DNA of 64,000 bases. Source: Proteiniphilum saccharofermentans. Lineage in GTDB: Bacteria > Bacteroidota > Bacteroidia > Bacteroidales > Dysgonomonadaceae. The position numbers were made by a program, and so were the translations under genes. Location: the NCBI RefSeq assembly GCF_900095135.1, contig NZ_LT605205.1, forward strand, positions 2,852,001-2,916,000, written 5' to 3'. The notes under the pieces are model-generated. The model did not search any database and was not told the origin of the DNA. It was given only the letters and a program-made list of their open reading frames with translations. Position 1 is the first letter of the stretch. Each line of letters starts with the position of its first letter. This document shows positions 1 to 64,000 of the stretch, in pieces.

Positions 1-1115
1 TTACCGCTAATCTTGCGGCTATTCCTGCAAATATCTCGGCAAAAAGGGCCGCATTCGCCCATTTCATATTCAATGTGTTAGGCCTTGTCTGGTTGACAAT
101 CGCGTTTAATTTCTTTGTGGAGCTTGTCGACACGATCATTGGAGGAATTACATCCGTCAACCCCAGCGGGATGCAGTCATTTCTCGCCTCGCTCTCACCC
201 GAGGAATACACACAGATCACTACACTTTCCAGATCGGAACTTTCGCCCGAACTTGCCGCCTTGCAAAGTGAATACCTTAATTATCAAGCCTCTACCTCGT
301 ATGGCTTATCGCTATTCCATACACTTTACAACATCTGTAATGTACTCATTATGATATGGTTTGTAAAATTGTATGAAAAGATCTGTCTCGCAGTTATCAG
401 ACCCAAACGAGGCGAAGAAGAAGACGAAGAATTCATACTTCAGTATATCTCCACGGGAATGGCCTCTACAGATGAACTTTCCATCCTCCAGGCTGAAAAA
501 GAGGTGGAAGTATATGTGCAGCGTGTCCGGAAAATGTTTGGTTTCGTTAAGAAATTAACCAATTTGAATCATCACGACAAGAAGTTCCTTAAACTGTACA
601 ACCGTACTGAGAAATATGAGGATATCTGCGACCAGATGGAGGTCGAGATAGGTTCTTATCTGGGTAAAGTGGCAGAGGGAAGGCTCAGTAATCAGAGTAA
701 AGAGCGCGTACGTGCCATCCTCCGCGGAGTGACGGAAATAGAAAGCATTGCCGACTCAAGTTGTAATATTGCCCGGCATTTGAAACGAAAGATGGAAGCC
801 GATGTTGTTTTTGAAGAAATTATTATCACCAATATCAACTGCATGTACGAACTGTTGGATAAGGCATTTGAAAACATGCAGGTCCTGCTCAAAAATCAGA
901 AAATAACGGAATCGGAATTATTGCACAGCAAACATATCGAAAACAGTATCAATGAAAAGCGGAATCTCCTGAAGCGTGAGAACGTAGAGAATCTGAACCA
1001 GAATCTCTACTCATATCAAAACGGCGTTTTCTATATGGATATCGTCTCGGAATGTGAACGGATGGGAGATTATATCATGAACGTGATTGAATCGTTAGAG
1101 GTAAAGCATATTTAA
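1..1115 (+). CDS. Na/Pi cotransporter family protein with C-terminal PhoU-like domain (5' truncated by window edge)
   Basis: The frame is open from base 3 of the window (protein ...SAKRAAFAHFIFN...), so the true start lies upstream. The visible part begins with the end of the sodium:phosphate symporter membrane domain (the AKRAAFAHFIFN segment is typical of NptA/YjbB proteins). It continues with another hydrophobic helix (about 300-370) and then a long soluble, helical, charged tail (about 450-1115) resembling a PhoU-type four-helix domain. By family, such proteins use the sodium gradient to import inorganic phosphate across the inner membrane, and the PhoU tail is thought to be regulatory. 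No pst or pho genes lie next to it. Family assignment is good; substrate is by homology only. Confidence 0.85.
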   Translation, partial: TANLAAIPANISAKRAAFAHFIFNVLGLVWLTIAFNFFVELVDTIIGGITSVNPSGMQSFLASLSPEEYTQITTLSRSELSPELAALQSEYLNYQASTSYGLSLFHTLYNICNVLIMIWFVKLYEKICLAVIRPKRGEEEDEEFILQYISTGMASTDELSILQAEKEVEVYVQRVRKMFGFVKKLTNLNHHDKKFLKLYNRTEKYEDICDQMEVEIGSYLGKVAEGRLSNQSKERVRAILRGVTEIESIADSSCNIARHLKRKMEADVVFEEIIITNINCMYELLDKAFENMQVLLKNQKITESELLHSKHIENSINEKRNLLKRENVENLNQNLYSYQNGVFYMDIVSECERMGDYIMNVIESLEVKHI

Positions 1116-1181
1116 GGGAAAATGCGTATCTTCGTAGTTCCGGCATGCAACAGGATATAGTTGCCGCATTGCGTGTGGGAC

Positions 1182-1282
1182 GAACGTTTTCGTTAAGCAA
1201 TATGAGCAGAAGGCAAACAAGTTTGCATTATGCCATTGTGAGAATTGAAAATCGAGGAGCGAAGGCGACTCAAAACGACTAA
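1182..1282. repeat. Dispersed palindromic intergenic element, copy 1
   Basis: The left end reads GAACGTTTTCGTTAAGCAA (1182-1200) and the right end AAAACGACTAA (1272-1282). Both ends recur exactly at 33145-33209 around a different, shorter interior. The outer CGTTTT...AAAACG and an inner GCAAAC...GTTTGC are inverted repeats, so the element can fold. It lies between the cotransporter and the SUI1-like gene. The ends match directly; mobility or function is unknown. Confidence 0.5.
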
Positions 1283-1312
1283 TTCTATTGAATACATAAA
1301 TTCCGTAACAAT

Positions 1313-1651
1313 ATGAACGACTGGAAAAAAAGATTAGATATTGTCTACTCCACCAATCCCGATTACCACTACAAGGAAGAGGGAAGCGAGGAAGATAATA
1401 CACAGCCGAAAGAGAAACAGTTGCTTCGAATCAGCCTCGACAAACGGAATCGCAAAGGAAAGGCTGTAACGCTTGTCACCGGATTTATTGGAAATGACGA
1501 CGATCTGCAGGAACTGGGCAGGATGCTGAAGACAAAATGCGGCGTGGGCGGATCAGCCAAAGAGGGAGAGATCATCATCCAGGGCGATCATCGCGAAAAG
1601 GTACTGGCTATCCTGCAGAAGGAAGGATATGCCAAATCACGTATCATCTAA
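1313..1651 (+). CDS. SUI1/eIF1-like translation initiation factor (YciH family)
   Basis: A 112-residue protein with a variable acidic N-terminus (about 1-40) and a conserved SUI1 fold (about 41-110). Recognisable are the basic RNRKGKAVTLVTGF strand, the KTKCGVGGSAKEGEI loop and the terminal GDHREKVLAIL helix. The family is homologous to eukaryotic eIF1; bacterial members such as E. coli YciH bind the small ribosomal subunit and affect start-codon discrimination or translation under stress. The ATG at 1313 is the only sensible start. The helicase gene follows after 36 nt on the same strand, so co-transcription is possible, but no functional link is implied. A dispersed palindromic element lies just upstream. 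Confidence 0.88.
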   Translation: MNDWKKRLDIVYSTNPDYHYKEEGSEEDNTQPKEKQLLRISLDKRNRKGKAVTLVTGFIGNDDDLQELGRMLKTKCGVGGSAKEGEIIIQGDHREKVLAILQKEGYAKSRII

Positions 1652-1687
1652 CCACGGAAATCGGTTCACAACACAGCAGAACGATCG

Positions 1688-4600
1688 ATGGAAAATCAGC
1701 AGTCATTAGACAGACATCTGCTCCACGTGATCAAAGCATCTGCCGGATCGGGCAAAACACACCGTCTGACAGGTGAATATCTCCGTTTGCTTTTTTCAGC
1801 GCCAAACAATCACCGCCATATCCTGGCCGTAACCTTTACCAACAAGGCGACCGATGAGATGAAGTCGCGCATCGTGGAAGAGTTGTACCGGCTGGCTTCG
1901 GGTGCAGACTCCTCTTATCTGGCGGAACTGATGGACGATTTCTCCATGCGTCGGGAAGACGTCCGCACAAAAGCAAAAACCATCTTAGAAACTATTCTAC
2001 ACGACTATTCATCTTTCTCTATCAGCACCATCGACCGTTTTTTCCAGCAGACCATGCGCACTTTTGCCCGTGAGACCGGTTTGGCGGGGGGATATAATAT
2101 CGAGTTGGATGAGACCTCCCTGCTGACCGAAACTATCGACCTGATGCTTTCCGAACTGGATAAACCGGAGAACAAGACGCTGGCGGAATGGCTCCTCCGA
2201 TTCATGCAGCATAATATAGAAGAGGGGAAAAGCTGGAAGATCGACCGGCAGGTGTTGGATCTGGCAAAGCAATTGTTCAACGAGACATATAAATCGTTTA
2301 CCGATGAGGAGCAGTCGACCATTCAGGATAAGGAACAGCTCGAGGCCTACAAACAGATGCTTATGCGTATCGCAAAGAGCTACGAGAATGAGGTGAAATC
2401 GGTAGGAGTAAAGGCGCTCAGCATCATGCAGCAATACGGATTATCGTATGACGACTTCAAACACAAAAGGAATTCCGGTTTCCTGCTATTCACCAAACTG
2501 GCAGGTGGAAACGTGGAGAAACCATCCACACGCCTTATCGCATTGGCAGACAATATCGACCTGTGGTACAGCGGCAAGGAGAAAGAGAATGCCATCCGAT
2601 CGGCTTACAGCGACGGCCTCAACGAATGTGTAAAGCAGATCATCTATCTTTCCGATAACGACCGGGAATACCAGACTGCAAAGCATCTGCTCCGTAATTT
2701 CTATACCTTAGGTATCCTCAACGACATCAAACAACGGCTGCGCAAACTGCAACAGGAAAACAATACCCTGTTTCTCTCCGACACCACAGAACTGCTGAAC
2801 GACATCATTGCCGGTACCGACTCCCCTTTTATCTATGAAAAGACGGGCACCCGCGTCCATCATTATATGATAGATGAGTTCCAGGATACCTCGCGTATGC
2901 AATGGGAAAATTTCCGGCCGTTGATCGGAGAAAGCCTTGCCTCCGGAAACCTGAACCTGATCGTGGGCGATGTGAAGCAGAGTATCTACCGTTTCCGCAA
3001 TTCCGACTGGCGCTTGCTCGAGGAACAGGTAAAAGAGGATTTTCAGGCCGGCAATATCCGGGAACACGTGCTGGACACCAACTGGCGAAGCGACGCACAT
3101 ATAGTGCAATTCAACAATGCTTTTTTCACGCAAGCCGCTGTCAACCTGCAAAACGATTTTAACACCTCCGCCGAAAGTCCGCAGCATACAGAAGGGGCTG
3201 GCAATAACGGGCACAACAGTGATACACAGATCACCAATGCCTACGCCGACCTCTATCAGCAGGTTCCTCTGAAAAAAGCGGACAGTGGCGGACAAGTGAG
3301 GATTACCTTTCTGAAGGATGATAAGGAGACAGACTGGAAAGCAGATGTGCTGGAGCGGCTGCCGCATGAGATCGAAGTGCTTCAGGACCAGGGGTTCGCA
3401 CTGAAAGATATCGCTATAATAGTACGATGGAACCATGAAGCGGTGCAGGTCGCTGATACGTTGTTGTCCTACCGCGAACAACACCCGGAATCACCTTACC
3501 GTTACGACATTATTTCCAATGAAGCGCTTCTTGTCCGCAGTGCCCAAAGCGTGAAAGCCATCATCGCACTGATGCGCCATTTCCGGAACCCGAAAGATGA
3601 AATTTGCAGAATGATGGCAATCTACGAATTCTACCGGTTTCAACGCCGCTCTTCTCCGGACGAGGCCCTACAGTTCTATCGTGAAGAGGGTCGCGGCGAT
3701 TTCCCCGACGAGATAAAAGGTCATCTGGGTGAACTGGTATCCATGCCTTTCTACGAAATGACCGAGCATTTCTTCACACTGACAACCGATGCATTGGATG
3801 CCAAAGAGAATGCCTATGTACAAGCTTTTCTGGATATAGTACTTAAATTCAAGGAGAGTGCTACTGCGGATTTAAACGACTTTCTGGACTGGTGGGATGA
3901 GACCGGCCACAGGAAAGCGCTTTTTTCGCCCGAAGACCAGGACGCCATCCGGCTGATTACCATCCACAAATCAAAAGGGTTGGGATTTGGTGCTGTGATC
4001 ATGCCATTCGTGAGCTGGGGTATGGACCACAATACATATCATAACGATATTATCTGGTGCAAACCCGGATCCGTACCGTTCAACACTTTGGGTGTTGCGC
4101 CGCTGAAATACGGAAAAGGACTTGAAGACACCATCTTCAGGGATAGCTACCTGGAAGAAAAACGGTTTACCTATATCGACAACCTGAACCTGCTCTACGT
4201 GGCATTTACCCGTCCGAAACACCGGCTCATCGCTTTCGCCCCCATCCCCCGGAAACCGGAAACCATTTCCGATGTAGCAGATCTCTTATGGAGAAGTATT
4301 ACCGACACTGCTCCCCTACCCGCTTCGGTGTTAACCGGCCACACCGCTTCCCCGGAATCCACAAATCCAGCGTCTACGAACCCCGGTCATCAAAGAGACT
4401 ATATTCCCCTAAACGAATATTTCAATGAGGGTGAAGTTGAATCTGTTTTTGAATATGGCAAACCGGAAACAGTACGGAAACCGGAAAAAAAAGCGGTTGC
4501 GGACAGCGATAAGACAGGGAAATGGCAATCGGTTCCTTTTGGTGACCGGCTACAATTGCGATTCAATTCCATTGGATATTTCAGTGACGATGGCAGTCGC

Positions 4601-5029
4601 GATTATGGCACGATGATGCACGACATTGTAAGCAATGTGAAGACCCTGGAGGATATTCCGCAGGCAGTAGAACAAAAGGTCTCCGCAGGGGAGTTGGCAG
4701 AAGAAGAAAGGGAAAATACGATCCATCGGTTGACAGAGATCTTATCCCGACCGGAGATCTCAGACTGGTATTCCGGCAAATATACCGTACTGAATGAGAC
4801 CCAGGTGTTACATCCCGATACCGGATTCAGCCGCCCCGACCGGGTAATGATCGGCCCCGACGAAGTAATCGTAGCCGATTACAAATTCGGAGAGCTGGAA
4901 GAGACAAAACATATCCGTCAGGTGCGTCGTTATATACAACATATACAGGAAATAGGCTACGAAAACGTATCGGGATACATCTTTTACGTGAAACAGGGAA
5001 AGATCGTGGAATGCCCGTTGTCAGGATGA
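1688..5029 (+). CDS. UvrD/AddA-like ATP-dependent helicase-nuclease (double-strand-break end processing)
   Basis: A 1113-residue SF1A helicase fused to a C-terminal nuclease. Visible are the Walker A ASAGSGKTH (about 17-25), motif Ia VTFTNKATDEMKSR, motif II DEFQDTS (about 396), motif III VGDVKQSIYRFR (about 425), motif V ITIHKSKGLGF (about 755) and motif VI LLYVAFTRPKHRL (about 834). A PD-(D/E)XK-type centre sits near 1050-1063 (RPDRV...VADYKFGE), followed by a QVRRYIQ motif. This is the AddA/RecB architecture: ATP-driven unwinding and resection of DNA ends before RecA loading. The usual AddB-type partner is not adjacent: upstream is the SUI1-like gene and downstream is an oppositely oriented phosphatase gene. 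The architecture is certain; the exact complex is inferred. Confidence 0.92.
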   Translation: MENQQSLDRHLLHVIKASAGSGKTHRLTGEYLRLLFSAPNNHRHILAVTFTNKATDEMKSRIVEELYRLASGADSSYLAELMDDFSMRREDVRTKAKTILETILHDYSSFSISTIDRFFQQTMRTFARETGLAGGYNIELDETSLLTETIDLMLSELDKPENKTLAEWLLRFMQHNIEEGKSWKIDRQVLDLAKQLFNETYKSFTDEEQSTIQDKEQLEAYKQMLMRIAKSYENEVKSVGVKALSIMQQYGLSYDDFKHKRNSGFLLFTKLAGGNVEKPSTRLIALADNIDLWYSGKEKENAIRSAYSDGLNECVKQIIYLSDNDREYQTAKHLLRNFYTLGILNDIKQRLRKLQQENNTLFLSDTTELLNDIIAGTDSPFIYEKTGTRVHHYMIDEFQDTSRMQWENFRPLIGESLASGNLNLIVGDVKQSIYRFRNSDWRLLEEQVKEDFQAGNIREHVLDTNWRSDAHIVQFNNAFFTQAAVNLQNDFNTSAESPQHTEGAGNNGHNSDTQITNAYADLYQQVPLKKADSGGQVRITFLKDDKETDWKADVLERLPHEIEVLQDQGFALKDIAIIVRWNHEAVQVADTLLSYREQHPESPYRYDIISNEALLVRSAQSVKAIIALMRHFRNPKDEICRMMAIYEFYRFQRRSSPDEALQFYREEGRGDFPDEIKGHLGELVSMPFYEMTEHFFTLTTDALDAKENAYVQAFLDIVLKFKESATADLNDFLDWWDETGHRKALFSPEDQDAIRLITIHKSKGLGFGAVIMPFVSWGMDHNTYHNDIIWCKPGSVPFNTLGVAPLKYGKGLEDTIFRDSYLEEKRFTYIDNLNLLYVAFTRPKHRLIAFAPIPRKPETISDVADLLWRSITDTAPLPASVLTGHTASPESTNPASTNPGHQRDYIPLNEYFNEGEVESVFEYGKPETVRKPEKKAVADSDKTGKWQSVPFGDRLQLRFNSIGYFSDDGSRDYGTMMHDIVSNVKTLEDIPQAVEQKVSAGELAEEERENTIHRLTEILSRPEISDWYSGKYTVLNETQVLHPDTGFSRPDRVMIGPDEVIVADYKFGELEETKHIRQVRRYIQHIQEIGYENVSGYIFYVKQGKIVECPLSG

Positions 5030-5066
5030 AGGGAATAGGGGCAAATACTAGGGAAAGGGTATTTCT

Positions 5067-6923
5067 TCAATAAGGGCTCACTCTTAACTTCACCAACCGA
5101 CCGTCCATTGCGGAGACAAATAATTCGTTACCGTCCGTCGGCAGGATCATATTGATGAGTCCGTTGGAAATACGGTACTTCCAGAGAAACGTACCATCAG
5201 AAGCGCGGTAGGCATAGATCAGCCCCTTATCGGTAGGCGCATAGACGACTCCGTTTTTCTCCACCACCGGCGTAGGGGTAAGTTCATAGCCCATATCCTC
5301 TCCCGAAGAGATCCATTTTACCTGCCGTGATGGTACAGTCGCGTCAATAGCAAGGATATTCCCATCCATAGTCTTGGCGTAGACAGTATTGCCGTCTTCC
5401 GACATGCCGATTGACTCACGCACCCTGTTTTCCGGATCATTATAACGCCATATCACTTCTCCTGTCACCTCATCCAAAACGGTCATATACCGGTCGGGGG
5501 ATGCCAGGTAGATCCGTCCATGCGTGGCAACGGGCACCACCTGTGCAGGAGACAGCATCCGGTTCGAGTATCCGCTGTTCCATATCCAGCGTGGTTTTCC
5601 GGTTTCAATATCGAGGGCATAGAACTCATTGCCCCAACTGCCGAAAAAGACCACTTCATCTTTTACAAGCGGACGGGTCACCACGAAGTTCTTCACACTA
5701 TCAAACTCCCAAAGGAGCTTTCCTGTCGAGACATCCCATGCCCGGCAGTGACCGTCTCCACCGGCGAGCATCACCTTGTTTCCGGAACAGGCGGGAGAAG
5801 AAACCACTGCTTTATCGTTCTCCAGTTTAAACCGTTGTTTCCCGTTTTGCAGGTCCAATCCATAAAGAAACGAATCGGAGGAAGCGCACCATACGGTGTT
5901 TTCATATACGGTAGGAGTGGAATAGATCTTTCCGTCGGTTGTATACGTCCATACCGGTTGCCCGTTACCGGCATCCACGGCTTTTATTTCTCCCGCGGTA
6001 TTGGTGTAAAGCAGTTTTTTCCCGGCCAGAACCATGCCGCTACCCATATCGCTTTTTTCCTGTACACTCCAGACTTCGGAAACATAGCGATGATCGTGGT
6101 TAAAAGAATAATCGGGACGAGGCGGATTGATCTCCCATTTAGGCCGTTGTCCTGCCGGGTAGGTAAGCCAGGGAGCAAGTGTCTCACCTGAAGCCTTGCG
6201 TTCCTGCAAAGTAATAGAATCGGCATCCACAGTGATAATAGTATATCCTCCATACTCTTCTTTGGCCCGCAGGTTAGAGCGGCACATCGCCGCATTGATT
6301 CCTTCGAAATTCATTGCCCGGTTGGCATGCCCGTGTCCGCACAGCATCAGTTGTACATTATAGGGCCGCAGCGCATCCATCACTTCGAACCAGTTATTCA
6401 ACCCGTTATCCATAGGATAATGGTTCACATAAATAACAGGCATATCGGTATCGGTTTTCTCCAGCTCTTCAAAAAACCAGGTGAGGTTCTCCCGTGGTAT
6501 CTGCCCCGGTCCCATACGCATATTGGGACCTGATGCCAGTCCGAGAAACTTGTAACCGTTATACTCAAAGCCGAATGTTTCATTGCCGAAAATCCGCAAA
6601 AAATCGTTGGTTCCACTTTCTGACCAGTTGGAGTCATGATTCCCGGGAATTGTATAGTAAGGAACGTTCAGACTATCCAGCATCGTTTTCGCTGTATGCA
6701 GTTCATCATATGAACCGAATTCGGTCACATCTCCCGATACAATCACGAAAGTGATATCTGTAAGAGAATTGATGTCTCTTACCGTACGCCGGAGATCTTC
6801 ATTGTTCTCAGGATTGCTGACATGTATGTCGGTAACCAGTGCAAACCTGAAAGGTTGTGAAGGCCGGGCGGAAAGCAACAGGCTGATGCCTACCGCCAGA
6901 CAAGACAATACCCATTTCTTCAT
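5067..6923 (-). CDS. Secreted calcineurin-like metallophosphoesterase fused to a PQQ-type beta-propeller
   Basis: A 618-residue protein with an N-terminal signal peptide (about 1-20). A calcineurin-like phosphoesterase domain follows (about 25-270), with the metal signature D32xH34, GD (64-65), GNHD (94-97), the later NHYPMD, and GHGH. From about 275 to the end there are WD/PQQ-like blades (repeated ...GKLLWEF, ...GKPRWIW and ...GEVIWRY strands) as in BamB-type propellers. The phosphoesterase would hydrolyse a phosphomono- or diester in the periplasm or at the cell surface; the substrate is unknown, and the propeller probably binds a partner or ligand. It is 27 nt downstream of the esterase gene, so the two are likely co-transcribed. 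Confidence 0.85.
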   Translation of the reverse strand: MKKWVLSCLAVGISLLLSARPSQPFRFALVTDIHVSNPENNEDLRRTVRDINSLTDITFVIVSGDVTEFGSYDELHTAKTMLDSLNVPYYTIPGNHDSNWSESGTNDFLRIFGNETFGFEYNGYKFLGLASGPNMRMGPGQIPRENLTWFFEELEKTDTDMPVIYVNHYPMDNGLNNWFEVMDALRPYNVQLMLCGHGHANRAMNFEGINAAMCRSNLRAKEEYGGYTIITVDADSITLQERKASGETLAPWLTYPAGQRPKWEINPPRPDYSFNHDHRYVSEVWSVQEKSDMGSGMVLAGKKLLYTNTAGEIKAVDAGNGQPVWTYTTDGKIYSTPTVYENTVWCASSDSFLYGLDLQNGKQRFKLENDKAVVSSPACSGNKVMLAGGDGHCRAWDVSTGKLLWEFDSVKNFVVTRPLVKDEVVFFGSWGNEFYALDIETGKPRWIWNSGYSNRMLSPAQVVPVATHGRIYLASPDRYMTVLDEVTGEVIWRYNDPENRVRESIGMSEDGNTVYAKTMDGNILAIDATVPSRQVKWISSGEDMGYELTPTPVVEKNGVVYAPTDKGLIYAYRASDGTFLWKYRISNGLINMILPTDGNELFVSAMDGRLVKLRVSPY

Positions 6924-6950
6924 CTTACCTGTTATTGATTGGTTAAACTC

Positions 6951-7769
6951 TTATTGCCGGGATTTAAAATATTCACTGAAGAAGAGCACCTGGTATTTCA
7001 CCGCATTGCTCCAGTATTCCCAGTTATGTGCTCCGGGACGGGTAATATAATCGTGTGGTATGTTCCGATACAGCAGTTCATCATGCAGCCGCTCGTTGAC
7101 AGCGAAAAAGAAATCTTCCGTCCCGCAATCGATAATTATCTTTAATGCATCTGGTGTCAACAAATGCAATAGTCCCATGACGGTATTTTCCTCCCATCTT
7201 TCGGGATAATCACGTTGTGAACCAATCCGTTTGGCAATATCCCAGTTGTTGGGAAAGGGACGAATATCCACGCCGCCGCTCATACTTCCACATGCGCCGA
7301 ACACATCCTGATTCCGGAAAGCCAGGTAGAGCCCGCCATGACCTCCCATGCTCAGGCCGGTAATAGCTCGTCCTTCACGCGAAGCAACGGTTTTGTAATT
7401 GTTATCCACCCATGTAATCAGCTCTTTTGATACGAATGTCTCAAACTGAAACGCCGGATCGACAGGACTATCGAAATACCAGCTTCCGAAAGCGCCGTCG
7501 GGACAGACAATAATCACTCCATATTGATCAGACAATTCCCTGATTTGAGGCACTTTATTTACCCATCCGTCATATCGGTCACTATAACCATGCAACAAAT
7601 AGAGAACCGGGAAAGTATTCTCCCCGTCATACGATTGCGGTTTAATGACAACCGTTTTGATTTCCTTTTCCATTTTTTTGCTGAAAACACTTACCGTATC
7701 GACCGTTGCAGGAAAGACTCCTACAACGAATAAGGCTAATAGCAGGGGAATAAGCACACACCGTTTCAT
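6951..7769 (-). CDS. Secreted alpha/beta-hydrolase, putative esterase family (esterase D-like)
   Basis: The ATG at 7769 was chosen because the protein then begins MKRCVLIPLLLALFVVG, a clean signal peptide; a start at 7799 would add ten non-signal residues. The mature protein (272 residues before cleavage) shows YLLHGYSDRYDGW (oxyanion region), the nucleophile elbow GLSMGGHGG, an acidic DCGTEDFF segment and a terminal GAHNWEYW histidine, giving a complete Ser-Asp-His triad. PF00756-type enzymes hydrolyse carboxyl esters, for example acyl or feruloyl groups on glycans. The substrate cannot be read from sequence. It is preceded by a 214-nt low-complexity spacer and followed closely by the phosphoesterase-propeller gene. 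Confidence 0.85.
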   Translation of the reverse strand: MKRCVLIPLLLALFVVGVFPATVDTVSVFSKKMEKEIKTVVIKPQSYDGENTFPVLYLLHGYSDRYDGWVNKVPQIRELSDQYGVIIVCPDGAFGSWYFDSPVDPAFQFETFVSKELITWVDNNYKTVASREGRAITGLSMGGHGGLYLAFRNQDVFGACGSMSGGVDIRPFPNNWDIAKRIGSQRDYPERWEENTVMGLLHLLTPDALKIIIDCGTEDFFFAVNERLHDELLYRNIPHDYITRPGAHNWEYWSNAVKYQVLFFSEYFKSRQ

Positions 7770-7983
7770 TGTATCATTATTATTAGAACCAAGAATCAAG
7801 AGCCAAGAGCCAAGACTTATAAGTGAAGAATTAAAAGTGAAAAGTGAAGAATTAAATAATAACTTCTCAATTTCTGAACTTCTTGACTTCTTTTTTATTA
7901 TTCATATTAGCACATTCATCACATTGGCACATTAACTCCCCAAAGATACAAAAAACAGAAAAAGATATATCCAATTTTAGAGT

Positions 7984-9180
7984 TCAAATTACTCCAGGTT
8001 CTATTCCGACAGATTTAGCTCTCTCCTTCTTATCGGAATATTTTGTCAGGATCAACGATAATGCGCCGTCGCTCGTGATATTATGGGTTGTACCAAAACT
8101 ATCCAGCAAAGCAAAGATAGTAATCATCAGGGCAATTCCCTCTTCACCTATTCCCAGCACAGCCTGTATCAGCCCAAGTGAAGCAAAAAGTGTTCCTCCC
8201 GGGAGTCCCGGTGCAGCCACACCAAAAATGGCAAGAAGCGGAATAAAGAGAACCATTTTTTCGATGTCCGGCATCGTTCCGTTTAACAGATACGACACGG
8301 CCAATGCCAGAAATACGATATCTAAAACAGATCCGGGAAAATGAATATTACCCAGCAGCGGAATAGAAAAATCCCTTACTTCCGGCTTCAACACAGGGCT
8401 TTTCCGGGTCTCTTCGATAGCAACGCCCAAGCTTGCTGCCGACGATTGGGATCCTAACGCGGTCAATACTACCGGTCCGTAATATCTAAGCACCTGCCAG
8501 GGATTCTTGCCTGAGTATATCCCCGCCGAGACATACAGAAAGGTGAGCCATGCGGCATGGCAAAGAATTGTAATCAGAATGATCAGTAAAAAAACAGGTA
8601 ATCTTGATACTAAATCTCCTTCATAGGCAAACACACTGAAATTTGCCGCGATAAAAAAGGGAAGAAGGGGGATCAGCACTCTTTTAACCATAACAAATAC
8701 GATGTCCTGAAACTCGTATAATGCATTCTCTATTTTCCGGGATTTTGTCAAAAGTATCCCTATACCTACCAGAAAAGCCAGTACCAGTGCACTCAAAACC
8801 GGCATCAAAGGCGGAATATCCAACCGGAATATCATCTGTGGAAGCACTTTTGATACTTCATCATCCGGTGTAATGTCGATCAATGGTATGGTGTTGTAAC
8901 CAACTAAGGCCGCCAACACAGAACTCCCGACACATGACAGGTACGCTAAAATAAGCGACAGCGTGAGGAGCTTTGAGGCATTACTTTTTAGACGGGTAAT
9001 GGCAGGAGTTATGAATCCGAAAACAATCAGGGGGATCAGAAAAAAGATGATCTGTCCCAATATATGCTTTATCGGGAGGATGACGGCGATCACTCCTTCT
9101 GTGGCGAATCGGCCTATCACCAATCCGGCAATTACCGCCAGAAATAAACGGACACTTGTATTTGAAAAGATTTTTGTCAT
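7984..9180 (-). CDS. Dicarboxylate/amino acid:cation symporter (DAACS/SDF family)
   Basis: A 398-residue polytopic inner-membrane protein of the length usual for the GltP/DctA family. It shows alternating hydrophobic helices, a serine-rich re-entrant loop region (ALGSQSSAASLGVAIEE), a GNIHFPGSVLDIVF segment and a second hairpin region (VAAPGLPGGTLFASLG) typical of this fold. Family members import glutamate, aspartate or C4-dicarboxylates with Na+ or H+. Its position, 70 nt after two M20 amidohydrolases, suggests that it takes up an amino acid or acyl-amino acid released by them. The ATG at 9180 is well placed. It lacks the canonical NMDGT-type signature, so the exact substrate is uncertain. 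Confidence 0.85.
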   Translation of the reverse strand: MTKIFSNTSVRLFLAVIAGLVIGRFATEGVIAVILPIKHILGQIIFFLIPLIVFGFITPAITRLKSNASKLLTLSLILAYLSCVGSSVLAALVGYNTIPLIDITPDDEVSKVLPQMIFRLDIPPLMPVLSALVLAFLVGIGILLTKSRKIENALYEFQDIVFVMVKRVLIPLLPFFIAANFSVFAYEGDLVSRLPVFLLIILITILCHAAWLTFLYVSAGIYSGKNPWQVLRYYGPVVLTALGSQSSAASLGVAIEETRKSPVLKPEVRDFSIPLLGNIHFPGSVLDIVFLALAVSYLLNGTMPDIEKMVLFIPLLAIFGVAAPGLPGGTLFASLGLIQAVLGIGEEGIALMITIFALLDSFGTTHNITSDGALSLILTKYSDKKERAKSVGIEPGVI

Positions 9181-9250
9181 TACTGTTTTTAATTATAATT
9201 GATGAAATGAGAATAATAAAACTATCTTCACCGGATGATTTATTTTGCAG

Positions 9251-10552
9251 TTACTCCGTGTATGAATGCAAGTATTGCACTGCAAACTGTACCATTGCTC
9301 CCACGCCATATTGCAGCGCATCTTCATCCAGATCGAAACGGTCATTGTGATGTTCCGCTCCGCTGCCGAGTTCATCGTTTTTGATGCCGACAAAGAGAAA
9401 AACGGCAGGGGCAAGTTCGCTGTATCTCGCAAAAGTTTCAGCCGCATACCAGATATGCTGATCTCCGGAAATAACTTTATCGGAATATATATCCTTTATG
9501 GCATTGCGGGTAAATACCGTCAATACCGGATCATTGACTACCGGATTCAAAGCAACCCCCATCTTATCATGAAATGTAACCGTACAATTGTGTGCCCGTG
9601 CAATATCTCCAGCCACTTTCCGCAACAATTCAAATCCTTTTTCTCCTTCTTCTTTGTCAAAGAAACGTATTGTACCCCCAATATAGACCGAATTGGGAAT
9701 TACATTGTAGGTTTCCCCACCCTGTATTTGTGTAACGCCCAATGTAAGGGTCTTGGTGATGTCACGCTGATTGTTCCAGGCTATTGAAACTCCGTTTAAT
9801 ATATTTGCAGCGGCAAAAATCGGATTGATCGACAAATCAGGGCGGGCAGCGTGTCCGCCTCTGCCAATTACGTCAAACGCAATGGTTCCTGTACCCGCCA
9901 TAATCGGTCCTTCCTGAATGAAAAGTTCTCCCGTATTCAATTTGGAATTCAAATGATTACCATAAATCGCATCAATCTGCAAAGGTCGCAATGCCTCTAT
10001 CATTGCATGAATACCGGAATTAGTCTCCTCCCCCTCTTCAAATATAAATACTATTTTACCTGTGAGCTGGTCTTTCAAATCGTTGAGGATTTTAATACTG
10101 CCAAGCAGGATAGCCATATGTCCATCGTGTCCGCAAGCATGAGAAACACCCTCATTTTTTGATATCCACTGTTTTCTCTGTTTTAAATTGAACGGATTTT
10201 CTTCGATAGGCAAGCCGTCGATATCTGTCCTTAATCCAATAGTTCTCCCGGGACGGCGGGTATCCAATACAGCATAAAACCCCGTCCCTTCTACTTTTGT
10301 TACGGTCAACCCCAGTTTCTCTACTTCTTCCTGAAGAAAACGACTGGTTTCGAATTCCTGGGCGGACAATTCCGGACGTTCATGCAAATAACCTCTTATC
10401 TGGCGCACATAACTGTCTATCTGACTTACTTTTTCCAGAACAGCTTCTTTTTTCACCGTCTCTTGTGCAGAGATGGAAAACCGGGAAGAAAAAATGAATG
10501 CCACTATTATTATCATTCTACAGAATGACCTTTTTCTTACTATTTGTTTCAC
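9251..10552 (-). CDS. Secreted M20 family amidohydrolase/metallopeptidase
   Basis: A 433-residue M20D-type enzyme. Metal-binding motifs are RTDIDGLPIEE, HACGHDGHMA (His/Asp ligands), IFEEGEETNSG (catalytic Glu plus ligand) and the C-terminal GAEHHNDRF. The dimerisation-domain motif GRGGHAARPDLSINP is also present. These enzymes hydrolyse amide bonds of N-acyl or other conjugated amino acids using two metal ions. The start is GTG at 10552: it supplies the basic n-region KRSFCR before a hydrophobic stretch and a SISA-Q cleavage site. An ATG at 10516 would leave the signal without positive charge. It lies 32 nt after a second M20 enzyme. Export suggests periplasmic processing of imported substrates. 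Confidence 0.88.
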   Translation of the reverse strand: MKQIVRKRSFCRMIIIVAFIFSSRFSISAQETVKKEAVLEKVSQIDSYVRQIRGYLHERPELSAQEFETSRFLQEEVEKLGLTVTKVEGTGFYAVLDTRRPGRTIGLRTDIDGLPIEENPFNLKQRKQWISKNEGVSHACGHDGHMAILLGSIKILNDLKDQLTGKIVFIFEEGEETNSGIHAMIEALRPLQIDAIYGNHLNSKLNTGELFIQEGPIMAGTGTIAFDVIGRGGHAARPDLSINPIFAAANILNGVSIAWNNQRDITKTLTLGVTQIQGGETYNVIPNSVYIGGTIRFFDKEEGEKGFELLRKVAGDIARAHNCTVTFHDKMGVALNPVVNDPVLTVFTRNAIKDIYSDKVISGDQHIWYAAETFARYSELAPAVFLFVGIKNDELGSGAEHHNDRFDLDEDALQYGVGAMVQFAVQYLHSYTE

Positions 10553-10584
10553 AATACTTTTTTTTCGTCAATTATTTGGTGAAT

Positions 10585-12045
10585 TTATTTTTTTACCCGG
10601 TAATCCAGGGCAGGAGCACGATCTCCAAGTAAAGAAACATAGGTAAAATCTTTTCCCCTTCGTTCTTCAAATTCCGCTTTGGCCGCTTCAATCAATTTTG
10701 GATTGGTATACAGGTCGATAGCCGTAAGAGAAAATACCTTCGCCGCGTTCAATAATGCTTTTGTACCGATGGTGGATCCACCTGAAGCCACATTTTGCCA
10801 GCTATGTCCTGCACTGCCGGGAATAAATACAGCTGTCCTGAAACTGATGGTAGGTACGACCCAACTGACATCGCCTACATCGCTGGAGCCGCCGCCCAAA
10901 GAGGGTTTTTCTTCTTCCAATGGTTTTATTTCCTCTACTTCTTTCAATGTGCTTATATCGCGGTTTAATCCTTTTACTATTGCTTCTGCAAATTCCCTCT
11001 CGCGTTCATTATACGCAATGCCTCCGACTAATTCGAGGTTTTTTTGTACTAATTCCGCGAGGCTCACATTATGCAGTCTTTCGTAAAAACCGGATATGAT
11101 CTCGCTCGTCACGGTTGTCTGTGTCCCTTTTGCCGCTCCTTCCGCCGCCTGGCCGACCCATTCCGTAAGTTCCTTCAAAATTTCCCTTTTCGGACTGCGG
11201 ATATAATAGGACACTTTTGCATAATGAGGCACTACATTGGGCGCTTCCCCTCCATATGTGATAACATAATGAATACGGGAAGTAATGGGGATATGTTCAC
11301 GTAAAAGGTTGACCATATAATTCATTACTTCTACGCCATCCAGCGCTGAACGTCCCTTCTCAGGACTACCGGCTGCATGTGCCGCTACTCCATGGAAAGT
11401 ATAATCTACCATTTGTATTGCCGTACCGCTTCCCACGCTTACCCCGTTGTTCGTACCCGGATGCCAGTCGAGTACCACATCTACACCATCAAAAAGGCCA
11501 TCGCGAACCATATATACTTTTCCTCCACCGCCTTCTTCGGCAGGCGTACCGAAAACTTTAATCGTCCCGGCATGTCCATTACTTACGAGCCATTCTTTTA
11601 CAGCAACAGCTCCTGCAACCGACCCAACGCCAAATACATTGTGTCCGCATCCATGCCCGTTGCCTCCTTCTACCAATGGTTTCAAATAAGGTACCGTATC
11701 CTGCGACAAACCGGGGAGTGCATCAAACTCAGCTAAGATTCCAATAACGGGGCTTCCCGTTCCGTAAGTAGCGACAAAAGCGGTAGGCATACCGGCGACT
11801 CCGGTTTCCACGTCAAACCCTTTTTCTTTCAGATGACCCTGTAAAAAACCGGAGCTTTTATATTCCAAAAAGCCTAATTCGGGATTAGCCCATATTGTTT
11901 TTTGTAACTTATCATACGTATTGAATGAATTGTTTAAATACTCTATTGAAACATTGTTCAACGGATTCTTTTCACGTTCTCCCTGTGCGTAAATATTCGA
12001 AAAAACAACAGAAACACACAAAATAAGGAATACTACTTTTTTCAT
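10585..12045 (-). CDS. Secreted M20 family amidohydrolase, AbgB-like
   Basis: A 486-residue enzyme with a signal peptide (VVFLILCVSVVFSNIYAQ). The catalytic-domain motifs are AEFDALPGLS, GNGHGCGHNVFG, FGTPAEEGGGGK and DVVLDWHPGTNN, and the inserted lid domain has FHGVAAHAAGSPEKGRSALD. These features match the p-aminobenzoyl-glutamate hydrolase subunit B (AbgB) branch of M20, which cleaves aryl-amide conjugates of glutamate, though many relatives act on other N-acyl amino acids. It is about 25% longer than simple amidohydrolases, as AbgB-like proteins are. It is paired with the other M20 gene and a DAACS symporter rather than AbgT. Upstream is a 285-nt AT-rich gap containing a strong inverted repeat. 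Confidence 0.87.
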   Translation of the reverse strand: MKKVVFLILCVSVVFSNIYAQGEREKNPLNNVSIEYLNNSFNTYDKLQKTIWANPELGFLEYKSSGFLQGHLKEKGFDVETGVAGMPTAFVATYGTGSPVIGILAEFDALPGLSQDTVPYLKPLVEGGNGHGCGHNVFGVGSVAGAVAVKEWLVSNGHAGTIKVFGTPAEEGGGGKVYMVRDGLFDGVDVVLDWHPGTNNGVSVGSGTAIQMVDYTFHGVAAHAAGSPEKGRSALDGVEVMNYMVNLLREHIPITSRIHYVITYGGEAPNVVPHYAKVSYYIRSPKREILKELTEWVGQAAEGAAKGTQTTVTSEIISGFYERLHNVSLAELVQKNLELVGGIAYNEREREFAEAIVKGLNRDISTLKEVEEIKPLEEEKPSLGGGSSDVGDVSWVVPTISFRTAVFIPGSAGHSWQNVASGGSTIGTKALLNAAKVFSLTAIDLYTNPKLIEAAKAEFEERRGKDFTYVSLLGDRAPALDYRVKK

Positions 12046-12090
12046 ATGATTATTTTATTTTTTTATTTCGGTATATGGAACCTTTGATAT

Positions 12091-12132
12091 TTAAAATAAT
12101 CATTCTCTTTGGGTGTTTAATGATTATTTTAA
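12091..12132. repeat. Perfect 14-bp inverted repeat upstream of the AbgB-like gene
   Basis: The arms TTAAAATAATCATT (12091-12104) and AATGATTATTTTAA (12119-12132) are exact reverse complements around a 14-nt loop, 46 nt before the amidohydrolase start. The hairpin is AT-only apart from one base pair and lacks a T-tract, so it is not a standard terminator. It could be an operator or an mRNA-stability hairpin. The rest of the 12046-12330 gap is AT-rich low-complexity sequence with no gene. Confidence 0.45.
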
Positions 12133-12330
12133 ACATGTCGGTTTCATACAATTAAAATCTTTAGACACAAGAATCAAGAGTATACTAATGTGCTAATTTT
12201 ATTAATATACCAAACAACGTTCAACAGAACGAAGTGTAATTAATGTGTCAATTAAATTACTAATTATTAATTTATCAATCGCACTAACTCATTACTCTCA
12301 TTATTCTCAATTCTCATTAAAAAATCTTTT

Positions 12331-13128
12331 TTACTCCGGCCATGCGGCAATAAAAAGTCCCCAGTCAAAATCAGGATCATACCGGGTTTTCCAATTATCA
12401 TAATAAAAACGACAAAACGAACGGATAACGTATCCGTCTTGGTTATGATCGGTTATATCGTATGGGTCGGCTAAAATAAGTATGTCATCTTCTTTCGTTT
12501 CCGTCCCCATCGTATCGTAACCGATTACTACCTGCCAATGCCCTTCCCATTCGTTGGTGCCGACAATGACAGGAATATTGCGTTTCAAATAATCAGGGAA
12601 TAAATTTTTTGGAGTATCTTCCTTTTTCTTATAGTCGAATGTAGAAGCATATCTAAATCCTCCGACCGCGTCGAAAATGCTCAACAAATGCCTCAGATAA
12701 GTGGTATCCTGGGCAGTACCCCGTAATTCTTTCAGAATTTTCTCATTGTAATTCCCCTTTTTACCGAAATGTTCCAGTACCATCAGCACACATGCAGGAC
12801 CACAGGTGACCTCTGTAGCCTGTTGGATCGTCTTAAAATTCTTCAACAGCACAAGGGTTCCCTCACTTTCCATATTGTAAAAATCATAGGACATGAAGTA
12901 AGGCGAATTTTTGATATCCAGCCTTCGTTCTGATTTTGCCGCCCCGTCCAACGGTAATACGGAGTCGTGTGAAATTTTATGTACATCCGTATAATCCGAA
13001 AGTATATATTCCTCGTTTTGAAATGATACAGTCTTTTCATTGACAGTTGATCCTGTACAACTGCCTACGGCAAAAACAATACATAAAGCAGTAATAATTA
13101 TATTGATCTGCATATCATTTCTTTTCAT
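12331..13128 (-). CDS. C39-like cysteine peptidase lipoprotein
   Basis: A 265-residue protein with a lipoprotein signal (ITALCIVFAVGSC, lipidated Cys about 24). The catalytic region begins near residue 105 with QATEVTCGPACVLMVLEHF, the Q...C motif of peptidase family C39. It continues to a HWQVVIGYD segment carrying the His and a downstream ILADPYD Asp, giving a Gln/Cys/His/Asp set. C39 domains classically remove double-glycine leader peptides inside transporters; stand-alone lipoprotein versions are common in bacteria and their substrates are unknown. No ABC transporter is attached. It follows the S9 peptidase by 49 nt and probably belongs to the same degradative operon. Confidence 0.78.
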   Translation of the reverse strand: MKRNDMQINIIITALCIVFAVGSCTGSTVNEKTVSFQNEEYILSDYTDVHKISHDSVLPLDGAAKSERRLDIKNSPYFMSYDFYNMESEGTLVLLKNFKTIQQATEVTCGPACVLMVLEHFGKKGNYNEKILKELRGTAQDTTYLRHLLSIFDAVGGFRYASTFDYKKKEDTPKNLFPDYLKRNIPVIVGTNEWEGHWQVVIGYDTMGTETKEDDILILADPYDITDHNQDGYVIRSFCRFYYDNWKTRYDPDFDWGLFIAAWPE

Positions 13129-13177
13129 CCTTTTTTTATCTAAAGTTCAGGAAGCTATCCGGCAACGATACGGATAT

Positions 13178-15256
13178 TTATTGTTTCAGATATCTATCGA
13201 ACCATCCGGTAATTTCTTCCAGCCTTTTTATTCTGCCTGACGGTTTGCCCGAACGGGATAGTCCATGGCTTTCGTCCTTGAATATTACCAACCGTGTAGG
13301 AACTTCAAAATATTGAAGGGCGTAATATATCTGTACTGCTTCCACCAACCAGCACCGGTAATCTTCTTCGCTATGGAGGAAAAGAGCAGGTGTTTTAATC
13401 CGGTCGGCATATTTCAAGGGAGACCTGTACCACAACAATTGTCCGTTTTTCCATATATCCGTTCCCCAATAATTGTACAGATAAGTATGGCCGATATCGC
13501 TTGTATTACTATGGGTTAACCAGGAAGATATCCCTCTCAAAGAAGCTGCCGCCTTAAAGCGGTCGGTTTGTCCGATAATCCAGTTGGTCAGCAATCCCCC
13601 ATAGGAACCGCCCGTTATGCCCAGACGTTCCACGTCGATATAATCGAACTGATTCAAAACAGCATCTGTAAAATCCATCAGGTCATTATAATCTGCCACG
13701 CCGATCTTTCCCCTTATATCCGAAAATTCGGAGCCACGTCCACTACTACCTCTCGGATTGGTATAGAACACCGCGTAACCCTGGTTTGCCCAATACTGCA
13801 TTTCGTGAAAGAAAACTGTTCCGTAAGCCCCTCTCGGCCCTCCATGAATTGTAAATATACCCGGGTACTTTTTCCCTGGCTTATAATCGGCGGGAGGCAA
13901 TATGTAACCATTCAACTGCTTTCCTTCTTCATTGGTGAAAGTTATCTCAACAGGTTTAATTATTTTATACCCGTCAAATAAAGGCTTGTTGACGGAGGTC
14001 AGCGGAGTAACATTTCCTTTCTCATCGATAGCATATATTTCACTGCCGTATTGCTCCAAAAGCCCTATGATAAGAAATCCATCCTTATACGGCAGATATT
14101 CCTGTACGGTGATATTGTCAGGGGTAAGAAAACGGACGTTTCCGTCTTTGTAGGCAAGGTGTATCAAGGGAGCATAGTCCACACGGGTGGTTATGAAGCG
14201 GATACCGTCTTTGTCAAAAGTAATCTCAGATCTTCCACCGCCCCCTATGTCCGTATTCACACTGTTTCCCAAAGCATATACGGATCCATCGTAAATCTCA
14301 GTAAGTTCTTCCGTACGCAAATTCAAACGGTAAATACCTCCATTTTCTATCCTGTCGCGTTCCAAACCGCGGTTGATGGTCAATACGATTTCATCGTTGC
14401 CAATGAACTGATAACTGCCGTAAGAGGCATTATCGAACAATGCCCATTCTTTTTTCTTCAGCGTATTCACATCCAATGTAACCAAACTGTTACCTTGCGG
14501 CGCCTTACCATAATAAGCGGCCCGGGTAGTATATACCAGTGTTTTTTTATCGGGACTTAATTCCGGGGAAGAGGCCGATTCCAGGGTGTCGGACAGGAGT
14601 GTAATCTCTCCTTTGTCATAATAAGACAAATGGTTGCGCAGCCCGCTTACATCCCCGCGTCCATCAGCCCAGAAGGGCAGTTCGTCAAAAATGCGGTAAG
14701 CCTCTTTTGCTTTTCGCTGCTTCTTCAATGCTTCCTGATGGTCTCCGTTACTTTCTTTCAACAGAAATTCAAAATGACGGTCGTATGAAGAAGTATAAAA
14801 AAACCGGTCGTCATCTATCCATTTAACCTGCCCTACCCTAAAAGGTAAACGTAACCATTCCTCCGCTTCCTGATAACCTTTGCTCAGTTTCTGAAAGACG
14901 GTCAATGGTTCGCCGTTTCTTATCTTTTCCCGGTCTTTATCTTCACGCACATCGCGAAAGATAATTCCGTCGTCATAGAAAAAATAATCGGATACATTTC
15001 TGGCGAGTCTGACAGGTTTACCCTCTATCAACTGATAGAGATCGCTTACGCTGTTACGGTTGTTCTCCTTATCCGGCTGACTGACAATAAAGAATATCTC
15101 CCCGTTTTTTTCTTTAAGATTTGAAATACTCTTGACTTTTGTAAAAAAATCAATGTCTACGGCTTTTTTCTCACCGGATTTATCATTGCCTGCATATACG
15201 GCAAACAATGATAACGTCAAAGCCAGCGATAAACTTTTAATATATCTTTTCAGCAT
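13178..15256 (-). CDS. S9 family prolyl oligopeptidase/dipeptidyl aminopeptidase
   Basis: A 692-residue serine peptidase with a signal peptide (YIKSLSLALTLSLFAVYAG), a beta-propeller domain (about 30-420) and a C-terminal alpha/beta-hydrolase domain. Active-site elements are GIFTIHGGPRGAYG (oxyanion region), the nucleophile elbow GITGGSYGG, the Asp in LHSEEDYRCW and the His in DESHGLSRSGKP. The family cleaves short peptides, often releasing di- or acylated residues from N-termini. It lies 23 nt downstream of SusD1, so it is probably translated from the SusC1-SusD1 transcript. That placement suggests it processes peptides brought into the periplasm by that pair. Confidence 0.92.
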   Translation of the reverse strand: MLKRYIKSLSLALTLSLFAVYAGNDKSGEKKAVDIDFFTKVKSISNLKEKNGEIFFIVSQPDKENNRNSVSDLYQLIEGKPVRLARNVSDYFFYDDGIIFRDVREDKDREKIRNGEPLTVFQKLSKGYQEAEEWLRLPFRVGQVKWIDDDRFFYTSSYDRHFEFLLKESNGDHQEALKKQRKAKEAYRIFDELPFWADGRGDVSGLRNHLSYYDKGEITLLSDTLESASSPELSPDKKTLVYTTRAAYYGKAPQGNSLVTLDVNTLKKKEWALFDNASYGSYQFIGNDEIVLTINRGLERDRIENGGIYRLNLRTEELTEIYDGSVYALGNSVNTDIGGGGRSEITFDKDGIRFITTRVDYAPLIHLAYKDGNVRFLTPDNITVQEYLPYKDGFLIIGLLEQYGSEIYAIDEKGNVTPLTSVNKPLFDGYKIIKPVEITFTNEEGKQLNGYILPPADYKPGKKYPGIFTIHGGPRGAYGTVFFHEMQYWANQGYAVFYTNPRGSSGRGSEFSDIRGKIGVADYNDLMDFTDAVLNQFDYIDVERLGITGGSYGGLLTNWIIGQTDRFKAAASLRGISSWLTHSNTSDIGHTYLYNYWGTDIWKNGQLLWYRSPLKYADRIKTPALFLHSEEDYRCWLVEAVQIYYALQYFEVPTRLVIFKDESHGLSRSGKPSGRIKRLEEITGWFDRYLKQ

Positions 15257-15279
15257 AATGTATGAACAGGTTATTGCGC

Positions 15280-16857
15280 TTAAATAGTTTCTCCCGCATA
15301 TTGAGGCTCATGGGCCGCATAAGGATTTATCCCCGTTTTACTCTCATCATAGCCATCGTAGCCCCAATTCTGCCATAACCCGTCGGGATTGATATCACGT
15401 TGTGTTTTGGGAATGGGAAAACGGTAATGTTTCAACTTGACGTTTTGCTTGCCGTATCCGGGATCAACATAACCGTTACTTACGGCATCACGCAGGGTTT
15501 TTAGGTATATACGCCAGCGGATAAGGTCTGTCTTCCGGTTCTGTTCGTAGGTAAGTTCAAGAACGCGTTCCTGCTGTATTTTTGTTTTGAAACCCTCATA
15601 ATCCAATCCGGCGGGCAGGTCGTCGGCGGAAGGAACTGTCAAGGGATGCCTGAACGCCCGGCGCCTGACCTGATTAATAGCTTCGTAAGCCTCTGCATTG
15701 GGAGCTCCGTTCAATTCGTTAATAGCTTCGGCTTTCAGCAGCAATACCTCCGCGTAACGAATAATCGTACGGTTGATATCGCGCGTATTAGCCGATGAGA
15801 CCACATCCGTAGTGTCTATATATTTACGGTAACGGATACGCTCGAACACAAAAACACTGTCACCTGTGGGATCGTATAGTTCTTTTGCGTAGGTTCCTTT
15901 TTTACGCTGGTCGCGGTCATCGAAATCATCATACCATCTGTTTGTCGACGGAAACACGTGCGGTAAACTCGTGTTCGAAAACCCATTGGCAAACGAGCAA
16001 TGTACAAGGTGATTGCCGCCGTCGCTGGCGCTTGCCTGCCCTTTTATATGTTGCGTGGCGAAAATACTTTCCTTGCCATTGGGTATCGTCCAATTGTCGA
16101 GGAAATCTTCCTGAAGCTCGTAATCCGTTACCAGATCGGCATATTTTACCGACTCGCTGAAATAGTTTCTTTGAGTTGCGGCATCTGCCGTAGGAGAAGT
16201 TTGCCCCCAAACCAGGTATACTTTTGACAAATAAGCGTATGCGGCGCCTTTGGTGGCGCGTCCCTTGTCGGCTGCAGCATATTCATTGACACGTGGCAGC
16301 GATTCGGCTGCGTCTTCAAGATCCCGGACAATCTGCGCATATACATCATCAACTGCAGCACGGGTAGTATTCGACCCGTCAATATTATGCAATACCAAAG
16401 GCACGTCACCCCAGAGTTGAACGAGATAGAAATAATAGTAGGCGCGAAGGAATTTCGCTTCCCCCACAATACGTTTTTTCAGATCGGAAGATACGTTTGG
16501 GGATGGTTCCACCTTGTCAACGACATCATTGGCACGGGTTATGCCATTGTATAAAGCATTCCATACACTGTTCACATAGCTGTTGGTGGGATCTATCGAT
16601 AAAATTCCCAAATAATAACCTCCACTGTTAACGTTCTCTGCGTTAACTTCTTCCTCCGAAGTTAAGTCGATCAGGTATCCCAATCCTGTACTTATTCCCA
16701 CATTGGGCTGATAGGCAGCATTCACCAATGTAAGCGCGTCGCCGTCGCTTGCAGGAAAATTACCATCTGCAAGTTGTCCCACAGGCGCTAAATCCAAATC
16801 GCTGCACGATATAAAAGCAACGGATAATATGATTGATAATAGGATGATTTTTCTCAT
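15280..16857 (-). CDS. RagB/SusD family outer-membrane lipoprotein (SusD1)
   Basis: The start was moved to the ATG at 16857, giving MRKIILLSIILSVAFISC, an ideal lipoprotein signal; an upstream ATG would add ten residues. The 525-residue protein shows SusD hallmarks: repeated TPR-like helices (GEAKFLRAYYYFYLVQLWGD, KGAAYAYLSKVYLVWG), the RYAEVLLLKAEAIN helix and a terminal PIPKTQRDINP motif. It would sit on the outer-membrane surface as the lid and ligand binder of SusC1, encoded 42 nt upstream. The peptidase context implies peptide rather than glycan cargo; that is inference. Confidence 0.93.
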   Translation of the reverse strand: MRKIILLSIILSVAFISCSDLDLAPVGQLADGNFPASDGDALTLVNAAYQPNVGISTGLGYLIDLTSEEEVNAENVNSGGYYLGILSIDPTNSYVNSVWNALYNGITRANDVVDKVEPSPNVSSDLKKRIVGEAKFLRAYYYFYLVQLWGDVPLVLHNIDGSNTTRAAVDDVYAQIVRDLEDAAESLPRVNEYAAADKGRATKGAAYAYLSKVYLVWGQTSPTADAATQRNYFSESVKYADLVTDYELQEDFLDNWTIPNGKESIFATQHIKGQASASDGGNHLVHCSFANGFSNTSLPHVFPSTNRWYDDFDDRDQRKKGTYAKELYDPTGDSVFVFERIRYRKYIDTTDVVSSANTRDINRTIIRYAEVLLLKAEAINELNGAPNAEAYEAINQVRRRAFRHPLTVPSADDLPAGLDYEGFKTKIQQERVLELTYEQNRKTDLIRWRIYLKTLRDAVSNGYVDPGYGKQNVKLKHYRFPIPKTQRDINPDGLWQNWGYDGYDESKTGINPYAAHEPQYAGETI

Positions 16858-16899
16858 TTTGTTTTTATTTTTGAATGAAACATACATTACCTGATTGAT

Positions 16900-19800
16900 T
16901 CAATAAGATAAGTTGATACCGAGCGAAACTGTCCGTGAAAGCGGATAAGCAATCCGTGTAGCAATCGGATTAAGCGCCGTGACTGCTCCTCCGTCGGTTT
17001 CAGGGTCGTAACCCTTGAATTTTGTCAAAGTAAGCAAATTCTGTCCCGATGCAAATACCCTGAATTGGGCTGATGGAACTGCCTGAATAACTACCGGAAG
17101 CGTATAACTCAAAGTAATATTTTTCAAACGAAGAAAAGAACCGTCTTCTAAATAGCGGCTGGTACGATACGTTGTTGAATATGAACGTATTTTCGGGATT
17201 GTTGTGGAAGGATTCGATTCGGTCCATCTGTCTTTAAGTGCAGCCGACACGTTGTAAGCGGTGTTAGGCTCTTCAAGAGATTGACGCAGTGAATTATATA
17301 TCTTATTCCCCGCTACTCCCTGGAAGGAGGCAAACAGACTGAACGATTTATAAGAAAGTGTTGTAGAAAACCCGTAAGTAATGTCAGGGTTGCTTGTACC
17401 TAAGATCACACGGTCGCTTGTTTCATTAACAACATTATCATCGTTCTGGTTGACGAATTTTTCATCTCCATACTCTACGACAGGCTTCCATGAAGGTCCG
17501 ACTATCTTTGTTAAATCTTCTCCCTTCTGAATAATTCCGGCATATTCAATCAGATAATGTACTCCCAAAGGTTGTCCCACGAAAATGGTATTGCCAATAT
17601 TGTCAATTCCCGGTCCGAGGTCCTCGACCCTGTTGATGTTTTTGGCGATATTCGCGGAGAGTGTCCAGTTTAAATCTCTCGTATTGACAATTAAACCACG
17701 TGCTTCCAATTCAACGCCTTTATTACTGACGCTTCCCACATTACGCAGCACCGAACCAAAACCGGTTGATATTTCTACCGGTGTATCTAATAACAAGTCG
17801 GTTGTCAGTTTATAATAGGCATCCGCTGCCAGGTTCAATCTGTTATTGAACAGACCTATATCGGCTCCGATATTATAAGAGATGGTTTTTTCCCATTTTA
17901 AATTGGGATTTTCAGGATTTGTGCGGATATACCCCACCACCAACTGTTCCCCGAATGAATAATTGCTCGTTGTGCCGTAAAGCGCTGCATACCGGTAATC
18001 ACCGATTTCCTGATTTCCCACAGTACCTATGCTGGCGCGAAGTTTGAGGTCGTTAATGCTTTTGTTGTCTTTCAGGAAAGACTCCTCGCTCACATTCCAC
18101 GACACGCCAAGAGACGGGAAATATCCCCATTTGTTGTTGGCGGCAAACCTCGACGACCCGTCGGCACGTAAAGTGGCCGTGAGATTATAACGGCCTTTTA
18201 AGGAGTAGTTTATCCTTCCGATAACAGAATTGAGTATTGCTTCCGAACCTCCCGAAGTCGGTGCCTGTCGTGCAGCACCGCTTTGCAGGCTATGCCACAA
18301 AAGTTGTTCATTGGCAAAATCGGTTGCGGAAGCAGTAGTATATTCCGCAAGCGTCGTTTGCGTGGTGTAACCTGCCAGAACGTCGATATAATGGTCTTTA
18401 TTCAATTGCTTTGTATAATTAAGCGTATATTCATACTGCCATATATCTGTGCGGCGGTTGCCTACGCTGGCATATCCGTTGGCCTGAAAACCACCGGCGG
18501 TATAGGAAGGCGCATAGTAATTCTGTGTGGCATTAATAATATTTGTACCGGCATCTACCTTGAACACCAATTCGGGTATAATGGCATACCGCAAAGAGAA
18601 ATTACCCAGTAAAGTGTTGCTGATATTTTGAGCGGTTGTATTGAGCAGATCGGATAGCGCGTTTGTCGTAACATCACCTTTGATAAGATCGCCCAGTTCA
18701 TAGCGGTTTCTGTAGTTGAAGCTGCCGTCGTCATTATAGATCGGATTTGCCGGTGAAGTCCGTATAATCGATTCGAAAGGATTCGACAATCCATTGGCAT
18801 AGGTCGGATAATTGTTCAGTCCGTTCTGCTCCAACTTGCTTGCATTCAAAGTTAAACCGATTGAAAGATTACTTAATATGTCCCGGTCGAAATTCAACCT
18901 GCCCGTGTAACGTTTGAAATCTGTATTCTGCAAAATACCCTCCTGATTGGTATAATTCGCCGAAATGAAATAACGGGTTTTCTCATCGCCGCCGTTAAAC
19001 GAAATGTTATGATTATGGTTAACGCCCGTGCGCAAAGCGGCGTTTTGCCAATCGTAACCTTTGCCAAGCGCGGCGATCTGGGCATCAGTATAGTCCTTGA
19101 AATGCCCGTTCGGATTTATTTCCTTATTGAGCGCCGCCCATTCGCCCGCGGTCAGTAAATCCAGTTTTTGAGTAGCTTCCTGCCAGCCAACAGTATATTG
19201 ATACTGAATATTATCACTGCCTCTTCTTCCGCTTTTAGTCGTAATGATAATAACCCCATTCGATCCGCGTGAGCCGTAAATGGCGGTGGCAGATACGTCT
19301 TTCAAAACTTCAATGGATTCAATATCACTGGGATTGATGGCTGATAAGGGGTCCAGGTTTGCAGTAACCTGACTCAAGCCTGCCCCTGTGGCACCACTAC
19401 CGTAGAGGATCACACCGTCGACCACAAACAAAGGTTCATTCCCGGCGTTTATAGAATTGCCACCACGGATGCGGGTAGAGAAGGTTGAACCGGGTTGTCC
19501 CCCCTGCGTGATGTTCAACCCCGCTACGGCGCCTCCCAAAAGATTATCGAACGAGGTGACCGGCACAGACAGCGTTGCTTTGGAAACCGTTGAAATAGCC
19601 CCGGTAAGTTCTTTCCGTTTCTGCGTGCCATAACCGACCACAACCACTTCGTCGAGATAATTAATGTCTTCCGACAATGTGATTCTTATGGTCTCATTTA
19701 CCTCATACACATCAATTTCCTGTGTTTTATACCCCAGGAAACTAACCGTCAATGCAAGCGGAAGCGATTCTTCCGTAATAAAATTAAATTCTCCGTTTAT

Positions 19801-20007
19801 ATCCGTTACTGTCCCCGTAGTTGTTGATTTTATAAACACGGAGACTCCGGGGATAGGTTGATTCGTTTTATCAACCACTGTCCCCCGTATAGTTTTTTGC
19901 CCGTAAGCGCTGAAGGAACACAAAAGAAGGATTAAAAAAATGTAAATACATTTTTTTAATGTAAGATAGCATAGTTTGTTCCTGAAAGAAAGTGATATAT
20001 TTGTCAT
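16900..20007 (-). CDS. SusC/RagA family TonB-linked outer-membrane protein (SusC1)
   Basis: A 1035-residue TonB-dependent transporter. It has a signal peptide (about 1-36), a carboxypeptidase-D regulatory-like domain (about 39-125, IRGTVVDK...PGVSVFIKS), a plug starting DEVVVVGYGTQKRKEL, then a long beta-barrel ending in an aromatic-terminated strand (LGINLSY). It forms a transport pair with SusD1. Residues 1 to about 125 are very similar to SusC2 (25497-28673), whereas the rest diverges clearly. A conserved hairpin lies 20 nt before the start codon. Cargo is probably peptide, given the S9 and M20 enzymes downstream and the M14 gene upstream. Confidence 0.95.
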   Translation of the reverse strand: MTNISLSFRNKLCYLTLKKCIYIFLILLLCSFSAYGQKTIRGTVVDKTNQPIPGVSVFIKSTTTGTVTDINGEFNFITEESLPLALTVSFLGYKTQEIDVYEVNETIRITLSEDINYLDEVVVVGYGTQKRKELTGAISTVSKATLSVPVTSFDNLLGGAVAGLNITQGGQPGSTFSTRIRGGNSINAGNEPLFVVDGVILYGSGATGAGLSQVTANLDPLSAINPSDIESIEVLKDVSATAIYGSRGSNGVIIITTKSGRRGSDNIQYQYTVGWQEATQKLDLLTAGEWAALNKEINPNGHFKDYTDAQIAALGKGYDWQNAALRTGVNHNHNISFNGGDEKTRYFISANYTNQEGILQNTDFKRYTGRLNFDRDILSNLSIGLTLNASKLEQNGLNNYPTYANGLSNPFESIIRTSPANPIYNDDGSFNYRNRYELGDLIKGDVTTNALSDLLNTTAQNISNTLLGNFSLRYAIIPELVFKVDAGTNIINATQNYYAPSYTAGGFQANGYASVGNRRTDIWQYEYTLNYTKQLNKDHYIDVLAGYTTQTTLAEYTTASATDFANEQLLWHSLQSGAARQAPTSGGSEAILNSVIGRINYSLKGRYNLTATLRADGSSRFAANNKWGYFPSLGVSWNVSEESFLKDNKSINDLKLRASIGTVGNQEIGDYRYAALYGTTSNYSFGEQLVVGYIRTNPENPNLKWEKTISYNIGADIGLFNNRLNLAADAYYKLTTDLLLDTPVEISTGFGSVLRNVGSVSNKGVELEARGLIVNTRDLNWTLSANIAKNINRVEDLGPGIDNIGNTIFVGQPLGVHYLIEYAGIIQKGEDLTKIVGPSWKPVVEYGDEKFVNQNDDNVVNETSDRVILGTSNPDITYGFSTTLSYKSFSLFASFQGVAGNKIYNSLRQSLEEPNTAYNVSAALKDRWTESNPSTTIPKIRSYSTTYRTSRYLEDGSFLRLKNITLSYTLPVVIQAVPSAQFRVFASGQNLLTLTKFKGYDPETDGGAVTALNPIATRIAYPLSRTVSLGINLSY

Positions 20008-20349
20008 ATTCTAATTTTTTTAGAAAAAAGCGCTCCCGCGTCCGACTCCAATTGGCTTATGGGAGCGCTTATCTTTTTTAACGAATTAATTTCTCTTAAG
20101 TACAAGATTGAAATTAGTTTATATTATCCTCCCCTACTTATAGTCATTGATATTCTAACTATAAATAATCAGATAATTAAAACGATTTTAGGCTTCTGTA
20201 CTTAAGTCAATACTGTTGTTATTTCAGTATTAAAAATTTCCGGAATTATTAAATAAATACACTGTTACTATTGTCTCATCATAGGCGCATAATTTTATTA
20301 TTATTTATTACGGATTTATTTACAAGAAACAAAAAGAAAACCAGCAGCA
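20008..20349. other. 342-nt intergenic region upstream of SusC1
   Basis: No gene is visible in either direction. The SusC1-proximal part holds the conserved hairpin at 20028-20070. Further upstream is a pair of exact 10-bp inverted arms, CTTAAGTACA (20095-20104) and TGTACTTAAG (20197-20206). No good TAnnTTTG promoter was found on the minus strand. The rest is AT-rich. Confidence 0.4.
20028..20070 (-). promoter_or_regulatory. Conserved leader hairpin/possible attenuator before SusC1
   Basis: Perfect 10-bp arms AAGCGCTCCC (20028-20037) and GGGAGCGCTT (20061-20070) enclose a loop containing CCAATTGG. Read toward SusC1, the stem is followed by six T residues, so it looks like an intrinsic terminator, yet its base is only 20 nt from the SusC1 ATG. 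That leaves no space for a promoter. A near-identical stem-loop precedes SusC2 at 28698-28742. It may attenuate read-through into susC or mark a duplicated leader. Confidence 0.6.
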
Positions 20350-22869
20350 CTATCTTCCGGAAATATTATTCCCGAATAGAACCGCATTCACAAAAGTACG
20401 GCCCGTAGCATCCCATATTCCGCGGAACAACGGATCTTCGGCAAAGAGGATCACACTCCCCCTGCCGGAATTATTCGCCAGGATAGAGGCGGAACCTTTC
20501 AGCCTCTCCAGATGTTCGGAAGAGATATAACCATTGAGCAAGGGATCGTCGGTATATACGGATACCGCATTGGATGAAGGAGCAAGAAACAAGGCGCTTT
20601 CCCGTACTACCGGCAGTTTTTCGCTTGTCAGCCCGAAAGCCAGGGGATGTTCCAGGTCTATCTTTGTCTGGAATACAGATGTCGGGAATCTTCCGAACGA
20701 ACGGGACGAAACACCTGTGCCTTGCCTTTGCCCGGTAGTATCAGGTCTTTCTACTAATTTTGCCGAAGTAACTTTGTTGCTTATCGCCCATCGGGAAGCT
20801 CCGTTAAGGGTAATAAGCGTACCTCCGTTCCTAACCCAGTTTTTTAAGTTTTCGATCTCCGATTCATTCAAAAACGAATAATTTCCACTTACAAAAACGA
20901 TCCGGTTGAATTCATTCAGAGGAACCCGTCCGAAAATGTTGAAATCGACGCGTACCAACGGATATTTTAATTGCTGGTCGAACAGATGCCACACTTCGCC
21001 GGCTTCAAGCGATGAGACATCACCTCCTGTCACGACCAGTACTTTCGGTTTCTCTATCCGCTTAAAGGTGCTGCTGCCCAGGTCGACTCCCTTCACATTA
21101 AGGCCTGTAGAGACAGGAATAATATCAATTTTTTCCTGTTCCGCCAGTTCTTTCAATATCGCATATAATTCGGAGGAAGAGATAGTCTGATTTTTTACGG
21201 GAATAAGCAGGCTACCATAAGAAAAATCCCTCACACCTTTATCCGTACTTATGGAGAACGGTTTAAAGGCCGATTTAACCAGAATATCTCTCTCCAAAAG
21301 CCTGAAAAGCAATTGTTGGCTTTTCGAGTCACGATAATCCACCAGGTAGGCATACTCCGACGGTTGCAAACTGCCGGTATATACTTGCGGTAATGTCTGT
21401 ACCCTTGCTCCCCTCGACGAAGAGGCTGTTACATTATAAGAAAGCCCGGTGGAATAAGCGACAGAAAAACCGGCTCCGTAACCCAATTTTGAAGCATCGT
21501 CATACTCTTTTATATCGTCGAAAATAATTCCCACCAACGCGCTGTTAGGTTGTCCTGCCGGAATGATGTAGGATTTTCCCTTTTCATATTGTACACTGTC
21601 TATTGTGACGTCGTTTGCATTTTCATATACTTCCAGGCGGTGGTCGAGTAACAGCTGGACGAACTTGTGCAATCGGGACAGGTCATAGCTATCGCCGATA
21701 ATATATGATTTCGAAGCCTCCCTTCCCCGAAGCGGGGTAAAAAATTCCTTCTGAAGATCGAATAAAGCATCTCTATGCGCTATGGCTGCATCAACCGTCG
21801 CAATGCTTGTTACCAACTGGTTCCTTACGGTAAAGGGAAGCGTCACGATCCCGTTATCCGATTCCTGTTTCAGACCTCTCGACGATCCCTGCTCAAAAAG
21901 GATTCCCACGCCTCCGTTATAATCGGGATAAGTAGAACCAAAATTCGGGTTTTTATTGTCGTAAGATTCTTTTGTATAATAAAAGGAGCCGATTTTATCC
22001 AGTGCTTTGGCGTAATGATCTGCAAAAAGCCGGTTAAGCTGATAGGTCGATTGCGGAACAAAGCGGCTCTCATTCCCATCGGGGTCAGTCGGTTCGAAAA
22101 AGAAGGTACTATTTGTCCCCATTTCATGATGGTCAGCCTGCACATGAGGCAGCCAATCCTGATAAAACGCTACACGCGCCTTACTTTCAGGATGCACGAT
22201 ATTCACCCAATCGCGGTTGAGGTCAAACCAATAGTGGTTGCCGCGGCCTCTGGGCCAACCCTCTGTATGCTCACGGTCGAACTGGGAAATATTGTAGCTA
22301 TTTACACTTGTATTCGAGTTCACCCATGAGGCGAAGCGCTCCTGTCCGTCGGGATTGCGTACGGGATCAATAAAATAGATCCCCTCTTCCAGCTGTTTCA
22401 ATAAAAAATCATTTTGCGCGGCTACGTAATAATAAGCCGACAATAATGCCGCTTCCGAGGAAGAGATTTCGTTCCCATGCACCGTATTTCCCAGGAAGAC
22501 GATCAGCGGGCTGTCCGGCTTTTCTCCCTGGCGAACGTTCTTTCGGGCTTCTTTATACCTATCTAGATTTCTTATATTTTCGGGTGATGAAACGATCAGT
22601 ACATACAGCTTACGCTTTTCATGCGTTTGCCCGATCTCTATCAGGGAAGTCCTGTCGGATAGTTCGGCGAGCTTCTCGTAATATGCATTTATTCTACTGT
22701 GTTCGGTAATCCTGCTACCGATCTCATAACCTAAAAACTCTTCCGGAGTCGGGATGGTTGAATCGAATATTACTTCCGGAGCAAAGAAATAATCTGTTTT
22801 CTCCGCTTTCACATGAGCAGACAACAGTACTGCAAGTGATATAATAATTGTCGTTATAACTTTTTTCAT
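20350..22869 (-). CDS. Secreted M14 family zinc carboxypeptidase
   Basis: An 839-residue protein with a signal peptide (TTIIISLAVLLSAHVKAE). The M14 domain covers about 40-380. Zinc-binding HGNE is in GNTVHGNEISSSEAALL, substrate-binding residues are in DPVRNPDGQERF, the third zinc His region is VQADHHEMGTNS, and the catalytic Glu is in GGVGILFEQGSSRG. The remaining C-terminal half (about 400-839) includes a Rossmann-like region (PKVLVVTGGDVSSLEAGEVW) resembling a glutamine-amidotransferase-like fold; its role is unknown. Carboxypeptidases remove C-terminal residues from peptides. It lies between the TlpA/SusD2/SusC2 group and SusC1 on the same strand. Confidence 0.9.
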   Translation of the reverse strand: MKKVITTIIISLAVLLSAHVKAEKTDYFFAPEVIFDSTIPTPEEFLGYEIGSRITEHSRINAYYEKLAELSDRTSLIEIGQTHEKRKLYVLIVSSPENIRNLDRYKEARKNVRQGEKPDSPLIVFLGNTVHGNEISSSEAALLSAYYYVAAQNDFLLKQLEEGIYFIDPVRNPDGQERFASWVNSNTSVNSYNISQFDREHTEGWPRGRGNHYWFDLNRDWVNIVHPESKARVAFYQDWLPHVQADHHEMGTNSTFFFEPTDPDGNESRFVPQSTYQLNRLFADHYAKALDKIGSFYYTKESYDNKNPNFGSTYPDYNGGVGILFEQGSSRGLKQESDNGIVTLPFTVRNQLVTSIATVDAAIAHRDALFDLQKEFFTPLRGREASKSYIIGDSYDLSRLHKFVQLLLDHRLEVYENANDVTIDSVQYEKGKSYIIPAGQPNSALVGIIFDDIKEYDDASKLGYGAGFSVAYSTGLSYNVTASSSRGARVQTLPQVYTGSLQPSEYAYLVDYRDSKSQQLLFRLLERDILVKSAFKPFSISTDKGVRDFSYGSLLIPVKNQTISSSELYAILKELAEQEKIDIIPVSTGLNVKGVDLGSSTFKRIEKPKVLVVTGGDVSSLEAGEVWHLFDQQLKYPLVRVDFNIFGRVPLNEFNRIVFVSGNYSFLNESEIENLKNWVRNGGTLITLNGASRWAISNKVTSAKLVERPDTTGQRQGTGVSSRSFGRFPTSVFQTKIDLEHPLAFGLTSEKLPVVRESALFLAPSSNAVSVYTDDPLLNGYISSEHLERLKGSASILANNSGRGSVILFAEDPLFRGIWDATGRTFVNAVLFGNNISGR

Positions 22870-22967
22870 ACAACTTATTGATGTAATGATGTGATGATTT
22901 GTTGATCTCCTTACTTGTCAATCCGCTGATTGTCAAACAACAACCATCACCCTCTAATTTTCAACTT

Positions 22968-23963
22968 TCAATTTTCAATTTTTGACAACAAATCACCCAA
23001 AGTCTTATCTAACTCTTCCCCTTTGAGATTCCGGGCAACGATAGTACCGTTTTTATCTATCAGGAAATTAGCAGGAATGGCTCTCACGCCGTATAATTTT
23101 GCCGGTTCGCTATCCCAATGTAACAAGTCGGAAGTATGCGTCCATGTAAGGTTATCTTTTTCAATGGCTTCCAACCATCTCTCCCTGCTTTTGTCAAGTG
23201 ATACGGAAAAAACGCCAAAACCTTTGTCCTTGTATTTACCATACGCGGCTACCTTACCCGGGTTTGCCCTTCGGCAAGGTCCGCACCACGATGCCCAGAA
23301 GTCAAGCAGCACATATTCTCCTCCCAAATAATCCGAAAATCTTACCGTATTCCCTTCCGTATTACTCACTATAAAGTCGGGTGCTTGCTTACCGATCGCT
23401 ACCACTTCGAGAGTACTTATCAATTCTTCCAACGTTTGTACGTATGGCGTTTTCCATAAAGAAGGATCAAGCAATTCAATATTTGACCTGATCTCTTCGG
23501 GTGACAACCGGTAGGAAAAATCGCGATAAAGGGCATAAGCCGATACCAGCGAAGCAGGATGTTGACGGATGAACGAGTCGATCTTCACATGGCGTTGCGC
23601 TTTGTATTCCACAAACAAATCGTGCAACTTCGAACCTTCTACTTTCGTGTTGCGATAATAACGTGAAGAATCAAGATGTATCGTTACCGGACTTTCATCG
23701 AAAAAGACGAGGAAGGAATTTTTCAATGTATCCAATGTTAACCCGTAAATTTCCGGAAGTTCTATATCCTTTGAAAAGCGGAATTTTCCGTCTGTTATTG
23801 CTGCTGAGTCTATTACAAAAAATGTTTTGTTACTGAATTTCTGCAAATAGACCGTACCGGATTGCACACCCTCAACTGTACCGTTGAGCGTAAAACTGTT
23901 TTTGTCTTTGCATGAGAATGCCACAAAAATGATTGCGATTAATAATAAGTTCTTCTTCATCAT
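22968..23963 (-). CDS. TlpA-like thiol-disulfide reductase lipoprotein with N-terminal DUF4369-type domain
   Basis: A 331-residue protein with a lipoprotein signal (LLLIAIIFVAFSC). The N-terminal beta-rich domain (about 20-120, TLNGTVEGVQSGTVYLQKF) resembles DUF4369. The C-terminal thioredoxin fold (about 195-331) carries the active-site motif FWASWCGPCRRA. It would exchange thiols and disulfides in the periplasm. Its start codon overlaps the SusD2 stop codon (ATGA), indicating translational coupling, a common arrangement of TlpA-like proteins with SusCD pairs in Bacteroidetes. What it reduces is unknown; Cys-rich substrates are one possibility in this peptide-handling block. Confidence 0.88.
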   Translation of the reverse strand: MMKKNLLLIAIIFVAFSCKDKNSFTLNGTVEGVQSGTVYLQKFSNKTFFVIDSAAITDGKFRFSKDIELPEIYGLTLDTLKNSFLVFFDESPVTIHLDSSRYYRNTKVEGSKLHDLFVEYKAQRHVKIDSFIRQHPASLVSAYALYRDFSYRLSPEEIRSNIELLDPSLWKTPYVQTLEELISTLEVVAIGKQAPDFIVSNTEGNTVRFSDYLGGEYVLLDFWASWCGPCRRANPGKVAAYGKYKDKGFGVFSVSLDKSRERWLEAIEKDNLTWTHTSDLLHWDSEPAKLYGVRAIPANFLIDKNGTIVARNLKGEELDKTLGDLLSKIEN

Positions 23964-25483
23964 TTATCTAAATTAGGATTGTTATTGATCTCGTTTAATG
24001 GAATAGGGAAAAGATAATACTTACTGTTAGGCACTAAATCGGTGCCATCGGGGAATTTGGTGATCCAATGTCCTCTTACAGACACCGTTCTACCCTCATC
24101 ATCTACAAAAGTCTCCGTTGTTTCCCGACGGACAGGTGCTGTTTGTAAGCGCAGAATATCATACAGGCGGAAACCTTCGCCCCAGAGTTCACGCCGACGT
24201 TCAAGCAGGATTTCATCGATGATACCCTCCTTGTCAAAATCGGTTGCCGACAGATCAGAAAGATTTCTGTTGCGGCGCAATTCATTCAGCGTTCCAACGG
24301 CGCCATTCACATCATTCAACCGGGCTTTGCTTTCAGCCTCAATAAGTAATACTTCCGAAGAACGCATCAGAACAATATGCCCGTCGTGATTAGGATATTT
24401 ATTCCTGAATTTCTTATACCTGTAATGCCTATACAGTGCCTCTGCCGGTTGCGTGGCTATCTCGAAAAGCGATTTACGTATATCCCCATCGTCAAACAGA
24501 GCTATAAAATGGGGATCAGGCATGATGCTGTTGTAACCGTAATAAAGATTCGTTCCGTTTGCATCTGTGGTGTAAGGCGTTGTTTCTATATATGCCAGAT
24601 ATGACGCGCCTCCCTTGTTCTGAGTCTGGGTTTGCGGATGCCCCCAGATCCATTCCGGATTACTGACATCATTAAATCCTCCGGTATATTGTTCAGGCGT
24701 CATAACAGGATAGCCTGCACGGGCCCTGGCTGCGTACTCGGCTGCAAGTTCCCAATTTTCAAGCGTAAGATAGGTACGGGCAAATAATCCGTACACCACG
24801 TTAATATCGGGACGGTTCTTCACTGTACGTTCAAATCCTGGAAGCAGTTTCTCCGCCTCCGTCAGATCTTTAATAATCAAATCATATACCTCACTGACTG
24901 TCGACAGGGGATTGGGATTGGTACTGGGAGTCGTAGGCTCGGTATAGACAGGAATAGCTTTCGTATTCGCATCTTTTACGTATGTGAACTGGTACTGACG
25001 TACCAGGTTTAAATAATTGTATGCGCGTAAAGCATAAGCCTGCCCTTTGAGATGTTTTATGCTCTGTTTTGTACTCTCATCGATATCAATATTGGCAATT
25101 ATATTGTTCGCATGATCAATCGATGTGTATTGCAAAGTCCAGAAGAACAAAGCACGCCTTGTCGTATTATCGAACGGATCGCGGTATGGATATGAATCAC
25201 GAAATCCATAACGCCCGTCACGTGCAAAAGCATCTTCACCCATTACTTCATGTGTAAGAAAAATGGCGGGAAGTCCCGGATTATCCTGGGATGTACTGTT
25301 TTCCATCAGATAACGAATTGCCCCGTTAATAAAGGCATCGATATTGTCCTCGGAAGAGAAAACCTCCGGTGTAGTAATCAGGGTTGCCGGAGAAGTCTCG
25401 AAAAAACTGTCGCTGCACGACGTAAGTAGAGTCGATGTAAATAATGATAAAGCGACCAGTATATATATAAATTTCAGCTTCAT
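23960..25483 (-). CDS. RagB/SusD family outer-membrane lipoprotein (SusD2)
   Basis: A 507-residue protein with a lipoprotein signal (LVALSLFTSTLLTSC). SusD features include HLKGQAYALRAYNYLNLVRQYQF, VVYGLFARTYLTLENWELAAEYA, LMRSSEVLLIEAESKARL and the terminal FPIPLNEINNNPNL motif. It starts 13 nt after SusC2 and overlaps the TlpA gene by 4 nt, so the three genes are tightly coupled. It would bind ligand at the cell surface for SusC2. Peptide cargo is inferred from the flanking TlpA and carboxypeptidase genes. Confidence 0.93.
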   Translation of the reverse strand: MKLKFIYILVALSLFTSTLLTSCSDSFFETSPATLITTPEVFSSEDNIDAFINGAIRYLMENSTSQDNPGLPAIFLTHEVMGEDAFARDGRYGFRDSYPYRDPFDNTTRRALFFWTLQYTSIDHANNIIANIDIDESTKQSIKHLKGQAYALRAYNYLNLVRQYQFTYVKDANTKAIPVYTEPTTPSTNPNPLSTVSEVYDLIIKDLTEAEKLLPGFERTVKNRPDINVVYGLFARTYLTLENWELAAEYAARARAGYPVMTPEQYTGGFNDVSNPEWIWGHPQTQTQNKGGASYLAYIETTPYTTDANGTNLYYGYNSIMPDPHFIALFDDGDIRKSLFEIATQPAEALYRHYRYKKFRNKYPNHDGHIVLMRSSEVLLIEAESKARLNDVNGAVGTLNELRRNRNLSDLSATDFDKEGIIDEILLERRRELWGEGFRLYDILRLQTAPVRRETTETFVDDEGRTVSVRGHWITKFPDGTDLVPNSKYYLFPIPLNEINNNPNLDK

Positions 25484-25496
25484 AATCTTATCTTAA

Positions 25497-28400
25497 TTAA
25501 AATGACACATTAATTCCCAGTGAATATGATTTTTGCGCGGGATAACGGTAGAATGTCGAGCCGGAAACGGTTTGCTCGGGATCCAATCCCTTATGACCGA
25601 AGAAAGTCAGAATATTATCACCTGTGAGATACAGTCTCAGATCCGATAAATTCCAGTTCGATAATAATTGCTGTGGGAATGAATAGGAAAAAACAACATT
25701 TTTCAGGCGTGCATACGTAGCGCTATATAGAAATCGAGTCGATGGAATTGTATTCCACGGGTCGGAGACATAAGAGAGGCGGGGAAAATCGGTATCTCTG
25801 TTTTCCGGGGTCCAACGCGTAAGTGCTTCTTTCGACCAGTTCCGGCCGGGTGCATATCCCAAATGCATGATAAACGGTTGGTCGCCATCAAATATCTTAC
25901 CTCCTATACTATACGATAAAAGGAATGACAGTTCAAATCCTTTATAGGAAATCCGGTTGTTCAAACCACCATAAAAATCAGGCAATGAACTTCCCTGGAA
26001 GTACTGTGTGGCTTCTGTCTGATCTTCGGTAGTAGTCCGTCCGGTTACATTTCCATTTTCGTCAACAATATCTTTATACCATGTGGCTTTCCCATTTTCA
26101 GGATTGACTCCCGCCCATTCCTTGATATAAAAGTCATAGACCGAGCCACCTTCTACCATTTTCTTGGTATTTCCGAATTGTCCTATCGAACCTGTAAGTA
26201 TTTCTTCCTGGGGCAATTTGGTTATTTTATTGGTATAATGTCCGAAGTTGAGAGTAATATCCCAATTGAAATCTTTATTCCGGATAGGCGTACCGGTTAT
26301 CTGCCCGTCGATACCTCTGTTGCTCAATGAACCGATATTGGCATTGATGCCGCTATAACCGGTGGAAGGAGAAAGCGGTTTTTCAAACAGCAAGTCTTTC
26401 GATTGCCGGTTATACACATCGATCTGGGCGATCAACCGGTTCTCGAACAGGGAAATATCTATCCCGAAATTGAGATTTAAGTTTGTTTCCCATTTCAATT
26501 CGGGCGTTGGAAGCTCAGACGGCAATAATCCCAGCATATCCAGACTGTTATAGATCTCATAAAAACCGCCGTAAGCATAATTACCCACATTGTCGTTACC
26601 TTGTGCTCCGTAGCTGAAACGAAGGTTTAGGTTGTCGATATCCCTCACATGCTGCAGGAAATTTTCCCTCTTCACATTCCAGGCGGCGCCCACCGACCAG
26701 AAATTACCCCAGCGCGACTCCTTACTAAAACGTGAAGAGCCATCACGGCGGTAACTGGCAGAGAAATGATAACGATCAAGAAGATTGTAATCCAGTTTAC
26801 TCAACCAACTTGCCAACCGGTAATTGTCGGAAGTTCCGTAGAAGATGCCGCTTGTGGAACCTGCCGAAGGTTCGGTTTTACCCAATACCTGGAAGCCGGT
26901 GCGGCTTCCTGACAATGATGATACATTATTTACATATATTTCCGGCCCGGCAAGCAGGTTAAAGGAATGTGATTTACCCAGGCCAAAGCTATAATCGATA
27001 AAACTGTTGACCGTATAGTTGAGTGTGCGGCTTGCGCTCCTGCTGGCAGTACCTGCACCTTCGGATATTACCCCCGTGCTGTAATAGGAATGGGAATAAG
27101 AGTGCGAACTTCCTGTCCTGTAATCGACACTTGCTGTCGTCTTCCACAATAAACCGGGTAGAAAAGTGATATTGAAGTTTGTGCTAAGCAATGCAGCCTC
27201 TGTTTTACTACCCGATATGGCATGTTCCGCACTTCCGAGAATATTCACTCCGCTGGCGGCTGTAGTGGGACGCCATACGCCATAATCCCATTTTTTATTC
27301 CCGTTTTCGTCCAACACGTACGAACCATCGGGATTACGTTCGTAAACAGGATAAATATTGGAAATAAGGCGTTGGAAATTGGCAAAGTTTCCCGTATTAC
27401 TGTCGCTTTGGTTGGGAGATCTTTGATAACTCGACGAAAGTGAGGCATTCCCACCGATCTCGAACCAGTTATTGATCTTCGATTGTATGTTTGTACGGAA
27501 ATTGAAACGTTCGTATTCAGCAGTTCTTATCCACCCTTCTTCATTTAAATATCCCCCTGACAGGAAATATCTTGTATTAGCACTTCCACCACTGACACTC
27601 AGATCGTATTGCTGACGTATTCCGAGTCGTGAGATCGCTTTACCCCAGTCGTCATTCCATAACGGCGTTGCTCCGGCAACCAATTTTCCGTCCGTACCGA
27701 CAGGCTTAGGATACTGAGGGCCGTAGATATTCACTTTAAGTGCACCGTCAACGAGGTAATCGGTCGCATATTGAGCAGCTTCTGCAGCAGTTCTACCCTG
27801 GTCTGACTGGGTATTGCGGATGGCCTCCCATTGCAATTCGTAATATTCGTTTGCAGAGAGATACTCGTAGTCTTTGACGGCGCGGCTCGTAAACCCCACA
27901 CTACTCGAAAAATTGACTACCGGTTTCGTGTTGAGATTTCCCGATTTAGTGGTGATAACGATTACACCATTAGCGCCTCTCGATCCATAAAGGGCACTTG
28001 CAGTAGCATCCTTCAGTATCGATATCGACTGAATATCTTTCCCGCTTATCTGATTGGGATTTGCTCCGGGAACACCATCCACAACATACAGAGGCGATGT
28101 GGAAGCATTGACTGAGCCTATCCCGCGCACATACAGCGAAGCATCGCTACCGGGCTGACCCGCGGAAGAAACTGACTGAAGTCCCGGGACCGTCCCCTGT
28201 AAAGCCTTCCCGACAGAAGTGATTTCCAGTTTTTCCAACTCCCTGGCTCCAACCACTGCGACCGATCCCGTATAGCTGGACTTTTTGGCTGTACCATAAC
28301 CTACCACAACCACTTCGTCGAGATAATTAATATCTTCCGACAATATTACCCTTATGATTTCATTTGCCTCATATACATCGATTTCCTGTGTCTTATAACC

Positions 28401-28673
28401 CAAAAGGTTAATTGTCAATGTAAGCGGAAGCGATTGGTCTGTGGTAAAACTGAAATTCCCGTCTATATCGGTTGCTGTTCCGATAGTGGTCGATTTTATA
28501 GCAACAGCAACTCCGGGAAGCGGATGATTCTCTTTATCAACGACTGTACCCCGTATGGTTTCCTGCCCATAAGTACTGAAAGAACACAAAAGAAGGATTA
28601 AAAAAACGTAAATACCTTTTTTTAATATGAGGGATAATCTTCTGTTCCTGTAAAAAAGTGATACATTTGTCAT
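25497..28673 (-). CDS. SusC/RagA family TonB-linked outer-membrane protein (SusC2)
   Basis: A 1058-residue TonB-dependent transporter. A signal peptide (LKKGIYVFLILLLCSFSTYG) is followed by a carboxypeptidase-like regulatory domain (about 39-125), a plug (DEVVVVGYGTAKKSSYTGSV) and a barrel ending LGINVSF. The first 125 residues align almost without gaps to SusC1, with blocks such as LGYKTQEIDVYE and SEDINYLDEVVVVGYGT identical, while plug and barrel differ. It is downstream of a PstS-like gene and a conserved hairpin. It forms the transport pair with SusD2. Confidence 0.95.
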   Translation of the reverse strand: MTNVSLFYRNRRLSLILKKGIYVFLILLLCSFSTYGQETIRGTVVDKENHPLPGVAVAIKSTTIGTATDIDGNFSFTTDQSLPLTLTINLLGYKTQEIDVYEANEIIRVILSEDINYLDEVVVVGYGTAKKSSYTGSVAVVGARELEKLEITSVGKALQGTVPGLQSVSSAGQPGSDASLYVRGIGSVNASTSPLYVVDGVPGANPNQISGKDIQSISILKDATASALYGSRGANGVIVITTKSGNLNTKPVVNFSSSVGFTSRAVKDYEYLSANEYYELQWEAIRNTQSDQGRTAAEAAQYATDYLVDGALKVNIYGPQYPKPVGTDGKLVAGATPLWNDDWGKAISRLGIRQQYDLSVSGGSANTRYFLSGGYLNEEGWIRTAEYERFNFRTNIQSKINNWFEIGGNASLSSSYQRSPNQSDSNTGNFANFQRLISNIYPVYERNPDGSYVLDENGNKKWDYGVWRPTTAASGVNILGSAEHAISGSKTEAALLSTNFNITFLPGLLWKTTASVDYRTGSSHSYSHSYYSTGVISEGAGTASRSASRTLNYTVNSFIDYSFGLGKSHSFNLLAGPEIYVNNVSSLSGSRTGFQVLGKTEPSAGSTSGIFYGTSDNYRLASWLSKLDYNLLDRYHFSASYRRDGSSRFSKESRWGNFWSVGAAWNVKRENFLQHVRDIDNLNLRFSYGAQGNDNVGNYAYGGFYEIYNSLDMLGLLPSELPTPELKWETNLNLNFGIDISLFENRLIAQIDVYNRQSKDLLFEKPLSPSTGYSGINANIGSLSNRGIDGQITGTPIRNKDFNWDITLNFGHYTNKITKLPQEEILTGSIGQFGNTKKMVEGGSVYDFYIKEWAGVNPENGKATWYKDIVDENGNVTGRTTTEDQTEATQYFQGSSLPDFYGGLNNRISYKGFELSFLLSYSIGGKIFDGDQPFIMHLGYAPGRNWSKEALTRWTPENRDTDFPRLSYVSDPWNTIPSTRFLYSATYARLKNVVFSYSFPQQLLSNWNLSDLRLYLTGDNILTFFGHKGLDPEQTVSGSTFYRYPAQKSYSLGINVSF

Positions 28674-28697
28674 ATTCTAATTTTTTTAGAGTGAATA

Positions 28698-28742
28698 TAA
28701 GCGCTTCCGCGTCCGACTGCAATTGGCTAATGGGAGCGCTTA
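28698..28742 (-). promoter_or_regulatory. Conserved leader hairpin before SusC2
   Basis: The arms TAAGCGCTTCC (28698-28708) and GGGAGCGCTTA (28732-28742) pair with one G-T pair. The loop is nearly identical to that at 20038-20060, including CAATTG and GTCCGACT. The distance to the SusC2 ATG (28673) is 24 nt, as at SusC1. Unlike the SusC1 copy there is no T-tract directly after the stem, so it is a hairpin but not an obvious terminator. It lies in the 118-nt gap after the PstS-like gene. Confidence 0.55.
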
Positions 28743-28791
28743 TCTTTTTGTTGCAACGAATGATTTTATATATTTCTTATTTTCAAACACT

Positions 28792-29727
28792 TCAGTAAGT
28801 AGCTGTCAGAAGCAAATCCTCAATCTCCTTCAACTGTGCAGACAAAATGGCCTCTTCGACCTTAAGAAAACCGTATTCCTGATTATATTTTTGTCCTTCC
28901 GAGAGGATCCATTTCAAAAATCTTTTTGCCGGAATATTATTCTCCTGATAAACGAATCCGATATTTTCAACAGGGATAAGCGATATCCTTTCATTTTCGA
29001 GCAGAGCTATAGTCTTGTCAATATCGGCTTCCTGCAATATTTCACGCTGTTCTTTTTTTATATCTAAAGGAATAAGGGCTAAGCCGTTTTTCAATCCTCG
29101 GGTATCAATATCGAAGATATAACTGAGATTATTAAATGTGACCCCTGAATTATCTTTCTGTATGGCATTTATAAGGAAAATATCGTCACCGGATATTTTT
29201 CGTCCTCTGATATCAGCTGCAGAATATCCGAAGTGAGAGGCAAAGGTGCCGGCAAAGGAATTGCTATTGGTCCCCGAATAGATCGTTATATCATATTTTT
29301 GTTTATCCGACGAATCGGAATATTCATCAAGATTATCCTTGTCAAAAAACAGATCTTCCAACCTCTTACCATTTAATCTTTTCCGCTTCAGTTCGTTTAA
29401 CAGCGGATTGTCCGCATTGGTAACCGGAAGCAAAGCATATCGTCCGGTATATGATACAATTTGATTTCCATTTTCAGCCCCCTCTTCATTGATGGAAGTG
29501 ATAAAGCTTAAATCGATATCTTCAGCGGATGATTGCCCTTCCGCAAACTTAATTTCTATTTGGGAGTTCACTTTTTCATACTCAGAAGCCCATTTTTCTA
29601 TAAGAGGTGTGGCAAACCGTGCACTCTTAATGTATATCACTTCCCTGGAATTCTGCTGAGCTATAGCGTTTGTAGAAAACAATACAGCAACTACTAATGA
29701 TAACCTAATAAATCCAAATCTTTTCAT
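28792..29727 (-). CDS. PstS-like periplasmic substrate-binding protein
   Basis: The ATG at 29727 gives MKRFGFIRLSLVVAVLFSTNAIAQ, a normal signal peptide; an ATG two codons upstream (29733) is also possible. The 311-residue protein has the layout of the PBP_like/PstS fold: VIYIKSARFATPLIEKWASEYEK, IDLSFITSINEE, ITIYSGTNSNSFAGTFASHFGY and NSGVTFNNLSYIFD resemble phosphate-binding loops. No ABC permease or ATPase is nearby, so it does not serve a local Pst transporter. It is encoded after two Cys/Met-rich micro-ORFs and a terminator, and before SusC2. The ligand is unknown; it could be a surface- or TonB-associated binder. Confidence 0.65.
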   Translation of the reverse strand: MKRFGFIRLSLVVAVLFSTNAIAQQNSREVIYIKSARFATPLIEKWASEYEKVNSQIEIKFAEGQSSAEDIDLSFITSINEEGAENGNQIVSYTGRYALLPVTNADNPLLNELKRKRLNGKRLEDLFFDKDNLDEYSDSSDKQKYDITIYSGTNSNSFAGTFASHFGYSAADIRGRKISGDDIFLINAIQKDNSGVTFNNLSYIFDIDTRGLKNGLALIPLDIKKEQREILQEADIDKTIALLENERISLIPVENIGFVYQENNIPAKRFLKWILSEGQKYNQEYGFLKVEEAILSAQLKEIEDLLLTATY

Positions 29728-29760
29728 TGTCATTCGTTTTTTTAATAATTAATATTGAGC

Positions 29761-29803
29761 AAAAAAAAAACTCCACCGAAGCCGTATCGGTGGAGTTTTT
29801 TAT
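29761..29803 (-). terminator. Intrinsic terminator between micro-ORF 1 and the PstS-like gene
   Basis: A 12-bp perfect stem AAACTCCACCGA/TCGGTGGAGTTT (29768-29779 and 29787-29798) is followed on the minus strand by ten T residues, with T residues also on the plus side. Only about 28 nt separate it from the PstS-like start, too little for a promoter, so expression of that gene from this side requires read-through. Confidence 0.8.
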
Positions 29804-29825
29804 GTTTTATGTTTTTATTATAATA

Positions 29826-29945
29826 CTATTTTCCCCTATCCAATACGATATGATTCCTGACCATACACATAGCCATACAGCAACACATCGTCATACAACA
29901 TGTAGTACAAGTATTATCGTTATATTGGATAAAATATTTATTCAT
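29826..29945 (-). CDS. Cys/Met-rich micro-ORF 1 (39 residues)
   Basis: ATG at 29945 and TAG at 29826-29828. The peptide begins MNKYFIQYNDNTCTT, then the core CCMTMCCCMAMCM, then a short basic tail (VRNHIVLDRGK). It has seven Cys and six Met (including the start) in 39 residues and no signal peptide or membrane segment. It resembles micro-ORF 2 upstream: both have an aromatic-aliphatic-Gln start (FIQ/FLQ), a T-x-C-x-T element and a CCM...MCM core. It lies between two intrinsic terminators with no room for its own promoter. Possible roles are a Cys/Met attenuator leader, a Cu(I)/Zn-binding microprotein, or a precursor of a modified peptide. I do not recognise the family. Confidence 0.55.
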   Translation of the reverse strand: MNKYFIQYNDNTCTTCCMTMCCCMAMCMVRNHIVLDRGK

Positions 29946-29977
29946 TTGATTTTTTTAATTGACTCTAACCCTAAGAT

Positions 29978-30016
29978 AAAAAAACTCTCCTGATATTTTA
30001 TTGTACCAGGAGAGTT
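29978..30016 (-). terminator. Intrinsic terminator after micro-ORF 2
   Basis: A perfect 10-bp stem AACTCTCCTG/CAGGAGAGTT (29983-29992 and 30007-30016) with a run of seven T residues on the minus strand. It lies 32 nt before the micro-ORF 1 start and 32 nt after the micro-ORF 2 stop. Each Cys/Met-rich ORF is therefore followed at a similar distance by its own terminator. Confidence 0.8.
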
Positions 30017-30047
30017 CTATATTAACGTAATATATTCTATTGTTCTT

Positions 30048-30173
30048 TTATTCTACTCCGACACAACATCGCCTGAAGGACATACACATGTCCATACACA
30101 TACACATGCAACATCCCCTTTTTACTGAAGTGTTACATATTGTTGCGGCTGTATCTTGTAAAAATATTCTCAC
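30048..30173 (-). CDS. Cys/Met-rich micro-ORF 2 (41 residues, GTG start)
   Basis: GTG at 30173 and TAA at 30048-30050; the frame is closed by a TGA a short way upstream and contains no earlier ATG. The N-terminal part reads (M)RIFLQDTAATICNTS, then KRG, then the core CCMCMCMDMCM, then SFRRCCVGVE. It carries eight Cys and five internal Met in 41 residues. The T-x-C-x-T element, FLQ motif and CCM/MCM core match micro-ORF 1, which argues against chance. A TACTTTTG -7 element lies 32 nt upstream. No maturase, protease or transporter typical of modified peptides is in the window. The start codon is the weakest part of the call. Confidence 0.5.
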   Translation of the reverse strand: MRIFLQDTAATICNTSVKRGCCMCMCMDMCMSFRRCCVGVE

Positions 30174-30204
30174 TATCGTTTTGTCTTTATTTATATTTCA
30201 AAAA

Positions 30205-30212
30205 CAAAAGTA
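30205..30212 (-). promoter_or_regulatory. Candidate -7 element for the micro-ORF transcript
   Basis: Minus-strand TACTTTTG fits the Bacteroidetes TAnnTTTG -7 consensus. A TTTG lies 22 nt further upstream, slightly longer than the ideal spacing. The predicted transcript would start about 25 nt before the GTG of micro-ORF 2. Nothing else was recognised in the 30174-30455 gap between this transcript and the divergent GNAT gene. Confidence 0.4.
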
Positions 30213-30455
30213 ATGCATTTTTGTTCATTCTACACAAAAAATAATATCTTTTTTCATAGTATTTTTCGAATAAAATTACAAAAATCTCATTTTCAACTCA
30301 CAAGGATATCATTTTTAACATTTCCACAAACTCCGTACTGGTTCAATCTTTTTTCCTTGCTTAACAAGTAAAGCATTTTACGACTCAACAAATCAGAAGA
30401 GGAATATGTTTTAATAAAGTAGGTCACAAACAGGTCACAATTAAAATTGAATGAT

Positions 30456-30800
30456 ATGGATATACAATTCAGAATAGACAACAGTAACCGGGGTAGTTTT
30501 TTCATTGAACAGGAAGGGCGGCAGGTCGCTGAACTGGATTTCGAAATAAAAGATAATCTGCTGAACGCCTATCATACAGGCGTACGTCCAGAACTGGAAG
30601 GGCAAGGTATTGCCGGAAGATTATTCAATGAGATGGTCAATTATGCACGGGAGAATGGATATCAGGTAATCCCGTCATGCTCCTATATCCTGGCAAAATT
30701 CCGCAGGCGCCCTGATGATTACAACGATATATGGTATCGTTCCAAAGATGAACCCACAGGAGAGGCCTGTGGTATTAAGCCGAAAGACAAGAATAACTGA
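30456..30800 (+). CDS. Small GNAT-type N-acetyltransferase
   Basis: The ATG at 30456 was chosen; an in-frame TTG nine bases upstream is less likely. The 114-residue protein matches the compact acetyltransferase family (Acetyltransf_CG-like, YidJ/YjdJ type). The beta-strand AELDFEIKDNLLNAYHTGV leads into the acetyl-CoA-binding turn RPELEGQGIAGRLFNEMV, then ARENGYQVIPSCSYI with a Cys/Ser-containing motif typical of the group, then FRRRPDDYNDIW. Such proteins bind acetyl-CoA; substrates are mostly unknown. It is a single gene, divergent from the micro-ORF transcript and convergent with the thioredoxin-like gene at 30962. Confidence 0.82.
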   Translation: MDIQFRIDNSNRGSFFIEQEGRQVAELDFEIKDNLLNAYHTGVRPELEGQGIAGRLFNEMVNYARENGYQVIPSCSYILAKFRRRPDDYNDIWYRSKDEPTGEACGIKPKDKNN

Positions 30801-30861
30801 ATGTCATCAAATAAAGTAAACTTTAAAAAATTGAAGGCGAACATCGGCTATTGAAAAAAGC

Positions 30862-30917
30862 AAAAAATCCGCCGGAACCTGCATACTTCCCGAAAGGAGG
30901 ATTGCAATCCGGCGGAT
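30862..30917 (-). terminator. Intrinsic terminator after the thioredoxin-like gene
   Basis: The arms ATCCGCCGGA (30867-30876) and TCCGGCGGAT (30908-30917) are exact complements, and six T residues follow on the minus strand. It lies 45 nt beyond the stop of the gene at 30962. The 31-nt loop is long for a terminator, but the GC-rich stem and T-tract support the call. Confidence 0.65.
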
Positions 30918-30961
30918 AAAATTCCGCATTATTTATTCTGCGTTCTAATAACCCAAAACTA

Positions 30962-31564
30962 TTATCCCTTTGGCTTTATAGTGCAACCAATCGCTACTGT
31001 TGTTGCAGGATCGGGGTTATTACCGGCCAGTAAAGCACGTACTGCATTCGCTGCATACGGAGCGGTCACAGCCGCTGGATCCTGATAATTATCATCCACG
31101 GTTCCGGTATAAACTACCACAAACCGTCCATTACCTTCATTTTTTAACAGGAAGATCTCCGGAGTGCGGGTAGCACCGTATGCCGGATATACCTGTTGTC
31201 CTTCATCCACCAGGTAAGGGAAAGGGAAGTTCTTTTCAGCAGCCCTTTTTTTCATCTCTTCAAAAGAGTCGGCAGGTGATTGTACCGGATCGTTCGGGTT
31301 GATATACACCACCGGAACTCCCTGTGGAGCAAACTCATTATGCAAAGCGATCATACGGTCTTCATAAGCCTGCACATAAGGACAAGGGTTACAGGAGAAG
31401 ATCACCACCACCCCTTTCTCATTTGCGTAATCGGACAAAGAGACGGTCGTACCATCGATATTCTTCAGTGAGAAATCGGGTGCAACGGAACCGACCGCGA
31501 TAGGTTGCGCGTTCAACGATAATGCGCTCAACGTCAAAACTGATAAAATTAAAAACTGTTTCAT
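30962..31564 (-). CDS. Secreted thioredoxin/peroxiredoxin-fold protein
   Basis: The ATG at 31564 gives the signal peptide MKQFLILSVLTLSALSLNAQ; an ATG four codons upstream (31576) is less likely. The mature protein is an AhpC/TSA-type redoxin: IAVGSVAPDFSLKNIDGTTVSLSDY, then VVIFSCNPCPYVQAYEDRM with a CxxC motif, then YPAYGATRTPEIFLL with the cis-Pro region. Family members act as periplasmic thiol reductases or peroxidases with unknown partners. It follows a TlpA-like gene by about 20 nt on the same strand, so the pair is probably co-transcribed. Confidence 0.87.
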   Translation of the reverse strand: MKQFLILSVLTLSALSLNAQPIAVGSVAPDFSLKNIDGTTVSLSDYANEKGVVVIFSCNPCPYVQAYEDRMIALHNEFAPQGVPVVYINPNDPVQSPADSFEEMKKRAAEKNFPFPYLVDEGQQVYPAYGATRTPEIFLLKNEGNGRFVVVYTGTVDDNYQDPAAVTAPYAANAVRALLAGNNPDPATTVAIGCTIKPKG

Positions 31565-31584
31565 TGTTACTGTCATTTAAAATG

Positions 31585-32100
31585 TTAATTAGCCAATAGA
31601 GGTTGTACAATCTCTTCCAGTTCAGCCAAGGTGAGTTCTTTCGGATAAAATTTCCTGAACCCGTTCCCATAGACAAGCGTAGCAGGTATGGCACCGGTCC
31701 AGCTCTTGTCCACCAAAGGTATCCAATCATTGAACCTGGGATCATCCAAAAGAATGACCTCATTCTTCATCTTCTCCTTTTCAATAAAGGGGATCAGTTT
31801 CGTTTCTAACTGGCTACGCATATCAAGGCTTACCATAAGCACCTTTACATTCCTGTCACGGTACTTTTCGCCGAATTCTTCAAAATAAGGAATCTCTTTG
31901 AGACAGGGAGCACACCATGTGGCCCAGAAATTCACCACATATATAGTGTCGTCCTCTTGTTCCAACAAAGGTTGAAGTTGTTTGAAATCGACCACTTTTA
32001 TCTCTGTTTCGCTTTTCCTGTTTTCCGAAAAAAGGAGAAAAGGAATTAGCAGAAACAGCAGGCCCGGAAGCAGACGAAATATATTTTTTACCTTGTTCAT
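31585..32100 (-). CDS. TlpA family thiol-disulfide reductase
   Basis: The start was set at the ATG at 32100 (MNKVKNIFRLLPGLLFLLIPFLL), which places the hydrophobic signal/anchor near the N-terminus; a start at 32139 would put 13 hydrophilic residues before it. The 171-residue protein has the thioredoxin active site VNFWATWCAPCLKEIPYFEEF, the strand VKVLMVSLDM and the cis-Pro segment TGAIPATLVYG. It would be a periplasmic, membrane-anchored or exported reductase. It is directly upstream of the redoxin gene at 30962-31564, so the two may form a small redox operon. Confidence 0.9.
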   Translation of the reverse strand: MNKVKNIFRLLPGLLFLLIPFLLFSENRKSETEIKVVDFKQLQPLLEQEDDTIYVVNFWATWCAPCLKEIPYFEEFGEKYRDRNVKVLMVSLDMRSQLETKLIPFIEKEKMKNEVILLDDPRFNDWIPLVDKSWTGAIPATLVYGNGFRKFYPKELTLAELEEIVQPLLAN

Positions 32101-32215
32101 TTTTCTGTGCGATTGATACTGTGATTTCTCGGTAAACAAACAATAAACGGGTCTTGTTCACTTAATAATCGACGGAACTTGTTAAAGATCAAGTAAAAAA
32201 CGTTAAGGTATCAAG

Positions 32216-32246
32216 AAAAAAGTGCAGGCCGGAGCCCACACTTTTT
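32216..32246 (-). terminator. Terminator downstream of nagB
   Basis: The stem formed by AAAAAGTG and CACACTTTTT closes a GC-rich inner stem (AGGCC/GGAGCCC region). T-runs occur on both sides, so it could work in either direction. It lies between the nagB stop and the TlpA-like gene start. Confidence 0.55.
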
Positions 32247-32298
32247 ATCTTCTAAACGGTAGCGGTTATATAGAATTGGCAATACACCAACCAATACA

Positions 32299-33108
32299 CT
32301 ACAGTAGCGAATCCGGATTCAGATTATCATGTTCGATATCGAGAAAATACTTGTAAGTACCCACTTTCAGTTCGGCGCAGGCATCGTAATCGCAAACAAT
32401 GATCCCTTTTTCATGCAATTGCAAGGCACTGATCGTCCACATCTGGTTAATAGATCCTTCCACGGCGTGATAGAGCGCACGGGCCTTATGATGTCCGTTG
32501 ACAAGGATAAGCACTTCCCTGGCATCAAGTACAGTACCTACTCCTACTGTCAGCGCTGTTTTAGGTACCTTGTTCACATCGTTATCAAAAAATCTGGAGT
32601 TGGCAATCACCGTATCGGTGGTAAGCGTTTTCACACGTGTACGCGAACTAAGCGAAGAGCCGGGTTCGTTGAAGGCGATATGCCCATCGGGGCCGATCCC
32701 ACCAAGGAAAAGGTCGATACCTCCCGCCTCTGCTATGGCCAGTTCATATGCGGCACATTCAGCTTCCGGATCTTCTGCCATTCCGTCGAGGATATATACA
32801 TTCTCCTTTTTAATATCGATATGACTGAAAAAATTATCCCACATAAAAGTGTGGTAACTTTGCGGGTGGTCTGCCGGCAAACCGATATACTCATCCATAT
32901 TAAACGTAATCACGTTCTCAAATGATACCTGTCCCGTTTCATACAATTTGATCAAAGCCTTGTAGGTCTTCAAAGGTGATGACCCGGTCGGCAATCCCAA
33001 TTTGAAAGGCTTCTCTGTCGTCGGTTTTGCACTATTGATCTTTGCTGCAATGTAATTTGCTGCCCATTGTGCCATCTGGTCGGCATCGGGCTGAATGATA
33101 AGTCTCAT
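32299..33108 (-). CDS. nagB: Glucosamine-6-phosphate deaminase
   Basis: 269 residues, close to the 266 of E. coli NagB. Signatures include [16 protein letters not shown] (phosphate loop), [11 protein letters not shown] (catalytic Asp), [21 protein letters not shown] (the NagB signature with the catalytic His region) and [23 protein letters not shown]. It converts glucosamine-6-phosphate to fructose-6-phosphate and ammonia in the cytosol, linking amino-sugar catabolism with glycolysis. No nagA or hexosaminidase gene is adjacent. A dispersed palindromic element (33145-33209) lies just upstream. Confidence 0.96.
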
Positions 33109-33144
33109 GTTTCTTTATTTATTGACCGTTAGATGTATTATTTG

Positions 33145-33209
33145 GAACGTTTTCGTTAAGCAAGAGCAAAGTGAATTTATTTGCTTTGCCGAGCGCAGAA
33201 AACGACTAA
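33145..33209. repeat. Dispersed palindromic intergenic element, copy 2
   Basis: It shares the 19-nt left end GAACGTTTTCGTTAAGCAA (33145-33163) and the right end AAAACGACTAA (33199-33209) with 1182-1282. The interior is different and shorter and holds the inverted pair GCAAAG/CTTTGC. It lies upstream of nagB and its right end overlaps the fprA stop codon. Confidence 0.5.
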
Positions 33210-34426
33210 ACTTGTTGAACTACTTCTGTACCTGAAGTCAGTTTCTGCGCCATGGTACGACCCAGATTGCGGGCTTTCTCCACTACGTCGGCCAGCATAG
33301 CCTGCTTCATGATTACAGGCTCAGCCACTGTTTCGAATTCCATTGCTCCGGCAAAAGCCTCAAATTGTCTGGCAGTGGCGTCGGCCCAGGTAAAACCACC
33401 GAAATAACCGAAGAATCGATTCTTCAGTCCGCGGTTTTGCAGGGCGGAAACCAAACTGTCAACCGCAGGGTACAATTTATTGTTATAGGTAGGTGATCCG
33501 ATGATCAATCCTTTGTATTTAAACGCATCACGAAGGATATCCGACTCATAGCTTTTCGACACATTGTGCATCACAATGCTCTTTACCCCGTTTTCAGCAG
33601 CTTCGCCGGCAATGATCTCAGCCAACTCTTCGGTGTGGCCATACATACTTCCGTAGGCAATGACCAGTCCTTCTTCGGCATCATAACGGCTTAACCGATC
33701 ATACAAGGCAATCACACCGGTTATATTTTCCGGGATCGTCCATACGGGACCGTGGGTGGAACAGATAGCGTCGATACCCACATTGGCCAGTTTTTTCAGG
33801 GCGGTTTGCACAGGTGAGCCAAATTTTCCCACGATATTGGAGTAATAGCGGATCATCTCGTCACGATACCTTTCAGGACAAAGCTGCCTGTCTAACACTC
33901 CACCGTCGAGTGTGCCGAAGGTACCAAAGGCATCAGCGCTAAACAAGGTTCTGGTCTCCCTGACATAGGTCATCATCGTCTCCGGCCAGTGTACCATAGG
34001 AGTCATGTAAAACTGGAGCGTACGCTTTCCCAGACTCATCTCATCCAGATCTTTCACTTCAACCACGTTATCTACTATCCCGTAAAAACCTTTCAGCATT
34101 TCAAGGGTTCGCTTGTTCCCTACGATCTGGATATTCGGATATCTGGAGACAAGGAATTCGATGGAACCGGAATGGTCGGGCTCCATATGGTTCACCACGA
34201 GGTAGTCGATGGGATTATCACCCAACACCGACCGGATCTTACGCATAAAAAGATCTGAATAGCAAATATCGACGGTATCGATCAGTGTAGTTTTTTCATC
34301 CCTGACAATATAGGAGTTATAAGAAACACCTTGCGGCAAGGGCCATAGGCTCTCAAAAAGATGTTTGGTGCGGTCGTTCACACCCACATAAAAAATATCT
34401 TCCGTTACTTCAATCGGCTTGTACAT
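33206..34426 (-). CDS. FprA-family A-type flavodiiron protein
   Basis: 406 residues, the usual size for a two-domain flavodiiron protein. The N-terminal metallo-beta-lactamase-like domain (about 1-245) has di-iron ligands at H80xE82xD84 (VNHMEPDHSG) and further ligands in MVHWPETMM, LFSADAFGTFG and CSTHGPVW. The C-terminal flavodoxin domain (about 255-400) starts VIAYGSMYGHTEELA, the FMN phosphate loop, and has IGSPTYNNKLYP. Such enzymes reduce oxygen to water or NO to N2O, protecting anaerobes. This suits a strict or aerotolerant anaerobe. The gene stands alone between nagB and lgt. Confidence 0.95.
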   Translation of the reverse strand: MYKPIEVTEDIFYVGVNDRTKHLFESLWPLPQGVSYNSYIVRDEKTTLIDTVDICYSDLFMRKIRSVLGDNPIDYLVVNHMEPDHSGSIEFLVSRYPNIQIVGNKRTLEMLKGFYGIVDNVVEVKDLDEMSLGKRTLQFYMTPMVHWPETMMTYVRETRTLFSADAFGTFGTLDGGVLDRQLCPERYRDEMIRYYSNIVGKFGSPVQTALKKLANVGIDAICSTHGPVWTIPENITGVIALYDRLSRYDAEEGLVIAYGSMYGHTEELAEIIAGEAAENGVKSIVMHNVSKSYESDILRDAFKYKGLIIGSPTYNNKLYPAVDSLVSALQNRGLKNRFFGYFGGFTWADATARQFEAFAGAMEFETVAEPVIMKQAMLADVVEKARNLGRTMAQKLTSGTEVVQQV

Positions 34427-34470
34427 ATATTTCGTATTCCCTAATTAATCAACAAATCAACATGTTAATA

Positions 34471-34518
34471 AATTACTAATTACTAATTACTAATTACCAA
34501 TTACTAATGACTAATTAC
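34471..34518. repeat. Seven-bp tandem repeat array (ATTACTA)n
   Basis: About six imperfect copies of ATTACTA run together between fprA and lgt. It is AT-rich, non-coding and probably formed by slippage. Similar words (AATTACTAATTA) occur in the 12240-12330 gap. Confidence 0.6.
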
Positions 34519-34625
34519 AAATGTCGTTCTTTATCAGTTTCATTGGCATGACTTGTCCCACTTTAGTTTTAATCATCACTACATGTCCCGGCTTGTCGGG
34601 ATCAACAAATCGCTAAATCAGTAAA

Positions 34626-35522
34626 TTATTTTTTCTTCTTCGATCCGGGCTGTGCCATTTGCGATTGCTTTGGAGTATCTGCTACCTGAGCTGGTCTTCG
34701 CAAGGCATTCCATATCAGCCATATACCCCATATAATAAAGGGAATACTCAACCATTGGCCTAAGATCAGGCCCGTATTATCACGCATGGCTATTTCGGAT
34801 TCGACCTGTACATTCTTGAGAAATTCCACGAAAAAGCGGAACAGGAAAATCAGCAGGATACCTACGCCTGTAATCAATCCTTTTCTGTCTTTGGCATCGG
34901 TTTTCCAGTACATATACACGGTGACGGCAAAAACGACCAGATAGGCCAACCCTTCGTATATCTGCGTGGGATGCGACGGTTGTGAATAAACCGGTTCAGC
35001 CCCCTGCATCCATTGGTGGAGATTAGTGACAAACCGGAATCCCCACGGCTGGTCGGTCGGACCTCCGTAGATCTCGTGATTCATCAGGTTTCCGAAACGG
35101 ATCATTGCAGCGGTAAATCCCGTCGGCACCATCACCCGGTCAAACGTCCACAACATGCTGAGTTTGGTCACCTTCCTCGAATAGAGCCAGACGGCAATGA
35201 TAATCCCGATCACTCCCCCATGGCTTGCCAGCCCTCCTTCCCATACCTTCAGTATCTCAACGGGATTGGCGAGATAATAAGCCGGTTCATAAAAAAGGCA
35301 ATGCCCCAGGCGGGCTCCTACGATAATACCGACGATCATATAAAAGAAAAGCGAATCGAACCACTTTTCAGGAAGATCTTCACGCTTAAAGATACGCTGC
35401 ACCATATACACGGCAACAATCAACCCTATGACCCATAAAAGGCCATACCACCGAATTTCGCGCCCAAAAACGGTAAAAAGTGTGGGATCTACATTCCAGG
35501 TTACAGTGAGTAATATGTCCAT
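34626..35522 (-). CDS. lgt: Prolipoprotein diacylglyceryl transferase
   Basis: The start is the ATG at 35522 (MDILLTVTWNVDPTLFTVFG); an in-frame TTG upstream was not used. The 298-residue polytopic inner-membrane protein carries Lgt signatures: REIRWYGLLWVIGL, GARLGHCLFYEPAYYL, WEGGLASHGGVIGI (essential His region), RFGNLMNHEIYGGPTD and PSHPTQIYEGLAYL, ending in a Lys-rich cytosolic tail. It transfers diacylglyceryl from phosphatidylglycerol to the lipobox Cys of prolipoproteins. Many lipoproteins in this window (SusD1-3, nucleoside hydrolases, C39-like protein) would be its substrates. Confidence 0.96.
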   Translation of the reverse strand: MDILLTVTWNVDPTLFTVFGREIRWYGLLWVIGLIVAVYMVQRIFKREDLPEKWFDSLFFYMIVGIIVGARLGHCLFYEPAYYLANPVEILKVWEGGLASHGGVIGIIIAVWLYSRKVTKLSMLWTFDRVMVPTGFTAAMIRFGNLMNHEIYGGPTDQPWGFRFVTNLHQWMQGAEPVYSQPSHPTQIYEGLAYLVVFAVTVYMYWKTDAKDRKGLITGVGILLIFLFRFFVEFLKNVQVESEIAMRDNTGLILGQWLSIPFIIWGIWLIWNALRRPAQVADTPKQSQMAQPGSKKKK

Positions 35523-35697
35523 CAGAATTGATATTTTCGACAAAGATAAGGAAAAATGTGATGATGTGATAATTTACTGATAAGATGATGTGATAATCCT
35601 GATAAATCGAGGACACCTTGTCCCCGACTCATCGGGATTGGCAAATTTAACTATGTTTCATTCCGTTGAACGTTGTTTGTCACATTATTACATTGAC

Positions 35698-36597
35698 TTA
35701 TACCAATTTCCTGATCCACGCCTCTTTTTCTCCCGGCAAGAGATCCACTACAGGAATTTCAATCATGGTATAAGCGCCGGGTTGCTGTTTCATCGACGCA
35801 CGAGCTACAGCTACAAGCACCTGTGCTGTGAGTGCGGGGTTATTGATACGCATATCGAACTTAAACAATTGGTTCTGTGTATTTCCCGAAACGCCTTTGC
35901 GTTCCATCAGTACACCGTGTCCCATATCCTTGAGGGCCTCCACATCCTCCACCTGAAAAACATGGGTCTCGTCATGGACAAAGTAATCATCGGCTTTAAT
36001 AGCCTGTGCTACCGTTTGAAAGTCATGTCCTTTTTCCAGTTCAATATAGACCATTCTGCGGTGTACGCCTGTGCCTGTAGGGATAGTCATGGAAAGAGCA
36101 GCTTTTACACCAGTGATCGCCTTTACGGCTACGGTATGCCCCATACTCATACCGGGGCCGAAGTTAGTATAGGTAATTCCTCGAGGCGCCATCGCCTCCA
36201 TAAGGGTACGGATCACCGAGTCGCTTCCCGGATCCCATCCGGCCGAAATAATGGAAACGGCGTTGTGTTTCTTCGCAGCCTCATCGAGCGATGCACGCAA
36301 TTGTACTATCTGACCGTGGATATCAAAACTATCTACCGTATTGACACCTAACTCCAGACATTCCAATGCAAATTTCTCTACACTTCTCGTAGGGGTACAA
36401 AGTATCGCCACATCCACATCTTCGAGTTGCGATATGGAATTTACCACATCATATTCTTTCAACTCGGCGGGAACATTCGCAGCATCGCGACGGACAATTC
36501 CGGCAATTTCAAGATCGGGGGACGATTGCAACGCCTCCACCACATATTTTCCTATATTTCCGTAACCTACTACGGCAGCTCTGATCTTTCTTGACAT
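35698..36597 (-). CDS. ddh: meso-Diaminopimelate D-dehydrogenase
   Basis: The ATG at 36597 (MSRKIRAAVVGYGNIG) places the Rossmann GxGxxG motif at the N-terminus as in the family; a start at 36657 would add 20 unrelated residues. The 299-residue protein has IVRRD after beta-2, VAILCTPTRS, the GWDPGSDSVIRTLMEAM segment, PGMSMGHTVAVKAI and VHRRMVYIELE, all characteristic of Ddh. It reductively aminates tetrahydrodipicolinate to meso-DAP with NADPH, a one-step branch of lysine and peptidoglycan synthesis used by several Bacteroidales. It is a single gene; a -7-like CAAAAGTA lies at 36622-36629 on the opposite strand reading. Confidence 0.94.
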   Translation of the reverse strand: MSRKIRAAVVGYGNIGKYVVEALQSSPDLEIAGIVRRDAANVPAELKEYDVVNSISQLEDVDVAILCTPTRSVEKFALECLELGVNTVDSFDIHGQIVQLRASLDEAAKKHNAVSIISAGWDPGSDSVIRTLMEAMAPRGITYTNFGPGMSMGHTVAVKAITGVKAALSMTIPTGTGVHRRMVYIELEKGHDFQTVAQAIKADDYFVHDETHVFQVEDVEALKDMGHGVLMERKGVSGNTQNQLFKFDMRINNPALTAQVLVAVARASMKQQPGAYTMIEIPVVDLLPGEKEAWIRKLV

Positions 36598-36758
36598 AAA
36601 AACAATATATTTTAGAGGATTCAAAAGTAAGCAAAACAATGCACATATAAAATGCATCTCCGGTATTTTTTGAGCAGAACGGGCAGACTAAACCTCTTTC
36701 GATTTTGAGATGTCGGATTTGAGACTTAATTTTTAATTGACTTTACCACCTTTCCATT

Positions 36759-37781
36759 TTACAGTGGACGGCCTAAATTCTTTACCGATGCTTTCACTTT
36801 CAATTGGGTTTTTAACAGAACATGTTTGGGAGAGATATCATGTTCCAGTATATTGGAAAACAGTATTTTCACAGCTATTTTGCAGATATCTTCCACAGGT
36901 TGCGATATACAGGTAAGCGGAGGCTCTATATAATTAAGGTATGGATTATCGTCAAATGTAAGCAGTGATATATCTTCCGGTACTTTCACCTTCTCCTCTT
37001 TAAGCGCTTTTATACATCCCATAGCAATAGTATTGCTAAAGGCAAATATAGCAGTAGGTCTCACTTTTTGCCGGAGCAACAGCTTTGTTTCCAGATATCC
37101 GTTCTGTTCACTGAAAGCATCTCCGGTCACCGTATATGAAGTGATACCGGAATTAATCATGGCATCTACAAAACCTCTTACCCGCTGGATATTAGGGGTT
37201 GAGTGTCTGACCCCCTGGATACAGGCAATAGAAGTATGACCGTGCTCAATCAGATATTTAGATGCTGAATAGGCACCTTCATAATTGTCCGAAGAAACAA
37301 AGGAGAGATCCAACCCTTCAAAATACCTGTCAATACAGATCAACGGAAGTCCTTTCTCCTGCATCCTCTCCAGATGTCCCCATTCATCCCCGCAAGGAAC
37401 AATGATCATTCCATCCAGATTTCTCGATGACAAATGCATTACTTCTGTTTTTTCATTTTCGATGTTGTCATCACTGTCTCCGATAATAGTTATATAATTG
37501 TATTTTCTCACTTCTGTATTTACCACGCTTGCTATCTCGGCAAAAAAAGGATTTTTTAAAGAAGGAACAATCAACGCAATCGTTTTACTTTTACCGGTGC
37601 GGAGATTACGGGCAAATTCATTCGGAACATAATTCAGCTCCTCCGCCAGAGCCTTTATTTTCTGCTGAGTAGCTTTACTGATCCTGTATTTGTCTGCCTT
37701 GCCGTTCAAAACCCTGGAGACAGTAGTAATAGAGAATCCCGACTTTTCGGCAATATCAACTATATTCGATTTATGATGCAT
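36759..37781 (-). CDS. LacI family transcriptional regulator of the ribose/nucleoside locus
   Basis: 340 residues. The N-terminal LacI-type helix-turn-helix is NIVDIAEKSGFSITTVSRVLNG, followed by the hinge helix (NYVPNEFARNLRTGKSKTIALIVP). The ligand-binding domain has VIVPCGDEWGHLERM, FVSSDNYEGAYSASKYLIEHGH, TAIFAFSNTIAMGC and LLTFDDNPYLNYIEPPLTCI, as in ribose- and purine-type repressors. It is transcribed divergently from the Gfo/Idh/MocA gene, and an AAACGTTT palindrome overlaps that promoter. A decayed copy of its 5' end lies at 42119-42340 beside a second copy of the site. A ribose or nucleoside-derived effector is inferred. Confidence 0.93.
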   Translation of the reverse strand: MHHKSNIVDIAEKSGFSITTVSRVLNGKADKYRISKATQQKIKALAEELNYVPNEFARNLRTGKSKTIALIVPSLKNPFFAEIASVVNTEVRKYNYITIIGDSDDNIENEKTEVMHLSSRNLDGMIIVPCGDEWGHLERMQEKGLPLICIDRYFEGLDLSFVSSDNYEGAYSASKYLIEHGHTSIACIQGVRHSTPNIQRVRGFVDAMINSGITSYTVTGDAFSEQNGYLETKLLLRQKVRPTAIFAFSNTIAMGCIKALKEEKVKVPEDISLLTFDDNPYLNYIEPPLTCISQPVEDICKIAVKILFSNILEHDISPKHVLLKTQLKVKASVKNLGRPL

Positions 37782-37797
37782 AATCCTATTTTTTTAA

Positions 37798-37805
37798 CAA
37801 AGCTA
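37798..37805 (-). promoter_or_regulatory. Candidate -7 element of lacI
   Basis: Minus-strand TAGCTTTG fits TAnnTTTG and lies 16 nt before the lacI ATG. No clear TTTG occurs at the expected upstream spacing, so the call is weak. Confidence 0.35.
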
Positions 37806-37870
37806 ACAGAAATAATGGAATAAGCAGAGACTAAGTCTACAAAGATAGCTTATTTAACTAAGTAAAATTA

Positions 37871-37909
37871 CGAAAACGTTTGTTCAAATAAATATTGTTC
37901 ATATATTTG
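37871..37909 (+). promoter_or_regulatory. Promoter with LacI-type operator for the oxidoreductase-nucleoside hydrolase operon
   Basis: TTTG (37879-37882), a 19-nt spacer and TATATTTG (37902-37909) match the Bacteroidetes consensus exactly. The -33 element is embedded in CGAAAACGTTTGTTC, whose core AAACGTTT (37874-37881) is a palindrome like LacI-family half-site junctions. The same arrangement recurs at 42446-42484. Binding there would block the promoter. Promoter call is strong; operator assignment is inferred from position and duplication. Confidence 0.75.
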
Positions 37910-37996
37910 CAATTAGTATCAATTAATAAATTAAAAACACAATTGTATCTTTTAGAAATGGCCCGATTCGTAATTTACAATTAGCACACTATTATT

Positions 37997-39301
37997 ATGA
38001 GTATTACAAGACGTTCTTTCCTGAAAACATCCTCTACTGTGGCAGCAGGCCTGGCAATGCCCACCTATTTAAGGGCTGCATCGATTAAGGTATCTGCGAA
38101 TGATAAGATTAATGTTGCATTAATCGGATGCCGCTCTATGGGATGGGCTAATTTATCGGATTTCCTGTTATCGGATGAAGTACGATGTTTGGCATTATGT
38201 GATATTGATAAATCGATCATGGAGTCACGGGCAAAGGAATTGGCTTCCATGCAGAAAGAGAAATTCGAGCTATATGGTGATTACCGCCGGATCCTCGATC
38301 GAAAGGACATCGATGCAGTCATAATCGGAACGCCCGATCACTGGCATTGCCTGCAATTTGTGGATGCATGTAAGGCCGGTAAAGACGTGTATATTGAGAA
38401 ACCGGTCAGTAATTCGATAGCAGAATGCGATGTGATGGTCGAAGCAGCGAATAAATATCAACGGGTGGTACAGGTAGGTCAACAACAAAGAAGTGCAAAG
38501 CTATGGAAAGAAATGATTGATTACCTGGATTCGGGTGTATTGGGAGAAATATCCCGTATACATGTATATGCCAACTTCAATTATGCTGCAATAACCGAAA
38601 TTGTTCCCGATTCAAATATCCCGGAAGGTGTTGATTTTGACACATGGTTGGGGCCTGCCCCGGAACGGACATTCAATAGACAACGTTTCCACGGTTTATG
38701 GAGAATGTTCTGGGATTACGGGGGAGGTCTTATGACCGACTGGGGTGTTCATCTGTTGGATATGGCACTCTGGGCGAAGAAAGTAAATGCCATGCCCAAT
38801 AGTATACAGGCCAATGCCGGTAATTTTCTCTACCCGGATGGTATGCATGAAACTTTTGACACACAATCAGTATTATACCAGTTTGATGATTATATACTGA
38901 CCTGGGAGAATAATGCCGGTATTGAATCCGGCCCGTATGGTAAAAATTACGGATTAGTCTTTACCGGTAAAAACGGGACATTGGTGGCCAATAGAGATGA
39001 CTGGCAGGTTTATCCCGAAAGGGAAAAGGTTCCCGGGAAAATTGTCAAGGCCGATTATCAGGACCACAAAGATCATGTGTTCAACTTCCTGGAATGCATG
39101 AAAAGCAGAGACCGGAATACGGCATGCACGATAGAAACAGGGAGTTTGTGCGCCAAATATGCTCATTTAGGGAATATTGCCGCCAGGATGAGCGGAGTCT
39201 CTTTACAATATGACGATAAGAATAAGTCGTTCAACATTGCTGAAGCAAATAAATATATAAAGCCTCAATACAGAGAGCCATGGAAATTCCCCCGTATATA
39301 A
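37997..39301 (+). CDS. Tat-exported Gfo/Idh/MocA family oxidoreductase
   Basis: 434 residues. A twin-arginine signal (TRRSFLKTSSTVAAGLAMP) indicates folded export, presumably with bound NAD(P). The Rossmann domain follows (INVALIGCRSMGW, CLALCDID, VIIGTPDHWH), with the catalytic-Lys motif YIEKPVSNS near residue 135 and the QVGQQQRSAKLW strand. The C-terminal domain has DWGVHLLDMALW, typical of Bacteroidetes members that act on sugars, including the GH109-like NAD-dependent group. It is the first gene after the divergent lacI promoter. Its substrate is unknown; oxidation or retro-aldol-type processing of a ribosyl compound is speculative. Confidence 0.88.
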   Translation: MSITRRSFLKTSSTVAAGLAMPTYLRAASIKVSANDKINVALIGCRSMGWANLSDFLLSDEVRCLALCDIDKSIMESRAKELASMQKEKFELYGDYRRILDRKDIDAVIIGTPDHWHCLQFVDACKAGKDVYIEKPVSNSIAECDVMVEAANKYQRVVQVGQQQRSAKLWKEMIDYLDSGVLGEISRIHVYANFNYAAITEIVPDSNIPEGVDFDTWLGPAPERTFNRQRFHGLWRMFWDYGGGLMTDWGVHLLDMALWAKKVNAMPNSIQANAGNFLYPDGMHETFDTQSVLYQFDDYILTWENNAGIESGPYGKNYGLVFTGKNGTLVANRDDWQVYPEREKVPGKIVKADYQDHKDHVFNFLECMKSRDRNTACTIETGSLCAKYAHLGNIAARMSGVSLQYDDKNKSFNIAEANKYIKPQYREPWKFPRI

Positions 39302-39371
39302 GGATATGAAGTAATCAGGCAAAATTTGTATAAGAGAATTCAATGCGTTTAAATAAATAAAACATTACAAT

Positions 39372-40415
39372 ATGAGAAAGGTTATACAAACAACATTGTG
39401 GCTATTCATCGTCTTCGTATTTCTTTTATCATGCTCCGAAGGCAAAACAAAAGGGGATGTTGATTGGCAAAAAATTAACGTAATTTTCGATACAGATATG
39501 GGTAATGATGTAGACGATGCGCTTGCTTTGGATATGTTATATAAATATCTGGATCAGGACAGGATACAATTACTTGGTATTCCTACAACAAAGAAAAGTC
39601 CTTATTGCGTTGAATATATCGATATTATGAATACATGGTATGGCTATCCCGACATACCTATAGGAGTAGTAGTCAATGGAACTGAAACAGACAATGAGGA
39701 TAATTTCGTACGTGCAGTATGCCAAATGGAGAAAGATGGCAGGCCTGCCTTCGAAAGGACGGTGAAAGACTACGAAACACTCCCTGCTTCAGTAACTCTC
39801 TACCGTAAATTATTAGCAGCACAGGAAGATAATTCGGTAGATATTATTTCGGTAGGGTTCTCAACTAACCTTGCCCAACTCCTGGATAGTCAGGGAGATG
39901 AATTTTCACCCCTTACAGGGAAAGAACTCGTGGCCAGGAAAGTGAAAGTCCTATCCGCTATGATGGGACACTTTCAGGACGAAAATTTTTCGGAATTCAA
40001 TATCAACTGTGATATTCCTGCTGCTCAAAAAACAATCAACGAGTGGCCGACCCCCATAGTGGTATCTCCCTTCGAACTGGGTGAAACAATATTATATCCT
40101 GCCTCCAGCATCGAAAATGATTTCAAATGGAAAGAACCTAATCCGTTGGTTGAAGGATATAAAACCTATCTGGAGATGCCCTACGACCGTCAGACATGGG
40201 ACCTGACCTCGGTACTTTACGTTGTCGAAGCAGATAAAGGTTTTTTTGGAGAATCACCTGCAGGTACGATAAATATTGATGATAAAGGGATTACCCGATT
40301 TACACCCGACGAAAAAGGGAAACATAAATACCTGACTGTCACGGAACAACAAAGGGAGCAAATAAGAGATTACTTCATTGACCTGATAACCCAAAAGCCG
40401 AAGAAATATCAGTGA
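39372..40415 (+). CDS. Nucleoside hydrolase-like lipoprotein (NH-1)
   Basis: 347 residues with a lipobox FLLSC (Cys21), so exported and membrane-anchored. The nucleoside hydrolase metal motif reads DTDMGNDVDDALALDMLYKYL (first 20 residues from D40), with the Asp cluster that binds Ca2+ in the IunH family. Further features are IDIMNTWYGYPDIPIGV, DIISVGFSTNLAQLLDS and a FELGETILYP segment. It would cleave N-ribosidic bonds, releasing ribose and a base outside the cytosol. A close paralogue of equal length is at 50693-51736. It lies between the oxidoreductase and the ADP-ribosylglycohydrolase genes. Confidence 0.9.
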   Translation: MRKVIQTTLWLFIVFVFLLSCSEGKTKGDVDWQKINVIFDTDMGNDVDDALALDMLYKYLDQDRIQLLGIPTTKKSPYCVEYIDIMNTWYGYPDIPIGVVVNGTETDNEDNFVRAVCQMEKDGRPAFERTVKDYETLPASVTLYRKLLAAQEDNSVDIISVGFSTNLAQLLDSQGDEFSPLTGKELVARKVKVLSAMMGHFQDENFSEFNINCDIPAAQKTINEWPTPIVVSPFELGETILYPASSIENDFKWKEPNPLVEGYKTYLEMPYDRQTWDLTSVLYVVEADKGFFGESPAGTINIDDKGITRFTPDEKGKHKYLTVTEQQREQIRDYFIDLITQKPKKYQ

Positions 40416-40487
40416 TAGATGTGGATTGCAACTGATTGTCAGTTTATCCAATTAAAATATTTGTATCATGAAATAAGACTTAAAGTT

Positions 40488-42041
40488 ATGAAGAACATCT
40501 TTAAAACAGCCATAATGTGGTCGGTACTTATGATTACATTATCCTGCAATACGGGCCATTCAGAAAAAAATGAAGTAACGATTTCCAAAAGTGAACTTCT
40601 GGACAAGATCAAAGGCGGTTGGGCCGGACAGGTGATCGGATGCACCTACGGCGGTCCGACTGAGTTTCGTTGGAACGGTACAATGATTGACGACCATATA
40701 GCTATTCCATGGGATGACACCCGGATGTTGTGGTATTATAAAAATTCTCCGGGTCTATATGATGACATATATATGGATTTGACTTTTGTGGATGTTTTTG
40801 AAAAGCATGGTCTTGATGCACCCGACTCTTTGCATGCACTGGCATTTGCCCATGCTGAGTATCCTCTTTGGCATGCCAATCAGGCTGCACGTTATAATAT
40901 ACTTAACGGTATAATGCCTCCTGCTTCCGGGCATTGGAAAAATAACCCGCACGCCGACGATATCGATTTTCAGATTGAGGCTGATTTCGCGGGATTGATG
41001 TCCCCGGGTATGGTGAATTCGGCCGCTGCCATCTGTGACAGGATTGGCCACATCATGAATTACGGAGATGGCTTTTATGGCGGAATTTATGTGGCTGCGA
41101 TGTATTCCCTGGCCTTTGTTCACAATGATATTGAATTTATAGTGGAAGAGGCTTTGAAGACTATCCCGGCCGAAAGTGAATTTTATCAATGCATAGCAGA
41201 TGTAATTAAATGGTATAAAAACAATCCTGACGACTGGAAATCGGCATGGTTCGAAGCGCAGAAAAAATGGACACATGATAAAGGATGTCCCGACGGGGTT
41301 TTTATGCCGTTCAATATCGATGCCAAGATCAATGCAGCCTACATTGTAATCGGATTACTTTACGGCAAAGGCGATTACGGTGCAACAATAGATATAAGTA
41401 CAAGGTGCGGCTATGATTCGGACTGTAATCCGGCCAATGCTGCCGGAATTCTGGGCACAATGATAGGATACAGCAATATCCCCGACTATTGGATGCAGGG
41501 TATTGAAAAAGTGGAAGATATGAACTTCCAATATACGGAAATGTCCCTTAATAAGGTGTATGATATAGGATTCCGCCATGCTGCCGAAATGATTAAAAGA
41601 AACGGAGGCATTGAGAATGACGATTCATTTATTATCCGGTACCAGGTTCCCCAAACAGTTCCTCTGGAGACAGGTTTTGAAGGGATTTATCCTACTGAAA
41701 GGAAAGATATAAGTACCCGGTTAACTGAGCAAAACAATGAAATTTCATTTGGTATAACCGGTTGTGGTTTTGTTCTCACAGGATATGCTTCAGCACAAAA
41801 CAACCAGGAAAATAATGCGTTGGAAGCTGATCTTTATATTGATAACAATTTTATCGAAACGATAAAGATGCCAACACTGTCTCTTGTTCGCAGACATGAT
41901 GTGGCATGGAACTATGACCTTTCCGAAGGTGAACATACTATAACATTAAAAACAAGGAATATTCCCGATGGTTACCATATTAATATAAGGGAACTCATTG
42001 TGTATTCCAGTAAAAATCCGGGAAAACACGTATATTTTTAA
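40488..42041 (+). CDS. ADP-ribosylglycohydrolase (DraG/ARH family) lipoprotein
   Basis: The ATG at 40488 gives MKNIFKTAIMWSVLMITLSC, a lipoprotein signal (Cys20); an earlier ATG at 40419 adds a non-signal extension. The 517-residue protein opens its catalytic domain with KIKGGWAGQVIGCTYGGPTE (about 40-59) and the metal ligands WDDT (75-78). The second metal cluster GYDSDCNPANAAG is near 308-320, where the usual DSDT threonine is Cys. A C-terminal region (about 385-517) looks like a beta-sandwich. The family removes ADP-ribose from proteins or hydrolyses related ribosides. Export plus the nucleoside hydrolase context suggests scavenging of ribosyl compounds rather than regulation. Confidence 0.88.
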   Translation: MKNIFKTAIMWSVLMITLSCNTGHSEKNEVTISKSELLDKIKGGWAGQVIGCTYGGPTEFRWNGTMIDDHIAIPWDDTRMLWYYKNSPGLYDDIYMDLTFVDVFEKHGLDAPDSLHALAFAHAEYPLWHANQAARYNILNGIMPPASGHWKNNPHADDIDFQIEADFAGLMSPGMVNSAAAICDRIGHIMNYGDGFYGGIYVAAMYSLAFVHNDIEFIVEEALKTIPAESEFYQCIADVIKWYKNNPDDWKSAWFEAQKKWTHDKGCPDGVFMPFNIDAKINAAYIVIGLLYGKGDYGATIDISTRCGYDSDCNPANAAGILGTMIGYSNIPDYWMQGIEKVEDMNFQYTEMSLNKVYDIGFRHAAEMIKRNGGIENDDSFIIRYQVPQTVPLETGFEGIYPTERKDISTRLTEQNNEISFGITGCGFVLTGYASAQNNQENNALEADLYIDNNFIETIKMPTLSLVRRHDVAWNYDLSEGEHTITLKTRNIPDGYHINIRELIVYSSKNPGKHVYF

Positions 42042-42118
42042 TCCCGCTAACCAGGCACTGGCCCACACCGATCAGGGAAACTGTCACCAAAGAAATATAT
42101 CATCTAAAAAACTCTGCT

Positions 42119-42340
42119 AAAAAAGGATTTTATAAAGAAAAAACAATTAGCACAATCGTTTTACTTATATCAATTCATACATTTCGGACAAATTCATTCG
42201 AAAATTCAACTTCTCGTCCCGTAAATCTTATTTTCCCTTGAGTGGCTTTGCTTATCCTGTATTTATCAGCTTTTCCATTCAAAACATGGATACCGCCATA
42301 ATACAAAACCCCAACCAACTATTCGGTAATATCGACTATA
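42119..42340 (-). pseudogene. Decayed copy of the lacI 5' end
   Basis: The minus strand here is clearly homologous to 37545-37781. One frame (42288-42175) reads HVLNGKADKYRISKATQGKI..., matching RVLNGKADKYRISKATQQKI of the intact regulator, then continues NEFVRNV where the regulator has NEFARNLRTG, and ends in TGA. The helix-turn-helix N-terminus is frameshifted and the start codon is lost. The homology continues through the intergenic promoter region to about 42490. It is a remnant of a segmental duplication that left a functional-looking promoter. Confidence 0.85.
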
Positions 42341-42445
42341 TTTGACTGGCGCTTTGTAACCTATTTTTTGGAATAAAACGAACAGAAATAACAGAATAAG
42401 CAGACAACCAGCCTGAAAATAACTTTATTTAACCAAATATAATTG

Positions 42446-42484
42446 CGAAAACGTTTGTTCTAATCAATATTGTCAATATATTTG
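42446..42484 (+). promoter_or_regulatory. Duplicated promoter/operator driving SusC3
   Basis: TTTG (42454-42457), a 19-nt spacer and TATATTTG (42477-42484) repeat the arrangement at 37871-37909, including the GCGAAAACGTTTGTTC operator-like block and its AAACGTTT core (42449-42456). Conservation of this segment beside a decayed lacI fragment suggests selection for the control site. Confidence 0.75.
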
Positions 42485-42713
42485 CATTTATTTGATATAA
42501 ATATCATGGATTTATATAGAATTATTGTCACGGGGAACTATAATACCGATATGGTAATCGCTCAATCGTTATCGACCGACATAGATCCAACCCTTATCGG
42601 CTGATAACAGACAGACCACGGACAATCTTTTCCAGGAGGTTCGGGATATTAAAAACAACGACTGATTATTTTCAATATACCATATTAATTTAAACAATTA
42701 AGAGAAAAATGAA
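42485..42713 (+). other. Long 5' leader of the SusC3 operon
   Basis: About 220 nt separate the predicted transcription start (near 42490) from the SusC3 ATG. The leader contains a possible 32-codon upstream ORF (42506-42604, MDLYRIIVTGNYNTDM...) and a small hairpin TTATC-GGCT-GATAA (42594-42607). Neither resembles a known riboswitch. The stretch 42042-42118 before the lacI remnant holds no recognisable feature. Confidence 0.35.
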
Positions 42714-45700
42714 ATGAATAAAAAAAAATTAAATCTATGGAAAGGAACCTTATTCATGTTAGTATGGATATCTTCCGTGTGTCTGTTCGCTCAAAACATA
42801 ACCATACAGGGAACGGTTACTGATACCAAAGGAGAAGCCCTAATTGGAGTATCTATTCAGGTTTCAGGAAAAACAACCGGTACTGTTACCGATACAAATG
42901 GCAGATTCACTTTAACCAATATCCCTTCAAACAGCATATTAGAGATCTCCTATTTAGGCATGATCTCACAAACCATTGCCTTGAATGGAGAAACGATATT
43001 GAATATTATTCTTCAGGAAGACATTGAGACTTTAGAAGAGGTAGTGGTCGTAGGTTATGGCACTGTAAAGAAGAAAGATTTGCTTGGCGCTGTATCTGTC
43101 GTCAAAGAGGATGCTTTGGCAGAACGTGTATCGGGTAACATAGTAGAGTCTATGCGTGGACTGACTTCAGGCGTAAAGATCACATCAAGTGGTCAGCCGG
43201 GCTCTAATGCTTCTATTATTATCCGCGGTCTGGGGAGCTTGACCAATAACAATCCTTTATTTATTATTGATGGGGCTTACGGCGGTAGCGACCTGGGTGT
43301 GAATGTGGAAGACATAGAATCTATTCAAATCCTGAAAGATGCATCATCAGCCGCGATTTACGGGTCGAGGGCAGCGAACGGGGTTGTAATCGTTACCACC
43401 AAACAAGGGAAAGAGGGACCTTTGAAAGTGAAATTCGACTCACAACTGACACTCAACTGGCTACCTCGTTATGATCTGATGGACGCCTCCACTTATAAGA
43501 TTTATAATGACCGGGCCTATGAAGAAGCGATTCTGGCCGGAGTCGGTGGAATTACAAAACGTCAGAATCATTTCGATGGCGATACGGATTGGCAGGAAGA
43601 GATGCTGGGGACAGGCATATTACAGAATTACAATATTTCACTATCCGGCGGCTCTAACACTGTAAAGTATTATACTTCGTTAAATCGTATGGTAGATGAC
43701 GGAGCATTATATCGTACCGGGTATGACAAATACGGATTCCGTCTTAATACAAGCGGACAGAAAGGAATATTCTCTTATGGTGAGAACTTCTATTATACCA
43801 AATCAAACAGGACACTGCTAAATGGTAATCCGTGGTATGATTTTATCTTTATGCCGCCCACAATTCCGGTATATGATGAATCCCACACAGGTGGATATGG
43901 TTATGGGGATGTTGACCGGGCTAATTCTTATGGCCGGAATCCGGTAGCAATGCAGGATTTAATGGAACGAAACAATGAAGAAGAATACCTGACCGGTAAC
44001 GTCTTTGGCCAGGTATCGCTTTTCAATATGCTTGATGCCAGGTTGAATGTCGCTTATAAAAGCTATATGGGTGTTACCAATACCTTACGCAAAAAAGGAA
44101 ACTGGGTTATGGGACAAGGAGATGATGCAGCGCATTTAGGATATAACAGCGCACAGAATCATGATATCCTGATAGAGCAAACCTATAATTTTAAACATAA
44201 GTTTGGCAAGCACGATGTAAATGCCTTAGGCGGCATCACTTATAATAAATTCCACGAAGAAGTCCGCTGGATTACCAAGTTAGATCCGTTAACGATCGGG
44301 GATAAATATATTAAATCGCTTGATGCCGCAACCGGCAACACAACCGCAGGAGGAAGTTACGGAGAATCTGCGCTGATATCCTATCTCGGACGGATCAATT
44401 ATTCCTATGATGACAGATATCTGACACAGATAACCGCCCGTCGTGATGGGACTTCGCGTTTACCCAAAGATAAACGTTGGGGAAATTTCCTTTCCGTCTC
44501 ATTGGGATGGCGTATCAGTGGAGAGGAGTTCTTTGATGTTCCGTTTATTGATGATTTGAAGATACGCGCTAATTATGGTACACTGGGAAATAGCAGTATT
44601 GGCTATTGGGATTATCAATCCACCATTAATACCGCTCCCCGGGCAATTATGGGTAATCCGGAAACAAAAGAGATCGGAATGATCCAGTCCCGATTAACCA
44701 ATACCGATCTCGTTTGGGAGAAGAAAACCACAGCCAATGCCGGCTTTGACCTGGTAGGGCTGAATAACCGGCTACGTTTTTCTGCCGAATATTTTTATTC
44801 AAAGAGCGGAGACCTGCTGGTATACCTTCCTATTTTGATGAGCTCCGGAAATGAAGGAGGATCGCCTGCTGTGAATGCCGGAAGCCTGGAAAACAGAGGA
44901 GTTGAAGTAGAGATCGGATGGAATGATAAAGTGGGAGATTTTTCCTATTCAGCCTCGTTGAATGTGTCGCATTTAAAGAATAAGGTGATAGATCTGGGAT
45001 ACGGCCAGACAGTCTATTACACCGATTTGGCTAAAACAGAAATTGGGCAATCGCTTGGAATGTGGTATCTGTACAAAATGAATGGTATCTTCCAGTCGGG
45101 AGAAGAGGTCCGCAATTATACAAATTCGGAAGGAACAGTAATCCAGCCGAATGCTTTGCCTGGTGATATTAAATATGACGATTATAACGACGACGGTATT
45201 ATTTCGTCGGACGACCGTCAGATTGTAGGGAATCCCTGGCCCAAATTAGAAATGGGATTGAATCTCGGAGCTTCTTATAGAAACTTTGATCTGAAGATCA
45301 ATGGTTATGGACGATTCGGACATGACATCTGGAATGGATCGGCAGCAGCGGCTGGTGATTTTGCCAATAATCAAAACAACTTTAATGGTCTCAGACCCTG
45401 GACACAGGAATATCGTTCGAACGATCGCCCACGTATTGTATATGGGGATTCCCGAAATAGTCGCGGTGACCAGAGCCGCTGGTTGGAAGATGGCTCATTC
45501 TTCCGTTTAAGCGATATTACTTTGGGCTACTCCATTCCAGCTACCTTTTGCGAAAAGTTTGGTATAGACAGAGTTCGTGCATCGGTAACCCTGCAAAACA
45601 TGGTCACATTAACCAAATATTCCGGGTTGGATCCTGAATTTGCAGATGGCGGTATCTTTACCATAGGGGCAGACAATTGCTCATTCCCCAATCCCCGGGC

Positions 45701-45731
45701 TGTTCAATTTGCCTTATCATTTACATTCTAA
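42714..45731 (+). CDS. SusC/RagA family TonB-linked outer-membrane protein (SusC3)
   Basis: A 1005-residue transporter with a signal peptide (to about Ala26), a carboxypeptidase-like regulatory domain (TIQGTVTDTKGEALIGVSIQV), a plug starting EEVVVVGYGTVKKKDLLGAV and a barrel ending QFALSFTF. It is not close to SusC1/SusC2 and lacks their shared leader hairpin. It begins the second operon of the ribose-type locus, with SusD3 132 nt downstream. Import of ribose-containing oligomers or nucleosides across the outer membrane is inferred from the associated hydrolases and ribokinase. Confidence 0.95.
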   Translation: MNKKKLNLWKGTLFMLVWISSVCLFAQNITIQGTVTDTKGEALIGVSIQVSGKTTGTVTDTNGRFTLTNIPSNSILEISYLGMISQTIALNGETILNIILQEDIETLEEVVVVGYGTVKKKDLLGAVSVVKEDALAERVSGNIVESMRGLTSGVKITSSGQPGSNASIIIRGLGSLTNNNPLFIIDGAYGGSDLGVNVEDIESIQILKDASSAAIYGSRAANGVVIVTTKQGKEGPLKVKFDSQLTLNWLPRYDLMDASTYKIYNDRAYEEAILAGVGGITKRQNHFDGDTDWQEEMLGTGILQNYNISLSGGSNTVKYYTSLNRMVDDGALYRTGYDKYGFRLNTSGQKGIFSYGENFYYTKSNRTLLNGNPWYDFIFMPPTIPVYDESHTGGYGYGDVDRANSYGRNPVAMQDLMERNNEEEYLTGNVFGQVSLFNMLDARLNVAYKSYMGVTNTLRKKGNWVMGQGDDAAHLGYNSAQNHDILIEQTYNFKHKFGKHDVNALGGITYNKFHEEVRWITKLDPLTIGDKYIKSLDAATGNTTAGGSYGESALISYLGRINYSYDDRYLTQITARRDGTSRLPKDKRWGNFLSVSLGWRISGEEFFDVPFIDDLKIRANYGTLGNSSIGYWDYQSTINTAPRAIMGNPETKEIGMIQSRLTNTDLVWEKKTTANAGFDLVGLNNRLRFSAEYFYSKSGDLLVYLPILMSSGNEGGSPAVNAGSLENRGVEVEIGWNDKVGDFSYSASLNVSHLKNKVIDLGYGQTVYYTDLAKTEIGQSLGMWYLYKMNGIFQSGEEVRNYTNSEGTVIQPNALPGDIKYDDYNDDGIISSDDRQIVGNPWPKLEMGLNLGASYRNFDLKINGYGRFGHDIWNGSAAAAGDFANNQNNFNGLRPWTQEYRSNDRPRIVYGDSRNSRGDQSRWLEDGSFFRLSDITLGYSIPATFCEKFGIDRVRASVTLQNMVTLTKYSGLDPEFADGGIFTIGADNCSFPNPRAVQFALSFTF

Positions 45732-45789
45732 CGAAAATAAACAGTTTTAATCGTATGAAACGAGCATATAACTCATTACACCCATCAAC

Positions 45790-45867
45790 ATGAATTACGA
45801 AGTAATCGACGCAGTCAATATTGCGAGTTCCATACACTATAATGTAAAAAATAAAATAATCGTATGA
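45790..45867 (+). CDS. Possible 25-residue coupling ORF before SusD3
   Basis: ATG at 45790 reads MNYEVIDAVNIASSIHYNVK... and stops with a TGA that overlaps the SusD3 ATG (ATGA at 45864-45867). The peptide resembles nothing known to me. The exact stop/start overlap is what translational coupling looks like, but in a 132-nt gap it may be chance. Confidence 0.2.
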   Translation: MNYEVIDAVNIASSIHYNVKNKIIV

Positions 45868-47432
45868 AAAAGATAATCAATTATATATTATGTCTTATCC
45901 TGGTAGTGTGCGTATCGTGCGATGCCTCTCTACTGGATATTCAAAATGAAAACACCCTGAGTACGGGCGTATTCTGGAAGACTGAGGCTGATATTGAAGC
46001 CGGCGTTATTTCCATATATGGGATGTTCTATCGTCAGGGTACATGGACAAGGAATATCTACACGCAAATGATAGGTATGGCGGATGAGGGAGTAAGTTAT
46101 GCCGGTTGGACAGAACTGAATGAATATACCAAATTTATTTTTACCAATTATAATTTTGGAGAAACGAATGTGAAGATATGGAGAGAGCATTATGTGGCTA
46201 TTTTCCGTGCCAATCAGGTATTGGATAACATAGAGAATATCACATTTGCCAATGACACCCATAAACAGGATTTAATAGGGCAAGCCAAATTTATGCGTGC
46301 TTTCTATTATTTCTACCTTACTATGCTTTGGGATAATGTCCCCCTTGTATTACAGACATCATCTGCAGCCGACCGCCCCATGCAAGCTACGCAAGAGGAA
46401 GTACTTACCCAGGTAGAAGAAGACCTGAAAGATGCTGTCAGCAAGCTTCCTCCTACACGTGACGCAAACAATACCGCTCGTCCTACAAAAGGTGCAGCCT
46501 ACGGATTGCTTGCCAAAGCTTATGCACAACATCATAAATGGGAAGAAGCGAAAGAGTGTCTTGAATGGCTTATCGACGGCGAAGGGAAAAGCCACTATGA
46601 TCTGGTAGCTGACTGGGAAAGCAATTTCAGTAACCATACGGAAAACAACAGAGAGGCGCTGTATGAAATACATTTCTCTCTGGTGAACCGGGTAGGATTC
46701 GACCAGACCGATAATTACCTGGATCCGAATGCGCAATTAGGTACTCAAATCGAAATGAATGCAGCACCTCCGGGTATTGGCTGGAACAATATAGAAGCAA
46801 GGCGTTGGTTGGTAGATTACTTTAAGCGCGAAAAAACAACCGACGGTAAATATGATCCCCGGTTATTTCATACCTTGTGGTATGACGGTGCATCATCCGA
46901 TTTTCCGGAATATCCTGACCAATTGATTTATGGAGCGCCCTGGAACAGCGATTGGGGAAACCGTGTCTTTATAAGGAAATACAGCACGGATGCAATGCCG
47001 TTGTATTACTGGAACGATAATAACTTCCGTTCATTGCGCTATGCGGATATGCTGCTACTTTACGCCGAAGCGCTCAATGAACTGAGTGGCACACCGCCTG
47101 CCAAGGCCATTGAATGTGTCAATCGGGTACGTAATCGCGTAAACTTACCGAATATACAAAACAGCACCTATTATAACGGTACTCAGATAACGGGTAATAA
47201 AGATGCTTTCCGTGAACATTTAAAAATTGAGCGTGCCCTTGAGTTGGCTATGGAATGTGTGCGATGGATTGATTTGAAACGCTGGGGAATAAATAATGAA
47301 GCGACATTGAATGAGTTAAAAGCACGTGATTCGGACTTTAATAATTTCATTATTGGCAAGTCTATCCGTATGCCTATCCCGCAAAGTGAGGTTGACAACA
47401 ATCCTAATTTAAATCAGAATGATAAATACTAA
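45864..47432 (+). CDS. RagB/SusD family outer-membrane lipoprotein (SusD3)
   Basis: 522 residues with a lipoprotein signal (CLILVVCVSC, lipidated Cys about 19). SusD features include GQAKFMRAFYYFYLTMLWDN, KGAAYGLLAKAYAQHHKWEEA, RYADMLLLYAEALNEL, ECVNRVRNRVNLP, ERALELAMECVRWIDLKRW and the terminal MPIPQSEVDNNPNL. It pairs with SusC3 as surface binder. The cargo is inferred to be a ribosyl compound from the locus context. Confidence 0.94.
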   Translation: MKKIINYILCLILVVCVSCDASLLDIQNENTLSTGVFWKTEADIEAGVISIYGMFYRQGTWTRNIYTQMIGMADEGVSYAGWTELNEYTKFIFTNYNFGETNVKIWREHYVAIFRANQVLDNIENITFANDTHKQDLIGQAKFMRAFYYFYLTMLWDNVPLVLQTSSAADRPMQATQEEVLTQVEEDLKDAVSKLPPTRDANNTARPTKGAAYGLLAKAYAQHHKWEEAKECLEWLIDGEGKSHYDLVADWESNFSNHTENNREALYEIHFSLVNRVGFDQTDNYLDPNAQLGTQIEMNAAPPGIGWNNIEARRWLVDYFKREKTTDGKYDPRLFHTLWYDGASSDFPEYPDQLIYGAPWNSDWGNRVFIRKYSTDAMPLYYWNDNNFRSLRYADMLLLYAEALNELSGTPPAKAIECVNRVRNRVNLPNIQNSTYYNGTQITGNKDAFREHLKIERALELAMECVRWIDLKRWGINNEATLNELKARDSDFNNFIIGKSIRMPIPQSEVDNNPNLNQNDKY

Positions 47433-47449
47433 TTGAAAATCTACAAATT

Positions 47450-48439
47450 ATGACCAATATAAAATATTTATTAGGAACATTCGTGCTACTTTTGATGCTT
47501 TCCGGATGTGATGATAATGATTCCGGTTATGTAATCGAATCAGACTCCAACCGGTTTGGAGTGTATCCGGTAGCGATCCCTGTGAGTGCCGAAGGAGGAA
47601 CATACGAACTGACAATAACCGGAAATGAAGCATGGACCATCGAATTAACCGAATCCAACAGTTCAGCTGTTGATTGGTGTACATTAAGCGAGACTTCGGG
47701 GAGTGGCAAGAAAGTAATCACTCTCACTGTTACTCCAAGCACTTCTTTTGTAAAATTGCGGTCGATCATTATAAACGTTAAGTCGGATGACAGAGTGCTG
47801 AGATCAAAAGTTCTCCAGGAAACCATGGTACTTGGCGAAGACGAAGTGTTGATAAATGGTATGGTATGGTCTACCAAAAATATTGGTGCACCGGGTGCAT
47901 TTGCCTCTTCACCGGATGATCCGGGTATGTATTATCAGTTTAATCGGAAAACAGGCTATCCCAGCGGTCCGCAAGGTGATCCGGCACCGGAAAACTGGCC
48001 GGCCAGTTATACAAACGACGGAACCGACTGGCTTCCTGAAAACGATCCCTCTCCCGAAGGATGGCGTGTCCCTACCGCCGCAGAGATGGTAGCACTCTGG
48101 GAACTCGGAGCAACCTGGGTGTCAAAAGCGCAAACCGGATTTAACGTGGACGGCTTAATTATAGGTGTTCCCGCATCCATTGCAGCGAATGCCAACAAAG
48201 ATAATCTGAAACAATTGGGTTGCCTGTTTCTTCCGCAAAGCGGATGGCGTAACGAAACCGGGATGGTCGATCGTGGATGGCTGTGCGCTGTTCGGACGGG
48301 CACATCATTAAGTCCCACACATGGCGGTATGTCTCTGGGAGATGCCGGAGGTTACCGCGACGTATGGGGCTGGGGTGACGGGCAAAAAATACGCGCAGCC
48401 ATGATCCGGCCGGTGAAAGATATTCAGGTAGAAGACTAA
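47450..48439 (+). CDS. BACON-type lipoprotein with C-terminal Fibrobacter-paralogous (FISUMP-like) domain
   Basis: 329 residues with a lipobox LLMLSGC. The N-terminal domain (about 35-125) has the BACON pattern VSAEGGTYELTITGNEAW...VDWCTLSETSG...VITLTVTPS...RSIIINVKS, usually a surface carbohydrate- or mucin-associated fold. The second half (about 130-329) starts VLINGMVWSTKNIGAPGAF and contains PEGWRVPTAAEMVALWELG, the signature of the Fib_succ_major paralogous domain. It lies 17 nt after SusD3, in the slot usually taken by SusE/F-like surface glycan-binding proteins, and probably does a similar job. No catalytic residues were recognised. Confidence 0.82.
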   Translation: MTNIKYLLGTFVLLLMLSGCDDNDSGYVIESDSNRFGVYPVAIPVSAEGGTYELTITGNEAWTIELTESNSSAVDWCTLSETSGSGKKVITLTVTPSTSFVKLRSIIINVKSDDRVLRSKVLQETMVLGEDEVLINGMVWSTKNIGAPGAFASSPDDPGMYYQFNRKTGYPSGPQGDPAPENWPASYTNDGTDWLPENDPSPEGWRVPTAAEMVALWELGATWVSKAQTGFNVDGLIIGVPASIAANANKDNLKQLGCLFLPQSGWRNETGMVDRGWLCAVRTGTSLSPTHGGMSLGDAGGYRDVWGWGDGQKIRAAMIRPVKDIQVED

Positions 48440-48456
48440 CTAATTAAGCATGCGGA

Positions 48457-49488
48457 ATGAAATCATTTTTTATCTGTTTTATTGTAGTTCTGCTTTGGGG
48501 ATGCCAAAGCAGAACTGATAGTGAGAGACCTCTTACTATTACCCCTCAAATCAGATATGAATTCAGTGGCGGTGCAGGGCATTACAACTATGCCCCCAGC
48601 GTCATACAGGATCAGTATGGGATCCGTTATGGATTTATATGTGAAAACCGTGATCCCTTCGAAATAGTGGATTATGTATACCTGTATAAGGGAATCCCTA
48701 CTGCCGATGGCTATGTATGGCAACCCGGTACTCAGATTATTGCTCCCTCCGAAACAGGCTGGGACAACTGCCATATCTGTGATCCGGATGTCCGCGAGTT
48801 TAAAACCACATATAAGGGAGAGACTTACAATTGGATTATGACCTATTTAGGTGTTGACCAATGGGACAGTAAACATAATCAGATCGGACTGGCCATCTCC
48901 AAAAACATTGAAGGACCCTATATTAAATTCGATCGTAATCCTTTGATACCATACGAAGACAGAACAAAATGGGGAGTCGGGCAGAGTACGACAATTGTCA
49001 AGGATTCCACGACCATCCAATTATTCTATAGTTCCACGACCGAGAATGGCAGATTTTGCATGCGTGAAATCAAAATGAATGATCTGGATAACATCGTGAT
49101 AGGAGAAGAGAAGCCGATCCGTTTTATGGGATCCAACAATTATCCGGCCATGTCTGATAAGAATATATATATGGTTTCCGAGATGCGTGTTGGTCCTATC
49201 GAGGAAATACCTACCTGGGTAGGCGATGTCTCTCGTTTAGCCTATATGCCAAGAACGGAAGATATGTTTTCCGAAGAGAATCGTTGGATAGAAATCGGAC
49301 ATGTCGGACCTGAAGAATCGGGTTTCCCGAGAAATCATAATCCCGGTATTCTGACCGATACCAAAGGATATATGCTGAATGATGACGAGCTCATAATGTA
49401 TTTTACTCCGGCCATGACAGGAGAAAACTGGCTGTGGTCTTATGATCTGTATTCAGCAACATTTAATCTCAAAAGTTATTTTAAATGA
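48457..49488 (+). CDS. Putative five-bladed propeller glycosidase-like lipoprotein (propeller-1)
   Basis: 343 residues with lipobox VLLWGC. The repeated strand pattern (YNYAPSVIQDQYGIRYGFIC, WDNCHICDPDVREF, WIMTYLGVDQWDSKHNQIGLAISKNIEGPYIKF, WGVGQSTTIV) resembles GH43/GH62/GH117-type propellers, with candidate acids in DPDV and nearby blades. It shares this layout with the protein at 51776-52918, including the 'PRNHN' motif near the C-terminus. It ends in a 4-nt overlap with the next gene. The substrate is unknown; rus-type loci in Bacteroides also carry an unassigned glycoside-hydrolase-like protein. Assignment rests on fold-like patterns only. Confidence 0.6.
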   Translation: MKSFFICFIVVLLWGCQSRTDSERPLTITPQIRYEFSGGAGHYNYAPSVIQDQYGIRYGFICENRDPFEIVDYVYLYKGIPTADGYVWQPGTQIIAPSETGWDNCHICDPDVREFKTTYKGETYNWIMTYLGVDQWDSKHNQIGLAISKNIEGPYIKFDRNPLIPYEDRTKWGVGQSTTIVKDSTTIQLFYSSTTENGRFCMREIKMNDLDNIVIGEEKPIRFMGSNNYPAMSDKNIYMVSEMRVGPIEEIPTWVGDVSRLAYMPRTEDMFSEENRWIEIGHVGPEESGFPRNHNPGILTDTKGYMLNDDELIMYFTPAMTGENWLWSYDLYSATFNLKSYFK

Positions 49489-50675
49489 GAAAAACTCTAT
49501 TTCTAATGTTGTGTCTTGTGTATATCCTTGCCTTCCCTTTTGGGAAGACAAGGGCACAACGGCATAATATTCCTGTAGTGGTCATTACCGATTTATACCA
49601 TCCTTATCAGGATCCGGGAGATAATATGGATCTTATCATGGGGTTCGGCTTACCGGATGTTGACCTGAAAGCTGTGCTTTTAGATATTACAGATGCTTTC
49701 AGAAAGGATACGGCCGACCATCCGACATTATGGAAAGATCCGAGAGGACCGAGAGAGGCCGGTATCATTCCGGTGGAACAACTAAACTATATTTTCAATA
49801 AAAAGATACCATATGCACTCGGCCCGTTATCCATGATGAAATCGGAAGAGGATAAGATGGAAGATTTACCTGATTATGAACAAGAAGCGATTTCATTGTT
49901 CATAAAAATATTAACAGAATGTGAAGAACCCGTTGAAATCCTTTCTTTTGGTTCGGCAAGAATACTGGCAGTAGCCTATAACCGCAATCCAGACCTGTTA
50001 AAAAAGAAAATAAGTAAAATCCATCTGAGTGCCGGGACGGCAAGTAAAAACCACGAATTAGGAAGCGACGAAGGAGCGAATGCCATTCCAGGAGGAGAAT
50101 GGAACGTGGCCCTGGATGTATTTGCTTTTACCAGAATCTTACAATCCGATCTTCCGGTAGCTATCTATCCGTGTGCAGGTAAAGATGGAGGATTTATTAA
50201 AGATAAGAATAACACCTATTGGAGATTACCTGATATGGAATTTACCAAACAAATGGATCCCCGGTTACGACAATATCTGGACTTTGCTTTCAACCGGAAA
50301 TTGCAATATGATTTTCTTCGGGCAATGGATGCTGCATATCCGGTAAATATAAATATTGACCAATATCCAAAACCATTTCATGTATGGGAAAGTGCGATCT
50401 GGTTAAAAGCGACACAAAGGGAAATCGTGTGTACTCCCGGTGGGGAGTACTTCCTTATCAAAGAAGGGAATGTCAGGGAGGGCGACCGGATAATAAAGAA
50501 CGAACTGCGCCGTTGTAATATCACCGAGATAAGAAATGACGGGCGCTTCCAGTTCTTATATACCGATAAGCCGTCTGAAAAAGAAATTTACTATCGCCCT
50601 GACCTTGAAGAGAACGAGAAAGCATTTCAGAAGGTGATTCCCGAACTATATATCTCTATTTCACCCAATCATTAA
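49485..50675 (+). CDS. Divergent nucleoside hydrolase-superfamily protein (NH-2)
   Basis: 396 residues with a signal peptide (LFLMLCLVYILAFPFGKTRAQ) and no lipobox, so probably soluble in the periplasm or outside. The N-terminus follows the nucleoside hydrolase pattern VVVITDLYHPYQDPGDNMDLIM, but the canonical DTDxGxDD is spread to D...D..D...D. The ILSFGSARILAVAYNRNPDLL and IHLSAGTASKNHELGSDEGANAIPGGEWNVALD segments match the family's NxxxD region. The C-terminus (about 300-396) is additional. It overlaps the propeller-1 stop (ATGA). It may have a substrate different from NH-1 and NH-3. Confidence 0.7.
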   Translation: MRKTLFLMLCLVYILAFPFGKTRAQRHNIPVVVITDLYHPYQDPGDNMDLIMGFGLPDVDLKAVLLDITDAFRKDTADHPTLWKDPRGPREAGIIPVEQLNYIFNKKIPYALGPLSMMKSEEDKMEDLPDYEQEAISLFIKILTECEEPVEILSFGSARILAVAYNRNPDLLKKKISKIHLSAGTASKNHELGSDEGANAIPGGEWNVALDVFAFTRILQSDLPVAIYPCAGKDGGFIKDKNNTYWRLPDMEFTKQMDPRLRQYLDFAFNRKLQYDFLRAMDAAYPVNINIDQYPKPFHVWESAIWLKATQREIVCTPGGEYFLIKEGNVREGDRIIKNELRRCNITEIRNDGRFQFLYTDKPSEKEIYYRPDLEENEKAFQKVIPELYISISPNH

Positions 50676-50692
50676 CTCAAAAATATATATTT

Positions 50693-51736
50693 ATGACCGA
50701 CAACAAATTTCATGTAGTAAGCCTTTTATTACTGATCGCTTTGTCCGGCTGCACATCTAAAGACCGGAGTACACAAACTGTTTCAGATGCACAGAAAATT
50801 ATCTTTGAAACGGATATCGGCAACGATGTGGATGATGCCTTAGCGCTGGATATGCTCTATAAATACATGGATGCAGGAGACATAAACTTGTTAGGGATTA
50901 TGATCAACAAAGAAGGTATATATCCCCCTGAATATACGGACATTATGAATACCTGGTATGGTTACCCTGAAATTCCTGTTGGTATCATACACAATGGTGC
51001 GGACTGCGAGAATGATGCTACCAATTATGCCAAATGTGTATCCCTGATGAACAAAGAGAACGGGGAGCCGATATTTCACCGTTCCCTCAAAGACTATTCA
51101 ACTCTACCGGAAGCGCATATTCTGTATCGTGAACTATTGGCTAAACAACCCGATAATTCCGTTACAATTATCTCTGTAGGTTTCTCTACCAATCTGGCCC
51201 GTTTACTGGATACTCCCGGAGATGATTTTTCACCACTGACAGGAAAAGAGTTGGTTGCAAAGAAAGTGAAGCTATTATGCACCATGGCAGGATGCTTCAA
51301 TAATCCGGATCTATATGAGTACAACATCGTGAAAGACATTCCAGCCGCAAAAAAGGTCTTTGCCGAATGGCCGACACGTGTGGTAACTTCTCCCTTTGAA
51401 GTGGGAATTGCAATCAACTATCCGGGCGCCAGCATTGAAAATGATTTCGGATGGGCACCGGCACACCCGATGGTAGAGGCTTATAAATGTTATCTGGAAA
51501 TGCCTTATGACCGTCCTACCTGGGATCTGACTTCAGTATTATATTCAGTGGAAGGTCCCTCTTATTTCAATATTTCTCCTGCAGGTAAGATTGATGTAAC
51601 GGATAAAGGAGTTACTACTTTTACAGCCGATGAGAAAGGTGATCGGTATTATTTAATGGTGGATTCCATTCAGGCTGAGAATATCAAGCAACATTTTATT
51701 GAATTGATCAGCCAGCAACCGGCCAATTTCAAATAA
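50693..51736 (+). CDS. Nucleoside hydrolase-like lipoprotein (NH-3), paralogue of NH-1
   Basis: 347 residues, the same length as NH-1 and alignable throughout (shared NDVDDALALDMLYKY, DIMNTWYGYP, ISVGFSTNLARLLD, LEMPYDRPTWDLTSVLY). Lipobox ALSGC. The first metal-binding Asp of the family motif is Glu here (FETDIGNDVDD, against FDTDMGNDVDD in NH-1). This conservative change may alter metal binding. It would cleave ribosyl bonds in the periplasm. It lies in the SusC3 operon, while NH-1 is in the first operon, so the two copies are under separate, similarly controlled promoters. Confidence 0.9.
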   Translation: MTDNKFHVVSLLLLIALSGCTSKDRSTQTVSDAQKIIFETDIGNDVDDALALDMLYKYMDAGDINLLGIMINKEGIYPPEYTDIMNTWYGYPEIPVGIIHNGADCENDATNYAKCVSLMNKENGEPIFHRSLKDYSTLPEAHILYRELLAKQPDNSVTIISVGFSTNLARLLDTPGDDFSPLTGKELVAKKVKLLCTMAGCFNNPDLYEYNIVKDIPAAKKVFAEWPTRVVTSPFEVGIAINYPGASIENDFGWAPAHPMVEAYKCYLEMPYDRPTWDLTSVLYSVEGPSYFNISPAGKIDVTDKGVTTFTADEKGDRYYLMVDSIQAENIKQHFIELISQQPANFK

Positions 51737-51775
51737 ATATCCGGACACAAACACACCTTTAAAACAATAAGTAAC

Positions 51776-52918
51776 ATGATTAAATATTTCTTTCTACTCA
51801 TCGGAATATGGTTTATATTTTCCTGTTCGGAAGGGGATCCCATTGAGCCACCTATTGACCCTCCGGGGCCGGGAAACCCGATTTCAGCTATCGCTACTCC
51901 GGAATTCGTATTCGGGTTTCAGGGGGAAAGCAGGTATTCTTATTGTCCAAGTGTATTGCAACAGGAAGACGGAAGTATTCACATGTTCTTCTGCGGAAAT
52001 CCCAATAATCTGATCATGGTCGATAATATTTATCATATAAAGATCAATCCCGATGGTACGAAGACAAGTGCCAAAAGCGTCCTGCAGCCCGGAGTATCGG
52101 GTTCGTGGGACGACCATCATACGTGTGATCCTTCGGTTATTGCCGGCGATTTCACCTGGGATGGTGTAACCTATAAATATGCCATGTTTTTCCTGAGCAA
52201 TATGTATGGAGTATATTACAATGAAATCGGCGTAGCATTCAGTAACAAGCTGGATACGGACAGTTGGGTAAAATACCCGGAACAGATTGTAAAAAAGACA
52301 TGGTCCACACCCGGGGATCAGAGTGTCGGCGGATCCGGTAAAGCATGGGGAGTAGGTCAACCATCTGTAGTATCTTTGGATGGAAAAGGCAAAGTACTAC
52401 TGACATATACCGTCGGAGATATCGGCGGTACGCGGATTGTATGGTCGGAAGCGGATTTCAGTAATATGGATAACTATACGATAACTTCACCTCAAACTAT
52501 CGTACAAAGCGGATTGAAAGCAATAGACAACCAAAGTGCGGATTACACCTGCAACGCTGATTTTGCCATCAACAAAGAAGCCGACAAGATCATAATGATC
52601 CGTCCGGTACAACCCCATCCGACTGATTATCCGGCTTACCTGAATACCTCACTGGAAATCGATTACATGAATCTTTCCGATTTTATGAATCAAACAGGTA
52701 GCTGGAAACCTATATATCGCATTACGCCGGAGGATACCGGATATCCGCGTAACCACAACGCGGCCCTATTGAGAGATAATCTGGGATACTTACAAGACTG
52801 GGAGAAACCAACATTTTACTTTACAGTCAGTAAAGCTGCTCCTGATGTACAACCTTCAGGCAATAACCATGCGGAATGGACATACCATATTTGGAAAAGT
52901 CAAATAGTTAAAGAATAA
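51776..52918 (+). CDS. Putative five-bladed propeller glycosidase-like lipoprotein (propeller-2)
   Basis: 380 residues with lipobox FIFSC followed by a Pro-rich linker (EPPIDPPGPGNP). The propeller pattern parallels propeller-1: YSYCPSVLQQEDGSIHMFFC, WDDHHTCDPSVIAGDF, YAMFFLSNMYGVYYNEIGVAFSN, WGVGQPSVVSLDGKGKVLLTY and GYPRNHNAALL. The 'CDP' and 'WGVGQ' motifs shared by both proteins are likely active-site or ligand positions. It may act on a glycoside or riboside. No exact family is recognised. Confidence 0.6.
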   Translation: MIKYFFLLIGIWFIFSCSEGDPIEPPIDPPGPGNPISAIATPEFVFGFQGESRYSYCPSVLQQEDGSIHMFFCGNPNNLIMVDNIYHIKINPDGTKTSAKSVLQPGVSGSWDDHHTCDPSVIAGDFTWDGVTYKYAMFFLSNMYGVYYNEIGVAFSNKLDTDSWVKYPEQIVKKTWSTPGDQSVGGSGKAWGVGQPSVVSLDGKGKVLLTYTVGDIGGTRIVWSEADFSNMDNYTITSPQTIVQSGLKAIDNQSADYTCNADFAINKEADKIIMIRPVQPHPTDYPAYLNTSLEIDYMNLSDFMNQTGSWKPIYRITPEDTGYPRNHNAALLRDNLGYLQDWEKPTFYFTVSKAAPDVQPSGNNHAEWTYHIWKSQIVKE

Positions 52919-52928
52919 TTTATATAAT

Positions 52929-53855
52929 ATGAGTAAGATAGTAGTGATTGGCAGTTCCAATACGGATTTAATCGCGAAAGTAAAAAAGTTTCCCAAGGCA
53001 GGTGAAACAATTAAGGGGGTCTCCTATCTCCAGGCGATGGGGGGCAAAGGAGCGAATCAGGCAGTGGCCGCACATCGGCTCGGGGGAACAGTGAAATTTG
53101 TAACCAGCCTGGGCAAAGACACCAATGGACTGAATTCTCTGGAATACTATAAGGAAGAGGGATTGGATGTCTCTCTATCTTTGATTGTCGAGGATACCTC
53201 TTCAGGAATAGCTATGATTTGGGTGGACGAGAAAGGAGAAAACAGCATTGTAATAATCTCAGGAGCGAATGAGATGCTTTCTGCCGGATATATCCGCGAA
53301 ATCGAAAAAGAGATATTGGAGGCTGACTTGATTGTCCTGCAAATGGAGATCCCATACGACACGGTCAAAGTCATTTGCGACCTTGCCTATGAAAACAAGA
53401 AACAGATACTGTTAAACGTGGCGCCCGCGAGAAAGTTAGATGAGGATATCATTAAAAAGATAGATATTCTGATCGTAAACGAAACCGAAGCCGAAATCGT
53501 TTCAGGAGAAATAATAGAGCATATCGGTGAAGACGGAATTGTTGACAAATTATTGGCTTTGGGCGTAAAAACAGTTGTCCTGACATTGGGCAAACAAGGC
53601 TGCATAGTAAAAAACGACCAAATATATTTACAGATACCGGCTTTCTCTGTGGAAACAGTAGATACGACAGCAGCAGGCGACACGTTCTGCGGTGCTTTAG
53701 CCGCAGAACTAAGCAAAGGTCGCAGTTGGCATGAGACGCTTGAATTTGCATCCGCAGCAGCCGCCATTTGTGTCACACGTATGGGAGCACAGCCTTCTAT
53801 ACCGACAGAAACCGAAGTGCGTAACTTCTTAAAAATGAAAACAACAAACCATTAA
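52929..53855 (+). CDS. rbsK: Ribokinase (PfkB family)
   Basis: 308 residues, the usual ribokinase size. Signatures include IGSSNTDLIAKVKKFPKAGETI, the sugar-binding GGKGANQAVAAHRLG (about 38-52), NVAPARKL and the PfkB C-terminal signature VDTTAAGDTFCGALAAEL with the catalytic Asp near 249. It phosphorylates D-ribose to ribose-5-phosphate with ATP in the cytosol. It is the metabolic end point that identifies ribose as the likely product of the upstream hydrolases. It starts 10 nt after propeller-2 and is followed 14 nt later by a sugar-transporter gene. Confidence 0.93.
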   Translation: MSKIVVIGSSNTDLIAKVKKFPKAGETIKGVSYLQAMGGKGANQAVAAHRLGGTVKFVTSLGKDTNGLNSLEYYKEEGLDVSLSLIVEDTSSGIAMIWVDEKGENSIVIISGANEMLSAGYIREIEKEILEADLIVLQMEIPYDTVKVICDLAYENKKQILLNVAPARKLDEDIIKKIDILIVNETEAEIVSGEIIEHIGEDGIVDKLLALGVKTVVLTLGKQGCIVKNDQIYLQIPAFSVETVDTTAAGDTFCGALAAELSKGRSWHETLEFASAAAAICVTRMGAQPSIPTETEVRNFLKMKTTNH

Positions 53856-53869
53856 TTTATATCGAATTT

Positions 53870-54880
53870 ATGTTTATCGTACAAAATTATCCGTTAGCAG
53901 TATTACTCTGCCTTATTACCATGCTTTGCTGGGGATCGTGGGGCAATACGCAAAAATTGGCCGCAAAGACATGGCGGTATGAACTGTTCTATTGGGATTA
54001 CGTAATCGGTATTGTACTCCTTTCCCTCATTTTGGGATTCACGCTGGGAAGTATTGGCGAGCAGGGGCGCAGTTTTACCGACGATATCGTACAGGTAGAT
54101 GCAAATAATTTCCGGAGTGCATTTGTAGGAGGTATTATTTTTAATGCATCCAATATATTATTGTCGGCTTCCATCTCATTGGCAGGAATGTCGGTCGCTT
54201 TTCCCGTGGGAGTGGGATTGGCACTTGTATTAGGTGTATTTATCAATTACTTCGGTGCACCGAAAGGTGACCCTGTCATCCTGTTTGCAGGTGTAGTCCT
54301 GATCGTTATTGCTATTATTCTGAACGGCCTTGCTTCGGGAAAAGTGAGTTCGGGAACGGAAGCAGGCAGAAACAAAAAGAAAGGGATTATTATTGCCGTA
54401 TGTGCCGGGATCCTGATGTCTTTCTTCTATCGGTTTGTCGCTTCTGCTATGGACCTGAATAACCTGGAGAACCCCACACCCGGGATGCTGACTCCCTACG
54501 GTGCATTCTTTATTTTCTCGTTAGGGATATTGGCAAGTAATTTCATATTCAACACCGTTGTCATGAAGAGACCCTTTATGGGAGAACCGGTGAGTTATTC
54601 CCAATATTTCAAAGGCAGCCCGGGTACACATTCAGTGGGAATTTTAGGTGGTATTATCTGGGGTGTGGGTACGGCTTTGAGCTATATTGCCGCAGGAAAA
54701 GCCGGTCCGGCCATTTCTTATGCTTTGGGGCAGGGTGCACCCATGATCGCCGCTTTATGGGGTGTATTCATATGGAAAGAGTTCAAAGGCGCTTCTAAGC
54801 CGGTAAATCTGTTACTGACGCTTATGTTTATCCTGTTTATCGCAGGATTGGCCATGATTGTCGTCTCCGGCGGAAGTTAG
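53870..54880 (+). CDS. GRP-type (DMT superfamily) sugar permease, probable ribose transporter
   Basis: 336 residues with about ten predicted transmembrane helices. Features of the glucose/ribose porter and RhaT-like group are MLCWGSWGNTQKLA in the first helix, the WRYELFYWDYVIG segment, SLAGMSVAFPVGVGLALVLG and GGIIWGVGTALSYIAAGKAGPAISYALGQGAPM. It would import the released ribose across the inner membrane, feeding the ribokinase encoded directly upstream. It is the last gene of the operon, with a terminator 33 nt after the stop. Ribose specificity is from context. Confidence 0.82.
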   Translation: MFIVQNYPLAVLLCLITMLCWGSWGNTQKLAAKTWRYELFYWDYVIGIVLLSLILGFTLGSIGEQGRSFTDDIVQVDANNFRSAFVGGIIFNASNILLSASISLAGMSVAFPVGVGLALVLGVFINYFGAPKGDPVILFAGVVLIVIAIILNGLASGKVSSGTEAGRNKKKGIIIAVCAGILMSFFYRFVASAMDLNNLENPTPGMLTPYGAFFIFSLGILASNFIFNTVVMKRPFMGEPVSYSQYFKGSPGTHSVGILGGIIWGVGTALSYIAAGKAGPAISYALGQGAPMIAALWGVFIWKEFKGASKPVNLLLTLMFILFIAGLAMIVVSGGS

Positions 54881-54912
54881 ACGCAAGCAAAGCCTTTAAA
54901 TAATCTATTTTG

Positions 54913-54954
54913 GGATGATGGTTCACTACGGGTTGAGGCCATCATCCTTTTATT
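54913..54954 (+). terminator. Intrinsic terminator of the SusC3-to-permease operon
   Basis: GGATGATGG (54913-54921) pairs with CCATCATCC (54939-54947), followed by TTTTATTTT. It lies 33 nt after the permease stop codon. Confidence 0.8.
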
Positions 54955-54990
54955 TTCCGACTTACCACATTAACACCCCAGTCTCCCCCT

Positions 54991-55022
54991 ATCGTCACAT
55001 CATCACATCGTCACATCATCAC
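54991..55022. repeat. Perfect 16-bp tandem duplication at the rhomboid 3' end
   Basis: ATCGTCACATCATCAC occurs twice in direct succession (54991-55006 and 55007-55022). The rhomboid stop codon (55003-55005) lies inside the first unit, so the duplication forms the last residues (DDVTM) of that protein. Confidence 0.8.
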
Positions 55023-55659
55023 TGTCTTCCTCTTCCTCCCATACCACTTCAGGTTTCTGCGGACCCTGTTTGCGGAAAACAATAGCAAAAATGAGACCGC
55101 TAATGGCACCCGACAGATGTCCTTCCCATGAAATTGAAGTATCCACCATCTCCGTGATGGGAAAAATACTCCAGATAGTGCTTCCATAAATAAATGCAAC
55201 AATCAGGGAAACCGCGACCAAAGGGATATACTTCCTGAAAATTCCGCTAAAGAAGAGAAAGAAAAGGAGCCCAAACACAAGTCCGCTTGCACCCACATGA
55301 TAAGAGCCACGTCCGATGATCCATGTCAGAAATCCACTTGAAAGCCAGAGACAGATGAAAGCACCAAAAGCGATCTTACTGTAAAAATAGAACAAAAACC
55401 AGATCAATATCAGCAGAGGGAGCGTATTCGACAGCAAATGGGAAAAAGAGCTATGTATAAAAGGTGAAAAGATGATCCCCACCAAACCGTCAACAACTCC
55501 CGGCAATATCCCCAAACGTGAGAAGTCCCATGTAAACACCCCTGCATAGTCGACAATAAATGCCACCCAGACCAGGACGACAAACACAATGGCGGGCAGG
55601 AGAGCAAGCCGCGCCCGCTTCTTCTCTATATTGTACCATGATGAGTTATCGATATTCAT
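55003..55659 (-). CDS. Rhomboid family intramembrane serine protease
   Basis: 218 residues with six or so transmembrane helices. The catalytic Ser is in YHVGASGLVFGLLF and the catalytic His in WEGHLSGAISGLIFA, with the HSSFSHLLSNTLPLLIL segment (H..H/N) typical of the family. It cleaves membrane-spanning substrates within the bilayer. The acidic C-terminal tail (WEEEEDSDDVTM) ends within a 16-bp tandem repeat. It is a single gene, divergent from the glycogen operon. Confidence 0.92.
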   Translation of the reverse strand: MNIDNSSWYNIEKKRARLALLPAIVFVVLVWVAFIVDYAGVFTWDFSRLGILPGVVDGLVGIIFSPFIHSSFSHLLSNTLPLLILIWFLFYFYSKIAFGAFICLWLSSGFLTWIIGRGSYHVGASGLVFGLLFFLFFSGIFRKYIPLVAVSLIVAFIYGSTIWSIFPITEMVDTSISWEGHLSGAISGLIFAIVFRKQGPQKPEVVWEEEEDSDDVTM

Positions 55660-55695
55660 TTTCTGGAATATACCCTCTTTTTCATCTGTTTTTTA

Positions 55696-55703
55696 CAAAT
55701 ATA
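55696..55703 (-). promoter_or_regulatory. Candidate -7 element of the rhomboid gene
   Basis: Minus-strand TATATTTG, a perfect TAnnTTTG, lies 36 nt before the rhomboid ATG. The -33 element (CTTG or TGTG about 22-24 nt upstream) is weak. Confidence 0.45.
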
Positions 55704-55761
55704 CAAACTATTTTTTTCTCCCCCGCACAAGTGTAGAAAACCGAAAATTATTTATTCTTTG

Positions 55762-55793
55762 CTTGTAGATTAGATTTCATTTTATTATCTTTC
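55762..55793 (+). promoter_or_regulatory. Candidate promoter of the glycogen operon
   Basis: CTTG (55762-55765), a 20-nt spacer and TATCTTTC (55786-55793) approximate the Bacteroidetes consensus with one mismatch in each element. The implied start (about 55800) supports the ATG at 55835 over the GTG at 55805. Confidence 0.4.
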
Positions 55794-55834
55794 GCAGGAA
55801 TTAAGTGGCACATATTACCCTAAATTATACAACG

Positions 55835-57796
55835 ATGAGTTACTTGAAATTTGACAAAGACCTGATGATTAACCTGGAGTATTCTCTATACCGAAATGTT
55901 TTGAGAACAAACCGAAGGGGAGCTTATCAGAATACATCCATATCCGGCTGCAATACAACCAAATACCAGGGGCTTCTTGTAATGCCCGTACCTTACCTTG
56001 ACGATGAGAATCATCTCATCCTCTCCTCTTTTGATGAAACGGTAATACAGCACGGGGCAGAATTTAACCTCGGGATTCACCGCTATGCCGGCGACAATTA
56101 CAACCCGAAGGGACACAAATATATCCGGGAGTTCAACTGCGACAGCGTACCCAAAACTATCTACCGTGTGGGAGGGGTAATCCTTTCGAAGGAAATCATG
56201 TTCTCCTCGAAAGAGAACCGATTGATGATCCGCTATACGCTTTTAGACGCCCATTCCCCTACTACCATCCGTTTTAAACCTTTCCTGGCTTTTAGAAAGA
56301 TATCCCAACTCACACGGGAAAACGATCAGGTAGACAAATCCTACCGCGAAGTAGAAAACGGTATCAGTACCTGTATGTATTTCGGTTACCCCGAACTGTT
56401 CATGCAGTTCAATAAAAAACCGGAATTTGTCTATCATCCCGACTGGTATCGCGACATTGAGTATCTGCAAGATCTACAAAGCGGTGACACATTCCAGGAA
56501 GACCTTTATGTACCGGGCTACTTCGAAATGTCTATCACTAAAGGTGAAGAGATTATCTTCTCTACCGGAGATATTATGGTAGACACCTCTACCCTGGCAA
56601 AAGAGTTTGATTATGAAACACATAAGCGAACTCCACGCTCCAACTTCTATAACTGCCTCAAGAACTCAAGCCATCAGTTTTATTATATCCCTCAAAAGGA
56701 TGAATATTACCTTCTGGCGGGATATCCCTGGTTCAAAGTGCGTGCCCGTGACCAGTTCATTGCTCTTCCCGGTTGTACACTTTCGGTAGATAAACCGCAG
56801 GATTTTGAACTGATGATGGATACAGCCATTCCTCACTTGCGGGATTTTATGAAGGACAAGCCATCGAAAAGCTATCTGAAGCAGATAGACGATCCCGACG
56901 TATTACTATGGGTGATATGGGCGCTTCAGCAGTTCTGGAAAGAGAAGAAGGATATTTTCCTGGAGAAATACAGTGATTTCATAAATGAAATCATTGATTA
57001 TATAACCACAGGTAAGCATCCCAATCTGGTTCTGGATCAAGAGACCGAATTACTTTCCACCTACGGCCGTGATGTATCTGTCAGTTGGATGAATGCCTCC
57101 ATCGACGGCAAACCGGCCGTACCCAGATCAGGCTATCTGGTAGAATTTAACGCACTCTGGTACAATGCGTTGAAATTCTCAGAAGAAATAGCCCGGACAA
57201 AAAATAAAGATAAAGTGGCATCTGATTTTGAAGAACGTGCACGCTTAGCGGGTAATTCTTTTAAAGAACTCTTCCTCAATCCTGCCGGCTATCTTTATGA
57301 TTATGTCGACGGAAACTATAAAGATCCGGATGTACGCCCCAACATGCTCTTTGCCGTATCACTCCCTTATTCGCCTCTGGAAAGAGGACAAAAGAAATCA
57401 GTGATCGATTTTATCACCAAAGAACTGCTGGCCGCCTGTGGTATACGATCGCTTACCCCGAAAAGTGATAAATTCCGTCCCCATTACACAGGAACGGAGA
57501 ATGAAAAAAAATTCGCCTATTTCAACGGGATGTCTTTCCCATGGTTATTCGCCCACTATATTGAAGCTTATTTAAACCTGTTCCATATGAGTGGATTATC
57601 TCTGGCAGACAGGATCATGGTAGAAATGGAGGGGCAGATGCAGAACGACTGTATCGGTAGTATCTCGGAATTCTATGATTCACACCCACCATTCATTGCC
57701 CATGGAGGATATTCCTTTGCCATGAGTGTAGGTGAGTTGCTGAGGGCACAACGGATTATCAGTAGGTATAGTACTGAATTGGAAAACGGGAGATAG
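55835..57796 (+). CDS. Glycogen debranching enzyme (amylo-alpha-1,6-glucosidase family)
   Basis: The ATG at 55835 (MSYLKFDKDLMINLEYSLYRN) was preferred to the GTG at 55805. The 653-residue protein has the N-terminal beta-sandwich typical of bacterial debranching enzymes (NRRGAYQNTSISGCNTTKYQGLLV). The C-terminal (alpha/alpha)6 catalytic domain has YLLAGYPWFKVRARDQFIALPG, RDVSVSWMNASIDGKPAVPRSGYLVEFNALWYNAL and a SIGSISE-like end (DCIGSISEFYDSHPPF). It hydrolyses alpha-1,6 branch points of glycogen. It heads a three-gene cluster with a GT4 enzyme and a GH57 amylase, the standard glycogen set of Bacteroidales. Confidence 0.93.
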   Translation: MSYLKFDKDLMINLEYSLYRNVLRTNRRGAYQNTSISGCNTTKYQGLLVMPVPYLDDENHLILSSFDETVIQHGAEFNLGIHRYAGDNYNPKGHKYIREFNCDSVPKTIYRVGGVILSKEIMFSSKENRLMIRYTLLDAHSPTTIRFKPFLAFRKISQLTRENDQVDKSYREVENGISTCMYFGYPELFMQFNKKPEFVYHPDWYRDIEYLQDLQSGDTFQEDLYVPGYFEMSITKGEEIIFSTGDIMVDTSTLAKEFDYETHKRTPRSNFYNCLKNSSHQFYYIPQKDEYYLLAGYPWFKVRARDQFIALPGCTLSVDKPQDFELMMDTAIPHLRDFMKDKPSKSYLKQIDDPDVLLWVIWALQQFWKEKKDIFLEKYSDFINEIIDYITTGKHPNLVLDQETELLSTYGRDVSVSWMNASIDGKPAVPRSGYLVEFNALWYNALKFSEEIARTKNKDKVASDFEERARLAGNSFKELFLNPAGYLYDYVDGNYKDPDVRPNMLFAVSLPYSPLERGQKKSVIDFITKELLAACGIRSLTPKSDKFRPHYTGTENEKKFAYFNGMSFPWLFAHYIEAYLNLFHMSGLSLADRIMVEMEGQMQNDCIGSISEFYDSHPPFIAHGGYSFAMSVGELLRAQRIISRYSTELENGR

Positions 57797-57830
57797 GTTT
57801 TTAATGTGCCAATAAGAATAATATGCCAAT

Positions 57831-57860
57831 GAGATTGATAGAGATTGATAGAGATCGAGA
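57831..57860. repeat. Decamer tandem repeat GAGATTGATA
   Basis: Two exact copies and a third degenerate one (GAGATCGAGA) lie between the debranching and GT4 genes, followed by an AATTTTGAATTTTGAATTT run. The same spacer contains TTAATGTGCCAAT (57801-57813), found inverted at 7923-7935. Confidence 0.65.
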
Positions 57861-57904
57861 AGTTCAAAATCTTGAATTTTGAATTTTGAATTTAAAATAA
57901 ATAT

Positions 57905-59161
57905 ATGAAAGCATTAATGTTTGGCTGGGAATTCCCGCCACATATACTTGGGGGATTAGGTACGGCAAGTTACGGACTCACACGGGGGATGGCAAAGCAG
58001 GAAGATCTGGAGACCATTTTCGTGATTCCCAAGCCCTGGGGTGATGAGGACCAGAGTTTTATGAAGATTATAGGAGCCAACAACACCCCTATTGTCTGGC
58101 GGGATGTACCATGGGAAACAGTAAAACCACGACTGGAAAAATTCATGGATCCCCAGGAATACTACCGGTTGCGGGACAATATTTACGCCGATTTCAACTA
58201 TATGCATACAAACGACCTGGGATGCATCGAATTCTCAGGCAGGTATCCGAACAATATCCTGGAAGAAACCAATAACTATTCTATCGTGGCAGGAGTGATT
58301 GCCCGTACCTATGATTTTGATATCATCCATTCGCATGACTGGCTCACCTACCCTGCGGGACTCCATGCAAAAAGTGTTACCGGTAAACCATTGGTGATTC
58401 ATGTACACGCCACTGAATTCGATCGCAGCAGGGGCAAGCCCAATCCGATGGTGTATGGAATTGAAAAAGACGGAATGGATAACTGCAATCACATTATCTG
58501 TGTGAGCGATCTGACGCGGCGTACAGTCATTGAAAACTATCATCAGCCTCACTGGAAAGTAACCACTGTTCATAATGCCGTAGAACCGCTTAGTCCTGAA
58601 ATAGAAGCTATTGAACGAATTTCCGGTGTTTCAGAGAAAGTGGTTACCTTTTTAGGACGCATCACCATGCAGAAAGGACCCGAATTCTTCGTAGACGCCG
58701 CTACACAGGTAATTAAAAAGACCGATCATATCCGTTTTGTGATGGCGGGCAGCGGTGATATGATGGATCAGATGATCCGTCTGGTGGCCGACCGTGGTAT
58801 CGCACATAAATTTCATTTTACCGGCTTCCTTCGTGGTAAACAGGTATATGAAATGCTGAAGTCGAGCGATGTTTATGTAATGCCTTCCGTATCGGAACCC
58901 TTTGGGATATCGCCTCTCGAGGCAATGCAATGCGGTGTACCCAGTATTATCTCTTACCAGTCTGGTTGTTCAGAAATCCTTAATAATGTCATCAAGACCG
59001 ATTATTGGGACGTGGATGCGATGGCTGATGCAATCTACTCAATATGTACCTACCCTGCAATGGCAGAGCACCTGAAAGTAGAAGGAAAGATAGAAGTAGA
59101 CAATATAAAATGGGAAGATGCCGGATTAAAAGTCCGCCGGATTTACGACAGCCTTATGTAA
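57905..59161 (+). CDS. GT4 family glycosyltransferase, glycogen/maltodextrin-type synthase
   Basis: 418 residues with a GT-B fold. The start KALMFGWEFPPHILGGLGTASYGL contains the GGLG nucleotide-sugar loop of glycogen synthases. DIIHSHDWLTYPAG follows, and FLGRITMQKGPEFFVDA opens the C-terminal domain. The donor-binding E-x7-E motif lies in VSEPFGISPLEAMQCGVPSI (written as motif only). It probably elongates alpha-1,4-glucan from NDP-glucose in the cytosol. It sits between the debranching enzyme and the GH57 gene, 22 nt before the latter. Confidence 0.9.
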   Translation: MKALMFGWEFPPHILGGLGTASYGLTRGMAKQEDLETIFVIPKPWGDEDQSFMKIIGANNTPIVWRDVPWETVKPRLEKFMDPQEYYRLRDNIYADFNYMHTNDLGCIEFSGRYPNNILEETNNYSIVAGVIARTYDFDIIHSHDWLTYPAGLHAKSVTGKPLVIHVHATEFDRSRGKPNPMVYGIEKDGMDNCNHIICVSDLTRRTVIENYHQPHWKVTTVHNAVEPLSPEIEAIERISGVSEKVVTFLGRITMQKGPEFFVDAATQVIKKTDHIRFVMAGSGDMMDQMIRLVADRGIAHKFHFTGFLRGKQVYEMLKSSDVYVMPSVSEPFGISPLEAMQCGVPSIISYQSGCSEILNNVIKTDYWDVDAMADAIYSICTYPAMAEHLKVEGKIEVDNIKWEDAGLKVRRIYDSLM

Positions 59162-59183
59162 AATCAAGAAACAAACAAGAAAT

Positions 59184-60521
59184 ATGAAGACAATTTGCAT
59201 TTATTTCCAGCTCCATCAACCATTCCGGTTAAAGAGATACCGCTTTTTCAATATCGGCAGGGATCATTACTATTTCGATGACTATGCCAACGAAGATATA
59301 CTGCAACAGATTGCTACCCGATCGTACGTCCCTGCCAACCGCATGTTGCTCGATCTGGTCAATCAATATAAGGGAAAATTCAAAGTGGCTTTTTCTATCT
59401 CGGGTGTAGCCTTAGAACAACTCGAAATTTATGCACCGGAGGTGATAGACGGTTTTCGCGAACTGGCCAAAACCGGAAGTGTAGAATTTCTGACGGAAAC
59501 CTATGCCCATTCACTGGCCAGCCTTTACGACCCTGAAGAGTTCCGCAATCAGGTAAAACATCATTCCGATAGGATGGAGATGCTTTTTGAACAGAAGCCG
59601 ACCGTTCTCCGTAATACGGAACTGATCTACTCCGATGAGATTGCTGAGATGGTATATGATATGGGATATTCGAAAATGATCACCGAAGGTGCCAAACATA
59701 TATTGGGATGGAAGAGTCCTAATTATGTCTATCAGGCAGCCACACAACCAAAACTGAAATTGTTGCTCAAAAACAGTCGTTTCAGCGATGACATAGCCTA
59801 TCGTTTTTCGAATTATAGCTGGAATGAGTATCCGCTGACGGCAGAGAAGTTTATCTCATGGATAGCCGGTACTCCTGCCGAAGAAGAGGTGGTTAACCTC
59901 TTTATGAACTATGAAACACTCGGCAACCTCCAACCATCATACACCGGTATTTTCGAATTCTTTAAAGCAATGCCCCGCTTTGCTTTTGAGAACGGGATCG
60001 GATTTGCCACGCCAGGAGAGGCATTGGACATGCATAAACCCATTGGCGCCATCAACGTCCCCAATCCCATCTCATGGACGGATGAGGAGCGAGACCTGAG
60101 TGCATGGGTAGGAAACAAACTCCAAAAGAGCGCATTACAATCAATGTATGAAATAGGAGAAAGGGTTCGTTTATGTACTGACCGTCGCCTCAAACAGGAT
60201 TGGCTCTATTTGCAAACCAGCGACCATTTCCATTACATGTCTACCAAACATTTTGGGGGCGGACAAAGCCAGTTCAGCCCCTACATGTCGCCTTACGACG
60301 CTTTCAACAATTACATGAATGTGCTGAGTGATTTTATTGGCCGTGTAAAAGCGCAGTATCCCGATACAGTCGACAATGAAGAGTTGAACGCACTCCTTAC
60401 TACTATTCACAATCAGGAGATGGAGATTAAACGTCTTCAGGCCGAACTCAAGAAAGTGATTGGCACTAATGAAGAGATGTTAGTGGAAAAGAATCCAAAA
60501 GCACAAAAAGCGGAGAATTAA
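59184..60521 (+). CDS. GH57 family alpha-amylase/glucanotransferase
   Basis: 445 residues. GH57 conserved regions are visible: the HQP motif at 11-13 (FQLHQPFR), VEFLTETYAHSLASL with the candidate nucleophile Glu, EKPTVLRNTELIYSDEIA-type region, and FMNYETLG. The C-terminal 60 residues (NALLTTIHNQEMEIKRLQAELKK) form a coiled coil. These enzymes cleave or rearrange alpha-1,4-glucans with retention. Co-location with the debranching enzyme and GT4 indicates intracellular glycogen turnover. No signal peptide is present. Confidence 0.92.
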   Translation: MKTICIYFQLHQPFRLKRYRFFNIGRDHYYFDDYANEDILQQIATRSYVPANRMLLDLVNQYKGKFKVAFSISGVALEQLEIYAPEVIDGFRELAKTGSVEFLTETYAHSLASLYDPEEFRNQVKHHSDRMEMLFEQKPTVLRNTELIYSDEIAEMVYDMGYSKMITEGAKHILGWKSPNYVYQAATQPKLKLLLKNSRFSDDIAYRFSNYSWNEYPLTAEKFISWIAGTPAEEEVVNLFMNYETLGNLQPSYTGIFEFFKAMPRFAFENGIGFATPGEALDMHKPIGAINVPNPISWTDEERDLSAWVGNKLQKSALQSMYEIGERVRLCTDRRLKQDWLYLQTSDHFHYMSTKHFGGGQSQFSPYMSPYDAFNNYMNVLSDFIGRVKAQYPDTVDNEELNALLTTIHNQEMEIKRLQAELKKVIGTNEEMLVEKNPKAQKAEN

Positions 60522-60544
60522 ACATTCACTACTTTCAATTTAGT

Positions 60545-60583
60545 AAAAGGGTGAAACACATCTATCTGTGATCCACCCTTTTT
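60545..60583 (+). terminator. Bidirectional terminator between GH57 and rny
   Basis: AAAAGGGTG (60545-60553) pairs with CACCCTTTT (60574-60582), with an inner CACA...TGTG stem. T-runs flank both sides. It separates the convergent glycogen operon and rny. Confidence 0.75.
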
Positions 60584-60633
60584 CTGTGTAATGTCCGGAA
60601 AAGTAATCCAGACATTAAGTTATCCAATACTCT

Positions 60634-62163
60634 TTATTTCGCGTAACTTACCGCGCGGGTCTCACGAATGACCGTAATCTTCACCTGACCGGGATAGGTC
60701 ATTTCAGTTTGTATCTTGCGTGCAATTTCAGACGACAGTTTTTCAGTATCCTGATCGTCAATCTTGTCGGCCCCCACAATCACTCTTAACTCGCGTCCGG
60801 CTTGTATGGCGTATGTTTTCACTACACCCGGATACGAGAGCGCCAGTTGCTCAAGATCGTTCAACCGCTTGATATAGGCCTCTACGATCTCGCGGCGGGC
60901 ACCGGGACGCGCACCCGAAATAGCATCGCAGACCTGTACGATAGGCGCCAACAAACTTGTCATTTCAACTTCGTCGTGGTGAGCACCTATAGCATTGCAT
61001 ATATCAGGTTTTTCCTTAAATTTCTCAGCCAGCTTCATTCCCAGCACTGCGTGCGGCAATTCGGGTTCATCGTCGGGCACTTTTCCTATATCATGCAACA
61101 GTCCGGCACGTTTTGCTTTCTTGGGGTTCAATCCCAGTTCCGAAGCCATAATGGCACAAAGGTTAGCTACCTCACGGGAGTGTTGCAACAGGTTTTGCCC
61201 ATACGAAGAACGGTATTTCATCTTACCCACCATACGTACCAGTTCAGGATGTAAGCCATGCACACCTAAATCAATCACTGTACGTTTACCGGTCTCTACT
61301 ATCTCATCCTCAATCTGTTTCTTCACTTTCGATACCACTTCTTCAATTCGGGCAGGGTGAATACGTCCATCTGCAACCAATTGATGAAGTGATAAACGGG
61401 CAATCTCCCGACGGACAGGATCAAAGCCCGACAGTACAATTGCTTCAGGTGTATCATCTACAACGATCTCAACCCCTGTAGCAGCTTCCAAAGCACGAAT
61501 ATTACGTCCTTCACGCCCAATGATACGGCCTTTCACTTCATCGGAATCGATATGGAATACCGTGATGGCATTTTCGATAGAGGTTTCGGTCGCTACCCGT
61601 TGGATACTCTGGATAACAATACGTTTCGCCTCTTTATTAGCCGTCATTTTGGCCTCTTCCATGATTTCACTGATATAGGATTGTGCACCGGTTTTGGCCT
61701 CCTCTTTCAGAGATTCCACCAGCCGCTCTTTGGCTTCTTCAGCGGAAAGTCCGGAAATAGTTTCCAGCTTTTCTACCGACTGCCTGTGGAGACGCTCCAG
61801 CTCAGCCCCCTTTTTATCAATAAATTCCTGTTGGTTTGACAGATTCTGTTTAATTTCGTCCACCTCAGCCATCCTCTTATTCAGTTCCTCTTGCTTTTGA
61901 TTGAGCGTCATCTCACGCTGTTTCAACCGGTTCTCTGTAATCTGAATCTTGGACGTGCGGGCATTCGCCTGCTTCTCTGCTTCCGTCTTCATCAGAAGCG
62001 TCTCTTCCTTTGCTTCAAGTAATATCTTTTTCTTTATTACTTCAGCGTCTTTCTCCGCATCGCTCAAAATATTCTGAGCACGGGAGTTGGCCATCTTACC
62101 GGTTACGTACCAGGCGACAACCGCTCCGATCAGTAATCCGATAATACCTATTACTATTTCCAT
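60634..62163 (-). CDS. rny: Ribonuclease Y
   Basis: 509 residues, the normal length. An N-terminal membrane anchor ([19 protein letters not shown]) is followed by a long charged coiled coil (about 30-195), a KH domain ([21 protein letters not shown]) and an HD domain ([29 protein letters not shown]). The C-terminus has [16 protein letters not shown]. It is a membrane-bound endoribonuclease that initiates mRNA decay. It is downstream of zapA on the same strand across a 171-nt gap in which I recognise nothing. Confidence 0.97.
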
Positions 62164-62334
62164 ATTGTCTATTATTTAAATTGATTGTTATACACTTACC
62201 AAAAAAAGTTATTCTTTCTGATAAGGGATTTTATTCTACTTCTTATCACATAAAAAATCGCACTCAATTACACACATCACTCCGATGCATATAAATGGTG
62301 CGCCTACCATCCCATTGGTTAACAATAGGATCTA

Positions 62335-62637
62335 TTATTTTTTTAGATAATCATCCAACTCGCTTATCAGCGAATCTATTTTATCTTCAAAGGGTTTCGT
62401 ATTATTCTTATCTCCAAGAGAAAAATTTTCTGCCAATGCCTGAATGGCTGTCATCACCACAAAGTCTTGCGTTGTCATGCTGGAGTTCTCACCCCCATAC
62501 ACAACACGATATTGGTTTATTTTATTATTAATCTTTTTGGCGGCATCACGGAAAGCCTGTTCATCCGACCGTTTGATTTTCAGTGGATATTTTCTGCCGG
62601 CTATCTCTAATGTCAATAAAAATTTCTCGTCACCCAT
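62335..62637 (-). CDS. zapA: Cell division protein ZapA
   Basis: The ATG at 62637 was preferred over the GTG one codon upstream. The 100-residue protein has the N-terminal beta-hairpin LLTLEIAGRKYPLKIKRSDEQAFRDAAKKINNKI, then QDFVVMTAIQALAENFSLGD, then a C-terminal coiled coil, as in ZapA. It binds FtsZ and stabilises the Z-ring in the cytosol. It lies 20 nt after a small coiled-coil gene, an arrangement seen across Bacteroidales. Confidence 0.9.
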   Translation of the reverse strand: MGDEKFLLTLEIAGRKYPLKIKRSDEQAFRDAAKKINNKINQYRVVYGGENSSMTTQDFVVMTAIQALAENFSLGDKNNTKPFEDKIDSLISELDDYLKK

Positions 62638-62657
62638 CACATAAATTTTTCAGAAAA

Positions 62658-62948
62658 TTACTTCAATAAATTTATGCATTTATCAACTTCTCGCACCAGT
62701 TTCGACAATTTTTCCTTTGCACTATCCACATCTACTGAAGCAGCCGTGATAGTCCTCGCAATCTTCAAACTGTCATATTTTGCTTTTAACTGTTCCAACT
62801 CTTTTGCCGTCTCGTCAAGATGGATCCGGCCAGACTTGATTTCAGTCTTTAGTCGGGCATTCTCCTCCTTTAAAGAGTCACATAAAAACAACACCTGTTT
62901 TATTCGTACCTCCAGATCAACAAGCAGCTTATTATGTTCTTCAGCCAT
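62658..62948 (-). CDS. Small coiled-coil protein, possible ZapB-like division factor
   Basis: The ATG at 62948 was chosen; a GTG six codons upstream (62966) lies on the predicted transcript start. The 96-residue protein is nearly all helix: VDLEVRIKQVLFLCDSLKEENARLKTEI shows a ZapB-type heptad pattern, and a second helix covers the end. Its gene forms a pair with zapA, which suggests a role at the division septum. Sequence similarity to E. coli ZapB is limited to the coiled coil, so the name is by context. Confidence 0.7.
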   Translation of the reverse strand: MAEEHNKLLVDLEVRIKQVLFLCDSLKEENARLKTEIKSGRIHLDETAKELEQLKAKYDSLKIARTITAASVDVDSAKEKLSKLVREVDKCINLLK

Positions 62949-62967
62949 ATGCAAACAAAAACTCACG

Positions 62968-62999
62968 CAAATATAAGCATTGAAATGGAGTTTAACAAA
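62968..62999 (-). promoter_or_regulatory. Promoter of the zapB-like/zapA transcript
   Basis: On the minus strand TTTG (62996-62999), a 20-nt spacer and TATATTTG (62968-62975) match the Bacteroidetes consensus. The start codon follows 20 nt after the -7 element, giving a short leader. Confidence 0.65.
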
Positions 63000-63192
63000 T
63001 TAATTGTCTTTTATTTTGTATAGTGATGGTTTATTTTTTGTTTGGAATGAACTGCTAGTTAGCAATTATCAAACCGGCGCTACTCCGATAAATCGGGACA
63101 AGTTCCCGAAAAGCCGGGACAAGTTACCCCTGTTGTTGGGATTATCATTTCTTTAAACCAGTCAATATGCTCTTTTCAATTTGTTAATATTA

Positions 63193-63226
63193 TTTGTCCT
63201 GTTCTGCCTGGGATTTTGTACCTTTG
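63193..63226 (+). promoter_or_regulatory. Candidate promoter of the B3/B4-domain gene
   Basis: TTTG (63193-63196) and TACCTTTG (63219-63226) are separated by 22 nt. The -7 element is perfect and the spacing slightly long. It predicts a leader of about 100 nt. Confidence 0.5.
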
Positions 63227-63335
63227 AATTCATAGTTTGGGATTTGGGATATCAGCTTCGGGATCAATGACAGGGATACCAGTGATAAGTTGTCAATATG
63301 ACAATCCCCGTTATACTGTTAATTTAAAAAGATAA

Positions 63336-64000
63336 ATGCAAACCAGAAATATAACAATCAGTGACCGGATTGAGGCAGTATGCCCCGATTTTCACCTGGC
63401 CGTGATCGCATGCGAGGTCAGAAATACGCCACATAGTACCGGGCTATGGGAGGAAATAGATACATTCTGCTCCCGGTTTTCCGCTACCCACACAATGGCA
63501 GATATCAATAAGCGTCCGGCTATTTATGCCACGCGGCAAGTATATAAAAAACTCGGGAAAGATCCCAATCGATACCGCCCCTCCTCCGAGGCATTGTGTC
63601 GCCGGATATTGAAAGGGCAGGAACTTTACCAAATCAACACACTGGTCGACCTGATCAATCTTGTCTCACTCGAAACAGGTTATTCTATCGGCGGTTTTGA
63701 TGATGCAAAGATCCGGGGAGGACTGACCCTGGGCGTGGGCGAAGCGGAGGAGAAATTCGAGGGGATCGGAAGAGGCTTACTCAATATCGAAGGCTTACCT
63801 GTTTACCGGGATGACATTGGCGGTATCGGCACCCCTACCAGCGACGAAGAGCGCACCAAGATTACCTCCGAGACAACCCGATTACTGATGTTGATCAACG
63901 GTTATTCCGGCAGGGAAGGGTTACAGGAAGCAACTGACTATTCGGTAGAACTACTAAAGAGATATGCCGAAGCCAAAGAACTGAATATCGACTTGTTCAA
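63336..64000 (+). CDS. B3/B4 (tRNA-binding-like) domain protein, 3' truncated by window edge
   Basis: ATG at 63336 opens a frame of 221 codons that runs off the window. The protein begins MQTRNITISDRIEAVCPDF and contains the B3/B4-domain segments HTMADINKRPAIYATRQVYK, KLGKDPNRYRPSSEALCRRI, NTLVDLINLVSLETGYSIGGFD and RDDIGGIGTPTSDEERTKI. The domain is shared with the phenylalanyl-tRNA synthetase beta subunit. Stand-alone versions are cytosolic proteins thought to act in tRNA editing or binding. A good promoter lies about 110 nt upstream. The stop codon is outside the window. Confidence 0.85.
   Translation, partial: MQTRNITISDRIEAVCPDFHLAVIACEVRNTPHSTGLWEEIDTFCSRFSATHTMADINKRPAIYATRQVYKKLGKDPNRYRPSSEALCRRILKGQELYQINTLVDLINLVSLETGYSIGGFDDAKIRGGLTLGVGEAEEKFEGIGRGLLNIEGLPVYRDDIGGIGTPTSDEERTKITSETTRLLMLINGYSGREGLQEATDYSVELLKRYAEAKELNIDLF

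Follow-up and report, generated by a model that had tools for sequence, protein, structure and literature searches.

Two short ORFs rich in cysteine and methionine codons, each followed by a strong intrinsic terminator, precede an operon for a substrate-binding-like protein (SBP) and a SusC/SusD-type uptake system in Proteiniphilum saccharofermentans. We propose, with a probability of roughly 85%, that each ORF and its hairpin together work as a ribosome-mediated attenuator of transcription, gauging how much cysteine and, probably, how much methionine is available. The original prediction of two serial attenuators sensing sulfur amino acids is well supported: leaders and terminators are conserved, the end of each ORF is complementary to an arm of the terminator that follows, and copies of the element stand before cysK-metY, metN-metI and genes for Cys/Met PLP enzymes. 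We are less sure of a share for methionine in the sensing, and of the exchange of an operator for attenuators that is discussed below, than of attenuation itself.

The DNA under study, here called the window, is a stretch of 64,000 nt (bases 2852001-2916000) of the complete 4.41 Mb genome. The order on its minus strand is promoter-like sequence, ORF1, terminator 1, ORF2, terminator 2, SBP, SusC, SusD, DUF4369-thioredoxin and M14 (Table 1). Both ORFs were confirmed in the sequence with the coordinates and codon counts first reported for them. Each is indeed soon followed by a T-tract hairpin, 29 nt beyond ORF1 (-19.2 kcal/mol) and 24 nt beyond ORF2 (-18.9 kcal/mol). The gaps from terminator 1 to ORF2 and from terminator 2 to the SBP start are ~36 and ~31 nt, respectively, so that a promoter hardly fits either of them, as had also been claimed. 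Upstream of ORF1 lie TTTG (30238-30235) and TACTTTTG (30212-30205), which we take to resemble the Bacteroides -33/-7 promoter consensus. Proteiniphilum acetatigenes, the closest named relative found (93% identity for SBP and 99% for SusC), has both leader units. The stretch downstream of the M14 gene encodes a second SusC-SusD-like pair, identified by similarity alone, along with one S9 peptidase, one C39-like peptidase, two peptidases of M20 type and an SDF symporter. Upstream of the leaders are a small GNAT acetyltransferase gene (30447-30800, plus strand) and two AhpC/TSA-thioredoxin-like genes (30962-32139, minus strand).

Table 1. Features of the leader region and operon, in window positions.
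Feature	Position	Strand	Basis
Promoter-like sequence before ORF1, TTTG + 22 nt + TACTTTTG	30205..30238	-	Sequence; function putative
Leader ORF1, 41 codons, GTG start, MRIFLQDTAATICNTSVKRGCCMCMCMDMCMSFRRCCVGVE	30173-30048	-	ORF list; kept in 6/10 examinable genus genomes with SBP
Cys/Met codon cluster of leader 1, CCMCMCMDMCM	30081..30113	-	Sequence
Antiterminator 5′ strand, unit 1, TGTTGTGTCGGAGTAG, final ORF1 codons	30053..30068	-	Duplex -13.2 kcal/mol, p 0.058; masked folding
Intrinsic terminator 1 with T tract; 5′ arm doubles as antiterminator partner	29975..30018 (hairpin 30018-29981)	-	Hairpin scan, covariation
Leader ORF2, 39 codons, ATG start, MNKYFIQYNDNTCTTCCMTMCCCMAMCMVRNHIVLDRGK	29945-29826	-	ORF list, conservation
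Cys/Met codon cluster of leader 2, CTTCCMTMCCCMAMCM	29862..29909	-	Sequence
Antiterminator 5′ strand, unit 2, TCGTATTGGATAGGGG, final ORF2 codons	29833..29848	-	Duplex -16.2 kcal/mol, p 0.018; masked folding
Intrinsic terminator 2 with T tract	29756..29801 (hairpin 29801-29765)	-	Hairpin scan, covariation
Substrate-binding-like protein (SBP), 313 aa, first gene of the operon	28792..29733	-	Profile/homology searches
SusC/RagA-type outer-membrane transporter	25497..28673	-	TIGR04056
SusD-like lipoprotein	23960..25483	-	PF07980
DUF4369 + thioredoxin-like protein	22968..23963	-	PF14289, PF00578
M14 zinc carboxypeptidase	20350..22869	-	PF00246; shared transcript with operon putative

Among the 799 window ORFs of 20-70 codons, the two leaders rank first and second in cysteine plus internal methionine (13 and 12; the next has 9). 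The codon pattern CCM..MCM occurs three times in the 4.41 Mb genome, always inside ORF1 or ORF2, and its reversed control not at all. A T-x-C-x-T element had been described for both ORFs; it is exact in ORF1 (TICNT), whereas ORF2 has NTCTT. Five of six leader pairs gave dN/dS values of 0.13, 0.17, 0.34, 0.38 and 0.48, of which only 0.13 is significant alone (p 0.003), and the sixth pair has two nonsynonymous and no synonymous changes. An NCBIfam search with the two window leaders returned no match, and the three matches of curated Rfam models to window positions 27000-33000 are all below gathering scores (E 0.72-0.93).

Of 101 family genomes, 27 have the SBP; 11 of these belong to the window's genus, which is represented by 39 genomes. 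For one genus locus (L034) only 29 bases upstream of SBP are available, which leaves ten examinable genomes, our own included. All ten have Cys/Met leaders, each followed by a strong terminator; six genomes have a pair of leaders and four a single one. The search for conservation in relatives that had been set as a possible refutation thus leaves the claim standing. The genus leaders retain the codon cluster, often as MCCCxMxMCM, but differ in N terminus, in length and in the residues of the spacers. A weak genus match (L181) also has a Cys/Met leader; the stretch covered shows neither a clear terminator nor a downstream target.

The 3′ end of the ORF is complementary, at fixed spacing, to the upper part of the 5′ arm and the edge of the loop in the next terminator in 16 units, the two of the window and 14 from relatives, typically as GUAUCGG:CCGAUAC. 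Variants of this pairing set GTATCGG or GTGTCGG against CCGATAC or CTGGTAC. The two units of one locus pair GTATCAG with CTGGTAC (L031-2) and, with one mismatch, GTTGTGCCGG with CCGGGACAAC (L031-1). Tail-to-arm duplex energies range from -11.5 to -22.1 kcal/mol. Tested against shuffled tails, 12 of the 16 units reach p <0.05, the exceptions being window unit 1 (0.058), L027-2 (0.051), L031-1 (0.068) and L023-s (0.33), and these p values are non-independent because the units are related. In the alignment of all 16 units, standard pairs fill 96.4% of 112 antiterminator cells; in slid versions they fill 24-50%. Tails pair better with their own arm than with reassigned arms (p 0.021; within leader type, 0.011) in 14 of the 16 units, two L062 units being omitted as near copies, with the own arm ranking first in only 4 of the 14 and eighth of 14 for window unit 1.

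Compensatory changes are clear in the terminator stem (0 of 500 shuffles). Covariation in the antiterminator of the 16 units is weak by the same comparison (56 of 500), because most of the changes are G-U. In a set of 23 units, 94.4% of 160 antiterminator cells are paired (slid versions, 22-48%) and the antiterminator gives no covariation signal (172 of 500 shuffles); in this alignment the antiterminator block of one unit, L148, is out of register and mostly scored as unpaired. We also folded the leaders with a ribosome masking an assumed footprint of 14 nt. With the ribosome stalled at the Cys cluster, upstream pairing of the terminator 5′ arm before the 3′ arm is made amounts to 0.57-0.84; with the ribosome at the stop codon it is 0.00-0.34, a drop that occurs in 16 of 16 units. 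At equilibrium the terminator dominates in both ribosome states (0.88-0.99), and the choice of antitermination must therefore be kinetic. A conserved 1:2 pause or protector hairpin of the trp type was not found, the ribosome-free upstream pairing of the antiterminator strand ranging from 0.00 to 0.91.

The proposed course of events is as follows. When charged Cys-tRNA (or Met-tRNA) is plentiful, a translating ribosome would reach the stop codon, where its footprint would mask the last ORF codons; the terminator would then fold and transcription would end. When charged Cys-/Met-tRNA is scarce, the ribosome would stall within the Cys/Met cluster and leave the last codons free to pair with the emerging 5′ arm of the terminator, allowing RNA polymerase to read through. 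As the two units lie in series behind one promoter-like sequence, the SBP-SusC-SusD-thioredoxin operon, perhaps together with the M14 gene, would be expressed only when both have been passed. Their effects would multiply, which should yield tight repression and a steep response.

The same element occurs before other genes. A covariance model built from the 16 units (R1) matched 68 of 101 family genomes at E 0.1, in most cases weakly. Eleven R1 units away from the SBP locus were examined and nine have a Cys/Met leader; L150 and L152, which show no convincing one, were rejected as attenuator copies. A second twin in our own genome (L143, 3799273-3798922) precedes SusC, SusD and a thioredoxin paralogue. 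Another copy (L144) precedes a SusCD pair, and two more (L145, L146) precede a gene for a Cys/Met PLP enzyme. A genome of another genus (G040) has copies before SusCD (L147), before metN-metI with metQ four ORFs further down (L148), and before cysK and a metY-type O-acetylhomoserine sulfhydrylase gene (L151), as well as a Cys/Met leader at a contig end (L149). By NCBIfam, the cysK, sulfhydrylase, metI and metQ products score above cut-offs and the metN product and PLP enzymes below theirs. A GTATCGG-type tail and a matching terminator are visible in the sequence of the copies outside the SBP locus. Their duplex test gave p near 0.02 for L143-1, L143-2, L145 and L146, 0.065 for L151, 0.12 for L148, 0.34 for L147 and 0.51 for L149, the value for L144 not being used.

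A second model (R2), built from 23 units, matched 13 of the 39 genomes of the genus and 41 of the 393 of the order at E 0.001. Within our own genome it finds two loci only, neither of them before cysK or met genes. Of 29 order loci (L184-L212) searched for an ORF rich in cysteine, four had one. Three of these (L194, L201, L211), judged from the ORF tail alone, were not accepted as copies. The fourth (L192), from another family, has the leader MLKRIVKHMFCCCMASQTGLCFDLYD with a terminator and an antiterminator (p 0.024) before cysK and a hexapeptide transferase gene that, from its position, probably encodes serine acetyltransferase; as its sequence differs, it may have arisen independently. The CCM..MCM codon pattern was found in 13 of 101 genomes across the family. 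Three matches (L153-L155), which show no leader layout and fall inside or run across large ORFs, were set aside; the others outside the SBP locus are taken as chance, judging by their long spacers. In the window itself, the attenuator model gives a weak match (21.4 bits) at positions 20022-20184 (minus strand), ahead of the second SusC-like gene; it has a GC-rich terminator and no Cys-rich ORF. In G088, the copy at L144 is a full attenuator before the gene that corresponds to this SusC-like one.

These targets bear on what the leaders read. They might sense methionine, or charged initiator/elongator Met-tRNA, with the cysteine codons being secondary: over the last 26 codons of the 16 units methionine is nearly as frequent as cysteine (3-6 against 5-7), and the metN-metI copy would suit such a signal. 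However, it is the Cys runs that are constant, with seven cysteines and no methionine in the run at L077 and CCC in L192, and copies stand before cysK at both L151 and L192. We consider methionine as the principal signal improbable.

Sensing of a metal by the nascent peptides, as in CruR of Bordetella, appears very improbable. Cu(I) bound to CCM/MCM would here alter ribosome stalling and hence transporter expression; Cys/Met-rich motifs suit Cu(I), a formal CXXC is present in ORF1 (CCMC) and in ORF2 (CTTC), and in Bordetella a CXXC-bearing uORF controls a TonB-dependent receptor operon (PMC9426467). Yet other targets are sulfur amino-acid genes, the terminators are intrinsic with matching antiterminators and not Rho-dependent, the RAPP motif occurs in 0 of 16 leaders, and the Cys run of sister-genus leaders lies right at the stop codon, still within the ribosome. 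Least credible of all is the peptide function that the original prediction favoured at its close. On this view the ORFs would be genes for small peptides, secreted or modified, that act as metal buffers or serve as RiPP precursors, and each terminator would do no more than end a short transcript. A strong terminator does directly follow each ORF, N-terminal residues are shared (FIQ/FLQ, MNxxFIQYN), also in unlinked copies, and a C39-like peptidase gene lies ~17 kb downstream (12331-13128), but the common C-terminal residues CCIG and VLDRG encode the antiterminator, peptide length and the residues between cysteines vary, leaders of other genera end in a bare Cys run (CCCCCCC, MRMSMCCC or MRMHCC before the stop codon), the 19 window proteins scanned (sets of 10 and 7 with Pfam, some also with NCBIfam) gave no match to a peptide-modifying enzyme, and the SBP operon has no space for a promoter of its own.

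Cysteine leaders extend beyond the genus. Close SBPs (E below 1e-60) are found in 13 further family genomes outside it, and in 11 of the 13 a leader ORF has at least two cysteines in its last eight residues; L040 has a 10-residue ORF only and L041 no leader ORF. Among the leader ends, given up to the stop codon, are MRMCCCRMY, MRMSMCCC, MRMHCC (L035/L036) and MRMCMPC. The run often follows a near-constant ATGCGAATG (MRM) (L028-L042 regions, L074, L076, L077). Between the sister-genus leaders and SBP a scan gave no convincing terminator, with one weak structured match inside the L038 leader. Outside the family, Cys leaders are present at L074 and L076 (both MRMCCCCNE) and at L077 (CCCCCCC). L071 and L072 are without one, L073 has CC only, and L070 offers no upstream sequence to examine. 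At L075 no separate leader was recognised, and the SBP gene itself holds a Cys/Met run, MLIMLMMMCCYMNANAQ, in its signal region.

Upstream of SBP, within 700 nt, all 13 sister-genus genomes carry an exact ATACC-N8-GGTAT, as do the single-leader genus loci L024 and L026; the palindrome is absent upstream of all twin-leader loci and of L023 and L025. Chance would place it at ~2% of loci, even with one mismatch. It was also noted at L066. Whole-genome counts of the palindrome against its reversed pattern are 14 to 4 (G035), 20 to 4 (G024), 10 to 4 (G040), 11 to 8 (G017), 7 to 5 (G054), 2 to 5 (G074) and, in our own genome, 9 to 10. We examined 12 of 73 palindrome sites, picked for symmetric inner bases. 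It stands before cysK and metY-type genes at L232 (e.g. position 3053; HMM-confirmed) and, by sequence likeness only, at L236 and L239. The site in L237 precedes a gene for a Cys/Met PLP enzyme and that in L230 one for an SDF symporter; the other seven sites have no obvious sulfur gene. Its placement suggests that ATACC-N8-GGTAT is probably the operator of a putative sulfur regulator, which attenuators may have replaced in the window's lineage.

The SBP had been called PstS-like. For the window protein this is weak, since Pfam at E 0.001 gave no family and TIGR00975 (E 0.0069) is far below its cut-off; a search for a relative of solved structure found none at E 0.01. The name does fit a distant homologue (L097), which is PstS-like and lies beside PstC/PstA/PstB-like genes and an Rrf2-family regulator whose best specific match after the superfamily is CymR, far below cut-off. 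At both L097 and L098 the distant homologue follows an Rrf2-like regulator gene and precedes Pst-type ABC transporter genes (families searched for L097 only), and a transporter annotated there as one for ‘phosphate’ may in fact be one for sulfur. Cys/Met-metabolism genes adjoin SBP at L066, with PatB C-S lyase, and at L106; at L103, where an Rrf2-family regulator is also present, they are some genes away. Such neighbours, with the thioredoxin-like protein and the peptidases, suggest that the operon serves to take up sulfur-bearing peptides or disulfides and break them down, and it would import a sulfur source. An orphan SBP-SusCD-thioredoxin-peptidase operon would gain a testable role in sulfur scavenging.

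We give even odds to a wider reading, namely that this is the first complete Cys/Met-codon attenuator, with terminator and antiterminator, that it serves a small Dysgonomonadaceae sulfur regulon, often in doubled form, and that in this lineage it replaced an ATACC-N8-GGTAT operator marking overlapping sulfur targets in sister genera. If true, a protein-based sulfur switch was exchanged for tandem ribosome-based ones. A full version in Bacteroidales, placed before SusCD operons and also before cysK, metY-type and metN-metI genes, would show how these bacteria couple the uptake of nutrients across the outer membrane to their sulfur supply, and the tandem layout offers a natural setting in which to test what serial attenuation does to a response.

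The kind of mechanism is known; its complete cysteine(/methionine) form, in tandem, is new. Mycobacterial ‘polycysteine’ ORFs are reportedly the subject of Canestrari 2020. Among open-licence papers, none was found that describes a cysteine attenuator from Bacteroidota. Three papers touch on related matters: leader attenuation is suspected before amino-acid operons of Flavobacterium (PMC9723704), leader-like sORFs are described in Bacteroides thetaiotaomicron (PMC7366714), and a survey of premature terminators contains no word beginning with Bacteroid in its text (PMC2965389). Within the literature found, the only Cys-codon leaders described are actinobacterial and lack a terminator hairpin. 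The paper on them (PMC1262725) places ORFs with Cys runs before the cys operons of Mycobacterium and P. acnes and before cbs of B. longum, reports no conserved terminator hairpins and suggests Rho. What these leaders have in common with ours is a short ORF, ahead of cysteine genes, whose Cys codons lie close to the stop; the window leaders differ in having a terminator after each, in their antiterminators and in their phylum. CruR is a copper-responsive uORF with CXXC and a C-terminal RAPP arrest motif that acts through Rho. It is likewise a Cys-bearing uORF before a TonB-dependent receptor operon that works on transcription termination, and the window element differs from it in its intrinsic terminators, its lack of RAPP and its sulfur genes as other targets.

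The closest comparison is with the trp, his, leu and ilv leader attenuators. Like these, the element has a short, conserved ORF in which codons for the sensed amino acid stand in a run, an intrinsic terminator between leader and genes, and an antiterminator exclusive with the terminator and governed by the ribosome, within the limits of weak covariation and an equilibrium that favours the terminator. The controlled genes also belong to the sensed pathway at other copies (cysK, O-acetylhomoserine sulfhydrylase, metN-metI, Cys/Met PLP enzyme), and for the window operon by context only. Unlike them, it uses Cys/Met codons and two serial units, governs SusCD uptake as well as biosynthesis, dispenses with a conserved pause (1:2) hairpin and carries its antiterminator strand inside the end of the ORF.
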